Under the pieces are notes generated by a model. That model saw only the letters and a list, made by a program, of their open reading frames with translations. It ran no database searches and had not been told where the DNA came from. DNA of 64,000 bases. It comes from Ananas comosus (lineage: Eukaryota > Streptophyta > Magnoliopsida > Poales > Bromeliaceae). Where the stretch lies: the NCBI RefSeq assembly GCF_001540865.1, contig NC_033635.1, positions 6,969,327 to 7,033,326 on the forward strand, written 5' to 3'. Of this stretch, positions 1 through 64,000 are shown one piece after another. The stretch's first letter is position 1. The number at the start of each line of letters is the position of its first letter. The position numbers and the translations under genes are program-made.

Positions 1-246
1 AAAATTCATGTGTGCCAACACATAATAGCATGAAATATTTATTTTCATTAGCAACAAAATATTCTAATTGTTCATTATGTATTTTTTATCAAATCTTTTG
101 AACTTTATTGAGAAAATTACTTACTAATTTAAAGAATAGAAAGTATTGAGCTATGTCGTTGGCATGGGACTGTCTCATGCCGATATCTTATTGGCATGAT
201 ATGGTACGATAGATAGGGCCCATGCCGATTGGCACTTAAATCCTTG
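1..246. mobile_element. hAT-like MITE copy, cut by window start
   Basis: The segment matches the complete element at 5833-6175 over its whole visible length: shared blocks include the GAAATATTTATTTTC and TTATGTAT stretches, the GCCGATATCTT block and the terminal GCACTTAAATCCTTG. The right terminus is at 246; the left terminus lies before the window. The 8 bp after it would be the target duplication but the left copy is not visible. Confidence 0.7.
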
Positions 247-405
247 GATTCAACCTTAACCTGTCAAATTTTGACTAACCAAAACCTGAATTGAAAACCA
301 GCCCTTACGGTTTTATTTGAAGAAAAGAAAAGCCCTACATCCTAATCATAATAAGATTTAATCCATGCAAACCCAATACTTGCACACTCAAATCAACTAG
401 AATAA

Positions 406-1359
406 AGGGTATTTGGCCCTACTTCTGAAAAGTGATTCTGAGCCCTTTTGGGCTCAGTAGAGTGTTTGGTAACAAGTGCTCAAAAATCTGATTCTGCTTT
501 TTACAATCAGAAAAATGATTTTGAAGGCCCCAAAATTAGAAACAAAAAAAAAATGCTTCTTAAAATCTTATTCTGATTTTGTACTCAATTCAATTTTTAT
601 TTTAATTTTATATTCAAACTTTGAATTTAAATTTAATTCTAATTTTTAAATTTTAAATTCATATTTGAATTTTTAAATTTCAACTTTTGTATAATTTCAG
701 TTTTAAGTTTTAAATCTCAAATCTCAAATTTTAAATATCAAATATCAAATCTCAAATCTCAAATTTTAAATTTCAAAAATTTCAAATTTCAAATTTCAAA
801 TTTAAGATAAAATTTAAAATTTGACATTTTAGATTTTAAAATTTAAATATAAAAATTTAAAATTTTAAAATTTAAAATTACAAGTTTTAATATTCAAGTT
901 ATAAATTTCAAATTTCAAAATTAAAATTTTAAATTTTTAAAATTCAAATTCTAAATTTTTAAAATTCAAATTTTAACATTCAAATTTGAAAATTTATATT
1001 TAAAATTTAAATTTTAAAATTTGATTTTTTTTTAAATTTGATTTAAAAAGTCAAATTTTAAATTTTAAATTTTCCAATTTTAAATTTATTTTTTAAATTA
1101 AAATATCAAATTTTAAATTAATTTACAAATTTTAAATTTTAATTTTAATTTTAAATTATTTAAAATAAAATTTAGTTAAAATATTAATATATGTAAACAA
1201 CAAAAAAATTTTGCCAAACAGCTTTACAAAATCACTTCAGAAAAATCACTTTTATCTAAACTCAGCCAAACGCTTTACAGCTCTTAACCAAAATCAATTC
1301 TCCAAACCAAAATCAATTCTGCAGAAATCACTTTTCAAGAATCTAGGCTCAACGGGCCC
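406..1359. mobile_element. Tourist-like TIR element with AT-rich interior
   Basis: The left end (AGGGTATTTGGCC, then AAAAGTGATTCTGAGCCC) and the reverse complement of the right end (AGGGCCCGTTGAG, then TTGAAAAGTGATTTCT) form imperfect terminal inverted repeats. TAA flanks both ends (403-405 and 1360-1362), the usual target of PIF/Harbinger (Tourist) elements. Both ends repeat AAAATCACTTTT/AAAAGTGATT motifs. No coding capacity is seen; a 111-codon frame across the right end is a low-complexity by-product. The exact ends rest on a 3-bp TSD, so boundaries are tentative. Confidence 0.55.
590..1190. repeat. AT-rich low-complexity interior (AAATTT-type)
   Basis: About 600 bp built almost only from permutations of TTTAAATT, CAAATTT and CAAATCT words, both strands alike. 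It fills the interior of the TIR element at 406-1359. It is degenerate rather than a clean tandem array. Confidence 0.75.
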
Positions 1360-1362
1360 TAA

Positions 1363-2640
1363 AATCATAATAGGACTCAAATCCATCAATAGCCCAAAGA
1401 CTCAATTAATTACTAGTAAAGACACCGGCACATTGCAGTGGTTCATTTCCATACAAATAAATAAAGCTAAAAAAATAAGAAACAAAAAAAAGAGTCAAAG
1501 AACAAAAAAGAATACAAATAAAAAAAAAAAATTGAAGAAGAAGTAGCAGCAGTTGTAGTAAAGTATAAGAATAAAAATATAATGAGGATAAAAAAAATAA
1601 GAGAAAATTTATAAGAATAATAAATTATATTTATAACAGCAGTGAAAGTTGAGGATTTAAAATGTCATATCCCTCGTAGTTCAAGCCAAAAATTGCAACT
1701 AATTAAAGTATGAGCTCTAAATTGTCATGTGCCTCATAGTTTAAGCTAAGAAAATATAATCCATTAAAATTCGAGGACTAAAGTGTTACGCGTCTTATAG
1801 TTTGAGGACCAAAAGTGTAATTTACCCTTTTTATATTTTAATTTTATTTCAGATGAATTCAGAGTTTATCATCGATTAGTTTTGTTCAATCAGTAATTTT
1901 ATTCGAGGAAAGAATACGTTAAACTATCTAATAAATTTTAAAATGCCTAATCGTTAAAATTAAAAGTCGACCAATTATATTTTGAATATTCCAAAATATT
2001 TTAAATGTGAGATTGATCACTTATCAAATTATAAATATCGCATTAAAGTTTGATATTAAGATCAAAATAAAATCGTATTAAATTTTTCTGAAATACAAAC
2101 CATTTTGAATCAGCTATACGACCTTTTAAAATTTTTTTTTTTACTATCCAACTTTTTTATATATTAGATTTGAGTCAGTCCACAATACTTTGACTTCAAA
2201 ATTTGAATGCATCATTTAGCTTTACTGATTTATACTTCATGTAATTTTTGCAACTAAATTTATTAAAATAACTAATTAATTTAAACTTCATCAATCTCTC
2301 TTTTACTTTTTGTTGTACAATCTATATCTAATTGATTAATATTATAAAACTAAAATTTATATTTAATACACACAATCTTAACTATTTAAAAGTCATGTAT
2401 AAATAATTATATATTTTAAATTTTTATAATGAGAGAGAAAAATTAGATTACATTAAAAAAATGAGCCCATTTCAGTCTCAATCAGTGGAGAGAAAAAAAT
2501 TAAATAAAAAACTTTTTAAAAAAAAAGAACTTGGCCACCCGTACCCCCACCCCCCTCAGGTGGGCCCTACACCAACCCCCAACCCCAGCCCTCCCGCTTC
2601 CCCTCCCTGCGACCTGGATCCCAACTCCGGATTCATATAT
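1363..2640. other. AT-rich intergenic DNA, no gene seen
   Basis: Strongly AT-rich with poly-A/T runs and no frame that looks like protein. A C-rich tract (about 2535-2615, CCCCACCCCCC type) near the right end contrasts sharply with its surroundings. Near 1660-1815 there are three diverged copies of a block reading roughly 'gtcatatgcctcatagttcaag' in degenerate form, possibly an old tandem repeat. Confidence 0.5.
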
Positions 2641-3992
2641 TTATATGGATATGATTAAGCCCAAATTAATTAATAATCTTGTAGACTCTCAATTTGCACC
2701 ATTGACGACCTCCCTTGATGCCAAAGGAGAGAATTTTGAATCCTTACACCGATATGAATGATCCCCTTAAACCCACTCTCCTCAAACTATCCAATGAAAC
2801 TGGTTTAGAATAAAACATATCAAAGCCCTATGCATACAAAAATCAACACATCTGTTGCATGTATCTTTGAGCAGTTTATATCTTACTGCTGCTATGAATA
2901 TGCACAAAAGCACGCAGCATATGCATAACAGTTAGGAGGGCATGGTGTATCGCGGACTTTATGAACCCAATGCGGATTTCAAACATTTGTTATTATCTAG
3001 GTGGCCAGAAACTCAATCTACAAGTCATGAAATTCATGCAGAAAGTAAATTTTCCTAACTAAAAATCATAAAAAATAAACTATATATAATTGGGATAATC
3101 AAAATATCAATAAAGAAAGAATTCATAATCTCATAAATCATCAAAAACCCTTAAACATATACTGCTTCACTCTATTCCGTTTTTCTCTCTTTCTACTTGT
3201 GACATCATTTCCCTCTCTTGTATTCTAACACAGAAAGAGTGCAAACCAGTACCTTCTATGATGAAACACCTATATACCCAAATTCAAAATCTGGGTTCAA
3301 AGTACTTGCGATACTACCAGCCATATTAGCAAACAAAGTGAACTAAGAATCGCACTATTACCTGTCATTATCCTAAACTCATATGTCTCCAACACTCATG
3401 GCATGACAATTAGACTGAATAATGAATATCCATCAACGACGGATGCTTTCTACTTTTCTAGACCACACTGTTGCTAACTTGCTATTAACCATCATTAAAT
3501 CATAGATATACATTTTAACTACTGCAAGAAGCTGCACGCACTAAATCACAAAAAGTAAATTCTTCTAATCTATTTCTTGTAGCTGTTAATATCATGGCTG
3601 CTATTATCAGCAATTTCAATGAATAATTTCTTGGCTCTCATCAACAATTTGTAATTTATATTCTCTGACATGTTACATGGGATTGCTCCTAGGAATACAC
3701 AAAATATTTTGTCAAGAAGGTTACTCAAATTGGTCATTTCGTTATTTCAAATTGATAGCTACATAGAATATTTACTTCCAATAGGAAAACAAAATAAGTG
3801 ATCGAGGAGGAATAGTTATAATTGAAAAACTTCACCATACATTGTGGCATAAGAAGTCCCATAGCAACAACACAGAAAACAAATAGAGAGCAATACACCA
3901 TTCAAAGCAATATTAAAGACAAAAGGTAAAATAAAGTGCTTCATGATACTAGGACAATTTAGCCAACTCTGATATAAAAACTGAAAATATAC
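2641..3992 (-). other. Probable intron/downstream sequence of the PIP5K-like gene
   Basis: This lies downstream (minus strand) of the splice donor at 3992-3991. I looked for the catalytic kinase exons that should follow the MORN exon and found no long minus-strand frame here or anywhere down to position 1. It is AT-rich non-coding sequence as far as can be seen. Confidence 0.5.
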
Positions 3993-5060
3993 CTGATTCC
4001 TAGTTGCAAGTTTAGCATGAGATAGTAGCTCTTGTGACCTTTGTAAATTGTTTCACCTGGGCTTCTTACTCGTTTCTTTCGGAGTTTATGTTGCCACATA
4101 CTTCTCGTTGATGCCTTTGAATCATAGTGCCTTCTTCTTTCCTTTATCAAGACACCTTGAACATATTCTCTTTCATAGACAAAAAATTGGTCATCTTGAA
4201 ATTCATTTGAACCATCACATGAACTGGACGTGTAGTTACTCTCCTGTGACAAAGTACTTCGAGAATTATCGTCAAGGTCTGAAACCCCCTCAACTGAGAC
4301 AGTTGTATTTGATATCCGCCCACGCCCTCGAAGAAACCTCCCTATATTCCACCTACCCAAGATGTTTCTTTCTGAAATCAATGTATTCTGCTTAATCTCT
4401 CCAGAATTCATTAATGACGCAAGAAGAGGACTCTGAGAGCTATTATCATATGCAGAATATTCAGAGAACTTGTGGTACTGAGGAAGTTTGGTCCCAACAG
4501 GAGAGAAAGTTCCTTGGCCATCCTTTAGCCCCTTACTCCATGTCCCAAAGTAATATGACCCATCAGCATACTTCAAACAACCTGCGCCATGTATTAATCC
4601 ATCTAACCAAGACCCCTCAAACAAATCACCATTTGCCCACTTCATAATTCCTCTCCCACTCATTTTACCAGCCTTCCAGCTTCCAACATAAGTGTTCCCA
4701 TTGATCCATGTATACTTACCAACCCCTTCTTGCAATCCTTCTTTCCAAAAGCCATCATAAATATCTGAATTAGAATATGTTTTTATTCCCATCCCATGTT
4801 GCATACTCATCCTCCAAGAGCCTTTATAACTTGAACCATCAATCCTACAGAAAGTGCCCGACCCATGAAGGAAGCCCCCGCTGAAATCACCTTCATATGT
4901 AGCTCCTGATGACCAACGAACCTGTCCGTGGCCAGTCATTTGGCTTTTGTCCCACTTACCAATGTAAATTGTCCCATCAGACCACATATATTTTCCTTCT
5001 CCGTGAGGAATCAATCCATCAAAGTCTCCAATATAGACGTCTCCATTGGAGAGGACTTCT
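3993..5060 (-). CDS. MORN-repeat exon of a PIP5K-like gene (partial)
   Basis: This exon encodes the N-terminal MORN module of a plant phosphatidylinositol-4-phosphate 5-kinase. Family enzymes make PI(4,5)P2 at the plasma membrane, and plant members carry MORN repeats before the lipid-kinase core. Eight consecutive MORN units are visible (YIGDFDGLIPHGEGKY, YEGDFSGGFLHGSGTF, YDGFWKEGLQEGVGKY and so on, the eighth degenerate). A linker follows, then GETIYKGHKSYYLMLNLQLG, the entry to the PIPK core. The reading ends at a donor (ATCAG|GTATAT). The start is set by an acceptor (GGAGCAG|AGAAGTCC); the Met further upstream looks intronic. Neither the upstream exon nor the kinase domain is in the window. 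It is therefore a gene with very long flanking introns or a truncated copy. Confidence 0.8.
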
Positions 5061-5824
5061 CTGCTCCAGGCAATCAAATCAATCACTACCCTAATTAAGA
5101 GAAGAGTTTGGAGACAAATATACAAAAGAGAAGAAGCATGTAGGGAAAAAAAATGTAGAAGTTCACCTTACACTACCCTCATAGCTCATCTCTCATACCA
5201 GCCTTTTTAATTTATTCTCTGACTTCCTTTTGTAACTTTAAAGGGAAAAGAAGAGAAGAAACTCTTTGGTCACAGAGAACAAACGCAGAACTGCAAGCTT
5301 CAACAATACAAAACATAAGAATCATGAGCGATGTAAATATAAAGAGATAGGCAAATATCAAACTATAATCTTACCAAATCTTAATCCATTTGCATTTTTT
5401 TCATAAAACTATGAATTTCATTATCCATGACCATGTAGATTGGTTTTTTTTGTTGTCTAAAAGTGAAACATAGGAAAGTGGTATTGTAAGAACAAGAGCT
5501 TCAAAAAGTAGGTACATCAAATCAAGACGAAAAACCAATGAAGGAACAAAAGGAGCCAACATTAGTCTTACATAATTAGATAATATTTATTAGTTATGAC
5601 TTCCCCGTGCGAAGTTCCCACAACGAAATTTGAAACAAGATAAACAAAGAACCAAAATGTACTAAACGTTATAACAATTTCACATATAGCATCAAGCTAC
5701 TTAACTAGTCATTGCATGGGGTGGCCGATATGTTTCATGAAAGCTCTTCTACAAATTCTATAGCCTTTTAAGCTGTCCTGATGAGAATAACCATTTCACC
5801 TTGTCAGTTTTCAATTCAATTGAT
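5061..5824. other. Upstream/intronic sequence, no exon recognised
   Basis: Upstream (minus strand) of the MORN exon. The acceptor tract lies at 5061-5110. I see no convincing further coding exon, so the N-terminus of the gene is unplaced. Confidence 0.4.
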
Positions 5825-5832
5825 GCTTCATT

Positions 5833-6175
5833 CAAGGATTTAAGCGTCATGCCACAGGGTCGTGCCGGAAACTTGTCGGGACGGTACGGCACGGTGCGTG
5901 CCAGGTTGTACCTATGCGTGTCGGTCACAAAAAATACATATGTGCCGACCATAATGGTATGAAATATTTATTTTCTTTAGCAACAAATATTCTAACTGTT
6001 TATTATGTATCTTTATCAAATCTTTTGAATTTTATTGAGAAATATTACATACTAATTTAAAGAATAAAGCGTTTTGAGTTGTACCATCGGCATGGGGCCT
6101 GTATCGTGCCGATATCTTGTTGACACGATACGGCATAGTGGACACGGCCCGTGCCGATGGGCACTTAAATCCTTG
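5833..6175. mobile_element. Complete hAT-like MITE with 8-bp TSD
   Basis: The 343-bp element starts CAAGGATTTAAG and ends CTTAAATCCTTG (terminal inverted repeats) and is flanked by an exact 8-bp duplication GCTTCATT at 5825-5832 and 6176-6183. An 8-bp target is typical of hAT elements. The interior carries repeated GGCACGG/GTGCCGA words. It has no coding capacity; a 64-codon frame inside it is incidental. A second copy is at 1-246. Confidence 0.85.
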
Positions 6176-6446
6176 GCTTCATTCCATTCATTAAGAAAAA
6201 AAGAAAAAGGTATTACTTAAGCAACTGCACTAAGGTAGGTAAGATACCGCTTGTTAATTTCGATACCCTGAAATTAACTTACATTGATTAGCATACCATA
6301 GTCTGCATCAATGAAGACAAAAGAGATCTAGCCCTATGTCCCAAAACGCAAATACTCACTATTAATCTAAACTTCAATTATTTTAGCTTGCTTCAATCTA
6401 ATTTTTGAAATTGATACATAGGTTCCTGAATTTGTGATTAAAGATG

Positions 6447-6670
6447 TACGGGGTGTTTGGCCAAGCTTTTTAAAAGTGATTCTAAGCCCAAAAGTGATTT
6501 TGATTTTTGGGCTCAATAGAGCGTTTGGCAATGGAAATTTTAAAATCTGATACTGCTTCTCAAAATCAGAAAACTGATTTTTCAACCTCCAGAAGCAGAA
6601 GCAAAAAAAAGCTGCTTCTCAAAACTGATTCCCGCAAAAGCAGTTTTCTGATTTAAAAAATTTTATAAAA
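6447..6670. mobile_element. Tourist-like fragment related to 406-1359
   Basis: Begins GGGGTGTTTGGCC and carries the same AAAAGTGATTCTAAGCCC, GGGCTCAATAGAGCGTTTGG and AATCAGAAAA blocks as the left end of the element at 406-1359. A clean right terminus and a TSD are not seen, so this is a partial or diverged copy. Confidence 0.5.
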
Positions 6671-6839
6671 ATACCGAAACTACTCCTAAACAAACAATAT
6701 AATTCTACTCTAACCTTTTATTCAATTACTACTTCCAACAACCCTCCTCTCTCTCCCATTTACCATAGCCAATCTCTCTCTCCAACAGAAAAAAAAATTT
6801 CCACTTTCCACTCTTCTCTCCTCCATCTCCCTCCCTTCT

Positions 6840-6930
6840 TCCTCTCCGGCGACACCTTTCTCTCCGGCGAAACCTTTCTCTCCGGCGAATCTTTTCTTAC
6901 CGGCGAACCTTCTCTCCGGCGAACCTCCAA
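6840..6930. repeat. Short tandem array of CTCCGGCGAA units
   Basis: Five diverged copies of a unit of about 19-20 bp containing TCTCCGGCGAACCTT lie in tandem. They sit in a CT-rich leader-like tract (6720-7000) upstream of the Myb/SANT-like exon. Confidence 0.7.
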
Positions 6931-7004
6931 AGAAGATACTTTATTCTCTCTTTTTTTTTACAGCTTTCTCTCTCTCCCTCTCTATCTTCCCTCATCACTC
7001 GCAG

Positions 7005-7325
7005 GTCCGACTGGATCAGCGCCGGCAGGATCCATATTTGTCGGATCCAGCAAGATCTACGATCGTATGGATCACTATTTGCCGGATTCAACCCCAGATC
7101 CGGCAAGTAAAATATCTTTTTTTTCTAAGCATAAAAGTTTCAGTTATATGCAACAAATCCGATGTGGGTCCGGCTAGCCGGGGCTGGATCCGGCAAAGAC
7201 GGATCCCGCCGGATCCAAGCCGACGGGATCTGTCCTTGTTAGATCCGGGATCCGCACTGGATCCACGTCAGCAAATCCAGCAAAGACGCCTTGCCGGATC
7301 CAGCCGAATCCGCGCTGGTTACATC
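7005..7325. repeat. GGATCC/CCGGCA-rich repeated segment
   Basis: The words GGATCC and GCCGGATCC/GATCCGGCAA recur more than ten times in about 300 bp, in both orientations. Together with the adjacent CCGGCG array this may be the 5' region of the truncated gene at 7643. No convincing protein is read from it. Confidence 0.55.
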
Positions 7326-7642
7326 AAGGATGGATCTATTTAGTTTTTATCTCCTCATGGAAGCCATGAGCACAAAATACCACTAGCCTGAGTTCAATTT
7401 ATCTTTTCAATTACTTTCATAAAAATCAAGTTGCAAGAAGACCAAGCATTGTTGTAACCTTTTTTGATGTTTAAACTTAGCATGTGTGTTTGATTGTTTG
7501 ATTAGTTTGTAGTGTGAAATTTTTTAAAATTTTATTCAATTTGTAGTATTGTGTAGTTTGTATGCAATGTTTCGATTATTTGTTTAGCATGTGTGTTGCT
7601 TGTATTTTTTAACACATAATTTGTTTACTAGAAAGTTGAAAG

Positions 7643-7798
7643 ATGAATCCATCACAAGGAAAACCATCTACCCAGAAAGAAAGAAAAATTAAAGCTACGT
7701 GGGATGCACAATTGCTCAAAATTTTTTGCGAAATATGTGTTGAAGAGGTTAATGTCGAGAACGGACCTAATACTCATTTTAATAGAACTGGATGGCAA
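7643..7798 (+). pseudogene. Truncated Myb/SANT-like DNA-binding domain
   Basis: The first 52 codons read as the start of a plant Myb/SANT-like domain of the kind found in PIF/Harbinger-associated and L10-interacting MYB proteins: KATWDAQLLKIFCEICVEEV, then THFNRTGWQ. The domain normally continues for another 40-50 residues. Here it breaks directly after GWQ, where the sequence becomes the GAAGAAGAAG leader of an LTR. The frame after that point is low-complexity and stops 15 codons later. CT-rich and repeat-rich sequence upstream could be its untranslated leader. It may be a host gene or the accessory gene of a PIF/Harbinger element. Confidence 0.65.
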
Positions 7799-9537
7799 AG
7801 AAGAAGAAGAAGATCATCTTCTTCCCTCTCTCCTTCAAGCTAGAGCAAGCTTGGAGCTTGGTTTAGAGGTAAACCTCAAACCCATCCATGGTAGATTTCT
7901 TGAGATTGGGTTTTATTGCTTAGAAATGGTTTGAATGGAACCTATGGAAGCTAGGGTGATGGTTCGGGCTCGCAATTGAAGCTCGCACCACGGATTTCCT
8001 CACCGTTGCTAACCTAGGGCACGGAATCGGGATTTTTGGAAATCTAGGGTTTTGATCTATTTTAATAGGTCGTAAACCAAATTGCTAGGTCACGGAACGC
8101 GTCGGCGAAGACGGTTCGTCGATACGACGAGCGGGTGCGAAGATATCGCCGAATCAAGTGTTTAAAGGTTCGGATCGACCCGAGAAGTCGAGGCGTCGAC
8201 CAAGGACTACGAAGTTGAGTTTTCTACTAGCGCGGCATCACCAAGAGGTGGGTGGTGATCATCCCGAAGCAATCGGGCTCCCTTTTATGTCTTAGTATTT
8301 TGAGGCCTTGCATCCTGTGTTCACATGCATTGTAGGATAATTGTGCATTGCCTTTCCTTATGCTTGCCTAGCTGATATCATATTATGCATTAGTTGCTGG
8401 ATATAGGGGATTGATGAGGATTGGGTTGAGACTTGTAATCTTATAGTGTAGTGGTGAAAGAATGATGCAATAGTTGAAATCAAAGAACGAGTGGCATCTA
8501 GCTGTTAATTAAACAAGAACGAGTGGCACATGTGAGTTGTAGCGTATATGAAACCAATTGACTATGGTGGCAGTAACCCTAGTGAACAGGATACCCTTGA
8601 GGTGGGAGAATTGGATCATACTCATTGTCTGTTCACGACTTGTGGTGGTCGCTCCACACAAGTCGTGCGCTTCGGAGTCAGTCGCGAGGGATGGCCTATT
8701 TGGGGTCCCGTGGGATAGAGATGGCCTATTTGGGGTCCCGAGGGATGGCCTATGTGGAGTCCCGCAGACGGTCTCGGATTCGAAGTATCGAGATGGCTAT
8801 GTGAGTAGTAGGTGGATCCTTGAATGAACCACGAGATTAATGAATAAGTAAACAGCCTTACTTCTTGGACATATGAAGAGCTAGTTGAGTATCCATTTCA
8901 TTGCGCATGCATCTTCATATATATGATTCGGGCACGGTAGCGTAGCTTGCTATTCTGTTATTACAGCTTTCCATATCTATCTATCTGTTTATCTACTTGT
9001 GCCCACTTGGACCTAGTGGGGAGACCGGCGGAGTCGGCGGCCGAACCCACTGGAAACTATGGAAGATAGTTCTCACCCCACTCTTTTCAGGTTCGAGCTC
9101 AGGTGTCCCCGGCGAGCGCGAGGATCGTGGTAAGGGCTTAGCGCCCTAGTTGCATTAGCTGTCCACCCATTTTGCATTAGCTCTACCCTGTATTTATGTT
9201 TGAGAGTAGATGTTGTATAGGGTAAGGTTTGAGAGTGCTTGTACACATGTTTTGGATGAATGTAAAAGATGGAATTAAATGTATTAAGTTGAATGAATGT
9301 AATAGATAGAACTTTCTCTCTTTATTTACTTGTATGTCTCATACTTGTATCTTGCTCTTGTTTTGGTTGGCACTGGTGGTGCTACTCGTGATCGTGTATT
9401 CATGAATTGATTCCTGGGTAAATTCTTATACATGATCAGTTGGTTAGCCTTGGGCGGACATGGGAGATCCTGTCCGTTCGGCGTCTGTTCGACGCGCCCG
9501 GACCGGACCAAATTGGTAGCGGTCTCGGGGCGTGACA
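7799..9537 (+). mobile_element. LTR fragment (5' end missing), plus orientation
   Basis: It ends in GGTCTCGGGGCGTGACA, the shared 3' terminus of the LTRs in this window. It carries in order the ACGCGTCGGCGAAGACGG block, the GGTGGGTGGTG block, GACGAGTGGCAC-like words, a short minisatellite, the two-stem hairpin block (9015-9080) and GAGCCTTGGGCGGACA. The LTR head and ACCGGT array are missing: the element joins the Myb/SANT exon inside its GA-rich leader. Confidence 0.75.
8685..8772 (+). repeat. LTR minisatellite, GATGGCCTATTTGGGGTCCC
   Basis: Three and a half copies of a 22-28-bp unit lie inside the LTR, between the GTGGTGGTCGCTCCACACAAG block and the hairpin block. Confidence 0.75.
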
Positions 9538-10726
9538 CCAAGCCTAATATGCCGCATTACAAGGGAGCATGCAAGAATAGTAAAAGTAACTACTAGACAC
9601 CCTATCATGCACAATACTACACAAGGACTATGATCAACATTAAGATACTTAGACATAGGAAGAAGCCCAGTTGCTTCGGGATGGACACCCCCCACCTCTT
9701 GGGTAATGTCGCGATGCTAGGTACTCGATCTCGCGATCCTTGATCGCCGCTTTTGCTCTTCAGGTCAACACGAAGCCCCGAACACTTGTTTCGGCTATAT
9801 CTTCGCACCCGCTCGACGAATGCTCAATCCGTCGCTTCCTACGCGTTTAGACACCTAGCAATTAGGTTAATACATGATCAATTTAGATCAAAACCTTCCT
9901 TTTCCAAAAACCTCAATTTTGGAGCTCTAGGTTTGCCCAATGCAAAAATCCCCTTCTAGCTTCAAGGTTCAAGCATAAAGCTTTTCTTTGGCATCAAAAA
10001 GATCCAATGAAACCAATTCTAGAAGATAAAAACCCATCTAGAAGGATCTACCATGAAAGCTCTCATGAGCTTACCTCTATAGCAAGCTCCAAGGGTGGAG
10101 AGGAAGAAGAAGATCCTACTAATCCTTTCCTTGGTCTTAATCTCCACCAAAATCTCCTCCTTCTTCGCCTTCTAGAGAGAAAGAAAAAGAGTTTAAAGAG
10201 AGAGAGGGAGCTAGGGTTTGTGTTTGGGAGAGAAATAAAGGAGAGAGAGCTCATTCCTCTCTATATCCCTCAACTCACGTAACAATTGCTAATAAACCCC
10301 TCCACTTTGCCTCTCTTGGCATGCCCAAACTGGGCATTTTTCGTGCTCGGGGACTGGTCTGTCCCTATAGGGACCGGTCCCCGTAAGCACCTCTCGCGGA
10401 TAGAAGCTATCTGCTAATTTCCACGCGCACGGGGACCGATCTGTCCACCAAAGACCGGTCCCCGAGAGCAAATATCGCACGCAGAGACTTCTCTGCCGCA
10501 ACCAAGCTTACGGGAACCGTCCCTCACACCAGGGACCGGTCCCCGAGAGCAAAACCTGCAACTTAGCAGATTTTCACAATCTTGCTCTCCGAGGTCCGTT
10601 GCAATGCACTTTTCGCATTTTTAACTTCTTCGGCTTCTCCGAAGCACATCCACTCGACAATCAGTCGATTCTGAACGAAGTCCAACTCTCGGATTTTGAG
10701 AATTCACTTCCTTACAACTTTAATGT
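9538..10726 (-). mobile_element. LTR, minus orientation, 3' end missing
   Basis: Read on the minus strand it starts TGTAAGGAAGTGAATTCTC at 10726, the same head as the solo LTR at 28536. It then has an ACCGGT array (10345-10548), a GA-rich leader and the conserved acGCGTagg/GTGGGGGGTG blocks. It is cut at 9538, exactly where the plus LTR ends, so the two LTRs lie tail to tail. Confidence 0.75.
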
Positions 10727-11590
10727 CAAAGGCAGGAAGCAAATTGAATTTCAGCAGCCCATACCATCCACAAACTGACGGGCAGACGAAAATAGTAAAT
10801 CGATCTTTGGGTAATCTCTAAGATGTTTAGCTGGAGAAACACCAACACAATGGGATTTAATTTTACCTCAAGTTGAATTTGCTTATAACAGTTCCATAAA
10901 CGGAACCATTGGAAAATCTTCTTTTGAAGCTTTATATGGCCGTCCTATTGCCCACTTTCTTGACCGAGCACCAATACCTTACCCTGGTAGAGTTAGTGTA
11001 GATGCCGACTATTACCTAAAACAGATTCAAAAGGTGCAACAACAGGTTCATCAGAGGTTGCGGGATCCACTGTCAAGTACAAGGAGTCAGCGAATAAACA
11101 TCGCCGAGGTATGACATTTAATGAAGGAGATAATGTCTTGATCTATTTTAGGAAAGAAAGGTTCCCAGCTGGAGGCTATAGCAAGTTGAACAGGAAAAAG
11201 TACGGACCATTCAAAATTCTGAAGAAGTTAGGGGAAAATGCTTATCTAATTGATCTACCTCCGGAAGTATCGACGTCCCCGATCTTCAATGTTAGCGAGC
11301 TGTACGAGTATCATGGAGAGGCTACCTCTACTGTCAATATTGATGGCTTGACATCTCACTCCGACATTGAAACTCCAGTAGATGGTGTGGAGGATATTCT
11401 GGATGTGCGCGAGTCTGCGACGCGACGTGGTACTCATTACCGATACTTGGTGCGTTGGCGTGGACGACCATTGTCCAATAGTAGTTGGATTTCTGAGGCA
11501 GAGTTGTGCCAACTTCGAGAGGACTTATACCAGAGCTATCAGGATGCCATCTCGACGGAGTCGAGATTTCCCCAACTCGAGGGGAACTAA
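10727..11590 (+). pseudogene. Ty3/gypsy integrase C-terminus with chromodomain
   Basis: The remnant begins within the integrase core ([15 protein letters not shown] near 10760). After a frame break it continues as WDLILPQVEFAYNSS...FEALYGRP. From 11111 an uninterrupted 159-codon frame gives the GPF/Y-like part (KYGPFKILKKLGENAYLIDLP). It ends in a classical chromodomain (VEDILDVRE...YRYLVRWRGRPLSNSSWISE), which in chromoviruses helps target chromatin. In-frame stops and a frameshift lie between 10810 and 11111. The upstream pol is removed by the minus LTR at 9538-10726. It is a different lineage from the element at 22016-34293, whose integrase tail lacks this canonical chromodomain. Confidence 0.85.
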
Positions 11591-12240
11591 TGCAACAAAT
11601 AAACCTCATTTTATTTTTGAATGCAATTTTCTTTTATTTTGTAGGTTCGTGTTTGATTCGGACTTAAATCATTTAGTTTTAGTTGATTTGGCTAATCCAA
11701 ACACTTTTCTCCAATAAATAAGGAAACAATCCCAAAAAAGACCTTTGGAATTCCCCAAAATAAGACCTTTGAAGTTCCCAAAATTGCTTCGTTTTCTATG
11801 CATGACTCTTAGGTGACCGTATTATGTTGAAAACGAAAAGACAATAATTTATTATAGAAGGGCACTCAACACTATAAATACATGGTTCTTGAAGCCTTAA
11901 GGAAGATATATTTGGATGAATAGAAAATTCTACTCTCACTCTTTATCCTTGGTGTTCTACTTCCTGGTGAGATCATCGACGCTTCTTCCTCGTGACAAAA
12001 TCGGCTTCTACTTCTACCCCTCCTCTTCTTCCGAGTCACTACCTCATCTTCTTCTTCCCCGTTGCCGAAGTTCTACCCGTGGTGTACCGCCCTCTCGTCG
12101 ATCGTGGATCCCCCGCAATCGTGTGAACGGTGCACTTTTTGTATCTCTCATCTCCTGATACCCTATTATCCCCTTTTAATCTAGCCTTCCACCATTACCA
12201 ACAATATTTGCCAAACAACGAAACCTAAAGTATTAAGTCC
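11591..12240 (+). mobile_element. Probable 3' LTR of the chromodomain element
   Basis: This follows the pol stop directly. A TATA box (CTATAAATA, 11872-11880) is followed about 30 bp later by a CT-rich leader, as in a U3-R junction. No second LTR copy is present for comparison, so the ends are approximate. Confidence 0.5.
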
Positions 12241-12830
12241 GATAAAGCCGAATTTACCTTTTGGAACTATTATATGTATTTTCAGTTGGTTGTTATTATC
12301 TCATATATTGAAGGTTTATCATCATCTTAGTATTACTTCAATTCGATTTTAATTTTTGTCTTGCTGAAATTTTTGCTTCCTTGCTTAAAGTTCATCGGAA
12401 TTGATAAATTGAACCTAGTTTTATCTTTAAACAAAAGCAAACTTGAAAATTCAATTTTGGCAACCTCTCGGTTTGCATCAGCATGTGTAGTCATAGTGAA
12501 CATGATACAAAAGGGTGTACAAATTTAGTAGTTGCCAGATAGACACTTTCGAGAGCTTAGTACCAGTAGCATAACATTATCTATACCTTGTGAATTACAC
12601 TGTACGGTGAAAACTTGAGATTACTGGACATGGGCCAGTATAACTTGTAAACTTGTATTGCCATGTGGCAAGTGACACGTAAGAAAATGTGAAAGTGCCA
12701 ACGGGCATGTAAACTATGAAAAAGACAACGAAATGTGATATGGAAGTGCCAAAGTGCAATTAAACAGTGTGAGTTATGAAAAGGTAATGTGAGTTGTCTT
12801 ATTTCTCATTGCATTTGACTCCATGGTCCC
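12241..12830. other. No gene or known repeat recognised
   Basis: Ordinary AT-rich sequence between the gypsy remnant and the foldback element. I see nothing in it that can be supported. Confidence 0.4.
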
Positions 12831-13279
12831 AAGCCGTTTTCGATGATGGAGTTTCTGAATCGACGATCAGCTCCGTTAGACTTGATCTAGCATATTTAAA
12901 CTATTTAGAAAATAAATTTTGCGATTTTTCGGTATCATTTACCTACCGATCGAAAGGGTTCAAAATCAACAATTTTTAATGGTTGATGTATAGCGTTTAT
13001 AAGTTTAACAGTGTAGAAGTATTCAAATTAGATGAAATTTTGATAGAAAATTCTTTACACTATTGACAGCAAGATCAATTTCTCTGATCGAAAATTTTAA
13101 TGCTATATCACCACTTTTTGTGAGATTTTTATTTTCGGCATTGATTTTGAACCCTTTGGATCGCTAGGTAAATGATATCGAAAAATCGCAAAATTTATTT
13201 TCTAGATACTTACAAATACGCTAGATAAGTCTAACGAAACCGATCGCCAATTTAGAAGCTCCATCATCGAAAATGGCTT
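12831..13279. mobile_element. Foldback/MITE with ~140-bp inverted arms
   Basis: The left arm (12831-12970) and the right arm (about 13140-13279) are near-identical inverted copies. Both read AAGCC(G/A)TTTTCGATGATGGAG at the outer end and GGGTTCAAAATCAA at the inner end. In both arms AAAATAAATTTTGCGATTTTTC sits at the same place. A 170-bp spacer lies between them. The arms differ by scattered substitutions. No coding frame or certain target duplication is seen. Confidence 0.85.
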
Positions 13280-13335
13280 AAGAGCACTGAGGCCTTCATG
13301 CTCCTAATAGCATACAAGACCTACTCATATATATA

Positions 13336-13365
13336 AATTTATTATATATATATATATATATATAG

Positions 13366-13404
<39 letters not shown>

Positions 13405-13408
13405 ATTT
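13336..13408. repeat. (TA)n microsatellite
   Basis: Two blocks of alternating TA, interrupted by short imperfections, lie immediately left of the split MITE. Confidence 0.95.
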
Positions 13409-13621
13409 GGGCTGGAATACTATAAATAGCATTTGGGCTCTTTTGCTATCGGTTTTAACTCTTAGATGAAAAATTGTAGGGTTATGATGATAGTGGTCCC
13501 TAGGGTTTAGTGGTGGTCCACCTAGGGTTTAGTGGTGGTCCCCCTAGGGTTGAGTGGATGGTTGGTTAAATAGTATGATCTAAAGAGTGAAATTGATTAC
13601 GGCTAAAATTGATAGCAAAAG
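13409..13621. mobile_element. MITE, left part (split by solo LTR)
   Basis: Starts GGGCTGGAATACTAT and reads inward through ATTTGGGCTCTTTTGCTATC. The inverted counterpart of this end is completed only when 13621 is joined to 16590 across the solo LTR. A GTTTAGTGGTGG(T/A)CC unit is repeated in the interior (13490-13555). Confidence 0.8.
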
Positions 13622-14169
13622 TGTAAGGTACCGAACTTCTGTTGTAAGGTACCGAACTTCTAAAATTATTGCAGTTACGGTGGATGTAGTATGCTGGGAT
13701 TTTTAATATAAAAATAATATAAATAAAAATAGTGTGAGATACTATTTTTATTGGATTTAGGGTGTAAAGTATAAGTTGGAAATGACATGTGCTGAAATCG
13801 GAGCGAAAACAGAAGATTTAGAATTTTCTGTGGAGACGGGCAGATAAATTAGCGAAAATGCAGTGTCAGAAAATTCTGAAAACTGGAGGATAAGCCAGAA
13901 TTATTTTTATAGGCTAGATTTAAAGTTTCATATCATTCTGATACTCAAAAGGTGAAAATAAATCGATAGTGATCTGATAAAGATTACAAGTTCGGTACAG
14001 CTTTCGGTGACAACGGGGTCGAAACTGAAGATTAAAATTTCTTTCGTTAAGTTAAGCAAAACCAACATAACTGTCAAATTTGAACTTAAACGGATATTCA
14101 GAGGGCTCCGGCGAAAAGATATTAGATTTCGTACTACCTGAAGGAATAGTGTATGCTACTATTGGGATG

Positions 14170-14182
14170 TTGACTATAAGTA
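14170..14182 (+). promoter_or_regulatory. Candidate LTR TATA box
   Basis: ACTATAAGTAGAA lies just upstream of a CTTCTTCTTC leader, the expected U3-R junction position of the solo LTR. Confidence 0.45.
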
Positions 14183-15426
14183 GAAGCTTCTAGTCTTCTT
14201 CTTCTTCACAGCCACCACCACCCCACAACACCACAGCTTCATGGTGGTGGTGAAGAGAAATCCTCACTTTCTCTCTCTAAATAACTCTCTCATCTCTCTA
14301 GATCTTTCGCCCAAATTCACGGCGTTGGCGGAGAACGAGCTTGCGAACGCGTTGGGAGCGACGGATCGAGCTTTCGTGCGCCCGTTGGAGCGGCGTGCTT
14401 CCGTCTCGGCGTTCACATTTTGGTAAACTTTTGGGATTTTTGACTTAATCCTTAACCTTAGGTGTTCTAGTAGCCTCTAATGAGCATTCGTAGCATGTTG
14501 CTCCATTTAATTTGGATTATTTGGAGGTAATTGCATGTTAGGGCTCAAAAATAGGATTTTGCAATATGTGAGGGTTTGATCTAAATTGATCATGTATAAA
14601 CCTAATTGCTAGGTTTTCTGACGCGTCGGCGAAGTCGGTTTGGCGATACGACGAGGCTGCGTGAAGATATTAAAGAACGAAGCCATTAAGGTACAGATTG
14701 CCGCAGCTCGTGGCGAAAGCTTCCAAAAATCACGAAATCGGAACCCTAGCCTCATGATAGCGATAAAAGGTGGGGGGTGTCCATCCGAAGAAATCGGGCT
14801 TCCTTCTATGTCCGAGTTAGATTTTTGGTCATATTGCACATATGGTTCTTATGCATTATAGGATGTATGTATAGTTGCATTTCTATTTCCTTGCATGCAT
14901 GTCTAGTTGTGTAGCATTATGGACTTGACACTTAAATCTAGAATGCATGAGGATTAGGGTTTGTGACATGAGATCCTATAGTGATAAGAAAATAGTGAAC
15001 TCGGACTTGATGATGAAAACTAGTGACATGCGAACTAGTGTATAGAAAACACTATGACTTGGACGAGTGGCATGTAAACAATGTTAGTTAACAACATGAC
15101 GAGTGGCATTGGAATTTAGTGTAATAAAAACACTTGTGGCATTGAGCATTAGGGAATAGGTGAGTTTCCCTAGTCATGGCATATTGCATGAGAATTAGCG
15201 TACTTGAGACACTATGGCATCAAACATAGGGATAGTTCAATTCCCTAGTGTAAGTTGATTAGTGTGGTTGAGACACTTGACATGGACCTAGGGATAGGTG
15301 GATTTTCGAGTATTTGTTAACCTAGTTGACAGGGTATCCTCAGTTGGCGAGGATTGGATCATACTCACATAGTCTGTTTTGAGCTTGTGGTGGTCGCTCC
15401 ACACAAGCAGTGCACTCCGGAGTTGT

Positions 15427-15815
15427 CACACGAGCTGGGTAGCTCACGAGCTGGGTAGCTCACGAGCGGGGTAGCTCACCGGGTGGGATACGAGCGGGGT
15501 AACTCCTCACCCATTGGACTGGGAAGTGAGTTCGGGCGAATGGCGGGGTAGCCCTTCCCCTATGAGGATTGAGCGGGGTAGCTCATTACTTATGAGAATT
15601 GAGCGGGGTAGCTCATTACCTATGAGATTAGAGCGGGGTAGCTCTTCATCTATGACCTTTGAGATATGAGACGGGTGAGAAAAGAGCGGGGTAGCTCCTC
15701 ACCTATGAGATTTGAGATATCAGTCAGGGCGAAAAGCGGGGTAGCTCTTCACCTCTTCACCTACTAGATTGTGGTGTGAGTACCTATGAGATTTGAGATC
15801 TTAAGCGGGGTAGCC
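15427..15815 (+). repeat. LTR minisatellite, GAGCGGGGTAGCTC units
   Basis: About a dozen copies of GAGC(G/T)GGGTAGCTC occur, first spaced at 15-17 bp and then at 30-50 bp with CATTACCTATGAGA spacers. It occupies the same LTR position as the minisatellites at 8685, 30111, 36751, 41163 and 54889, although the unit sequences differ. Confidence 0.9.
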
Positions 15816-16589
15816 TAGTGGATTGGGTAATGATATGAATAGCATAAGTGGATTGCATAACTATGTTGTATTTGTATTCATTACATTGTTGAACATATTA
15901 TCATGATAGTAGGCTTATTGCTAGACAATATTTCATGAATTGCTTGCATTTGATGGCACAATAGATCATAGTTGCAATTCAATATCTATCTATCTCTCTA
16001 TCTATCTATTTGTGCCAGCTTAGGCCTAGTGGGAAGATCGGCGGAGTCGGCGGCCGAACCCACTGGGAACTATATTTATATAGTTCTCACCCCGTGTGGT
16101 TTTGGGGTACAGGTACACATGTGAGCGGACCGGCAGGTGATCGCGGTAAGGGCATAGCGCCCTAGCTAGCTAGTAGAGCTTTCCTATTGTACTAGAGCAC
16201 CCTCGTGTGCATGGTTATAGATGACATGATGTATTTTGGATAGCTAGCATTATATATATGTGAGATGATTATGTATTCATTTTGGGTGATGATGAAAATG
16301 TAAATGTAATCAAAGATGTAAAAGTGGAATGTGATGTAATAGCTAGATGTATCTCTCTTTTTGCACTTGTATGTATACTTGTGTTACTTGCTCTTGTTGT
16401 ATTGCACTCTTTGTGCTTCCCTCCTCGTTGGATCGTGTATGTATTGAATTATCCCTGGGCAAATTCTTTGTACATGATCCTGTGTTGAGCCTTGGGCGGA
16501 CAGGGGAGGTGCTGTCCATTCGGCGTCCGTCCGGCGCGCTCGAACCGGACCAAGTTGGTAGCGGTCTCGGGGCGGGGCGTGACAAAAAG

Positions 16590-16620
16590 GGCCCAAATAC
16601 TATTAATAGTATTCCAGTTC
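16590..16620. mobile_element. MITE, right terminus (split by solo LTR)
   Basis: GGCCCAAATACTATTAATAG then TATTCCAG is the inverted partner of 13409-13440. With the last bases before 13621 it restores a terminal inverted repeat of about 40 bp. Confidence 0.8.
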
Positions 16621-16647
16621 AACTCTCTCTCTCTTGCCCCCCAACAA

Positions 16648-16952
16648 ATTTGAGTTTTAGTTGCGATTATTTTAAAATTTCCGGCAATTATAATTGTCAC
16701 CAAATAGTTTCATGGCAATTATGACAATTGCCACTATTGGTAGGGTCCGTAAAAATTATTGTGGCATTTGTTCCAGCTGTTGATAAAAGTCTAAATAAAT
16801 ACGGCTAAATACTACACAATAGCAACTATTATAAATGCCACTATAATTAATTATAACGGCCACAAAAAGCATCTAAATGATTGCTAAATAAAACTTATAG
16901 CGGCAATTATAATTAATATTAAAATAGTTGAACCGCAACTAAATACTCAAAT
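16648..16952. mobile_element. MITE with TTTGAGT..TTAGTTGCG inverted ends
   Basis: The left end (ATTTGAGTTTTAGTTGCG) and the reverse complement of the right end (ATTTGAGTATTTAGTTGCGG) match for about 50 bp inward, down to GGCAATTATAATT. The interior repeats GGCAATTAT/ATTGCCAC words in both directions. A target duplication is not certain. Confidence 0.65.
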
Positions 16953-17168
16953 GAATTAAAATATTAAAAAATAGTAATAACCAAAGAGCATTAATAATTT
17001 GTACAACTAATAGTCTTTACTCTCAAATTACAATCTCAATATTCAAATTAAATTTTGGGCATGAGTTCTAATAATAAAATACTTGTTCAAAATTTAGCTT
17101 TGAACTCGATTCCACAACTAACTCAAACTACTAGACTTTATATTTAATCATCTCCACTACAAGAGAAA

Positions 17169-17200
17169 TTATACAATACCATATATTAATTTTCGAGTTT
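17169..17200 (-). CDS. Candidate terminal exon (minus gene)
   Basis: A good acceptor (TTTCACCTGAATCGCAG) precedes it. Joined in phase to the donor of the exon at 17332-17458 it adds ten codons and a TAA. No homology supports it, only splice sites and phase. Confidence 0.3.
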
Positions 17201-17331
17201 CTGCGATTCAGGTGAAAGAAAAAAAAGAAAATTGTCTATGTTCAGCAAAAGCCAAATTAGAAAATATGCCAAAGCAAAATAGCAGGTGCTGATGTGAAAA
17301 TGACTTGTTGTAGAAAAGGAGGAGAAATTAC

Positions 17332-17458
17332 CATCAAAAGCATCATTGGAAGTTGCTGTTTGAGTGCTGCAATCGATCCAAAATTGAAGCCTCTCTTCGG
17401 CAATATCCTCCTCCACACCGTGATTTTTGGCTCTTCTCCAGAAATATATCAGCCATGC
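17332..17458 (-). CDS. Exon of an unidentified plant gene
   Basis: This segment is bounded by an acceptor (TCTAATCTTCTTTAG|GCATGG) and a donor (GATG|GTAATTTC). It reads without stops as [20 protein letters not shown], then [20 protein letters not shown]. The residue mix (Trp-rich, amphipathic, no low complexity) looks like real protein, but I cannot name the family. It starts in phase 0 and ends in phase 1. It may belong with the exon-like segments at 18823-18892 and 20338-20856, although a phase change between 18823 and 17458 would need another exon that I do not see. Confidence 0.45.
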
Positions 17459-18822
17459 CTAAAGAAGATTAGATAAAGTTAGCAAAATTGTGCAACAGGA
17501 ACATAGTCCCCGAAATCTTTGATCTGAAAAAAAAAGTGGCTGCTTGACAATACCATATATTGCACTTTCACGAAGCAAAAGACAAATCAAAGCTGTACAA
17601 GAAAGATAAAAGGCAGCCTTGAGGTAGTCTTCCCTAAATTTAGAGCTCCAAAATGTTAGCAGTTCGGTCTGTATACTTTGCTTTGCGAAAATATTAATAA
17701 TGGAAAATAAAATACCTTTTTGTTTTTCTTTTACCATTTTGGTTAGTGGCAATATTCATGCTAAGAGTATCCATATCATGATGGAATGAGACTAGTTGTT
17801 ACTAAAAGAATCAGAGAGTAACCAAAACCAACAATCATGATTCCTTTATCTGAATATGATATATTGTCCTAACCTAAGAATGAAATTTTAGATGGTCTTT
17901 CATGTATAAAAGAACAATAAGGAAATAGTATTCTAACAAAATGGAGAAGTTAGGGGTAAAATGGATGGGATCTATGCTGAAATGGTCATTGAAGAAAGAA
18001 AGATGTTAAGCTACTCCCAAAATTGTTCATTAGTTACATACAGTTAACATCATAGCGCATAGCAAGCTTAGAGCGCTTTCACCAAATTTACAAAACCAAT
18101 CCTTCTAATTCCAGTCTAACAAACTTAAGCTAGAAGCAACTAACTACAACGGTATGTTTACAAAACCATAGTGACGAGGTGAAATGCATAAAAAGAAGTA
18201 GAATTGAAAGTCCCTCACAAAACATGAAAACAATGCATGTTTTGGAAAGAAAATCTTGGCTTGAAAACTACAAAGGGAAATTGTTCCAAAGCTTGAAAAT
18301 AGCAAATATGATTAAGTCATAAGAGTCAGAATAAAAGAGTGAGAACACCAATTTAGAGTGCAAGGTACAATTAAAAGAAATTGCACAAATAAGACTCTGA
18401 TTCTCTAGCATATATGAAGGTGTTCAATTAAATGTACATTAATTGTGTAAATATCTAGTATGTCCATTAGCATCATATTTATGTTTATGTCTTAAATAAC
18501 TGGCAACTAGTGCACAAAATGAATTAACAAAAATATTAAGTTCATAGTTCATGTGAATGAGAACTAAGAACTGAAATTAATCAGTCGAACACAATCGAAT
18601 ATACGGAAAAACCATATAGATAAATACAAAAATATAAACTTAGCAACCGAACATCAGTAAAATACAGGCAAATACATCAGACTTCATTGTTCTTTTTTTT
18701 TGTCTTTTTTAATCTTTTTTTTTTCCTTCTCTATTTTTGAAGCTCATATTTTGTTTTCTGTTGATATGAACATGGGAACTACTGTATACTTCAAATTTAA
18801 TAGGCAAAAGCAAACTACTTAC

Positions 18823-18892
18823 AGTAAATGAACAATGCGTCTTCTGATGTAAGCTTGGAGCAGCTTCCTAGATCCAGGACTTCTTCAGGAAC
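18823..18892 (-). CDS. Exon-like segment, VPEEVLDLG...
   Basis: Bounded by an acceptor (TTGTGGTCTAG|GTTCCTG) and a consensus donor (TACT|GTAAGTAG). It reads VPEEVLDLGSCSKLTSEDAL followed by FIY. Its incoming phase 0 matches the donor that closes the GC-rich exon at 20338. Family assignment is uncertain. Confidence 0.4.
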
Positions 18893-19044
18893 CTAGACCA
18901 CAAGAACCAAGTAAGGTGCTCCATTGGAAATTTAGAAAACAAAGTAAAATAAAGACATGGCACACAATAAGTTATAACTACAATAGGTAGTGATGAGAAT
19001 TACTTACGAGACTTGTTTGTATCTGCTATAGTGCTACTACAAAC

Positions 19045-19452
19045 TAGGGGTGTCAACGAGCCGAACACGAGCTGGCTCATGAACAACAAGTTTAAAAAAA
19101 TTATGAGGAATACGTATAGAAAATAAATTTATAAGATCTTACCTATTTGACTTTAATCTAATAGTTGAAACTTTACATATAAATGACTTCTATATATTTG
19201 AGTTGGCCTTTATATTTAGGTTAAGCTAAAAATCAATTATTTATATATATAAATATAAAATATATGTATTCGAGCTGTTATCGAGCCGAACACGAGTGAA
19301 CTGACCCCAGCTTGTGTTCGGCTCATTTATTAAACGAGCTGAAAAATTCAGCTCGTGTTTGGCTCATTTATTAAATGAGCAATTCGATCTCGAGCTCATT
19401 TCGAGCCGAACACGAGCTAGCTCGGGAACAACGAGCTAGATTGCCACCCCTA
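19045..19452. mobile_element. hAT MITE with 8-bp TSD CTACAAAC
   Basis: TAGGGGTGTCAA and TTGCCACCCCTA form the ends. Exact 8-bp copies CTACAAAC flank it (19037-19044, 19453-19460). The interior carries at least four GAGCCGAACACGAG words in a partly symmetrical order. It lies inside the putative intron between the exon-like segments at 18.9 and 20.3 kb. Confidence 0.9.
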
Positions 19453-19460
19453 CTACAAAC

Positions 19461-20337
19461 ATCATTAACCTTTAGCAAAAAGCAACTAGTATGTGTGAAT
19501 GGCTAAAAAGTGCATATATATCTTTCAGTGGAGAATAACAACAAGAACGTAACTACAAACATCACGGTAAAATATTTATTCATTTTCTGTGATTCCTAGA
19601 AGAATGGGACTCCCCAAGTCAAAGTTATCACTTCGCTCTCCAAAACTTTTGGCTAATGAGCTGCTTGAGCACAAGCTGCAAAACTTGCATATATTTCCAA
19701 TTCACAAAATTCAACTCAAGTGGTCTTAGCTTCCATGCCCTTTTCATGGCTTTTGCATTTAGAGTTTAAGTTGCCTTCTTATCTTAAGCATTTTCTTTTT
19801 TGTAACACACAAAGTTCCTCGGAGCTCTCTAGTGCCAAACATTCCAAAGAACTCATTATGACATCATGTTTTAGCAACAATAAATTATTTCGTAGGTTGT
19901 AAAATGACTTATAAATTACTTTATCTAGACAATAAGAATTAAAACAACACAACCGAGCTTGACTATGCTAGATAAACAGGACAAAGAATCTCCAAGTAAT
20001 CAAGCGAACTTAATCACATCACTTCACTTCCATGTTCCGTTGCAGAAAGCTTGCCCTTAACACGCCAAAGTCATAGATGATTAGTTATGCATACCAACTA
20101 GTATAGAAAAAGCTTCATTTGCACAGAGAATAAAGCACTTTCTTCTATTGTCGGCTTCGCCGAAAAAGAATGCAATCCACATATATATCATATAGCGTGA
20201 GTAATCTTGCAACAAAAGATCGCAAAAAAGGGAGATCGTTTCTCCAATCAATTTATCAGGACGAGCCCAGAAAACGCCATTAGAGACCACCGTTTGAGGA
20301 ATCGGCTTCCTCAAAAAAGGATTATCTGCTGACCTAC
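19461..20337 (-). other. Probable intron, no exon recognised
   Basis: AT-rich sequence with no supported exon. The donor side is at 20337 (GCG|GTAGGT on the minus strand). Confidence 0.35.
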
Positions 20338-20856
20338 CGCCATAATTCTAAATCGAGCTTTTTGGTACCTGTTGGAGTGGAGTATATCCTTGGCGAGGGC
20401 GATGATAGGCTCGATGACGCTGAGGATCTCGGCTTCCTTATCCTTCCACCGGCGAAACCCGGGCTTGTCAGCCCAGGCCCTGGAGAGGGAGGGGGGAGCG
20501 GGGAGCGGGGAGCGGGAAGCGGGGCCCTTGGCGCCGAGAGGAGCGCCTACCCCACCGTTGGCGTGTGGCGGCGGCGGAGGGAGGTCGTCGGCGGTGGAGA
20601 GCACCGAAAGGTGACGGCGCGCCTCCACGAGCACGGCTGCACCGGCGGCGGCGCGGGGGAGCGCGCCCTCCGAAGGAGGAGGCCAAGGGCGATGCCGGCG
20701 GCGGCGGATATCCTCAAAGCACGTGTTGCCGAGAAGGTCGGGGAGAAGTGAGGGCGATTTGGGGATGAGATCGGAGCTCGCAAAGGATGCGGAGGAAAAG
20801 GAAGGAGGGGATGAGTAGAGGTGAAAGAGAGGGGGAGTGCTCAAGCTCGGACTCAC
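20338..20856 (-). CDS. GC-rich first exon, possible DCL/DUF3223-like protein
   Basis: The minus-strand frame opens at Met (20856) and runs to a donor GCG|GTAGGT at 20337. An earlier possible donor is at 20368 (AACAG|GTACC). The N-terminal part is Ser/Pro/Arg/Ala-rich with few acidic residues, as expected of a plastid transit peptide. The last part reads WKDKEAEILSVIEPIIALAK then DILHSNRY. This recalls the opening helices of the plastid DCL (DUF3223) family, which acts in chloroplast rRNA processing. That match is from memory and short. The exon is far more GC-rich than its surroundings, a gradient common in monocot genes. Overlapping frames on both strands are GC-driven by-products. Confidence 0.45.
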
Positions 20857-20899
20857 GGAGAGGGTCGGGTGGTCCTGGGATCGGGGGAGGGGAGAGAGA

Positions 20900-21115
20900 T
20901 AGGGGTGTAACGTGGGACTTGCTGGTTGTCATGGCCCACATTAGTCGGGCAGAAACGGGTCACAGGGTGGCCGGGCCCGGCCAGTCGTCAAATCCGGGTC
21001 GGGCCATACTATGCCAGAGCTAATCAGTTCCCAGCCCAGCACGGCCCTTCGGCCTGGAAGTCACAGGCCGTCCCATGCCGAGCCGGGCCGTGCTCCGGGC
21101 CGGTCCTTTATTTGT
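20900..21115. other. GGCCCGG-rich segment upstream of the GC-rich exon
   Basis: Repeated GGCCCGG, GGGCCGTGC and CAGCCCAGCACGGCCC words occur in both orientations, and the sequence then turns sharply into AT-rich DNA at 21115. It may be part of a MITE or the promoter region of the minus-strand gene. Confidence 0.35.
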
Positions 21116-21213
21116 TTTAATTTTTAAAAAAAACATAAAATTTAAAAATAATAATAATAAATTATTTTTATTTAAATTAGTATTTTGATTAAAAAAATTA
21201 AAATTTTTTATTT

Positions 21214-22015
21214 TAAATATTGTTTATTAATTGTGATTTATCTGGTATATTATAAGTATTTGCTTTTGTATTATCATTTAACCGTTTATAATTTATTATT
21301 ATTCTAGTTTTTTCTCTTACTATCTCAGAATGTTTCATTACTATAAAAGCAGCAAACCTATGTTTTGAGTTTTACCATTTTATTACTTCTAAATTTAATA
21401 GTTCGTTTATATGCATCTTAAATTATTCTTTTTCCTCGTTAGAGACTTCTAGCGAGGCTGTCTTAATTATGTATTCAGGATTAATAGTATCTACTTTACA
21501 ATATAACTTATTTTTATCCCAGTACTTAACAGGATTTTGTCTAATTTCTCTAGTATCTTATCTATATCTGCTTGATCTCTAATAAATCCTATATTTAATA
21601 GCATTTTTTTCCAATTCATATAGTCTGGTTCGTAATCAAATGCTAAATAATTTTGTTCTAAAAGTTTTTCATAATTATAATTAAAATCAAAATCATCTAA
21701 TTCTATTAAATCTAATTCGTTTTCAACTTCTTGTTTCTCAATTATTTTATCGTAATCTATTAGTCCATTAGTTTGTAAGTTTTGGCAACATACTTTCCCC
21801 TGTGTACAATTATCACAACATTTTTTTCTTTTAGGTTCTGATTCTGTTCTAGTTTTTATATGGTTAATATGTACTGGAGTTTGAGTAATCTTTTTATAAA
21901 AGTGAACAGTCCTTATTTAGACTTAAATCTCCTAATTGATTTAGGATAAAGTTTAATCATAAAACAAAATCAGTGTTGATATTTAGTAGTCTTAACCATA
22001 TTTTTGGCAAGGCAT
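21214..22015 (-). pseudogene. Endogenous pararetrovirus-like pol fragment (Caulimoviridae type)
   Basis: On the minus strand this AT-rich stretch reads, with stops and at least one frame break near 21525, as part of a plant pararetroviral polyprotein. A basic Cys cluster (KRKKCCDNCTQGKVCC) and an acidic stretch come first. The reverse transcriptase entry follows: HINELLNLEVI, RFAAFIV, INYKRLNDNT and YNIPDKS. The N-D-N-T and Y-N-I-P words are characteristic of caulimovirid rather than gypsy RT. The catalytic part of RT is absent; similarity fades at about 21214. The upstream side is broken at 22011-22015 by the gypsy element and resumes at 34294. It is a decayed genomic copy with no intact gene. 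Confidence 0.75.
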
Positions 22016-23896
22016 TGTGGTATCCCTGGTGTTCACCAGTTGAGACTTGCCGACAGCTCTGGAGAGTGTCGAGACAAGTCCGAGTCGCGTTGGTATGAAA
22101 TACACGCAAAACGGACTCAGCAGGGACGCGAGAGTAGGACTTGGCATTGGAATCTGCAAACAGCAGATTTTCTGCTTGTTGTACCGGTACAACCATTAAG
22201 GCGTACCGGTACACTTTCTGTACCGGTACAACATTGGGGGTGTACCGGTACACTTCGACAGATTTTGCGCAGCTGCTCTCGGGTTGCCATTTGTACCAGT
22301 ACACTTGCTCGTGTACCGGTACACCAGGGTAGGTGAGATGGCATTTTGGTAATTTCTCACCTCGTTCGTGTCACCCACTCCTCTCTATCGCTTATATGTA
22401 CGTAGAGGGTTAGAGAGATAGATTTTTACTGCATTCCTCCTCTCTTTCCCTAGCATTGGTCGAGCAAGAAGGAGTTCGGGTGGAGTTGCCGTGGAGCTCG
22501 GACCGACGTCGACGTCACACCGCGGTGCCGTTCGAGCGAGTGTTTGTTGTCGTAGCATTGCGAGGAGACCGGCCGAGGGTGCGATTCAGCCGTTCTCGAC
22601 GTCGCGCCGAATTGGATTTAGTGTTTGAGGTGGGTTAATAATCGGTTTGTCTTCTAAGTATATAAATATGGTCGGCATGTGTAGTTCTAGCTTGTTGCAT
22701 ATCCGGTTTGCTCAATTCATGGAGTTTAGACATATGTATATGTAGAATATGAATTTGGAGCTTAATGTTGTGACTAGATATTGACACATGTTGGACTTGG
22801 ATTTGACTTAGGAGAAAACCGCAAATATAACTTGTCATATACTTACACTACCTGATTTAGCTCTAGGAGTCGTTATCATTTTGTATCGCTGCAGTATCGG
22901 TGTGGTGGATACTCCAGGTAGTGTAGTGTACTATTACGCTCGTGCTGGGATGCCGAACCTTTTTTTACAGTAGCTTTCAAATTGTTCCGGACTATTGGGT
23001 GCCGTTGGGACTGACGGTGGACCCGGATTGCCGTTTTGACATTAGATTGTGCTGAGGGCACGTGACTATTTGGTTGGTAGACCAGTTAGACCCAGTGTAC
23101 TTGACTATAGCCTGCGAGAGCCTGATTGAGCTCGACAGAGATACGCTTGCATACTCGGTTGGGTAGCGCCCACGAGTGCCACTCTGGAGTCGGGCCTAGT
23201 GCTGTTGCATTGGTGTTGTTGTGTCCTGGTTGGACTTGCTCTCCACTAACTACCTTGCGGGGGTGGTTGTTAATGTTGCTTCGACATGCAGGACGGGTGT
23301 ATCACAGTCCCTGAATAGATTGGGTCAGCATTGATATTTTTTACTGCAGATGATTAGAGTATAGCATGATAGTGTAGTGATATTTAGCTATAGATGTTTT
23401 CCAGCTTTCCTACTATCCCAGCTCCTTTCTGTAGACTTAGTGGGTAGACCGATGATTGTTGAGGGCGACACCCACCGAGGACTACTTATTTTTACAATAG
23501 TTCTCACGCCCAGTTGTTACCCCTCTTTTGTAGAGCTTGCTGTTCCGGTTGCTGCTTCCTCTGAGACCGATCGTGGCAAGGGCGTTGCCGGTTAGAGCCC
23601 TTCCCAGTTGTGGCAGTTCGAGAGGATACCAGATTCAGGTAGTGGTTTTGTTTCCTTTACAGTTCATGTACATGCATCTTTCGTAACTCGCCGGAGCGAG
23701 TCTTTTGTATCAGGATGTTTCGTATGTATACAGAACTGGCTTTTGTTTACCAGCTTTATTTATGCAGCTCTATACTACTATTTGTAGTATTGTATGTTTA
23801 TACAGGTACAGCTATCGCTTCGTATACAGAGAAAATTTCTTTGTACACGGCGGATTTGTTGGCGTGCCCGGGGAACGAGACATCCGGGGTGTGATA
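22016..23896 (+). repeat. 5' LTR of the gypsy element
   Basis: Starts TGTGGTATCCCTGG and ends GGGGTGTGATA; the expected terminal CA has become TA, while the 3' copy keeps GTGACA. It contains the TGTACCGGTACA array (22175-22325), a TATA-like GCTTATATGTAC near 22390, a CT-rich leader and the hairpin block (23439-23510). Confidence 0.92.
22175..22325 (+). promoter_or_regulatory. TGTACCGGTACA palindrome array (5' LTR)
   Basis: Six ACCGGT-type cores occur, most within the full 12-bp palindrome. Successive spacing is 22, 17 and 22 bp for the first four, and 20 bp for the last pair, whose first member is mutated to ACCAGT. It ends about 65 bp upstream of the TATA-like sequence. Confidence 0.85.
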
Positions 23897-23904
23897 GATT
23901 AAGT

Positions 23905-23916
23905 TGGTATCAGAGC
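23905..23916 (+). other. Primer-binding site, initiator Met tRNA
   Basis: TGGTATCAGAGC lies 8 bp after the 5' LTR. It is complementary to the 3' end of plant initiator-Met tRNA and is the usual primer site of plant gypsy and copia elements. Confidence 0.9.
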
Positions 23917-24346
23917 TCAGTTGTAGGTCGTTGGGACCTAGGTAACCTAAGTGGACAAACCTTAGAAAGGCAAAACGCGAGAGCCGTGATTAATGCGAAA
24001 GTCAATGATTAATTGTTCTAACTCATCCTAGAGCGGAGTGAGTGATTGAAGGAGTTTCTGTTTTGGCCTGAGAAATTATGTTGGCTGCAGACGACATAAT
24101 TTTGGAGGAAAATAGGGACTGCCTTCCAGACTTTCATTGATTGGGTCGAGAGTGTTTGTATTGTATCTGACCCCGTTCCGTTTTCTACAGTTATGTATCG
24201 TCGCCGAGGTCGACCGTCCTTGCGGGAGCGTGCCCAGTTGACGCAGGATCATGCGGGACCTTCCGAGATGCCAGAGCAGACGGAGCGCAGTACGCGACAG
24301 GAGGCGAGTGCACCCCCTGTTGTGGAGCCGAGTGCGCGACCTGAGG

Positions 24347-25027
24347 TGTAATACACTGGACTTTCGCAAATGGCAGAGTTCGAGTGTGTGGAAGGAAGTG
24401 TGGAACTATCCTACATGTTCTAAATGACTTGGACAAGTTTTTGAACAAGTTAGAGAGTGATTGGAGGGTTAAAAGTAAGAAATTGCATCAAACTGGCGAA
24501 AATCAGCATTTTCTGCTTGCTGTACCGGTACAGCCATCACCTTGTACCGGTACAAGCTGGCAGATTCGTGGCAGCAAGGCTAGTTTGGTAATTTCACACT
24601 TGATCCCTACCTATTTGATCCCAGCACGACTCTGGGACTTCAGTAGAGTATGCAAGAGCTCTGAGAAAGCTTCTTTTCCCTTCTTCTCTCTCTCTCTCTA
24701 GGNCTCGGGCTACGGCCGAGGGTGATGTCCCTTTGTATAGAGAGACTACCATTGTACCTATTTTGGTATACCCCGTGATGTATATGTACTCTTTGGACAG
24801 TCACTATAGTCATGTTACTTTCTCTTTTAGTTGAGATTTTGGTTTATGTACTCTTTGCCCTCTTGTTGATAGTCTTTGTGACTTGTACTTTGCTCTGATA
24901 TCAGGATAGAATTTTCTATGATCTCCTTCCTATCGACTTGCTTGTTTGTAGACGCCTTATATACTGCAGGTGTATGGCGGGTCTGTTCACGTACCGGATA
25001 TGCTTCCGCTGGTACCCGGGGGTGACA
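24347..25027 (+). mobile_element. Solo LTR in gag, TSD TGAGG, internally incomplete
   Basis: Starts TGTAATACACTGGAC and ends GGGGGTGACA, with exact TGAGG copies at 24342-24346 and 25028-25032. Its head matches the LTRs at 35043 and 48523. It is only 681 bp whereas related LTRs are about 2.5 kb. The hairpin block and minisatellite region are missing at the single N (24703), so part of it is probably absent from the assembly. Confidence 0.88.
24703..24703. other. Single N: probable assembly join
   Basis: It lies in the CT-rich leader of the solo LTR. The sequence on the right (CTCGGGCTACGG...) resembles the distal part of related LTRs, not the continuation of the leader. Confidence 0.7.
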
Positions 25028-26115
25028 TGAGGCTAGCGCGTCCCCTGATCTGAGTGCACAGTTAGCTGCCTTGACTGAGGTGACAAGGCGGCAGGGGGAG
25101 TTGTTGGAGAGGATGTGTGAGAGGCTAGTTCCACCCCCGAGTTCAACACCGAGGGCACCAGAGGCATCAGCTCCACCTCCTACTACTTCAGCAGCAGTAC
25201 GAGTCGCAGCTGTACCCCCACCAGTGGAGGTTCCGGTGGCGCTAGTTGTGCCTTCTAGAGGGCCAGTGCAGATGACTGAGGCCGAGCAGGAGTGGATGAC
25301 AGAGAGGTTTGCTCGTTTTCGCCGTTTTGACCCGCCGATCTTTGATGGCAGCTGCACAGAGGCGTGGATTGTTGAGGGCTGGGTCAGTGCGCTGGAGAAG
25401 CTCTTTGAGGATCTGTTCAATCCAGAGAGGGAGCAGGTACATCTTGGAGTTTACTGTTTGTCGGGTGATGCTCACGCCTGGTGGAGGAGGGTGAAGCAAG
25501 ACTATGGGCTAGTGGCACTAGAGATGCGGTGGGACGAGTTCTGTAGAATGCTGTTTGGGATGTATTTTTCCAACAGTGTGAAACAGAAGCTCGAGGAGGA
25601 CCTAAAGAAGATCGAGCAGGGGGATCGAACAGTTCAGGAGTACATCCAGGAGTTCACTCGGCTCCTGAACTGCGTCTCTTTTGTAGCTCGAGACGAGGCA
25701 CACCAGGTATACCTTTTTGAGTAGGGTTTGAGGCCCGAGATCTTCAGATTTGTCCATGCGCAGAGGTTGAGGACCTTGGATGCGTCTATGGAGCAGGCAC
25801 TTTAGGTTGAGAGAGGTGATGCTTTGATCCGGGAGAGGACCCAGTTGCAGGGGCAGAGTTAGGACAGGAAGCGCCCAGCCACAGATGACGGAGGACGGTC
25901 AAGCAGCAGGCGTCCGCCGAGGCCTACACGAGCACGTTCTCAGGGTCGTGGGTTTTCGGGGCATCAGCGTTCTAGGGGACTTCGTCAGCAGAGGCAGTTT
26001 CAGGGGCCACAGTAGTGTGTGATTTGTGTGGGACCACACGGGGCCCGGCAGTGTGAGCAGCGTGAGGGCCGGTGTTTTGGGTATGGGCAGCCAGGACATA
26101 TGAGGTCAGCGTGTT

Positions 26116-26750
26116 CCCGAGCAGCATCACCAGCACCATCGACAGCTTCAGCCCGACCAGCAACTCAGAAGTCGTATGGAGCAGCACCGAGTTACCGCCA
26201 GGAGGATAGGTCGTCTGTGCCGCGGCAGAGTGAGCGGCAACAGCAGGCTTCAAGTGGCAGGGTGTATGTAGCCCAGGTGGAGGACTCTACAGAAGCCGAC
26301 AGGGTGGTAGCAGGTATCACTTTGATTTCTGGCATTAGAGGTCGGACTCTTTTTGATACCGGAGCATCTCATTCTTTTGTTAGCCGAGTATTTGCATTAT
26401 TGCATGGTCTAGAGTTAGAGACATTATCACAAGCACGAGAGGTGCAGATCCCAGACCATGTTTTGCAGGTTGTCGAGTGTTGCTAGTCGTGTTCGGTGCA
26501 GTTGGATTCATGGATCATGCCCGCAGACCTGTTGGTGTTAGGGCAGCTGCAGGACTTCAACGTTATGCTCGGTATGGATTGGCTGGCGCGCTACTATCGA
26601 TTGTGGAGTGAGGACGGTGACGTTCCGCGAGCCAGGCCAGGAGGAGTTCACTTTTAGAGGCTGCAGGAGTACGTTGTTCGCCACTTGGATATCTTCGGCG
26701 AGGGCTCGACAGATGATGAGCAGAGGATGTGTTGCTTTTCTGGCCACAAT
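26116..26750 (+). pseudogene. Aspartic protease region of the gypsy element
   Basis: Contains the retroviral-type active site LFDTGASHSFVSRVFA near 26350, downstream of a Pro/Ser/Gln-rich linker. A stop follows near 26484, and MPADLLVLGQLQDFNVMLGM, then DWLARY, continues in a shifted frame. This unit would mature the Gag-Pol polyprotein. Confidence 0.85.
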
Positions 26751-26754
26751 TGTA

Positions 26755-28140
26755 GAGGTACCTATGGCGGCGCCGGGACTCGAGGATATCCCTGTAGTCT
26801 GCGAGTTTCCGAATGTGTTTCCCCCGGAGTTGACGACTATGCCGCCGGAGAGAGAGATTGAGTTTGTAATTGATATAGTTCCTGGAACTGCACCAATCTC
26901 GAATGTACCTTATCGGATGGCACCGGCTGAGCTTAGAGAGCTAAAGGCACAGCTTTAGGATTTGATGGATAAGGGGTTTGTGAGACCCATTGTGTCGCCT
27001 TGGGGAGCGCCGGTGTTATTTGTAAAGAAAATGATGGTTCACTTAGGTTGTGCGTGGATTACCGGAAGCCGAATAAAGTGACCATCAAGAACAAGTATCC
27101 TTTGCCGCGCATTGATGATTTGTTTGATCAGCTGCAGGGATCTTGTGTCTTCTCGAAGATTGATCTCCAGTCAGGTTACCACCAGTTGAGGGTGAGAGCC
27201 GAGGATGTTCCTAAGACGGCTTTTCGGACTCGGTACGGGCATTATGAGTTCACAGTGATGCCTTTTGGATTGACGAATGCCCCTGCCGCATTCATGGAAC
27301 TGATGAACAGAGTGTTCAAGCCGTTCTTGGATAAATTTGTAGTAGTCTTCATCGATGACATTTTGATATACTCCCGGAGCGATGTCGAGCGCGAGGCGCA
27401 CTTGAGGATTGTGCTACAGCTTCTGCGAGAGAAAAAGTTGTATGCCAAGTTAAAGAAGTGCAAGTTCTGGTTACGAGAGGTTGCTTTCTTGGACCATGTG
27501 ATTTCTGCAGAGGGAGTAGCAATGGACCCGAAGAAGATTGATTCTATTCGGGATTGGCCCAGACCGACGACGGTGACTGAGGTGAGGAGTTTTCTGGGAC
27601 TGGCAGGATATCACCGTCGGTTTGTGGAAGGTTTTGCGAAGCTTACCACACCCCTCACCCACTTGACGTGGAAGGGGATTCGCTTTGTCTGGAGTGACGA
27701 CTGTCAGAGAAGCTTTGATCAGTTGAGACAGAGGTTGACGTCAGCTCCTATCCTTGCCCTTCCTGTGATGGGGGAAGGATTTGTGATCTATAGTGATGCA
27801 TCGCACAGTGGAGTGGGTTGTGTGCTGATGCAGCATGGTAGGATAATTGCTTATGCTTAACGGTAGTTAAAGGATTATGAGAAAAATTACCCTATGCATG
27901 ACTTGGAGCTTGCCGCGGTAGTCTTTGCCTTGAAGCTGTGGCGGCATTACTTGTATGGTGAGCACTGTGAGATTTTTACTGATCACAAGAGTCTCAAGTA
28001 TCTGTTCACTCAAAAGGAATTGAATATGAGGCAGCGTCGGTGGTTGGAGTTACTGAAGGACTATGATCTTAGTATTCAGTATCATCCCGGCAAGGCGAAT
28101 GTAGTGGCAGATGCGTTGAGCAGGAAGGTAGTGCAGAGTT
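26755..28140 (+). pseudogene. Reverse transcriptase and RNase H of the gypsy element
   Basis: RT motifs in order: PPEREIEFVIDIVPGTAPIS, a stop at about 26958, WGAPVLFV with a frame break near 27015, [43 protein letters not shown] and the catalytic [10 protein letters not shown]. RNase H follows with [14 protein letters not shown], two stops near 27858, [30 protein letters not shown] and [13 protein letters not shown]. Together these would copy element RNA into cDNA. The frames at 27000-27860 and 27894-28658 are intact pieces. Confidence 0.92.
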
Positions 28141-28707
28141 GGAGTATGTTGATTACTCAGCAGAGGCCGTTGCTCAAGGAGTTGCAGCGGCTGAGAATTG
28201 AGATAGTGTCCCCTAGGTCTACTGCGAGACTGATGTTTCTGGTTTTGCAGCCCACTCTATTGGATAGGATCCGAGAGAAACAGAGTGGAGATCCGTATCT
28301 GTTGAGGATTCGAGAGCAATTAGACAGGGGACAGGCTGAGGGTTTTGCTGTGGACAGCTCGGGAGTACTACTGTACAGGGACCGACAGTGTGTGCCTGTG
28401 GATTCAGGGATCCGAGAGGATATTTTGAGAGAGGCTTATTGTTCTTCTTATAAGGTTCACCCAGGTGGAACCAAGATGTATAAGGACTTAAAGGTACAGT
28501 TTTGGTTGAATGGAATGAAAAGGGACATTAGCAGGTGTAAGGAAGTGAATTCTCGAAATCCGAGGATTGTACCTCATCCAGGATCGACTAACTGTCGAGA
28601 GTATACCCTTTGTGGGAGTTGGAGATGTCCAAAACACCAAAAAGTGCTTTGGAGTTGAGTCCGCGAGAGCAAATAGGCAAAATCTGGATTCAGCAGATTT
28701 TTGCTCT

Positions 28708-29010
28708 CGGGGACCGGTCCCTGGAGGGAAGGACCGATCCCCGTAGCTGATGGTCGCGGGGGAGGTTGATGCGACCGGTCCCTGGCTGAGGGGACCGGTC
28801 CTCGTGCGCGACACCCGCGGGAGAAAGCCAAAATTTGGCTAAGTCCTGAAGGTTCCCCGTTTGGAAACCGGTCTCTTAGGAGAGACCGGTTTCCCAGGGA
28901 CCGGTCCCTCAGGTGAGGACCGGTTCCCGAACGCGAAAACTCCCCAGACAGCAGGGAGAGCTCTCGGGGACCGGTCTCCCCGATCAGGGACCGGTTCCTC
29001 TGGGCGAAAA
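28708..29010 (+). promoter_or_regulatory. GGACCGGTCCC palindrome array
   Basis: Nine ACCGGT cores, mostly within GGGACCGGTCCC or one-base variants, arranged as pairs. It sits just upstream of the CT-rich leader of the solo LTR. Confidence 0.85.
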
Positions 29011-30110
29011 CTGCTCAGTGAGGGCTGTGCAATGGATGAAAAGTTGAGGGGCTAAAGTGGATTTTGTTACAATAGAAGGGCTCAACAGCCCACTCCCCCT
29101 ATCATTCTCTCATTTCACCCTCTCTCTCTCTTTCTCTCTCTCTCTCTAAGAAAGAAAGAACAAAAGAGAAGGAGAAGAAGAAAGAGAAGAAGAAGAAGGA
29201 GGAGAAGAAGAAGAAGAAGGAGGAGAACAAGCTAGAGAGGGCTTGGAGCATCTTCCTCTCTTTCTCTCCTTTCCATTGGTGTAGCTCAAGAGGTAAGCTA
29301 CAAACCCTAGCTTGTAGAACTTGGGGTTTTTGGGTTTTGATGCTTTGGAATGGGTCAAATGGACCCTAAACTTGCTTCTAAATAGATCAATCCCAAGAAT
29401 CTAGGGATTTATTGGTGGTTTGCTATAGGTGCAAACCTAGGGCTCCAAAATGGGGTTTTTGTGAAAGTATGAGATTGATCTCATTTGAAGCCCTGGAAAT
29501 CCTATTGGTAGGTTACAAAACGTGGGGGCGAAGTCGATTTGCATTCGGCGAGCAGGCGTGAAGTTCTCGGCAAAATAGGGCCGGGATAGCTTGGATTTGG
29601 GCAAAAAAGGCTAAAGCCTTTTGGTAGCGTTCGCCGCGGACCATTTATTAAGCCTCGACATCGGTAAAAGGTGGGGGGTGCTATCCCGAAGCTTTCGAAC
29701 TCCTTTCTATGTCTTAGATTGCATTTAATCTCATCTCTTCATGTTCCATTGTAGGATTGCATAGTAGCTCCGTTCCTTATGCTTTCTAATTGATAACCTA
29801 GTGTACTTGGAACGCTTGGTGACTTAGATAGGTGAGGATTGGGTTGGAACGTGGATCCTATGATGCAAGAGAAAAGAGATGAACCCGATGGGGGTGTTGA
29901 TGACATAGAAAGTAGTATTAATGTCAAAGAACTAACGAGTGGCATCCAAGCGTTAAATGATGACGAGTGGCATTAATGTAGTGTAAATAACACTAGAGGT
30001 TTGAGAACCTAGGGATAGGTGGATCCCTTAGAAAATGCCTTGTGGACAAGAACTTAGTAAACCTAAGTAACCTCACATGGAGAGGTCGTCGATGAGTCGA
30101 TTGAGACAGT

Positions 30111-30250
30111 GACCCTAGTTGTAGGGCATCCTCACTTGGAGAGGATTTGATTGAGTTGTGGACCCTAGTGGTAGTGCTCCCTCACTTGGAGAGGATTTGA
30201 TTGGGTATTGACCCTAGATGTAGGGCATCCTCACTTGGAGAGGATAGATC
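30111..30250 (+). repeat. LTR minisatellite, TCCTCACTTGGAGAGGATTT
   Basis: Three tandem copies of a unit of about 56 bp (GACCCTAG..GTAGGGCATCC then TCACTTGGAGAGGAT). Confidence 0.85.
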
Positions 30251-32414
30251 TAGCTCACAGCCTGCGTTTGGGATGGTATAGCCATCCAATCCCCACATGG
30301 AGGGGATTGTCGTCGAGTACTCCGGAGTGTCGCGCGACTAGGACCACTTGGAGGTCTGGACCACATTGAGGTCCGCAGATGGTCCCGGGCTTGGGTGCAC
30401 TTGGAGCTCCCTCCCTACTTTGGGATTGAAGGGTGAGTTATAGGCGAGCCCTAGGGCCTCTCCACAGATTGGGTAAATGGAAAGTTAAAGGTTTAATAAT
30501 GTCATTGAACATTGCTATTCGAACATGGATCGAATTCGTTAGCATGGTAGCAAATCTTTATTATATGATGCATACATTCATATTCATGATTATGGGCATA
30601 GTAGCATAGTTTTCCTACTATCGCATTTACAGTTTTCAGATACATATCTATCTATCTATCTGTTGTTACTTGTGCCCACTTGGACCTATTGGGGAGATCG
30701 GCAGAGTCGGCGGCCGAGCCCACTGGGAACTATGGAAGATAGTTCTCACCCCACTCTAATTCCAGTGGTAGGTACAGGACTGCCCAGGGACGACCGCGGC
30801 AAGGGCATCGCACCAGATCAGTGAGACCGTGGTAGTATAGCAGCTTTCCTTTTTGCATTAGCACACCTATGTATTGAGAGAGATTCATTGTAGGTGAGGA
30901 TTTGGAGAGCTATGTATTTTGGATGAAAAATGTATTCGTTTAAAGAAAATGAAAATGAGGGAACTATTGTAATAGTTAGTAAAGTACTCTCTTTATTTCA
31001 CATGCTTTATCTTGTGGATTGCTTGCTCTTTGTATTGTTGGCACTGTTTGTGCCCTTGTGAATGTGTATATTTAGAATTTAATTTTCTGGGTAAATTCTT
31101 GTACACATTCCTGTTGTTGAGCCTTGGGCGGACAGAGGAGGTGCTGTCCGTTCGGCGGCCCGCCGCCGCTGCCGAACCGTGCCAAATTGGTAGTGGTTTC
31201 GGGGCGGGACGTGACAGCAGGTATGTGGCTAAGTGTTTCACTTGCCAACAGGTAAAGGCCAAGCATCAAGTGCCTGCTGGCAAGCTTCAGAATCTGCTAG
31301 TCCCCGAGTGGAAGTGGGAGCAGATTCCCATGGACTTTGTTGTGGGATTGTCTAGTGCACAGGGTGGTTTTGATGCGATTTGGGTGATAGTGGACAGACT
31401 GACCAAGTCTGCTCACTTCCTACCGGTTCAGACCACCTGGTCCAGAGAGTGGCTCGCGCAGCTATACCTGGATGAGATTCTCAGGCTACACGGCGTGCCA
31501 GTGTCGATTGTATCAGACAGAGACCCTAGGTTTGTGTCCCAGTTTTGGAGGAGTCTTCAGACAGCCTTGGGCACTCAGCTACATTTCAGCACGGCGTTCC
31601 ACCTACAGACAGATGGTCAGTCAGAGAGGACCATTTAGACTCTAGAGGATATGCTGAGGGCATGCGTCCTGGATTTTGGAGGAGGGTGGTATTGACATTT
31701 CAGACTGGTTGAGTTTGCGTACAACAACAGCTATCAAATGAGTATCCAGATGGCTCCGTTTGAGGCGTTGTATGGACGCAGATGTCGATCCCCTTTATTT
31801 TGGAGCGATGTGGGTTAGAGGAGGACACTAGGGCCTGAGATCTTGCTAGAGGCTGAGGAAAATGTGAGAGTTGTTCGACGTCACCTTTTAACAGCTCAGA
31901 GCCGCCAGAAGAGCTATGCTGATATCCGGAAGCGAGACTTAGAGTTTCAGGTTGGAGATCATGTATTTCTCAAAGTCTCGCCGTCTAGAGGGATTCGCCG
32001 ATTTGGAGTACGTGGAAAGCTTAGTCCACGTTTCGTTGGCCCTTTTGAGGTATTGGGACGAGTGGTACTAGTTGCATACGGGATTGCTCTACCCCCGCGA
32101 CTAGCTCGCATTCACGATGTCTTCCACGTCTCAGCATTGAGGAGATATGTTTTCGATCCTTCTCACGTGATTGACTTCACTCCACTTGACATTAGCGAGG
32201 ATCTAGGATACGAGGAGCGACCGTTGCGGATTCTTGCTCGGGAGTCGAAAGAATTGCACAACCGGGTCATCCCGTATGTAAAGGTGTAGTGGAGTAATCA
32301 CGAGGAGCGGGAGGCGACTTCGGAGCCTGAGGCGGTGATGAGGGAGACCTATTCCTATCTGTTCGATGCCTAGAGCTGAGGTATGTTTAAGTTTCGAGGA
32401 CAAAACTTTTCGTA

Positions 32415-32425
32415 GTGGGGGAGGA
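32415..32425 (+). other. Polypurine tract
   Basis: GTGGGGGAGGA ends directly at the 3' LTR start, the plus-strand primer site of the gypsy element. Confidence 0.85.
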
Positions 32426-34293
32426 TGTGGTATCCCTGGTGTTCATCAGTTGAGGCTTACCGACAGCTTTGGCGAGTGTCGGGACAAGTCCGAGCCGCGT
32501 TGGTGTGAAATACACGCAAAACGGACTCAGCAGGGATGCGAGAGCAGGACTTGGCATTGGAATATGCAAACAACAGATTTTCTACTTGTTGTACCGGTAG
32601 AACCATCAAGGCGTACTGGTAAACTTTCTGTACCGGTACAACATCGGGGGTGTACCGGTACACTTCGACAGATTTTGTGCAGCTGCTCTCGGGTTGCCAT
32701 TTGTACCGGTACACTTGCTCGTGTACCGGTACACCAGGGTAGGTGAGATGGCATTTTGGTAATTTCTAACCTCATTTGTGTCACCCACTCCTCTCCACCG
32801 CTTATATGTACGTAGAGGGTTAGAGAGAGATGGATTTTTACTGCTTTCCTCCTCTCTTTCCCTAGCATCGACCGAACAAGAAAGAGCTCGGGTGGAGTTG
32901 CCGTGGAGCTCGGACCGACGTCGACGTCGCGCCGCGGTGCCGTTCGAGCGGGTGTTTGTCGTCGTAGCATCGCGAGGAGGCCGGGCGAGGGTGCGATTCC
33001 GCCGTTCTCGACGTCGTGCCGGATTGGATTTAGCGTTCGAGGTTGGTTAATCATCGGTTTGTCTTCTAAGTATATAAATATGGTCGGCATGTGTAGTTCT
33101 AGCTTGTTGCATATCCGGTTTGCTCAATTCATGGAGTTTAGACATATGTATATGTAGAATATGAATTTGGAGCTTAATGTTGTGACTAGATATTGACACA
33201 TGTTGGACTTAGATTTGAGAAAACCGCAAATATAACTTGTCATATGCTTACACTACCTGCTTTAGCTTTAGGAGCCGTTATCATTTTGTATCGCCGCAGT
33301 ATCGGTGTGGTGGATACCCCAGGTAGTATAGTGTACTGTTACGCTCGTGCTAGGATGCTGAGCCTATTTTTACAGTAGCTTTCAGACTGTTCCGGACTGT
33401 TGGGTGCCGTTGGGACTTACGGTGTTCCCGGATTGCCGTTTTGGCATTAGATTGTGCTGAGGGCACGTGACTGTTTGGTTGGTAGACCAGTTAGACCCAG
33501 TGTACTTGACTATAGCCTGCGAGAGCCTGATTGAGCTCGACAGAGATACGCTTGCATACTCGGTTGGGTAGCGCCCGAGTGCCACTCCGGAGTTGGGCCT
33601 AGTGCTGTTGTGTTGGTGTCGTTGTGTCCTCATTGGACTTGCTCTCCACTAACTACCCTGCGGGGGTGGTTGTTAGTGTTGCTTCGGCAGGCGGGACGGG
33701 TGTATCACAGTCCCTGGATAGATTGGGTCAGCATTGATATTTTTTACTACAGATGATTAGAGCATGATAGTGTCATGATATTTAGCTGTAGATGTTTTTC
33801 CAGCTTTCCTACTATCCCAGCTCCTTTCTGTAGACTTAGTGGGTGGACCGATGATTGTTGAGGGCGGCACCCACTGAGAACTACTTGTTTTTACAGTAGT
33901 TCTCACACCTAGTTGTTACCCCTCTTTTGCAATGCTTGCTGTTCCGGTTGCTGCTTCCTCTGAGACCGATCGTGGCAAGGCGTTGTCGGTTAGTGCCCTT
34001 TCTAGTTGCGGCAGTTCGAGAGGTACCAGATTCAGGTAGTGGTTTTGTTTCCTTTGCAGTTCATGTACATACAGCTTTCGTAACTCGCCGGAGCGAGTCT
34101 TTTGTATCAGGATATTTCGCATGTATATAGAACCGGCTTTCGTTTACCAGCTTTATTTAAGCAGCTCTATACTACTATTTGTAGTATTGTATGTTTATAC
34201 AGGTACGGCTATCGCTTCGTATACAGAAAAAATTTCTTTGTACATGGCGGATTTGTCGGCGTGCCCGGGGAACGAGACATCTGGGGCGTGACA
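32426..34293 (+). repeat. 3' LTR of the gypsy element
   Basis: Starts TGTGGTATCCCTGG and ends GGGGCGTGACA, colinear with the 5' LTR. Palindrome array at 32588-32735; hairpin block at 33837-33907, with AGTGGG pairing to CCCACT. Confidence 0.93.
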
Positions 34294-34378
34294 GGCATAG
34301 TATTCACTATGAGCGACACATGTGTCTAAGAAACTAATTTTACAATTTTCAATATAATGTGTATATAAATGCACGGTT
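34294..34378 (-). pseudogene. Upstream piece of the pararetrovirus-like fragment
   Basis: Beginning with the target duplication GGCAT, this short piece reads on the minus strand into ISFLDTCVAHSEYYA, a protease-like D-T motif whose Gly is replaced by Cys. It is in register with the fragment ending at 22015 once the gypsy element is disregarded. It is cut at about 34378 by LTR-derived sequence. Confidence 0.55.
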
Positions 34379-34671
34379 TCAGAGCCTTCCGCGGCGGGGG
34401 AGGCTAGGGTTCGTGGCAAGGGGTTAGCGACTAGCTAGACCCTCCTCGATGTTGCTGTAGATGGATCCGTAGAATTCCTTCTTTCATTTTAGTTCAAGAA
34501 TGTATAATTGTACTTTATTTGAGATTTCGAGTATTCATGTTGTACCCCTTGATTAGATTATTGTAATCTTGAGATGTATTAGTTTTGGAATTTTGTATCT
34601 AGTAGATTTAAGATCTTGTTCTGACTACAATGTTTAGAAATGTTTTACACTTCTTCCTTTATGATTGTTGT
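34379..34671 (+). mobile_element. LTR tail fragment
   Basis: Starts TTCAGAGCCTTCCGCGGCGG and GTGGCAAGGGGTTAGCG, the block that follows the hairpin in related LTRs (compare 37201). It lacks the terminal GCGTGACA and the first 2 kb. Confidence 0.6.
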
Positions 34672-35042
34672 TGTAAGATACTAGATCCTCGGTACGTGCG
34701 AATCCGAACTTTAGTTGGAATTGACCAAAGTGCGGAGTTGTTAGCTTCGAAATGCTTCGGAAGAGCCCGAACGCGTTGAAACGGCTTTTAGAGGATTGTA
34801 GGACCTTGGTGAGCACTTGAGGTGTGAAGCTAGAATTTTTCGTAGTTGAAGTGCTTACGGGGTCCGGACCCTATGAAGGGTTCGGATCCCATAGCCGAAA
34901 ACTGCCCAACCCGGGTAGTGAGCAACTTGCATTGTTTGAGGGGTTTTATGCAATTTGGCCATGAGTTGAGTGTATATAAGAGGTTAGGGCTTATTTCTTC
35001 TCATCTCTCTCACACATGCAACCCAAGTGACCTCCCTCTCTC
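34672..35042 (+). mobile_element. LTR head fragment
   Basis: Starts TGTAAGATACTAGATCC and shares GAACTTTAG...TTGACCAAAGT with the LTR at 41981. It is interrupted in its CT-rich leader (CCCTCTCTC) by the LTR at 35043. Confidence 0.6.
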
Positions 35043-35184
35043 TGTAGCACACTGCAAATTGTGAGGTTCGAGTGCTTGATGTGTACTCCGAACTTTTTCA
35101 CACTTGGTGGAAGGCCGTAGATGGTATTCTGGCCTAAAAGTTCGATCTCTAGAGTTTTGGCGAGTCCTGAGAGTTTTCACTCTC

Positions 35185-35403
35185 GGGGATCGGTCCCTGA
35201 TATGAGAGACCGGTCCCCTCAGAACAGTGCTGCGGCAGGGCTTGAGGCAACCGGTCCCTGGCTGGGAGAAACCGGTTCCCGAACGCGTGTTTTGCGTGAA
35301 GAGTCCGAGAGATCGGTTCCTGGCGGGGAGAGACCAGTTCCCGAATGTTGGTTTTGCGGGACGAACTGAGAGACCGGTCCCAGGTGTCGGGGAGATCGGT
35401 CCC
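35185..35403 (+). promoter_or_regulatory. ACCGGT palindrome array
   Basis: Eight cores (ACCGGT with some ATCGGT/ACCAGT variants) form pairs with 19-21-bp spacing. Confidence 0.8.
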
Positions 35404-36750
35404 TCAACGCGAAAACTGCCCAGACCGGGTAATGCACAGGGTAATTCTTTGAGGGGCTTATATGGATTTTGTTGCTCCTAAGGGCCTTAAGGCCATTTCC
35501 ACCCTCTCACTCTCTCATTTCTCACCCTCCTTACACTTCTAGAGAGAGAAGAAGGAGGAGAAGAAGAAGAAGAAATTGGAGGAGAGCAAGATCTTGAGGC
35601 TTGGAGCATCTTCCGCTCCCTTTTGCTCACAATTGGAGGCTTGGGGCTTAGGCTAGGAGCTCAATAGAGGATCAATCTACAACCCTAGAGCATTTGGAGC
35701 TTGGTTTGGATCTCCTTTTAAGGTTAGTTGCTTATTTCTCCCATCTAGACCTATTTTTGGTAGATTTTGGGAGATGAAACCCTAGATTTGAATTTTAGGG
35801 TTTATTTTGGGAATTTTTGATTTGAGGGCTTGGAGACCTAATTGATCGGTTTAGAACCTTCCTCTAGGTTGGGTTGGAAAGGTTATTGCTCTCTTTGGAA
35901 GCTTGGGAAGGAATTTCATCACAAGAGGTGAGTTATGCCCTCTATGCTTAGATGGTTAAGATTAAGCTTTCCGATGTTCGTTTCGATTGTGTAACTCTTG
36001 TTCCTACATCTTTAGTGTGCTACGAGACTTGTGGACACCTCCGTTCGGCGAAACGAAGTGTTTTGATTCTTGGTGGGTTTCACTTCATAAAATTGGGGCA
36101 AAATGGCCCCTATGCATTACATACTCGTTGTAAAGTCTGTTTGAATGTAAATTCCTGCTAAATAGGATTTATAAGAATTTTAGAATCCTTGAAATGCATG
36201 TGCTATGTGTAAGATGAATATCACTCTATATAGTAGAGCTATATGTGTAGACTGCATGCATGTGAAAGGTGTGCATCTTTTCAAGTTGAGAACATGTCTC
36301 TTATGCTAGAAATGGTTAGAATTATGTATTCATGAACATAATTATCATGCTTGGACTCGTTGAACAAAAGTGTTATAAAGGGGCACTTGAAACTAATAAA
36401 CTATGAAAATGCAACATAGAGACATAGTGATAGGCCATTGGATATCGACTATATTCCATGTTAGAGACATGATGACATAGTGATAGGCCTTTGTGACATT
36501 CGATATATTCCATGTTCTTAGGCATGAGGACTTGAGACTTGAGACTTGAGACAGACTTATACACATGCTTGCCATTGTGCTCATTCACACATGCTTGTGA
36601 GGGTCGCTCCCTACAAGCCGGCACTCCGGAGTTAACCGTCGCGATACATATTCGTCGTGCGGAATTGGGCGCCGAAGTGGATTGCCGTGGGAAAGGCTCA
36701 TCCCTAAGAGTGGGGATGTTGACTACCATGGAGACATTAGGCACGGCACC

Positions 36751-36838
36751 GGCCAGACAGCCTACGGGTGGGTCTTACAGGCCAGACAGCCTTCGGGTAG
36801 GTCTTCATGCTAGACAGCCTTCGGGTGGGTCTTATAAG
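36751..36838 (+). repeat. LTR minisatellite, AGACAGCCTTCGGGTGGGTC
   Basis: Three copies of a unit of about 28 bp; the same unit occurs reversed at 41163-41250 and 54889-55015. Confidence 0.85.
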
Positions 36839-37605
36839 ATTAAACTTTTAACAGTTAAGTGACAAGTGGACATTGACTAGAATAATAAATAATGACATCG
36901 TTACTATTTGCATCAAGGACATCGTGTTGGTTGCATACTCATGCTTATACAGGTTAATCACATTCATGACCATACTCGTTGTAGTTGCTTTATTTCTCAT
37001 GCAGTTCATACTAAGTAGAGATATCATGGTAGAATAGTACTCATGGTTCCATACTTGTTCATTATTTAGCTTTCGTTTATACTTGTACTGACCCTCTTTT
37101 GTAGCTTTTGGGCCTAGTGGCGCATTTCACTGAAGTCAGTAATTGCCCACTGGGAACTATTATTTAATAGTTCTCACGCCCTCTGTTTTATGATTTTATT
37201 TCAGAGCCTTCGGTACCGGCGGAGGCACAGCATCGCGGCAAAGAAGTCACGTAGCTAGTTAGCGGGGAGCTACTTTTGAGCTTAGGTGGTTTACTCTTTC
37301 TTTTATTGTATTAAAGAGTAAGAGAGACTTTGAGTACCATGTGTAGAGACCACCTGTGTATTTGTTTGGCTTTTGTTTTGGGATTCTTATTGTATTACTT
37401 TGTGTTTCTTCTAGTGAATTTTGGTATATGGTTCGTTCCCTCTTTTGTAGCAACTAGATATACTTGCTCTGATACTCCTAGTTGTTCCCTTTTTATTGCT
37501 TCATTTATCGCTTTATTTAGACGACTTGTATGTTTTAGACATATGGCGGGTCTCGGCACGCATCGGGCGGGCTTCCGCTCGGTCCCGGGGCGTGACAGAT
37601 TAGTT

Positions 37606-37617
37606 TGATATCAGAGC
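37606..37617 (+). other. Mutated initiator-Met primer site
   Basis: TGATATCAGAGC differs from TGGTATCAGAGC by one G-to-A change and lies 8 bp after the LTR. Confidence 0.8.
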
Positions 37618-37937
37618 CTAGGGTTGAGTCTTAGTGGACCTAACAAACCTTAGGTCGGTTGGACTATAGGAAATAGGCTCGTGAGAGACGAGGTCTATTT
37701 GACTTGTAAGCGAAAGTATCGTGATTCGGTATCTTGATAACTCTAGAAAGTGGAGTTAAATTGAAGTGTACAGCTCCTAACTTTGCGGAGGGTTACGTTG
37801 GCAGTCGACAACGTAACATCGGTAGTTAGTAGTGATGCACACTTCATTACTTTCGCATGATTTGGGGCATTACCTTCTTGAGTGGGGATTCGATGGCGTG
37901 AGTTTACCAACTTACGCTTTTATGATATTGTAGTGTG

Positions 37938-39200
37938 ATGCCGATTACACACTCTCAATCTGCCGAAGCGGATAACGCGGCAAATCTGGAGGAGGTTGAG
38001 ACTTCCGCTACCGCCGGATCCGGCGAGGTCCGAGAGTTGAGAGGCTAGCTTGCGGCTCTCACTGATATGGTGGCACAGCAGACTGAGGCGGCTCGCCGAC
38101 AGGAGGCGCGGATGAAGCATCTGGAGGATCTCCTACTGCAGCAGGCGGAGGCTCGGGAGGCTCAGGTTCCTACACCACCCGCGCCAGTGGAGGTAGTTGC
38201 ACCCCGAGGATCGTCCCCTACACTCGACACATCTCGGACGATGCCTGCGGTAGCGCCCCGGGAGGAGGTGATTGCGGCACCACCTGTGCAGAGGCCTCCG
38301 GTTGGAGCGATTTTCCCCGTGATAGCCGAGGGAGCAGAGCAGGACAGGCTGATGGAGCGCCTCAATGAGTTCAGAAGGTGCAGCCCCAGGATTTTCAACG
38401 AAGAGAGGGTCGACCACTGGATTGTGGAAAAGTGGTTGATGCATATGGAGAAGCTCTTCCCGGACATCTTCGTGGAGAAGAAAGATCGAGTTTGGCTCGC
38501 CACTCACCATCTGGACGGTGAGGCTTATCGCTGGTGGTTGGATCTTCAGGAGAACCCCAATACCGACTTTGCGGCTATTACATGGAAGAAGTTCAAGGAG
38601 CTTCTACTGGCGCACTACTTCCCGCTGAGCGTCAAGAGGAAGATGGAGCAGGATCTGCACAACTTGCACCAAGGTGATCGGACTGTGGCCGAGTACGAGT
38701 GGGAGTTTTTTCGGCTTCTTCACTGCGTGCCTTTCGTCGTGCGGGACGACGAGGACAAGGCCCGCATCTTCGAGCGAGCGTTGCGATCGTCGATCTTCCG
38801 GTTTGTGCAATCCTCTAACCTCCAAACCTACCGGGAGGTGGTGGATCGCGTGCTCATAGTGGAGAGCGGCGCGGCCGACGTTCAGGAGCGACGAGAGGCG
38901 ATGGACAAAGGTAAGGCCAAGAGGCCTGCAGCAGAGGGTGCGAGCCAGACGCACTCTAGGAGGCCGCCGAAGCATCCTAGGAGCCAGCAACGAGGACGCG
39001 GCTCAGCGGCGCATCGAGGAGGACCTGATCGTCGCCGGCCCTCCAAGTGTGTGATTTGCTGTGGCCCTCATCACCCACCGCAGTGTTTGCAGCGGGTGGG
39101 CAGGTGCTACTAGTGTGGCCAGCAGGGCCACATCCGTACTGAGTGCCCGAGAGGTTCTTCACCGGCACCGTCGACTGCATCGGCACCGGCTCTACCAGCC
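37938..39200 (+). pseudogene. gag, homologous to the minus-strand gag at 58315
   Basis: Starts MPITHSQSAEADNAANLEEV and is closely related to the gag at 58315-59829. Seen here: MERLNEFRRCSPRIF, DHWIVEKWLMHMEKLF, EAYRWWLDLQENP and QGDRTVAEYEWEFFRLLHC. An in-frame TAG at about 38046 replaces the Gln found in the homologue (LRG*LAALTD versus LRGQLAALTD). A second TAG sits in the zinc knuckle (GRCY*CGQQGH). Two Cys clusters are otherwise preserved. Confidence 0.88.
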
Positions 39201-39218
39201 GTCAGCCACGGGACTCCA

Positions 39219-39590
39219 TTGACACAGTACCAGCCTGGGCGGCCACCCGTCCAGCGTCAGAGCGAGGGATCTCGACAGGCCCTGAGTGGGCGTTTGTATG
39301 CCGCTCAGACTAAGGAGGCGGTAGCAGCCGAGGATGTGGTTGCAGATATCATTTTACTTGATGGCATTAGAGTTCGTGCTTTATTTGATACCGGTGCATC
39401 GCATTCATTTATAGATCGGCTGTTTGCCGAGTTGCATGTCATCCCTTTGGTTTTTTTGTTGCATCCGGGACTTGTTGTAGTACTCGACCAGCTAGTTTCT
39501 TGCTAAGCCTAAGGGCAGTCCCTCCTGACCTTAACACACTCTGGATATTAGAGAGTATTGCCCTAGTTGCCCTATTCGGGTAGGAGATTG
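39219..39590 (+). pseudogene. Aspartic protease region, broken
   Basis: ALFDTGASHSFIDRLFAELH is the protease active-site segment (near 39380). The frame then decays into several stops before the next intact frame at 39595. Confidence 0.8.
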
Positions 39591-39594
39591 GATC

Positions 39595-40010
39595 ATGCCC
39601 GTAGATTTGCTAGCTCTGCGCAAGCTAGGAAATTTCGATGTGGTCTTGGATATGGATTGGCTAACCAAGTATTATGTCATGATTGATTGTAAGAATTGCA
39701 CGGTTACATTTAGAGAACCGGGACAGACTGAGGTTGTGTTTAGAGGATGCCGGAGTTCGCTTTTTGCGATGTCAATCAGCTCGTCTCGAGCTAGGCAGCT
39801 GATCAGCCGAGGATGTGTAGCCTACTTGGCTAGTGTTGTGTTAAGGGGCGAGGATGACACCCCTAGGATTGAGGATATCCCGATGGTACGGGAGTTCCAG
39901 GACGTGTTTCCAGCTGAGCTACCGGGTATGCCACCCGATAGGGAGATCGAGTTTGTGGTAGATCTCGTCCCTGGGACTACTCCAATCTCGAAGGCACCCT
40001 ATAGGATGGC
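39595..40010 (+). pseudogene. Protease-RT junction, truncated
   Basis: MPVDLLALRKLGNFDVVLDM, DWLTKYY, IEDIPMVREFQDVFPAELPG and the RT entry EIEFVVDLVPGTTPISKAPY are intact. The match to gypsy pol ends at about 40010, and the sequence changes to non-element DNA. All catalytic RT motifs are missing. Confidence 0.82.
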
Positions 40011-40374
40011 ACATAAGCAGAAAACATTCTAAGCAGAAACAAGCAAACCATATTAGCAAACGATTTTCCGTCTTGGATGGTATCAAGCAGTTGACTAACT
40101 TTTGAGACTTGTAACTTTTTTTTTCCATTCATTCTTTATAACTTTGTCCTTTCATTCTGAGAGGTGACTGGGTAGAAACCTAGTTGCCACATTATATACT
40201 TGCATATTGGAAGATGATATGGCTGTGCTTGGCATGTGAGAATGAGAATTCCTAAAGATCAGTAGCTTGAACCCAGCATCTAGACCTTCAAGGCCCTTAC
40301 ATTATGATTTTTGAGCTATACAATCATGTCAGAACCTGTGAATCCTTGGGAATGCCAGTAATAAATTGGGGTTA
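40011..40374. other. Non-element sequence, nothing recognised
   Basis: Unique-looking sequence between the truncated gypsy element and the solo LTR. No frame or repeat is supported. Confidence 0.4.
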
Positions 40375-40379
40375 TGCAT

Positions 40380-41680
40380 TGTCACGCCCTGGATTCAGCG
40401 GAAGCTCACTAGTCGCGTGCACAGACCCGCCGTGTACACCACAACTCAAGTATACACCAGGCGCCTACAATCAATATAGTAAAAGCATTTGCTTTTAACA
40501 AGGTAATCAGAACAAAACTTAAAAGTTTAAACTTATACAACTCAACATCTTATTACAACAGGTAAGAACAACTATAATTTACATAATCTCACTATAAAAT
40601 ACAGTACTGAACTAGAAAAGCTGAAGTGGTTCCATCTATCTAACATCGAGGAAGCTCTAGCTAGCCGCTGACCCCTCGCCAAGAACCCTAGCCTTTCCCG
40701 CTGTGGAAGGCTCTGTAAAAACAATAACAAAGAGGGTGTGAGAACTATTAAACAATAGTTCCCAGTGGATAAGTCGCCGGGAGTGGCGAAGTACACCACT
40801 AGGTCAACTGTGGCAAGAGTAAACAGTAGTAAATAAGCAAGTAAATACAACAGGTATTGAAATAAATCAATCATGCTATTTACTCAAAATAAATATATAA
40901 ACGCACCAATCAACAGGTTGTAGGTACTCGTTTATCATGATATGTTCTATTATTCATATTAGTTGACAATTTAACTAGCCATATGCCCAATGGTATGTAA
41001 GACAATTCATTATTGCTGAAATAACTGATGATATCATGGAAATACTTCCTACACCAGTAAAAGTGTAACACATTGTCACTATGTCACTATCGTCAAGATG
41101 TCAACTTTCTAGCTTGTTCATCAATAAGTTCACTTGTCATTTAACTACTCGATGTTTAAATCTTGTAAGACCCACCCAAAGGCTGTCTGGCATGAAGACC
41201 CACCCGAAGGCTGTCTGGCATGAAGACCCACCTGAAGGCTGTCTGACATGTGCTTGACCTAATGGCCCCGTGGCAGTTAACACTACCCACGGCAATCTAT
41301 TTTGGCGCTCACTTCGTACATAAAGGAGCAATCTGTCGCTAAGCCACTCTTGAGTGCTGGCTCGGGGGGCGTGACCCCCACAAGCATGTGCAAAAGAGCA
41401 TAATGGCATGCAAGCTGTAATCCATAGCACAAGTATCACAACGTCATCATGTCTCTGACAAGTGAACTTGTGGTTCTCTAAGATTATGTCCAATGACTTG
41501 TGGCGCATATTCTATAGTTCAACATCATCCTTTACTACTTGGGGTAAATAATAACATGCTATTACTTTTACTTGATCATACAAGTAAATCATTACATCCA
41601 TTTCTAGTCATTTACTAGACTATCTTTAACAAAATAACAGTCATGTTATATTACAATGCCCAATTCCAATTGCTAACTAA

Positions 41681-41722
<42 letters not shown>

Positions 41723-41980
41723 TTATTATTATATTATATATATAATATATATCTACCAAACAATGCTATCACTATTTGGTGAAAACAATGACCATTTGAT
41801 AACACACGTATGCGTAGCATTCTCAATTGTACTCTTGGCATGATTTCATAAAATTACATAAGCAGGTACTTCACTATACTTGATATGCTAAGAGTTCTAT
41901 TAACCTGTCTACAACCTAAACTGTAGAAATTTAACTCAAAGATACATCATTCACTTTATTGTCCAACTAACCAAAAGTCA
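40380..41980 (-). mobile_element. Solo LTR (minus), left part, TSD TGCAT
   Basis: Plus-strand left end TGTCACGCCCTGG. Exact TGCAT copies flank the whole LTR at 40375-40379 and 46279-46283. This part has the hairpin block (40735-40810; GAACTATT pairs with AATAGTTC), a reversed minisatellite (41163-41250) and a (TA)n run near 41685. It is interrupted at 41981 by an LTR of opposite orientation. Confidence 0.82.
41163..41250 (-). repeat. LTR minisatellite, GACCCACCCGAAGGCTGTCT
   Basis: Three tandem copies; the reverse complement of the unit at 36751. Confidence 0.85.
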
Positions 41981-44741
41981 TGTTCTAGGCGTTACCGCAA
42001 TCCCGTATTGAATGATGTTCTACTCAAATTGTTCACACAATTATACGAAGAATGTCTGTAATATATCGAAAATTCGAAAAATAAATATCGAACTTTAGTC
42101 AAATTGACCAAAGTACGAGGACGGTACACTTCGAAAAGTCCGAAGGTGCTAAAATGATCGAAAGTGAGTTGTGGAAGGTTTTCGAGAGCTAAAGAATCAA
42201 ATTCTGCAAAACTGCAGATTTTCAGCTCTCGGGGACCGGTCCCTAAAGGGAGAGACCGGTCCCCGAACACGTATGAAATGAGACAGCCGAAAAATCGGCT
42301 AAGTCCTGGAAGGATAGCTCTCGGGAACCGGTCTCTGCCTGAGAGACCGGTCCCCCAGAGACCGGTCCCATAAGGAGAGACCGGTTGCACTGCGTGCAGC
42401 AGCTCTGGCTGCGCAGGGTGGACGTTCGGGAACCGGTCCCTGCTCGGGGAGACCGGTCTCTGCCTGCGCGGAATGCCCAGTTCGGGCAGTGTATTAAAGT
42501 GAAAGTTGAGGGGTTTATTTGCATTTTGGCAACCCATTGAGCTATGTTAGGGGGGCTGAGGGGTTTTTCTCTCATTTCTCACCCTCTCACACTCTCTTCT
42601 CTCCCTCTCTCTCTCTAGAAGACAAAGGAGAAGAAGAAGAAAGGAAGAAAAGAAGGAAAAGAAGGAGAAGAAAGTGAAGAAGAAGATCAAGGAGCAAAGG
42701 AGCCTCATCTTCTTCCTCTCTAGGGCAAGAAAGGAAAGCTTACAAGGTAAGCTTTGATCTATATTGTAGAAAAACCCTAGAATGAGTTTTGAATAACCTA
42801 GAAATGAGTTTTAAAGGGATATTTGAAGAGTTTTGAAGCTTTCTTTTGCTTCTTTAGAGATCAAGTCCATGGTTGAGCTCAAGGTGAGCTTCAACCCACC
42901 TCTAATGGTGAAATCCAAACTAGGGTTTGGAGTGAGTTAAGAATGGTTCTTATGGACTAATTAGAGTGTAATGAAGCTACTTTTGCTTCTCTTTGAGATC
43001 AAACCCTAGGTTTGATACATGTGTTGGAGCTAGGGCACCAAATTGGGGCTTTTGCTCATGAGGATTGCTAAGTGCAATTGACCCTCTAAAAACCTAATTG
43101 GGGGTATTTCCGACGCGTTGGTGCGCTCGGAATAGCATTTCGAAAAGTGTATGAAAGGTTATGGGCAAAATGGCCTAATAAGGGTTCGTTTTGCCGCAGG
43201 TAAAGAACGAAGCATCTAAAAATCCCAAGGAAAATCATCGGAGCACCTTTGGAAGCCTACGAGGTGGGTGGTGCTTCTCAAACTCATTGAAATTCTCTCT
43301 ATGCCTAATGTGTCATTCTTTGAGCATATGTTATATGCATTGTTGCATGCATTTTAGGGTAAAGTAATGAAAGGAATGTAATGATGCATGATTGTGAGTA
43401 CAACTTGCATAATGTGATGGTTAAGAACCTTATGAAAGTTAAAACCCTATATGTATGCATGAGAGAAAAGTGAGCACCCAAAGTGAGCAAAAGAACAGAG
43501 TGGCACAATGACATAGATCGAGTGGCATTCGATAAAGCTAATGTGAAATGACACTAGAGTTAGTGTGATGTAAAGAATTAAAGTGATGTAAAGAATGATG
43601 AAAATGACGACGAGTAAAGCTAAAGTAAAGTGGGCAATAAGAACAAGAATGCTAGAGTTAGCAAAAGTAAAAGAAATGCAAAGAACAATGATTGCTAGAG
43701 TTAGCAAGAGTAATGAGAATGTAAAGAATGTGATTGCATGAGTTTGCAACATAAAGTGATGTAAAGAACACTAGAGCTAGTGTAAAGTCAAGATTGAACT
43801 TATAATCCTTTGAGTTAAGGATATGATCATACTTGCTATTGAGTTCCGTGCTCGAGGGCGGTCGCTCCCCCTCGGGCGATGCGCTCCGGAGTTATGCATC
43901 CGGGTTGGAGTAGACCCGTAAGGACGGTCCTAGCTGGTGAGTACCTGCGATGATGGACTTAACGTGAGGCAAGTTAATGTGGCGAAACCCCCGGGTTAGC
44001 CTTAATGATTAAAGAGCAAAGAACAAAGAATAAAGAACAAAGAGTAAAGTGAAAAGAACTAAAGAACATGCATAATCTGCATCTATTAATGTTGAGCATA
44101 TTCCTTGCTTTTGTTCAGGCATATTAGCATCATGTTATAGATTGGTTACCATATTTCAGCTTATCCTTTCTATTATGCCTGAGTTAGTCCTAGTGGGAAA
44201 GTCGGTGATGTTGAGGCCGAACCCACTGGGAACTTTGTTGTAGTTCTCACCCCACTATTTCCACAGAGCCGGGACCGAGCGAGCCGGCGAGCGACCGAGG
44301 TAAAGGTATCGCGCCTTAGTCAGAGGCCACCAGAGTTGGGTTACATTTTGTTAGTAGACACCCTTTTATCATCTTTTGTACTTGATGATTAGTGATGTAA
44401 AGAAAAGAATGCAAAGCTTATTTTGAGGTAAATGTGTTGTAAGAAAGAAATGATGAGATTATGTAAGAACAGCAAAGAATCTTAAATGTAAAAGATGGAT
44501 GCAATGTATATGATCTAAAATGAATCATATTACTTGTGAATGTTTAGTTTTCCTTTCTTTCACTGATGGCTATTGCTTACCCTCGCGTAAGCCGTTTGTG
44601 TATGTTTCCGCTAGTGCTTTTCTCTATTGATGAAAATGTACATGTGATGAGCCTTGGGCGGATAGGGGAAACTCTGTCCGTCCGGCGTCTGTTTGACGTG
44701 CTCGGGTCGGGCCAAGTTGGCAGCGGTCCCGGGGCGTGACA
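41981..44741 (+). mobile_element. LTR (plus) nested in the minus solo LTR
   Basis: Begins about TGTTCTAGGCGTTACC and ends GGTCCCGGGGCGTGACA (2761 bp). It has the ACCGGT array (42232-42455), a GA-rich leader (42600-42700), a hairpin block (44191-44255, short stem GAACT/AGTTC) and GAGCCTTGGGCGGATAGGGG. The flanks give only a poor target-site match (ATGTT versus ATGTC), so the left end may be a few bases off. Confidence 0.75.
42232..42455 (+). promoter_or_regulatory. ACCGGT palindrome array
   Basis: Eight ACCGGT cores. Measured start-to-start spacings are 20, then 19, 15 and 19 within a cluster, then 20 in the last pair. Confidence 0.85.
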
Positions 44742-46278
44742 ATGTCAATACATGTTAACCAAGCAAGCAGTTATATAATCCAGGCAATTTCATAACCCTT
44801 CCTCTGCCATATAGATGTTCCCTTATGTATGAACTAATATGCATTTGATGCATGTTTCAGTTTACTCAAATATCCATATCTACAAGTGAACATGCCACTA
44901 TTCCAATTCATAATGTCAAAGAAGATATAGAGGGAATTCACCCATTTCGGGAAGGTCCAACCCACCAGTTAATCGACGACTTTCGTTAATTCTGCAACCG
45001 AGAGCAATCCAAATTCTCCAAGTTCCCTAATACACATTCTAAAATCAGCTTGAAGTTGAATTCAAACTTTCACATATAACCCTCATGTAAGCATCGAATT
45101 TGGGCGAGAATCTTACCTAACATGTATCTAAGCTCAATTCCCCTCTTTAGTTCAGTTTAGAACATCAAAACCAGTCTCCGCAAGCTCCCAAAGCTTAGCC
45201 AAAAAGGTCTCATACCCTGCTGAAATTCTGTTGTGAACAATATCAAAACTGCATTAATATCACTACCTACACATCCAACTCGAAAGGAGTTAGGTTACTC
45301 ACCTTGTACAGCTTTAGCTGAAGTTAAAGCACACTAAACCAGTCCAGCTGATCTCAAAGGAGCAAGAAACAAGCTCAATTCACTACTATAGTATCAATTG
45401 GAAAGAAAAATTTAGTTAATCATCTTGTATAGCTCCAATTCAAGTGGAAGCATCTCAAATCCACTCTAGCAGGTTCTTATAACTCTTCCAAGAGAGTTTC
45501 CTAACCCTGCTGTGAGCCAATCTCAAAAATACCACTAATACCACTAATACCACTATTTCTTACCTCAAACAAGAGAATAATGGCTTTACTCACCATCCAA
45601 AGCTTTAAGGTCAGTCAAACCTGAACCAGGGTTGAAGTTAGCACTACAAAGACTCTCCTTCTCCTCTTTCGCAGCTCCCTCATAACCTCCAATCTCAGCT
45701 AACAAGAAGAGGGAGAAGAGAAAAGGCTAATTCCATTAGCTTCTACTTCAAATAGAGAGAGAACTCTTAGAGAGAGAAAGAGAGAAGCCCTTACCCTGTT
45801 CTTAGAGCTCCAGCACACTCTAAGCTGCTGTAGGGATCGATCTGGGTACTAAAAGGATAAGCTCAAAGGTGATATGACCAAAACAGCCTCAATCCACGCA
45901 GCTGCTATGATGTGTACCGGTACACAGGCAATGTTGTACCGGCACACTATGTAAATTTCTGCAATTTCGAATTCCAATGCACTTTCGATCTTTTGACGGT
46001 TCGATCACTCTGTTAACTTGTCAAAAACCTTTCCACCACTCTCTAAAAGGTGTGGGTTAGCTCTCATTACCAACCCTACTCATCAAACCTCATAATTGAC
46101 CAACTTCGGAATACTACATTTGAGTAGTACCTTTGCAATGCACTTTTCCATTTCCAGTTATCTACTTGCTTCAGTAATTTGCTGAAACTTCTCGACAATC
46201 TTTCACAAGTTGTAGAATAGTTCCAATTTCTATTCCAACACTCGAACTTCACAATTTGTCAAAGTTCATAGTACTACA
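44742..46278 (-). mobile_element. Solo LTR (minus), right part
   Basis: Continues the LTR begun at 40380 and ends at ..GTACTACA, the minus-strand TGTAGTAC head, next to TGCAT. It contains a GA/CT-rich leader (45650-45790) and two palindrome cores 22 bp apart (45912-45947). Confidence 0.78.
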
Positions 46279-46283
46279 TGCAT

Positions 46284-46447
46284 TTTATAGCATGTTGCCA
46301 AATTATTGTTTAATCAAGGTTCTAAAATTTGTTAGCTAGTTGGGTCTTACACTATCAGACATTATTATGTGTTATGTATAATGATATTATAATGAAATTG
46401 CTATGCTCCTATTCTATCGTAATTTTATACATTGGCTCATGTTGTTC
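46284..46447. other. Short non-LTR sequence
   Basis: AT-rich sequence resuming after the solo LTR; nothing recognised. Confidence 0.35.
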
Positions 46448-46496
46448 AGCCACGCCCCCGCCCCGAAACCCCTACCAATTTGGCACGGTTCGAACG
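46448..46496 (-). mobile_element. LTR 3'-end scrap (minus)
   Basis: CCACGCCCCCGCCCCGAAAC and CAATTTGGCACGGTTCG match the left end of the LTR at 52139, indicating a 49-bp remnant. Confidence 0.6.
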
Positions 46497-47060
46497 TGTA
46501 AGGTACTGGACTTCTAAAATCATGAAGTTACGGTGTACATTTGGTTGGAAAGCCATTTGAATGGTTCCGATGAAGTTCGGTGAAGTTCGGAAGCATTCGG
46601 GCATTTCGGTGCGCGTAGGTGCGGAAAAGGACCCGAAAGGCTATGTTGCGCCGTGAACTAAATCCGGCATTAGCGTGGATGAAAAGATAATGAAAACACG
46701 CTTAAAAACGTATTTGGAGAGTTTCGATTTGATTTGAAAAGAATCGGAGGTCAAACGAGCGAAAACGGAGCAAAAACGGACGAAGGCTGAAATTTGGCTA
46801 AGTCTGGGCTGGAGGTCCCTCGCGGACCGGTCCCAGGTTGAGAGACCGGTCTCTAAGGGACCGGTCCCTCATGCAAAGACTGGTCCCCGAACCCCGAAAA
46901 TGCCCAGTTTGGGCTATTGCGAGAAATGCATTGTTGAGGATTTTTTATGCAATTTTGCACTCATGTGAGTGTATAGAAGAGAGAAATGGGTCTTTTCTCT
47001 CTTCCCTCTCATCCTTGCAACCCTAAACTCTCCCTCTCTCTCTCTAGAAAGAAAAAAAAG
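46497..47060 (+). mobile_element. LTR head fragment with ACCGGT array
   Basis: Starts TGTAAGGTACTGGACTTCT (compare 13622) and holds four cores (46823-46891), then breaks in its CT-rich leader at 47060. Confidence 0.72.
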
Positions 47061-47610
47061 TGTCACGCCCCGGGACCCAGCAGAAGCCCGTCGGGCACGT
47101 GCCCAGACCCGCCATATGTCTAAAACATCTAAGGCATCTAAAACAAAACGACAATAATGCAGTAGAACGAGGAAGTCTAAAGATATCAGAGCAAAATATA
47201 ACTAGGTTCTACAATAAGGAGCAAACATGAAACAGAAAATCCACTAAGTAAAAGTATAAGATAATACAATAAAAAAAAAATCCCATAACAAGTGCTAAAC
47301 CGAATACATGGGTGGTCTCTCTATACATGGTACCAAAACTCTCCCTCTCACAAAACCAAAAAGATGAGAGTGACCACCTAGGAGTAATAGCAAGCTCCGC
47401 TATCTAGCTATGCGACCCCCTTGCCGCGATCCCGTGCCTCCGCCGGTGCCAAAGGCTCTGGAATAAAACTATAAAACAAAGGGCGTGAGAACTATTAAAT
47501 AATAGTTCCCAGTAGACAATTACTGACTTCAGTTAGGTGCTCCACTAGGCCCAAACGAAATAGGTAAGTACCGGTAAATAAACGAAAGCGATAAGTACAA
47601 CTTACGAAGA
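47061..47610 (-). mobile_element. LTR fragment (minus)
   Basis: Begins TGTCACGCCCCGGGACCC and matches the reverse complement of the distal part of the LTR at 35043-37597, including its hairpin block (GAACTATTA/TAATAGTTC). It stops at about 47610. Confidence 0.72.
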
Positions 47611-48522
47611 GTTTAATTGAGGCATCGAGTTGAGACTAAGGGAATGACCTTAGTGGATTGAGGGTGTTACTGAGCTTTGGTCCATGACCATATTTATAGT
47701 AGAGGATTTGAGAGTACTACCCGAGCGGTGAAAGTGAGATTGATGTGGAGTCATTGTGGTACAATGCTGATTGAGGAATTAAGTAATCACCTTTGGTGAG
47801 CAAATTTGGATGATTAGTCGGTTTCCGTTGCTATCGGAAGGATTGATGCCGTGGATGTTGATTGTAGAGGCGTTCGGGCCAAGCAATTTGGAATGGTAGC
47901 TATGTGGAGATTACACCATACTTAATTATGGAATAGAGTGGCACCCAGTTGTGCAATCTCGTGACGGGATTTGATTTTGAGTTGTAAGATCATCGTTCGG
48001 ATTAAGTCGACGATTGAATGTTGCATCGCCTCTCTTTGGTGATTGATACCATGTGAGTACTCCGGTGAAGTTTTGATGGATTGGGTGACGGGTGTAACCC
48101 CCGGATTCTTGCTATGGACAGCGTCGTTGAATCTGCCTCAGAAGGATATATGATGGAATTCTATATATAAGAGTAAAGCGTACTCAACCTGGATAAGGAA
48201 GTGAGAGCTGGAATTTAGCTTTTGGGAGCACTTGGTTTTGTGAGGACCAACTGATGGGCTTGTTGACAAGTGCGGATTTGAGATGGAACTTTCCGATGAA
48301 GACTTGAGTTCGAGGAGCTTTTGTGGGTTTGGCTTGCGATATGCCAAATTCTTGGAGTCGCGGGATTTTGTTGTGTTGTGCCTTGGAGCAATCCGACATG
48401 CTTGAGACCTTCGTGGTCTGGTTGGTACGCTGTTGGAGCGTCCCTTCCATCCTCTTCGGATGAGTCTGTTCCGTGGTTGACTGGCAGTTTTGCGGACGAA
48501 ACTCCTTTTTAGGAGGGGAGAA
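47611..48522 (+). mobile_element. Non-coding 3' internal region of an LTR element, with PPT
   Basis: No coding frame is seen. It ends in a polypurine tract AGGAGGGGAGAA (48511-48522) joined to an LTR start, and in a GACGAAACTCCTTTTTAGG block resembling the PPT-side sequence of the element at 57070. It is therefore the tail of a pol-less or truncated element. Confidence 0.6.
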
Positions 48523-50935
48523 TGTAACACACTGGACTTTTGCAAATTGCAAGGTTCGAGTGTTTGATTTGTGTTTCGAGCTTTTTCACATTTTCTGGAG
48601 GGTCGTAGACAGTGTTCCGACCTATGGCTCGCATCCCAAGAATTGAGGTTTAAAACTTTGCACTAAAACCCAAAAAGATGGATTTTTGGTCTACTCTTGG
48701 GTTTGCCTCAGCAAGGCTGTATACCGATACAAGTTGATGGTTGTACCGGAACAACAGGTTGTATCGGTACAGGTTGATGGCTGTACCGGTACAGAGGGGT
48801 GTTACCTGCCAACCCGAGGCTTAGGTTTGTGCGCACAGTGTTTTGTACCGGTACACTTTTCCGTGTACCGGTACACAGTGCAGAATGCAGTGTGATTGGG
48901 TTTGAGGGGTGTTTTTGGGATTGTAGCAAATCTACAAATAACCCCACGCCCTTGGCTGTGCTCCCTGAGCTTGGACACAGCAGCGATCAAAGTAGAGAGC
49001 CCTCCACTTCTTCTCCTTTGATTTCCTTACCTTTTTGCTTGGGTTTCTAGAGATTAAACTTCTTCTTTTGCTTCTTTTATACTATTGGTGGCATTTCCAC
49101 CATGGGAGAATGCTTGAAGCTTGGAGTTGAGCTTGTTGGAGGAGAGATCTTCAACCCTAGTGTAATTTGAGCCTTGTTTGAAGCTTCTCTTGAGGTTGGT
49201 AATATGATTCTACTTCTAGATTCATGTTTTGATGGTTTCTTTGAGATGAAACCCTAGATTGAGGAATTAGGGTTTGATTTGGGGATTTTTAATTTAGGGC
49301 TTTTGGAGCTCAATTGTTTGGATTAGAACCTTACCCTAGGTTGGATTGAAAGGGTTTTAGCTTCCATTTGGAGCTTGGGAAGGTTTTGCTACACTATAGG
49401 TGAGTTTTGGCCCTTTTGTTGAGTTGGTTAATGTTTAACCATTGGATTGTTCGTAACGTTCGTTTAACTCTCCTTTTATTACCTTTAGGGTGCTAGGAGG
49501 ATAGTGGGCAACTTCATTTGGCGAAACGAAAGAGTTCGAAGTGTTTCCGGTGGGTTTGATCTCACCGAAATGGGTGAACTCCCCCTAAAACCCCTCTTTG
49601 GTTTTAAGATCCAATTAAATGCTTTTTCATGCTCAAAATGACATGCTATAATTTATGAGAACACATTACATATATGTTATGTAAAGTTAATTTGATGCTT
49701 TATGAAGTAGAGGCTCTTATGTGAACCTGCGCATGAATTAGCTAGTTGGTGAATTCTCTTTTATGCAACCTTAGAAGGCATGTTAGAGCATGATTGACGG
49801 TGTGACCCTTGGGGGATCTCGACTTATGGGTTTAGTAAAGTGATCATCTTACATGTTAAACAAGATACTTGTGTAGACAAGGAAATAGGGCTTTGTGACC
49901 TAGTAATTAACAAGGTGTTGACCTTGAAGATTATAGCATATCTATATGACTTGGATATGTGCATGAATGAGACTTAGCAAATATTTGCATGATATACCAC
50001 ACTTGTTGTAGACAAGTAGTTGTGACAGGGTGACATAGTACATGTAAGATCCATAAGAAACCAAGTTGGAACATTCATTCTAGTTGAATATATGCATGTG
50101 GCATTATTGAATGAAAGCACTCGCATGATTGTTATTACTTTATAAGGTGGAGGCATGGGTAGAAAGATAAATGTGCATGGCTTGCATCATGAGCATTGTA
50201 AATAATTTGTGGTAACTATGCATACACCATAAGAAAGTGACTTCCTTAGCTATAGTGTAATAGACTAAGTGTGAACTCTTATTGAGACTTGGGCAATAGT
50301 GAACTATCCTAAATAGGATAATGGCAAGGGTTGTGTGTATTTGAACTAGTGACTGTTACTTGACATAATAAATATGAACGTCATGTAGTTGGGTTAGTAA
50401 ATGACAACCTAGACACTTGATACTATATTGAGACCTTTGGGGTTGTGCTACATATTCCATACTTTAGGCATGATGACCGAGAGCTGGATACTATTGATCA
50501 TGCTTGCTTGCTATTGTGCTCATTCGCACATGCTTGTGAGGTTCGCTCCCCACAAGCCGGCACTCTGGAGATAGCCTACGGGACACAAGCTCGCCCGTGC
50601 GGGATTGGGTGCCAAAATGGGATGCCGTGGGGGAGGCTCATTCCTAGAATGGGGATGTTGACTACAACATTGCCATTTTTGGCACGGCACAAGCCAGACT
50701 ACATACGTGTAGATCCATGACGAGAATTGAACTATGATACCAAAAGTATAATGAGAAAACTACTACTAGAAAGTGCATCTTAGTTGGATTTGTAGATATG
50801 CATGATGGTGCATAATGTGAACTTATGTTAATCATTCTTAGCATTGACATTCTAGTGGTAGTATATTACACCTTTGTTGATTGGCATATTATATGGTTAG
50901 AGCATTGTATGGTTTGAATCCATCTCTAATTCCTT
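48523..50935 (+). mobile_element. 3' LTR, distal end missing
   Basis: Starts TGTAACACACTGGAC, same head as 24347 and 35043. It holds palindrome cores at 48717-48876 and the GTGAGG..GCTCCCCACAAGCCGGCAC block (near 50535), then breaks at about 50935 before the hairpin block. Confidence 0.75.
48717..48876 (+). promoter_or_regulatory. TGTACCGGTACA array (diverged)
   Basis: Six cores: four in a first cluster with spacing 22, 18 and 22 (variants ACCGAT, ACCGGA, ATCGGT and one perfect), then a perfect pair 20 bp apart at 48845-48876. Confidence 0.8.
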
Positions 50936-51088
50936 TTTGAGAAGTACCAAAATCAACCCAATAAATTAGATTCCGCAATGATCCAAGTCCACGTTAAACG
51001 TTTTCTAAGTCCCTAAGGTCTCCAATCCTAAGGTCCCTAAGTCCATTCTAGACTTTTGCTTTCATCACGTCTCTGATACCATTATATC
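50936..51088 (-). mobile_element. Leader and primer site of a truncated minus element
   Basis: CTCTGATACCA (51071-51081) is the minus-strand TGGTATCAGAG primer site directly beside the LTR end at 51089. The remaining internal region is lost at about 50936. Confidence 0.75.
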
Positions 51089-51805
51089 TGTCACGCCCCG
51101 CTCCCCGCCAATTTGGTAGGATTCGGGCCACGTCAACAGACGCCGAACGGACGCATCTCCCCTGTCCGCCCAAGGCTCTAGCAATAAGTATAATTAGGCA
51201 ATGAAGCAGAGAGATTTGCAATTATATAAGGCTTGCATGAGGGCAAGCAACAACATGAATGAAAGCTCTAAACTACACAAGTATCCACATACAAATATTT
51301 GATTTCATTTTAACCAAATACAAGTAAACTATAACTATTACATTCATTTTTCTTTCATTCATACATTCTTTTACATCTTAATCATTCACTCAAAATACAT
51401 GATTGTTTACAACTTTACAATTTTAAATCAACAAAAGAAAGTTGATACATGAACAAAATGGTAATGACTAAAATGCAAGTACTCCGGTGGCCACTAGCTA
51501 TGGCACAAGACCCTTGCGTCGATCCTCCGCCGCCCCGCTCGCACACGGATTTGTAGGGTTAGTGGTGTGAGAACTAGAACGAAGTTCCCAGTGGGTTTGG
51601 CAACCGACCCCGCCGACTTTCCATTTTTTTCTTTTTTACCTTGCCTTTTACCCAATTCAACCGGTTAACATTTGTTAACCAAACAACTCACGACTATAAA
51701 TCCTGTCTACCGGGGGAGGCTCCAAGCACTACCAACCGAGGAACCAATGACGGGGCACTCTCCCCGTGGTGTCTACACTTCGGAGTACACCGCTTGAGGA
51801 GGAGC
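51089..51805 (-). mobile_element. LTR fragment (minus)
   Basis: TGTCACGCCCCGCTCCCC start, CGCCGAACGGACGCATC, and the hairpin block (51555-51620: GAACT..AGTTC next to CCCACT/AGTGGG-type bases). It breaks at the next LTR. Confidence 0.7.
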
Positions 51806-52138
51806 TGTCATGACCCGCGACCACCCGCTTATTTGGCCGAGGTCGCGGCGCCGCCGACAGACCGCCGAACGGACAGAGTCTCCCCTGTATGTCCTAGGCG
51901 TCGCAATCAAAACAAGTACAAGAAGTTCCAACCAGGAACATTATTCAAGCAAGATTGCATAAGGAAGGTATCAAACAACATAACACATCCTATGTTATTA
52001 CAAGCATTTCCATTAGATTCATTTTTACATCACATTAGCATTATTACATTACATTTTCTTCCAAATACAATTAATGATCGCAACATTATTACAAGTTTGC
52101 TCTTTTTTTTTCTTTTCCCTCTACCCATAGGCTATGCC
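51806..52138 (-). mobile_element. LTR 3'-end fragment (minus)
   Basis: TGTCATGACCCGCGACC start followed by CGCCGAACGGACAGAGTC; 333 bp, cut by the LTR at 52139. Confidence 0.65.
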
Positions 52139-54056
52139 TGTCATGCCCCGCCCCGAAACCACTACCAAGTTGGCACGGTTCGGCCGCGGCGGTGGGCCGC
52201 CGAACGGACAGCACATCCCCTGTCCGCCTAAGGCTCAACAACAGGAATGTGTACAAGAATTTACCCAGGAAATTAAATTCTAAATATACACATTCACAAG
52301 GGCACAAACAGTGCCAACAATACAAAGAGCAAGCAATCCACAAGATAAAACAAGTGAAATAAAGAGAGTACTTTACTAACTATTACAATAGTTCCATCAT
52401 TTTCATTTACATCATTTTCTTTAAATGAATACATTTTTCATCTCCAAAATACATAGCTCTCCAAGTCCTCACCTACAATGAATCTCTCTCAATACATAGG
52501 TGTGCTAATGCAAAAAGGAAAGCTGCTACACTACCACGGTCTCACTGATCGGGCGCGATGCCCTTGCCGCGGTCGTCCCTGGGCAGTCCTGTACCTACCA
52601 CTGGAATTAGAGTGGGGTGAGAACTATCTTCCATAGTTCCCAGTGGGCTCGGCCGCCGACTCTGCCGATCTCCCCAATAGGTCCAAGTGGGCACAAGTAA
52701 CAACAGATAGATAGATAGATATGTATCTGAAAACTGTAAATGCGATAGTAGGAAAACTATGCTACTATGCCCATAATCATGAATATGAATGTATGCATCA
52801 TATAATAAAGGTTTGCTACCATGCTAACGAATTCGATCCATGTTCGAATAGCAATGTTCAATGACATTATTAAACCTTTAACTTTCCATTTACCCAATCT
52901 GTGGAGAGGCCCTAGGGCTCGCCTATAACTCACCCTTCAATCCCAAAGTGGGGAGGGAGCTCTAAGTGCACCCAAGCCCGGGACCATCTGCGGACCTCAA
53001 TGTGGTCCGGACCTCCAAGTAGTCCTAGTCGCGCGACACTCCGGAGTACTCGACGATAATCCCCTCCATGTGGGGATTGGATGGCTATACCATCCCAAAC
53101 GCAGACTGAGCTAGATCTATCCTCTCTAAGTGAGGATGCCCTACCTCTAGGGTCAACAACTCAATCAAGTCCTCTCCAAGTGAGGATGATATATCACTAG
53201 GGTCCACAACCCAATCAAATCCTCTCCAAGTGAGGATGCCCTACAACTAGGGTCAACATCTCTCGCGGTATCATTTGTTCCCGATATTCATGCAATGCTA
53301 TTTAGCTTTTCTAAATTCATTGTTCACAAGGCATTTTCTAAGGGATTCGCCTATCCCTAGGTCCATCGACCTCTAGTGTCATTTACACTACATTAATGCC
53401 ACTCGTCATCAATTAACATTTGGATGCCACTCGTTTGTTCTTTAACAATAACACTACTTTCTAGGTCATCAACACCCCCATCGGGTTCATCTCTATCTTT
53501 AGCATCATAGGATCAACGTTCCGATCCAATCCTCACCTATCTAAGTTACCAAGCGTTCCAAGTACACTAGGTTATCATTTAGAAAGCATAAGAAATGGTG
53601 CTACTATGCAATCCTACAATGCAACATGAAGAGATGAGATTAAATGCAATCTAAGACATAGAAAGGAGTTCGAAAGCTTCGGGATGGCACCCCCCACCTT
53701 TTATCTATGTAGAGGATTTAGAAACGCTCCTCGGCGAACCTTACGACGAGGTCTCGGCCTTCTTGGTCCAAAGCAAGGCTAAATCGGCCGTATTTCGCCG
53801 ATAGCTCCCAATCCACTAGCCGAATCGTGAAATCGACTTCGCCCCCGCATTTTGTGACCTAACAGTAGGGTTTCCAAGGCTTCAAAGGAGATCAATCTCA
53901 TACTTTCACAAAAAATCCCATTTTGGAGCCCTAGGTTTGCACCTATAGCAAACCACTCAATAAATCCCTAGATTCTTGGGATTGATCTATTTAGAAGCAT
54001 GCTTAGGGTCCAATTGACCCATTCCAAAGCATAAAAACCCAAAAATCCTAAGTTAT
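52139..54056 (-). mobile_element. LTR fragment (minus), sister of 28536-31216
   Basis: TGTCATGCCCCGCCCCG start. Nearly colinear with the reverse complement of 29300-31216, including hairpin, minisatellite and GATGCCACTCG words. The proximal LTR half is absent because the next element starts at 54057. Confidence 0.85.
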
Positions 54057-57000
54057 TGTCATGCCCCGAGAACCGGCATAGGCCTGCCCGGTGCGTGCCT
54101 AGACCCGCCATATGCCTGCACATATAAGGCGTCTACAACAAAAGCGAATAAAAGAACAATAAATAGAGAATATCTAAAGATATCAGAGCAAGTATATAGC
54201 TAGGTTCTATTAACCAGTAGAAACCACAGAAGCTAGACTGCTAAAGTAAAATGTAAAGTAGTACATCATAAGTCTCAAAATACAAATAGTGGGTGGTCTC
54301 TACAAAATGGTGCAAGTCTCTCAACCTCTCTAAAAGAAACAAAAGAGCGGTAGATCACCGATCAACCAATCCCTCGCTAGCTAACTCGAGGCGATTCTTT
54401 TCCCGCGATCCCGAGCCTCTCCCGGAGTGGAAGGCTCTGAAAGAAAACATAAATAATGGGGCGTGAGAACTATAATTTATAGTTCCCAGTGGGCAATTAC
54501 TGACCTTCGCAAAATGCACCACTAGGCCGAAATCAAGAGCAGATATAGATAACGAAATAACAACTGCGGAAATATAAGCATATATTGAAATGCTATTCTA
54601 CTATGCCACAAGTATACATGATATGAACGTGGAGTACATCTACTCTATCATGAATCCAATATGCCGATGCATAACAGGTATGCCCTACCATGGCTACCCA
54701 AAAGCTGTGATGCAACAAGTAATACTACGAAGTATACTATCGTGGCAATTAAGGATACCACAATTCCCAATGTCAACAGAATCCAACCACGATACACAAT
54801 CAAATAGTGTTTATCACTTATTGTTTACTGTTCTAGTCAATGTCCACATGGCACTTTAACTATTTAAAGTTCAACTCTGATAAGACCCACCCGAAGGCTG
54901 TCTGGTGTGAGACCCACCCGAAGGCTGTCTGGTATGAGACCCATCCGAAGGCTGTCTTGTGTGAGACCCACCCGAAGACTGTCTGGTATGAGACCCACCC
55001 GAAGGCTATCTGAAGTATCAAGTCCTCATGTCTAAAACATGAAATTACTCACTAGCAACCCATAGGTCTAGTCTATGCCTCAAGTGAAGGTTTACTATGT
55101 CAATGATTCCAATGTCCTATGTGACCTTAGATTTACTAAGTCCATACGTACTCCAAGCCTAATGCCTCTTTATGTCATTAGCTTACTACCCCAATTCCAA
55201 GCCCAATGTCTCTTTATGACATTAGCTTAATATACCAATAATAGGTTAATACGCATGCTCTCTAGCATGATCTTACATTGCTAATATGTATCTAGCATGT
55301 ATTCCTCAATGCATATAAATATTAATATGCATCTATCCACTAGCATATGGTTTCAAAGCGTCCGTATGCAACTATCAACTTAGCATAGTTTTCATAATGC
55401 TACATGCATAAACTCTACAATGCAACTACCAACTTAGCATAATTCTCATAATATTAACATGCACATGCAATTCACATATCATTCAAGTCTATGCTTCCTT
55501 AAGGCATTACTTTGCTAGGCTCATTCATAGCTCGAACCCGATGTCGCATTACGACATTAGCTCCCTAACTCACAAGCTATTCAAGTCCAAAGCCACTTTA
55601 TGGCCTAATGCATTCTCCTATGTCCAATGAGATTTATGTCTAAGACATATTACATTTGTCATGTCTACTATATGAAGCATGATTCCAAGTCCCAATTAGA
55701 GTGCTAAACCAATGCATAAGTCTCACTTGCAAGCTCTCTACTACATAGAGGTCCGAAAATGCATTGTATATAACATAAGCATTTCAAGCATTCTAAAATT
55801 CACAAATAATGCATCTATCATGAAAATGCGTGATTTTTTATTTTACGATACTTAAATCCACATAAATGAGATTTTCTCATTTGTAGCGAGGTCAAACCCA
55901 CCGATAGCTCCACGCGATCCTTTGTGTCCCCGACTCTCTTAGCTCCAAGACTTTAGGTGATGTCACGATGCTACGATTCCGGTTTCGTGATTTTTGGAAG
56001 CTTACGCCGCGAGCTGCGACAATCTGTACCGAAATCGGCCTTTTCTTCAATATCTTCGCGTAGCCTCGTCGTATCGCCGAACCGACTTCGCCAGCGTGTT
56101 CGTATACCTAACAATTAGGTTCGCATAGGTTCAATTTAGATCAAACCTCTACAATATGCAAAACCCCAATTTGAGCCTTAACATGCTACTATTGCAAGAA
56201 ATCACCAAATTGGAACTTGATTCATGCAATTAGCATGTTATTAGCATCTAGGGAGTTCTCTAAACCCATTCCTAGAGCATACGAATCATTCCTTAGCAAT
56301 CTACCATAATTACTACCAAAGCTTACCCCCAAAGCTTTCTCTAATAGTGAGGAAGAAGATGAAAGCTTGAGCTCCAAGCTACTCTCCAACTTTCAAGGAT
56401 TCTACTCCAACTTCTTCTCCAATTAATCCTCTTTTGTGGAGAGATTAGAAGAGAAAAGGAGTGAGGGGTGAGAACTAGAGAGAAAGAGAGAAAAAGAGAA
56501 AAGAAACTTGCTCTCCAAGCCTCTCTCGGGTTGGGCACAAATGAGAAAAAAGAGTGCAAGTTCACATATATATATACTCCCAAAACTCTATTCACATCAG
56601 TTTGTAGTTCAGGTACAGATATTTTTCGTCTGCCCTTCTGAACGTCCGATTGAGATCAAATTTGGCAGTCATGATCAGTTTTACCTAACTTAATGAAAGA
56701 AATTTTAATCTTTCAGTTTCGACTCCGTTTGGTCACCGAAAGCTATTTCGAACAGTAATCTTAAGCAGATAGCAATCAGATTTTATTCTCCACCCTCTGG
56801 GTGTCAGAATGGTATGAAACTTTAAATCTAGCCTCATAAAAATAATCCTAACATATTCAAAAATTTTCGAAATTTTCTGACACTGTGCATTTTCTGCTAA
56901 AATATCAGCCCCGTTTCTCACAGAAAATTCTCAATCTTCTATTTTCACTCCGATTTTCGCACGAGTCAATCCTGACATATAATTTACTTGTCTAAATCCA

Positions 57001-57069
57001 ATAAAAATAGTATTTCACACTATTTTTATTTGTATTCACTTTTACTAAAAAAAAATCCGGTATGCTACA
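54057..57069 (-). repeat. 3' LTR of the gag-only element
   Basis: 3013 bp; plus-strand left end TGTCATGCCCCGAG, right end TATGCTACA (minus head TGTAGCATA). Carries the hairpin block (54470-54545; GAACTATAA/TTATAGTTC), a five-copy minisatellite (54889-55015), a CGTATCGCCGAACCGAC-type block and a GA-rich leader. It is related to the solo LTR at 13622-16584 and has no ACCGGT array. Confidence 0.88.
54889..55015 (-). repeat. LTR minisatellite, five copies
   Basis: Five tandem copies of GAGACCCACCCGAAGGCTGT plus CTGGT(A/G)T, about 26 bp each. Confidence 0.92.
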
Positions 57070-57337
57070 TTCTCCACCTCTTAAAAAGAGTTTCGTCCTT
57101 GAAACTTCAATCACACCTCAACTCGACCTATCGAGCCATTGAGGACATTAGCATACTTCTCCCAAGAGAACACACTGCGATTCGATCACCAGCATTGCTT
57201 AGAAGCAATATTGCAGGTGCATTGCCCTGAGTGCTCTAATTCTACATGGACTTTAGCTCTGCCGTGAGATGGCACACTCCGGCACATCTCCACCTTCAGT
57301 CCTCCAAAGAGCATTATCCTCAGATTCCACGTGGCTA

Positions 57338-57514
57338 TCCAAGATCCAATACATGGCATTCTATGCTCCCCGGTCTAAGCTCGAACTACTGTCCTGACCA
57401 AACTCTGCCCCACCCGTAGGTACCGGGTCGCTATCACACACAGCTGACTGCGCCTGCCCAAAGGGCCCAGGCTCCACAGTCCACAAACGGTCCAGGCACG
57501 GTCGTCTCCAAGCA
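57338..57514 (-). repeat. Direct repeat A in 3' internal region
   Basis: The core 57379-57514 matches 57931-58066 with only a few differences (for example GTCCTGACCAAACTCTG and CACAGCTGACTGCGCCTGCC are identical). Similarity extends with more changes to about 57338. Confidence 0.92.
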
Positions 57515-57886
57515 ACACTCGACGTCGTTGTCCAACACGACATGCTCTAACGAGCCATAAATACTATCCTCCCCAGAAATTACCCGATTTTAGGTAAGGG
57601 GACAATCAACACAATCAGCGAAAATAAATCCTCAAACCGCACTATTTCGTGCACAAAAAAAAAAATCTCAAGGCGAGTCAAGTCAGCTCGCAATCCAAGA
57701 GTACTAGATACCCACAACAACTCCAACATCAAACAAGGCCAATCCATTTGTCGGCACACAAAACCATCTCACGTGGTAGGGTGTTCGAGACGACACACTT
57801 GATCAACAGATCATCCTACAAGCGTCGAAAAAGTTCAACGCTAACAAAATCCTCGGGTTGGGTCACCACACACTCGGTGTATCCTT

Positions 57887-58066
57887 GATCTCACGATCCA
57901 ACGCGTGGCATTCCACGCTCCAAAGTCAAAGCTCGGACTACCGTCCTGACCAAACTCTGTCCCACCCGTAGGTATCGGGTCGCTGTCACACACAGCTGAC
58001 TGCGCCTGCCCAAAGGGCCCAGGCTCCACAGTCCACAAACGGTCCAGGCACGGTCGCCTCCAAGCA
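57887..58066 (-). repeat. Direct repeat B in 3' internal region
   Basis: Second copy of the repeat at 57338-57514, same orientation, about 550 bp apart. Confidence 0.92.
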
Positions 58067-58314
58067 CCATTCGGCGAACAGCCGATCACGGAATGCAACT
58101 AATGCAATCATCGTGAGATTCACAAGGCATAGGAAAACATGCCACCCACAACCCGCAAATCAACAGCCTAGCTCAAGAGAGCTGAAAGTCATCGCAACAG
58201 CGAGCTCTGGCATCCTCGGTACACAACCTCCTCTTGTCCCAAATAGGGCGACAGGGCAGACTCTCTGATGTCCAAGGAGTAGTCGGAGAAACACGCGTCT
58301 CGTAAGCAACAGAT

Positions 58315-59829
58315 CTAATAAGATGCTATGCAACTCGGCAAACAGTCAATCGAAGGACGCAAACGATGCAACGATAACCAACAATGCACAATTCGGATGT
58401 CACAAAAACAACTGATACCTGTAGCCACAAACTCGGCTGCCGCCGCCTCCGCGGTCTGAGCGGCGTACATGCGCCCACTCGGGGCCTGACGAGATCCCTC
58501 GCTCAGACGTTGGACGGGTAGCCGCCCAGGTTGGTACGGTGTCGACGTAGTCCCTTGGCTAGCGACTGGTAGAGCCGGTGCCGATGCAGTCGACGGTGCC
58601 GGTGAAGAACCTCTCGGGCACTCGGTACGCACGTGGCCCTCCTGGCCACACCGGAAGCACCTGCCCGCCCACTGCGAACACTGCGGTCGGAAATGAGGAC
58701 CACCGCAAATCACACACGGAGAAGGCCGGCGACGGTCAGAACCTCCTCGCTGCGCCGCTAAGTCGTGTCCACGCTGCTGGCTCCTAGGATGCTTCGGCGG
58801 TCTCCTAGAGTGCGTCGGACTCGTACCCTCAGCCGCAGGCCTCTTGGCCTTTCCCTTATCCATGGCCTCTCGCCGCTCCTGTACCTCTGTCGCGCCGCTC
58901 TCCACGATTAGCGCGCGATCCACCACCTCCCGGTAGGTTTGGAGGTTAGAGGATTGCACGAACCGAAAAATCGACGGTCGCAACCCTTGCTTGAAAATGC
59001 GGGCCTTATCCTCGTCGTCCCGCACGACGAAGGGCACGCAATGCAGAAGCCGAGAATACTCCCGCTCGTACTCGGCTACAGTCCGTTCTCCCTGGCGCAG
59101 GTTGCGCAAATTCTGCTCCATCTTCCGCTTGACACTAGTCGGGAAGTAGTGCGCCAATAGAAGCTCCTTGAACTTCTTCCATGAAATCGCCGCCAAGTCC
59201 ATGCTGGGGTTCTCCTGGAGATCCAACCACCAGCGGTAGGCCTCGCCGTCCAGGTGATGTGTGGCGAGCCAAACTCGATCTCTCTCCTCTACGAAGGTGT
59301 CGCGGAAGAGCTTCTCCATATGCATCAACCACTTTTCCACGACCCAGTGGTCGACCTTCTCGCCGTCAAAGATCCGGGGACCGTACCTCCTGAACTCGTT
59401 GAGGCGCTCCATCAGTCGGTCCCGCTCTGCCTCTTCAATCATCACGGAGAAAACAGCTCCAGTCGGGGGTGCCTGAACAGGTGGCGCAGCAATAACCCCC
59501 TCCTGGGGCGCGGCCACGGGCGCTGCGCGCAAAGAACTGGGCGCGGGGGACGGCACTCTCGGTGCAACGTCTACAAATGGTGCGTGCGGTGGAGGGGCCT
59601 GAGTCTTCCTAGAGGCTGCCGCCTGCTGCAACAGTAGGTCCTCCGGGCGCTTCATTCGTGCATCCTGTCGGCGCGCCGCCTCCGTCTGCTGCGCAACTAA
59701 GTCGGTGAGGGCCGCAAGCTGGCCTCTCAACTCACGGACCTCGCCAGATCCAGAAGTAGCGGAGGTCTCCACCTCCTCAAAGTGTGCCGCGTCATCCGCT
59801 CCGACAGACTGGGAGCGTGTAATCGGCAT
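58315..59829 (-). CDS. Intact gag polyprotein (504 aa) of the gag-only element
   Basis: This is an uninterrupted 504-codon frame, unlike the other gypsy gags here. An acidic, Gln-rich N-terminal region (MPITRSQSVGADDA, then LAALTDLVAQQTEAARRQ) is followed by a Pro-rich linker and the gag core at about residues 155-290 (HWVVEKWLMHMEKLF, EAYRWWLDLQENP, RQGERTVAEYEREYSRLLHC). Two Cys clusters follow: CVICGGPHFRPQC (372-384) and a canonical knuckle CFRCGQEGHVRTEC (391-404). Around residue 470 the frame enters a degraded protease region: the D-T-G segment is lost through small deletions, and the frame ends shortly after. Gag would form particles, with enzymes supplied by another element. Confidence 0.9.
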   Translation of the reverse strand: MPITRSQSVGADDAAHFEEVETSATSGSGEVRELRGQLAALTDLVAQQTEAARRQDARMKRPEDLLLQQAAASRKTQAPPPHAPFVDVAPRVPSPAPSSLRAAPVAAPQEGVIAAPPVQAPPTGAVFSVMIEEAERDRLMERLNEFRRYGPRIFDGEKVDHWVVEKWLMHMEKLFRDTFVEERDRVWLATHHLDGEAYRWWLDLQENPSMDLAAISWKKFKELLLAHYFPTSVKRKMEQNLRNLRQGERTVAEYEREYSRLLHCVPFVVRDDEDKARIFKQGLRPSIFRFVQSSNLQTYREVVDRALIVESGATEVQERREAMDKGKAKRPAAEGTSPTHSRRPPKHPRSQQRGHDLAAQRGGSDRRRPSPCVICGGPHFRPQCSQWAGRCFRCGQEGHVRTECPRGSSPAPSTASAPALPVASQGTTSTPYQPGRLPVQRLSEGSRQAPSGRMYAAQTAEAAAAEFVATGISCFCDIRIVHCWLSLHRLRPSIDCLPSCIASY

Positions 59830-60150
59830 CGCACTACAACATCATAAAAGCGCAAGTTAATGAAATCCACGCTATCGCATCCCCGCTCAAAGATAATACC
59901 CAAATCAGGCGAAAGTAAGAAAGTGTGCTTCACTACTAACTCCCGATGTTACATTTTTGGCCGCCAATCGTAACCCTCCGTGAAGTTAGAGGCTATACAC
60001 TTCAATTTAACTCCACTTTCTAGAGCTGTTCCAAGATACCTAATCGAGATACTTTCGCTTACATGTCAAATAGACCTCGTCTCTCACGAGCCTATTTCCT
60101 ATAGTCCAACCAGCCTAAGGTTTGCTAGGTCCCCTAAGACTCAACCCTAG

Positions 60151-60162
60151 GCTCTGATACCA
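60151..60162 (-). other. Primer-binding site, initiator Met tRNA
   Basis: GCTCTGATACCA on the plus strand is TGGTATCAGAGC on the minus strand, 8 bp from the LTR end at 60171. Confidence 0.9.
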
Positions 60163-60170
60163 AACTAATC

Positions 60171-60909
60171 TGTCACGCCTTGAGAATCGGCATAGGCCTG
60201 CCCGGTGCGTGCCCAGACCCGCCATATGCCTGCACATATAAGGCGTCTACAACAAAAGCGAATAAAAGAACAATAAATAGAGAATATCTAGAGATATCAG
60301 AGCAAGTATATAGCTAGGTTCTATTAACCAGTAGAAACCACAGAAGTTAGACTGCTAAAGTAAAATGTAAAGTAGTACATCATAAGTCTCAAAATACAAA
60401 TAGTGGGTGGTCTCTACAAAATGGTACAAGTCTCTTAACCTCTCTAAAAGAAACAAAAGAGCGGTAGACCACCGATCAACCAATCCCTCGCTAGCTAACT
60501 CGAGGTGATTCCTTTCCCGCGATTCCGAGCCTCTCCCGGAGTGGAAGGCTCTGAAAGAAAACATAAACAATGGGACGTGAGAACTATAATTTATAGTTCC
60601 CAGTGGGCAATTACTGACCTTCGCAAAATGCACAACTAGGCCCAAATCAAGAGCAGATATAGATAACGAAATAACAACTGCGGAAATATATGCATATATT
60701 GAAATGCTATTCTACTATGCCACAAGTATACATGATATGAACGTGGAGTACATCTACTCTATCATGAATCCGATNAAATAACAACTGCGGAAATATATGC
60801 ATATATTGAAATGCTATTCTACTATGCCACAAGTATACATGATATGAACATGGAGTACATCTACTCTATCATGAATCCAATATGCTGATGCATAACAGGT
60901 ATGCCCTAC
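60171..60909 (-). repeat. 5' LTR of the gag-only element, truncated
   Basis: Matches the first 740 bp of 54057-57069 on the plus strand. It is interrupted at 60910 by another LTR, and the 106-bp duplication around the N at 60775 is not present in the other copy. Confidence 0.85.
60775..60775. other. Single N: probable assembly join
   Basis: The 106 bp before it (60669-60774) and after it (60776-60881) are the same sequence with two mismatches, while the sister LTR has it once. Confidence 0.85.
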
Positions 60910-61112
60910 TGTCACGCCCCGGGACCGATACCAATTTGGCCCGACCCGAGCATGTCAAACAGACGCCGAACGGGCAGAGTTTCCCCTATCCGTCCAAGGC
61001 TCATCACATGTACATTTTCATCAATAGAGAAAAGTACTAGCGGAAACATACATAAACGACTTACACGAGGGTAAGCAATAGCCATTAGTGAAAGAAAAAG
61101 GAAACTAAATGT
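60910..61112 (-). mobile_element. LTR 3'-end fragment (minus)
   Basis: TGTCACGCCCCGGGACCG start; the 200 bp match the reverse complement of 44540-44741. Confidence 0.78.
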
Positions 61113-61374
61113 TAAGTCGTGTGTGTTGGCAAGTTTCGTGAAGTGAGTCGGAGTCTTGAAGAATCGGTGCGTGTTGTCGAAGATCGAAGAATTCAAGATT
61201 TCGAAGAAGTTGGAAAATAACTCACACCGTGAATCACGATGTCCAGGTAAAGTGTTAATTCATGATTATGGTGATTCATACTTAGTTGTAGACATTAGAA
61301 TCATAATATCATTGTCTAACGGATTAGAAAGTGCATTGGAACTTTGCAAAACCCGAAATGGCGAAAATTTACAA

Positions 61375-61520
61375 AGTGTACCGGTACAGCATCAGAAGTG
61401 TACCGGTACAAATTGTGTACCGGTACGACCATCAAGGGTGTAACCGGTTTCACTGTTTCGTCTGGTTTTTCGTTCCGTCATCGTGTAACCGGTGACAGCC
61501 TAAAGTGTACTGGTACACAG
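61375..61520 (+). promoter_or_regulatory. TGTACCGGTACA array in the copia LTR
   Basis: Two perfect 12-bp palindromes and one with a single terminal change lie at spacings of 22 and 17 bp, then GTAACCGG variants and GTGTACTGGTACAC. The linker ACCATCAAGG is shared with the gypsy 3' LTR at 32600. The array ends about 50 bp before the TATA box. Confidence 0.85.
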
Positions 61521-61569
61521 TGTAAAATCGTGAAAACTTTCTAATCCGACTCCAATTGATTCTAAAGTC

Positions 61570-61578
61570 TATAAATAA
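61570..61578 (+). promoter_or_regulatory. TATA box of the copia LTR
   Basis: TATAAATAA, preceded by the palindrome array and followed by the presumed transcription start. Confidence 0.65.
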
Positions 61579-61816
61579 GCTATTGGACTTCTCTAATATA
61601 TCAAGCATCACGAAAATACATATTTGAGAAACCCTAGAGGCTCGGATTTCATCTAAAACCTATTTTCTACAAAAAGCCTCTTTTAGATCAAATCGAGATA
61701 TTGAAATTTGATATTAATATGTCGATTTGATCTCCGCTTCGCTTGGAGTTCTTTTCCCTGGTTTTCTACGATACTCCAAAGCGAAGGATCACCATATTCA
61801 TGATCCTCTTCATGAT

Positions 61817-61945
61817 GGCGTCGTGGATTCGGCGGATTTGACGGCGGTTCGTGGATTCGGATCGTGGGCTCGTGGATTCGAGTGGCGTCGTGGATTCGGC
61901 GTGATTGAAGCTTCGTGGATTCGAAGTGGAGGCTTTCGTGGATTC
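61817..61945 (+). repeat. Interspersed GTGGATTCG repeats
   Basis: Six copies of CGTGGATTCG spaced 15-30 bp apart within the copia LTR downstream of the TATA box. Confidence 0.85.
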
Positions 61946-62251
61946 GAACGTGAGGGCGTGGACAACCCGGAGGGTAGCGCGAAGATTCATAGGAGGTTAA
62001 GAGAGGTTAAGTCCGTGGAGTCGGTAATCACCTTGTAATCTTTTCTCTTAGTGAATTGTTTTTTCGCGTGTTGGTCCCGTGGGTTTTTCTCCAAGTTGGA
62101 GTTTTCCCACGTAAATCTCGGTTTGCTTTTTATTTTCCGCATTTATTTTTATTGCATCGAGAATTGTGGTTTTTGGCCGTTCACCTATTCACCCCCCTCT
62201 AGGTGATAGATACAATCTAGATAGATCCTTGGGCTCCTCAAAACTTACAAT

Positions 62252-62263
62252 TGGTATCAGAGC
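62252..62263 (+). other. Primer-binding site, initiator Met tRNA
   Basis: TGGTATCAGAGC two bases after the copia LTR. Confidence 0.9.
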
Positions 62264-62287
62264 GGGATCTAGATATATTGTTATCTA

Positions 62288-64000
62288 ATGGCCGAAGGTG
62301 GTAACATTAATCGACCTCCGCTCTTCGACGGCACGAATTATGCCTATTGGAAAGTTCGCATGAGAGCTTTTCTAATCGCAATCGATGAGCGGGTATGGAA
62401 AGCCATTGAATTCGGATGGAAACATCCTACCGAAGTTATCGATGGTGCTACCGTCCCGAAACCACGAAACAAGTGGACTAAAGATGAAAACGAGCCATCT
62501 TCGTTTAATGGTAAAGGAATTAATGCTTTATTCAACGCTTTATCACAAACGGAGTTTACTCGGGTTTCGGCATGCGAAACGGCAAAAGAAATTTGGGATA
62601 CTCTACAAGTTACGCATGAAGGAACAAGCTTAGTAAAGGTCCAAAAATTGCAAATGCTCACTAGCAAGTTTGATTCAATCTCTATGGACGAAAATGAGAC
62701 CTTTACCGAGTACTATACACGTCTACAAGATGTTGTGAATACATGTGCTAATTTGGGAGAGAAAATTCCGGATTCAAAGGTTGTTAGGAAAATCCTTCGA
62801 ACTCTTCCGGAACGCTTTGGGGCAAAGGTCGCCGCGATTGAAACGGTCAAGCATCCGGACGAGATGAAAGTAGAAGAATTAGTAGGAGCTTTACAAACGT
62901 ATGAAATGACTTTTCCTACTAATCAATCTTCTTCCAAGTCTTCTTCTAAAAGCACAGGTGTTGCATTGAAATCTACAAAGGAGAAGGACGAAGACTCGAG
63001 TTCCGACGACGACTTATCAATTGCGGATTTTGAACAACAATTGGCGCTTCTCACGAAGAAGTTTCGTCGAAATTTCCGGAACAAGAATAGATTGGCCAAG
63101 GCTTCATCGTCCAAGCGACAATCTTTTTCTAAATCTTCTACATCTAAAGAGAAGAAGCATGCAAAGGCTTTGAAAGAAAAAGATGTATTTGAAGGCGAGA
63201 TTCAATGCTTCAAGTGCAAAGGCTACGGCCACATTGCGACGGATTGTCCTTCAAAGAAGACGTATAGACAAAAGGCTATGCAAGCAAAGACGTGGGATGA
63301 TTCAACATCAAGTGAATCATCGTCAAGTGACGAAGAAAAGAATGATCAAATTGCTCTATTTGCTAATACTCCCTCGTCGAATGTTGTGTGTTTATCCTCT
63401 ATTGCTACTAACTCCAATATTTCTCTTTCTTCACATGATTCATCGAGCAACAATGGCGAAAGTGAAGAGGAATCAAACGACGACGACATAGCGGAAGCGT
63501 ACAATCAACTTCTCATTGAATCTAAGAAGATGGCTAAACTCAACAAGAAGTTGAGACGTCGTTTGTTGGAACTTGAGGAGGAGAACAACAACGTAAAGAG
63601 TTTGAATAAGGCTCTTGAGGAGGAAAACAACAACATGAAGACTTTGATTAAAGCTCTCGAGGAGGAAAGAGAATCAAATTTGAAAAATAATTCAATCCTC
63701 CAAGAGAAGCTAGATGAAGCGGAATCAACGATCAAATCTTCTAACGACAAGATTGGATTTTTGGAGCATCAATTTCATGAATCGCACAAGTCCAATCAAG
63801 TCTTGACCGATCAAGTTCGTCAACTCCAATCCGATCTTCAACAATTTTCTTCGGGATCAAAGAAATTGGACAAAATGCTTGGATTGGGTCAAACTAGCAA
63901 ATTGGGCCTTGGATATGAACGGACATATGTTGAGAAGGATCAAACGGCAACATCTAAAGTCTCATCAACTTTAAAAGGCAAAGTGTGTCATCGATGTGGA
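62288..64000 (+). CDS. Copia gag(-pol), open through window end (571+ codons)
   Basis: Starting MAEGGNINRPPLFDGTNYAY, the frame has no stop to the last base. Residues of about 10-200 form the copia-type gag domain (YWKVRMRAFLIAIDERVW, ETAKEIWDTLQVTHEGT, KVVRKILRTLPERFGAKVAA). A Ser/Lys-rich and acidic stretch follows, then a zinc knuckle CFKCKGYGHIATDC (307-320). An Asp/Ser-rich linker leads to a predicted coiled coil (about 405-520) in which KALEEENNN-type segments are repeated. The end reads LDKMLGLGQTSKLGLGYERT and then VCHRCG, the start of a second knuckle. A large gag with coiled coil and two knuckles suggests a Sirevirus-type copia element. The protein would form particles that package element RNA. 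Intactness suggests recent activity. Confidence 0.9.
   Translation, partial: MAEGGNINRPPLFDGTNYAYWKVRMRAFLIAIDERVWKAIEFGWKHPTEVIDGATVPKPRNKWTKDENEPSSFNGKGINALFNALSQTEFTRVSACETAKEIWDTLQVTHEGTSLVKVQKLQMLTSKFDSISMDENETFTEYYTRLQDVVNTCANLGEKIPDSKVVRKILRTLPERFGAKVAAIETVKHPDEMKVEELVGALQTYEMTFPTNQSSSKSSSKSTGVALKSTKEKDEDSSSDDDLSIADFEQQLALLTKKFRRNFRNKNRLAKASSSKRQSFSKSSTSKEKKHAKALKEKDVFEGEIQCFKCKGYGHIATDCPSKKTYRQKAMQAKTWDDSTSSESSSSDEEKNDQIALFANTPSSNVVCLSSIATNSNISLSSHDSSSNNGESEEESNDDDIAEAYNQLLIESKKMAKLNKKLRRRLLELEEENNNVKSLNKALEEENNNMKTLIKALEEERESNLKNNSILQEKLDEAESTIKSSNDKIGFLEHQFHESHKSNQVLTDQVRQLQSDLQQFSSGSKKLDKMLGLGQTSKLGLGYERTYVEKDQTATSKVSSTLKGKVCHRCG

Follow-up and report, generated by a model that had tools for sequence, protein, structure and literature searches.

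Palindrome arrays of two dialects in gypsy and copia LTRs of the pineapple genome

Elements and palindrome arrays of the window

The window analysed in this study is a 64,000-nucleotide stretch of pineapple DNA (C15:6969327-7033326 of the 382-Mb Ananas comosus assembly), and all genomic counts given below refer to this one genome. Besides one match to a kinase-like protein, it harbors gypsy and copia elements whose LTRs carry arrays of short palindromes. Two types, here called dialects, were recognized: type A, TGTACCGGTACA, and type B, with the consensus G[G/A]GACCGGTC[C/T]C and the forms GGGACCGGTCCC and GAGACCGGTCTC, the core ACCGGT being common to both. An array was taken as two or more sites, and each site was allowed up to two mismatches. 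The features outside the copia element are as follows, with array spacings in bp.

3962-5164, minus strand: match to a pineapple phosphatidylinositol 4-phosphate 5-kinase 1-like protein (401-aa translation, 100% over 92% of the query)
10350-10543, minus strand: B array 20-62-19-61-20, from the site scan
22016-34293, plus strand: gypsy element, LTRs and internal region, GGCAT on both sides
22016-23896, plus strand: 5' LTR of this element (LTR homology, GGCAT flank)
22180-22323, plus strand: six-site A array of the 5' LTR, 22-17-22-51-20, from the site scan
24347-25027, plus strand: 681-bp solo LTR that sits inside the gypsy leader, flanked on either side by TGAGG; it carries two A sites (24521-24554, spacing 22)
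28710-28998, plus strand: ten-site B array, a tetrad 18-15-19 and then 51-20, from the site scan
32426-34293, plus strand: 3' LTR of the gypsy element (LTR homology, GGCAT flank)
32590-32733, plus strand: A array of the 3' LTR with one site decayed, 39-22-51-20 as measured
35186-35403, plus strand: B array in an LTR whose flanks are homologous to those of the A-type LTR at 48720 (homology, tree)
42232-42460, plus strand: B array 20-72-19-15-19-52-20, from the site scan
45913-45946, minus strand: two-site A array, spacing 22, of the same solo-LTR family as 24347-25027 (flank similarity)
46823-46887, plus strand: B tetrad 19-15-19, from the site scan
48720-48875, plus strand: six-site A array, 22-18-22-62-20, of another gypsy-related LTR family (site scan, tree)

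The gypsy element at 22016-34293 has a Met-tRNA-type primer binding site (PBS) at 23905 and pieces of gag, protease, RT, RNase H and integrase in gypsy order, and since this domain order and PBS are common to gypsy elements, they do not single out Del/Tekay. SH3_Tf2-1 was found alone at 31819-32286 in this element, and SH3 together with a chromodomain in a separate fragment at 10997-11587. The nearest same-strand TATA-like box downstream of the LTR array lies at 22659, 336 bp off. The initial annotation had listed the arrays at 22175-22325 and 32588-32735 side by side; both belong to the two LTRs of this one element, with GGCAT on both sides, and thus count as one case, not two. A related stretch (L026) represents the unoccupied sequence, without the solo LTR of 24347-25027. 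The ten-site B array lies in about 2.3 kb (28658-30976) that splits the gypsy pol, with the H2C2 piece on one side and the core integrase piece on the other; this insert is probably a solo LTR, and an inverted relative (91%) of 29318-31217 lies at 52138-54054. Another gypsy family of the window has three LTRs without sites (54057, 60171 and 37069) and a fourth (47061-47589) with one two-mismatch site. A 107-bp tandem duplication was also noticed at 60669-60882, where it closes a gypsy LTR devoid of palindrome arrays.

The copia element enters the window near its right end, and its features are the following.

61110-62249, plus strand: 5' LTR of a Sirevirus-like copia element; in 14 of the 16 gag-found genomic copies the homology begins precisely at 61110, and the LTR ends in CTTACA
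61320-61332, plus strand: left arm CGGATTAGAAAGT of a 13-bp inverted repeat flanking the array
61377-61517, plus strand: six-site A array, 22-17-24-45-21, from the site scan
61536-61548, plus strand: right arm ACTTTCTAATCCG of the same 13-bp inverted repeat
61569-61579, plus strand: TATA box CTATAAATAAG, 52 bp past the last palindrome, fitting the cTATAA/TAT/AAg in the passages of PMC2829016
62248-62263, plus strand: LTR-PBS junction CA/ATTGG/TATCAGAGC, exact, equal to the Sirevirus junction in the passages of PMC2829016
62273-64000, plus strand: copia gag by profile domains (Retrotran_gag_2, DUF4219, CCHC), continuing past the window end

Judged from its LTR, PBS and gag, with pol lying beyond the window, this copia element appears Sirevirus-like. 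A polyC stretch, CACCCCCCTCTAGG, at 62190, near the LTR end at 62249, agrees in kind with the Sirevirus integrase signal. The 3' end of the element is outside the window, and in the relative L018 a purine tract, GGGGGAGAT/TG, adjoins the 3' LTR (one tract); for Sireviruses, several polypurine tracts and an AT/TG attachment site are typical. The gag has a CCHC knuckle, and a putative coiled coil was judged by eye. Two of the six array sites are 14-bp variants (TGTAACCGGTTTCA and TGTAACCGGTGACA). The proposal that the arrays are nearly all that unrelated copia and gypsy LTRs have in common holds in the window, where the array-masked copia LTR matched no gypsy LTR, the only non-self match being 23 bp at 13126 (E 0.005). 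Among the genomic gag copies, three consecutive ones (G000:C5:10777228, 10782095 and 10786981) lie about 4.88 kb apart, which points to tandem copies of a short gag-only (TR-GAG-like) element; no pol was recognized in frames of at least 90 aa after the gag of two copies (L082, 1.6 kb; L083, 2.0 kb).

Abundance, spacing and kinship of the two dialects

The six arrays listed by the initial annotation were all recovered, their spacing is non-random as it had proposed, and the linkers ACCATCAAGG, GCCATCACC and TTGATGGC as well as CACTTnnnCGTG were found; its list had missed five B arrays (10350, 28710, 35186, 42232 and 46823) and the two 14-bp variant sites of copia. These six arrays hold 28 sites at up to two mismatches, where shuffles expect 1.22 +/- 1.03. 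It had regarded all sites as perfect palindromes; 16 are exact, and one or two mismatches occur in the other 12. Genome-wide, type A TGTACCGGTACA has 17,162 exact copies against 384 for the control pattern, and type B GGGACCGGTCCC has 8,914 against 188; together with 28 against 1.22 in the shuffles, these counts rule out a chance origin of the sites. Exact pairs of TGTACCGGTACA at a distance of 30-60 bp number 2,040 genome-wide against 45. In a motif-blind sample of twenty 10-kb stretches (200 kb in total; C2-C20 at 5.0 Mb, C1 at 5.6 Mb), TGTACCGGTACA was the commonest 12-bp palindrome (16 copies) and GGGACCGGTCCC the second (6) once pure A/T palindromes were set aside, and 15 of the 16 exact A copies lay within arrays.

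For the array survey, the window and the motif-blind sample were combined with sixteen copia copies and all 41 C1 site clusters of the genome-wide listing, and the overlapping loci L003, L004, L005 and L007 were removed; the C1 arrays (42) were picked by exact motif. The survey comprised 83 arrays, 67 of type A and 16 of type B, and at up to two mismatches none of the 83 was mixed. Single-linkage clustering by flank similarity placed 59 of them in gypsy-related LTRs, 21 in copia and 3 elsewhere. The gypsy assignment was confirmed by arrays that adjoin gypsy genes or pol (22016-34293 of the window, L009:2047 and L025:7501), and the copia assignment by arrays that adjoin copia gag (the window, L018 and L028-L043). 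Type B occurs in copia in a solo LTR with intact ends (L025:2612-3824), which is flanked on either side by ATCGA and holds ten B sites, and a second, weak case is L018, with two sites of two mismatches each. Both dialects are therefore found in gypsy and in copia LTRs. In addition, the word CTCGGGTT/AACCCGAG is present in 34 of 46 gypsy A arrays (e.g. L016, L061 and L064), and in several gypsy A families it stands twice, in inverted orientation, near the centre of the long gap, hinting at another factor that binds at this place.

The spacing tracks the dialect and not the superfamily in the arrays that bear a tetrad. With tolerances of 21-24, 17-18 and 21-24 bp, the 22-17-22 tetrad was detected in 10 of the 46 A arrays of gypsy, 7 of the 19 of copia and none of the 16 B arrays, while the 19-15-19 tetrad (18-20, 14-15 and 18-20 bp) was detected in 7 of the 13 B arrays of gypsy, 1 of the 2 of copia and none of the 67 A arrays. 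The 22-17 part by itself occurs in 14/46 gypsy A and 17/19 copia A arrays, and a gap of 49-75 bp followed by a pair 20-21 bp apart in 35/46 gypsy A, 9/13 gypsy B and 4/19 copia A arrays. The shared unit is a module of 22-17-22, a long gap and a pair about 20 bp apart. The initial annotation had proposed a transferable unit of 34 bp; the shared geometry extends over up to six sites and follows the type of palindrome, not the element. Most arrays are partial, and the six-site plan is the fullest form and not the rule, many arrays being shorter or otherwise ordered, and alternative site orders such as 23-22-19 occur in several gypsy A arrays.

Among the long gaps, lengths at steps of about 10.5 bp are preferred. 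Gaps of at least 28 bp between adjacent sites were collapsed within eleven hand-set tree clades, values up to 2 bp apart being merged, which left 30 values. Their best period in a scan of 7-16 bp was 10.75 bp (R 0.59), and at 10.5 bp R was 0.58 with a Rayleigh p of 3.9e-5, a value that is optimistic because the families are related and some gaps sum over lost sites. Under other family thresholds R ranged from 0.49 to 0.64. The copia A gap of 44-46 bp and the steps of 15-19 bp are out of phase.

Gypsy elements have changed dialect more than once. A FastTree built from the 59 gypsy LTR flanks, and from gypsy flanks only, with the arrays removed, needs three A/B changes, at least two of which are forced by starred branches, as compared with 11.9 in shuffles; the orientation of one of its rows was set manually, 10 of the 517 pairwise orientations are inconsistent, and two B rows have 18% and 47% of the columns filled.

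Among the gag-found copia copies, the array is retained in 13 of 16. Two subfamilies of 5 and 9 rows were compared, a count that leans towards conservation because the array-less copies L036, L037 and L039 were left out. Between them, identity at the window array is 72% for sites, 38% for linkers, 67% upstream and 83% downstream, and five of the six sites reach 75-90% with one at 30%. Within the window's subfamily the values are 82% for sites, 69% for linkers and 88% for flanks, and within the other subfamily 97%, 87% and 85-89%. The position of the sites is thus retained as the sequence between them turns over, and the sites are no better conserved than the downstream flank. In the second subfamily, TGTTCCGGTACA and TGTTCCGGAACA stand at several positions with the 22-17 spacing intact, and the GATTAGAAAGT arm of the flanking inverted repeat is largely retained. 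Two further peculiarities of this subfamily were observed, namely a 13-bp variant, TGTCCAGGGTACA, in L028-L030, L032-L035 and L038, and 65-bp repeats with inverted CCATCAA/TTGATGG arms in L032-L034; the arrays of the subfamily that were tested fold very strongly as RNA.

With regard to the origin of the sharing, about 50-60 bp upstream of the copia array resemble the gypsy solo-LTR family of 45913 (score 34, where 500 letter shuffles reached 25 at most), and the match extends over 87 bp at 73.6% with two palindromes included. In a crude test, the A linkers of copia and gypsy had no excess of 7-mers in common (79 against a letter-shuffle mean of 126.6), and the B linkers had little (10 against 6.5 in the letter shuffle, maximum 19). 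A single recombination from gypsy to copia, which the initial annotation had named as an alternative, agrees with the upstream resemblance of about 50 bp in the window's copia subfamily, but such an event alone would not explain the B-type copia LTR. Exchange, to which the upstream resemblance speaks, and parallel recruitment by a shared factor, to which the unshared linker words speak, may both have contributed.

Candidate function and competing explanations

We consider that the arrays may serve as U3 enhancer modules for dimeric DNA-binding proteins, common to both superfamilies in two dialects, and we give this reading, in which binding is deduced from sequence, a probability of roughly one half. 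A dimeric protein had already been suggested in the initial annotation, and it still appears to be the best reading. Each 12-bp palindrome would present two half-sites to a symmetric protein, and two dialects imply two related specificities. The close sites, spaced 22-17-22 where the dialect is TGTACC and 19-15-19 where it is GRGACC, and the pair about 20 bp apart would stand at near-integral helical phase, and sites so phased could let several dimers act jointly on the LTR promoter. The modules would be gained by exchange, such as template switching between co-expressed elements, or by parallel recruitment, and maintained through selection for transcription. In this model we infer the protein, the cooperativity, the activation and the route of exchange. 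The wider proposal of a common cis-code, with phased dimer sites in two dialects that exclude one another, have spacings of their own and are switched as a whole, in both superfamilies, is put forward tentatively, as something we would not yet expect to hold. The FRS/FRF family is expanded in pineapple according to passages of PMC8774480, and as a candidate trans factor FRS/FRF is only a lead.

The same palindromes might instead matter at the RNA level, where transcribed copies would form hairpins that yield small RNAs and silencing, with conservation reflecting this or a needed structure. All four window arrays tested were more stable than their shuffles (z -6.2, -7.2, -2.5 and -8.1), as were all eight copia arrays tested out of 21 (z -3.7 to -11.5; 60 shuffles each), and given this strong folding, hairpin-derived small RNAs retain some likelihood; there is also the precedent of the maize Sirevirus palindromes (Bousios 2016 as cited in passages of PMC5311732 and PMC10760457). 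Yet any set of identical palindromes folds well, and the half-sites of type B do not behave as pairing partners would. Hairpin partners of B sites (neighbours within 22 bp) agreed in 225 of 342 letters, fewer than the 240.5 of permutations (p 0.003), whereas same-side halves agreed in 249 letters, more than the permuted 232.1 (p 0.001), both p-values overstating independence because the families are related. Perfect palindromes among the B sites number 16 of 79, below the 22.8 expected from independent half-sites, and a step of 10.5 bp is a property of duplex DNA. Thus, of the siRNA hairpins suggested in the initial annotation, the folding above shuffles is borne out in four of four window arrays, but the B sites lack pairing covariation, and we regard an RNA-level function as rather unlikely. 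For A sites without the 14-bp variants, neither excess nor lack of palindromes was seen (gypsy 121/159 against 118.3, p 0.135; copia 33/41 against 33.6). An apparent excess of palindromes among A sites (156/233 against 140.1) had come with the shifted 14-bp variants and was gone once these were removed. CCATC words beside A sites point outward in 41 and inward in 5 of 408 site sides in gypsy, and in 21 and 0 of 174 in copia; the dyad is accordingly sometimes extended to TGATGGY-TGTACCGGTACA-RCCATCA, which explains the linker formerly described as reversed.

Should the arrays have no continuing function, they could be passive modules, inherited from an ancestral gypsy LTR array and carried into copia by recombination, with the switches being replacements of whole arrays. 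The single gypsy-related LTR cluster that holds 59 of the 83 arrays under single linkage fits this, as do the 45913-like stretch of about 50 bp that precedes the copia array and the switching of whole arrays without mixed ones. The retention of sites amid diverged linkers between the gag-found copia subfamilies, array-less copies left out, argues against it, and so does a preferred geometry that persists, with its gap steps, despite unalike linkers, so that passive inheritance is in our view unlikely. A bound protein could also be a host silencer or heterochromatin factor that recognizes the arrays, and not a recruited activator. Thousands of copies would suit such a factor, and a change of dialect could mean escape from its recognition; selection on the element would, however, favour loss, yet 13 of the 16 gag-found copia copies keep the array, and the copia array is directly upstream of a TATA box. 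We regard silencing as quite improbable. By the logic of LTRs, self-complementary 12-mers would be present in the 3' U3 of the genomic RNA and could drive its dimerisation or packaging, but most B sites are imperfect palindromes (16/79 perfect) and the helical preference of the gap steps would go unexplained, and a role in replication is therefore highly improbable. The dimeric enhancer reading is the one that we retain.

Relation to known LTR boxes and significance

The enhancer boxes in the U3 of Tnt1-type elements resemble the pineapple arrays in being repeated, regulatory and different between subfamilies; to our knowledge, they are not palindrome arrays common to superfamilies. The nearest known kind is the RM boxes of Sireviruses. 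Passages of Bousios et al. 2010 (PMC2829016) describe these as palindromic repeated motifs that contain CCG/CGG, lie in the upper half of the LTR upstream of the TATA box and start 200-400 bp from the LTR start; they give the signature CGG-CCG for 12 of 13 RMs, call the RMs Sirevirus-specific and absent from the classic copia elements studied, and name no common binding factor. Similarly, the copia element of the window has dyad-symmetric boxes clustered in the upper LTR, 267 bp from its start and upstream of the TATA box. Compared with the RM boxes of those passages, however, the pineapple half-sites abut as CCG|CGG (core CCGG) instead of CGG-CCG, the window copia LTR has six boxes where the RM class has at least eight (the L025 LTR has ten), and the boxes are abundant in gypsy LTRs (22016-34293, L009:2047 and L025:7501) and not confined to Sireviruses. 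They also differ in having two dialects common to both superfamilies, dialect-specific spacing and preferred helical gap steps. Because they depart from the RM class in half-site order, copy number and Sirevirus restriction, we call the pineapple arrays RM-like.

In maize, CACCGGACTGTCCGGTG palindromes of Sireviruses are small-RNA hotspots (Bousios 2016 as cited in passages of PMC5311732 and PMC10760457), and the same palindrome also occurs in structured regions of Helitrons (passages of PMC10760457). That region is likewise a palindrome-rich, fast-evolving cis region of the LTR with a sequence different from that of pineapple, and those passages of the two papers report no sharing of the maize palindromes with gypsy. 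In pineapple, the Del lineage makes up 16.4% and gypsy 19.3% of the assembly by Inpactor (passages of PMC6022998), and Del elements probably host most of the gypsy arrays; the words 'palindrom' and 'motif' are absent from the text of PMC6022998 by word search. We found no prior report of the pineapple arrays in literature covered mostly by titles and the starts of abstracts and including few subscription journals, and the letters of TGTACCGGTACA were met with only in unrelated zebrafish work.

What is new with respect to the RM boxes of 2010 is the sharing between gypsy and copia, the two dialects with their own spacing, and the tens of thousands of genomic copies. Arrays in two dialects, common to both superfamilies, suggest that gypsy and copia elements make use of a common set of control proteins. 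The two 12-mers, their spacings and the natural switch pairs offer a handle on the trans-acting factor and on the question of whether there is one host regulator. If the common cis-code is true, a few host regulators would set which elements of both superfamilies are expressed, and the elements would co-evolve with these regulators and trade keys for them.
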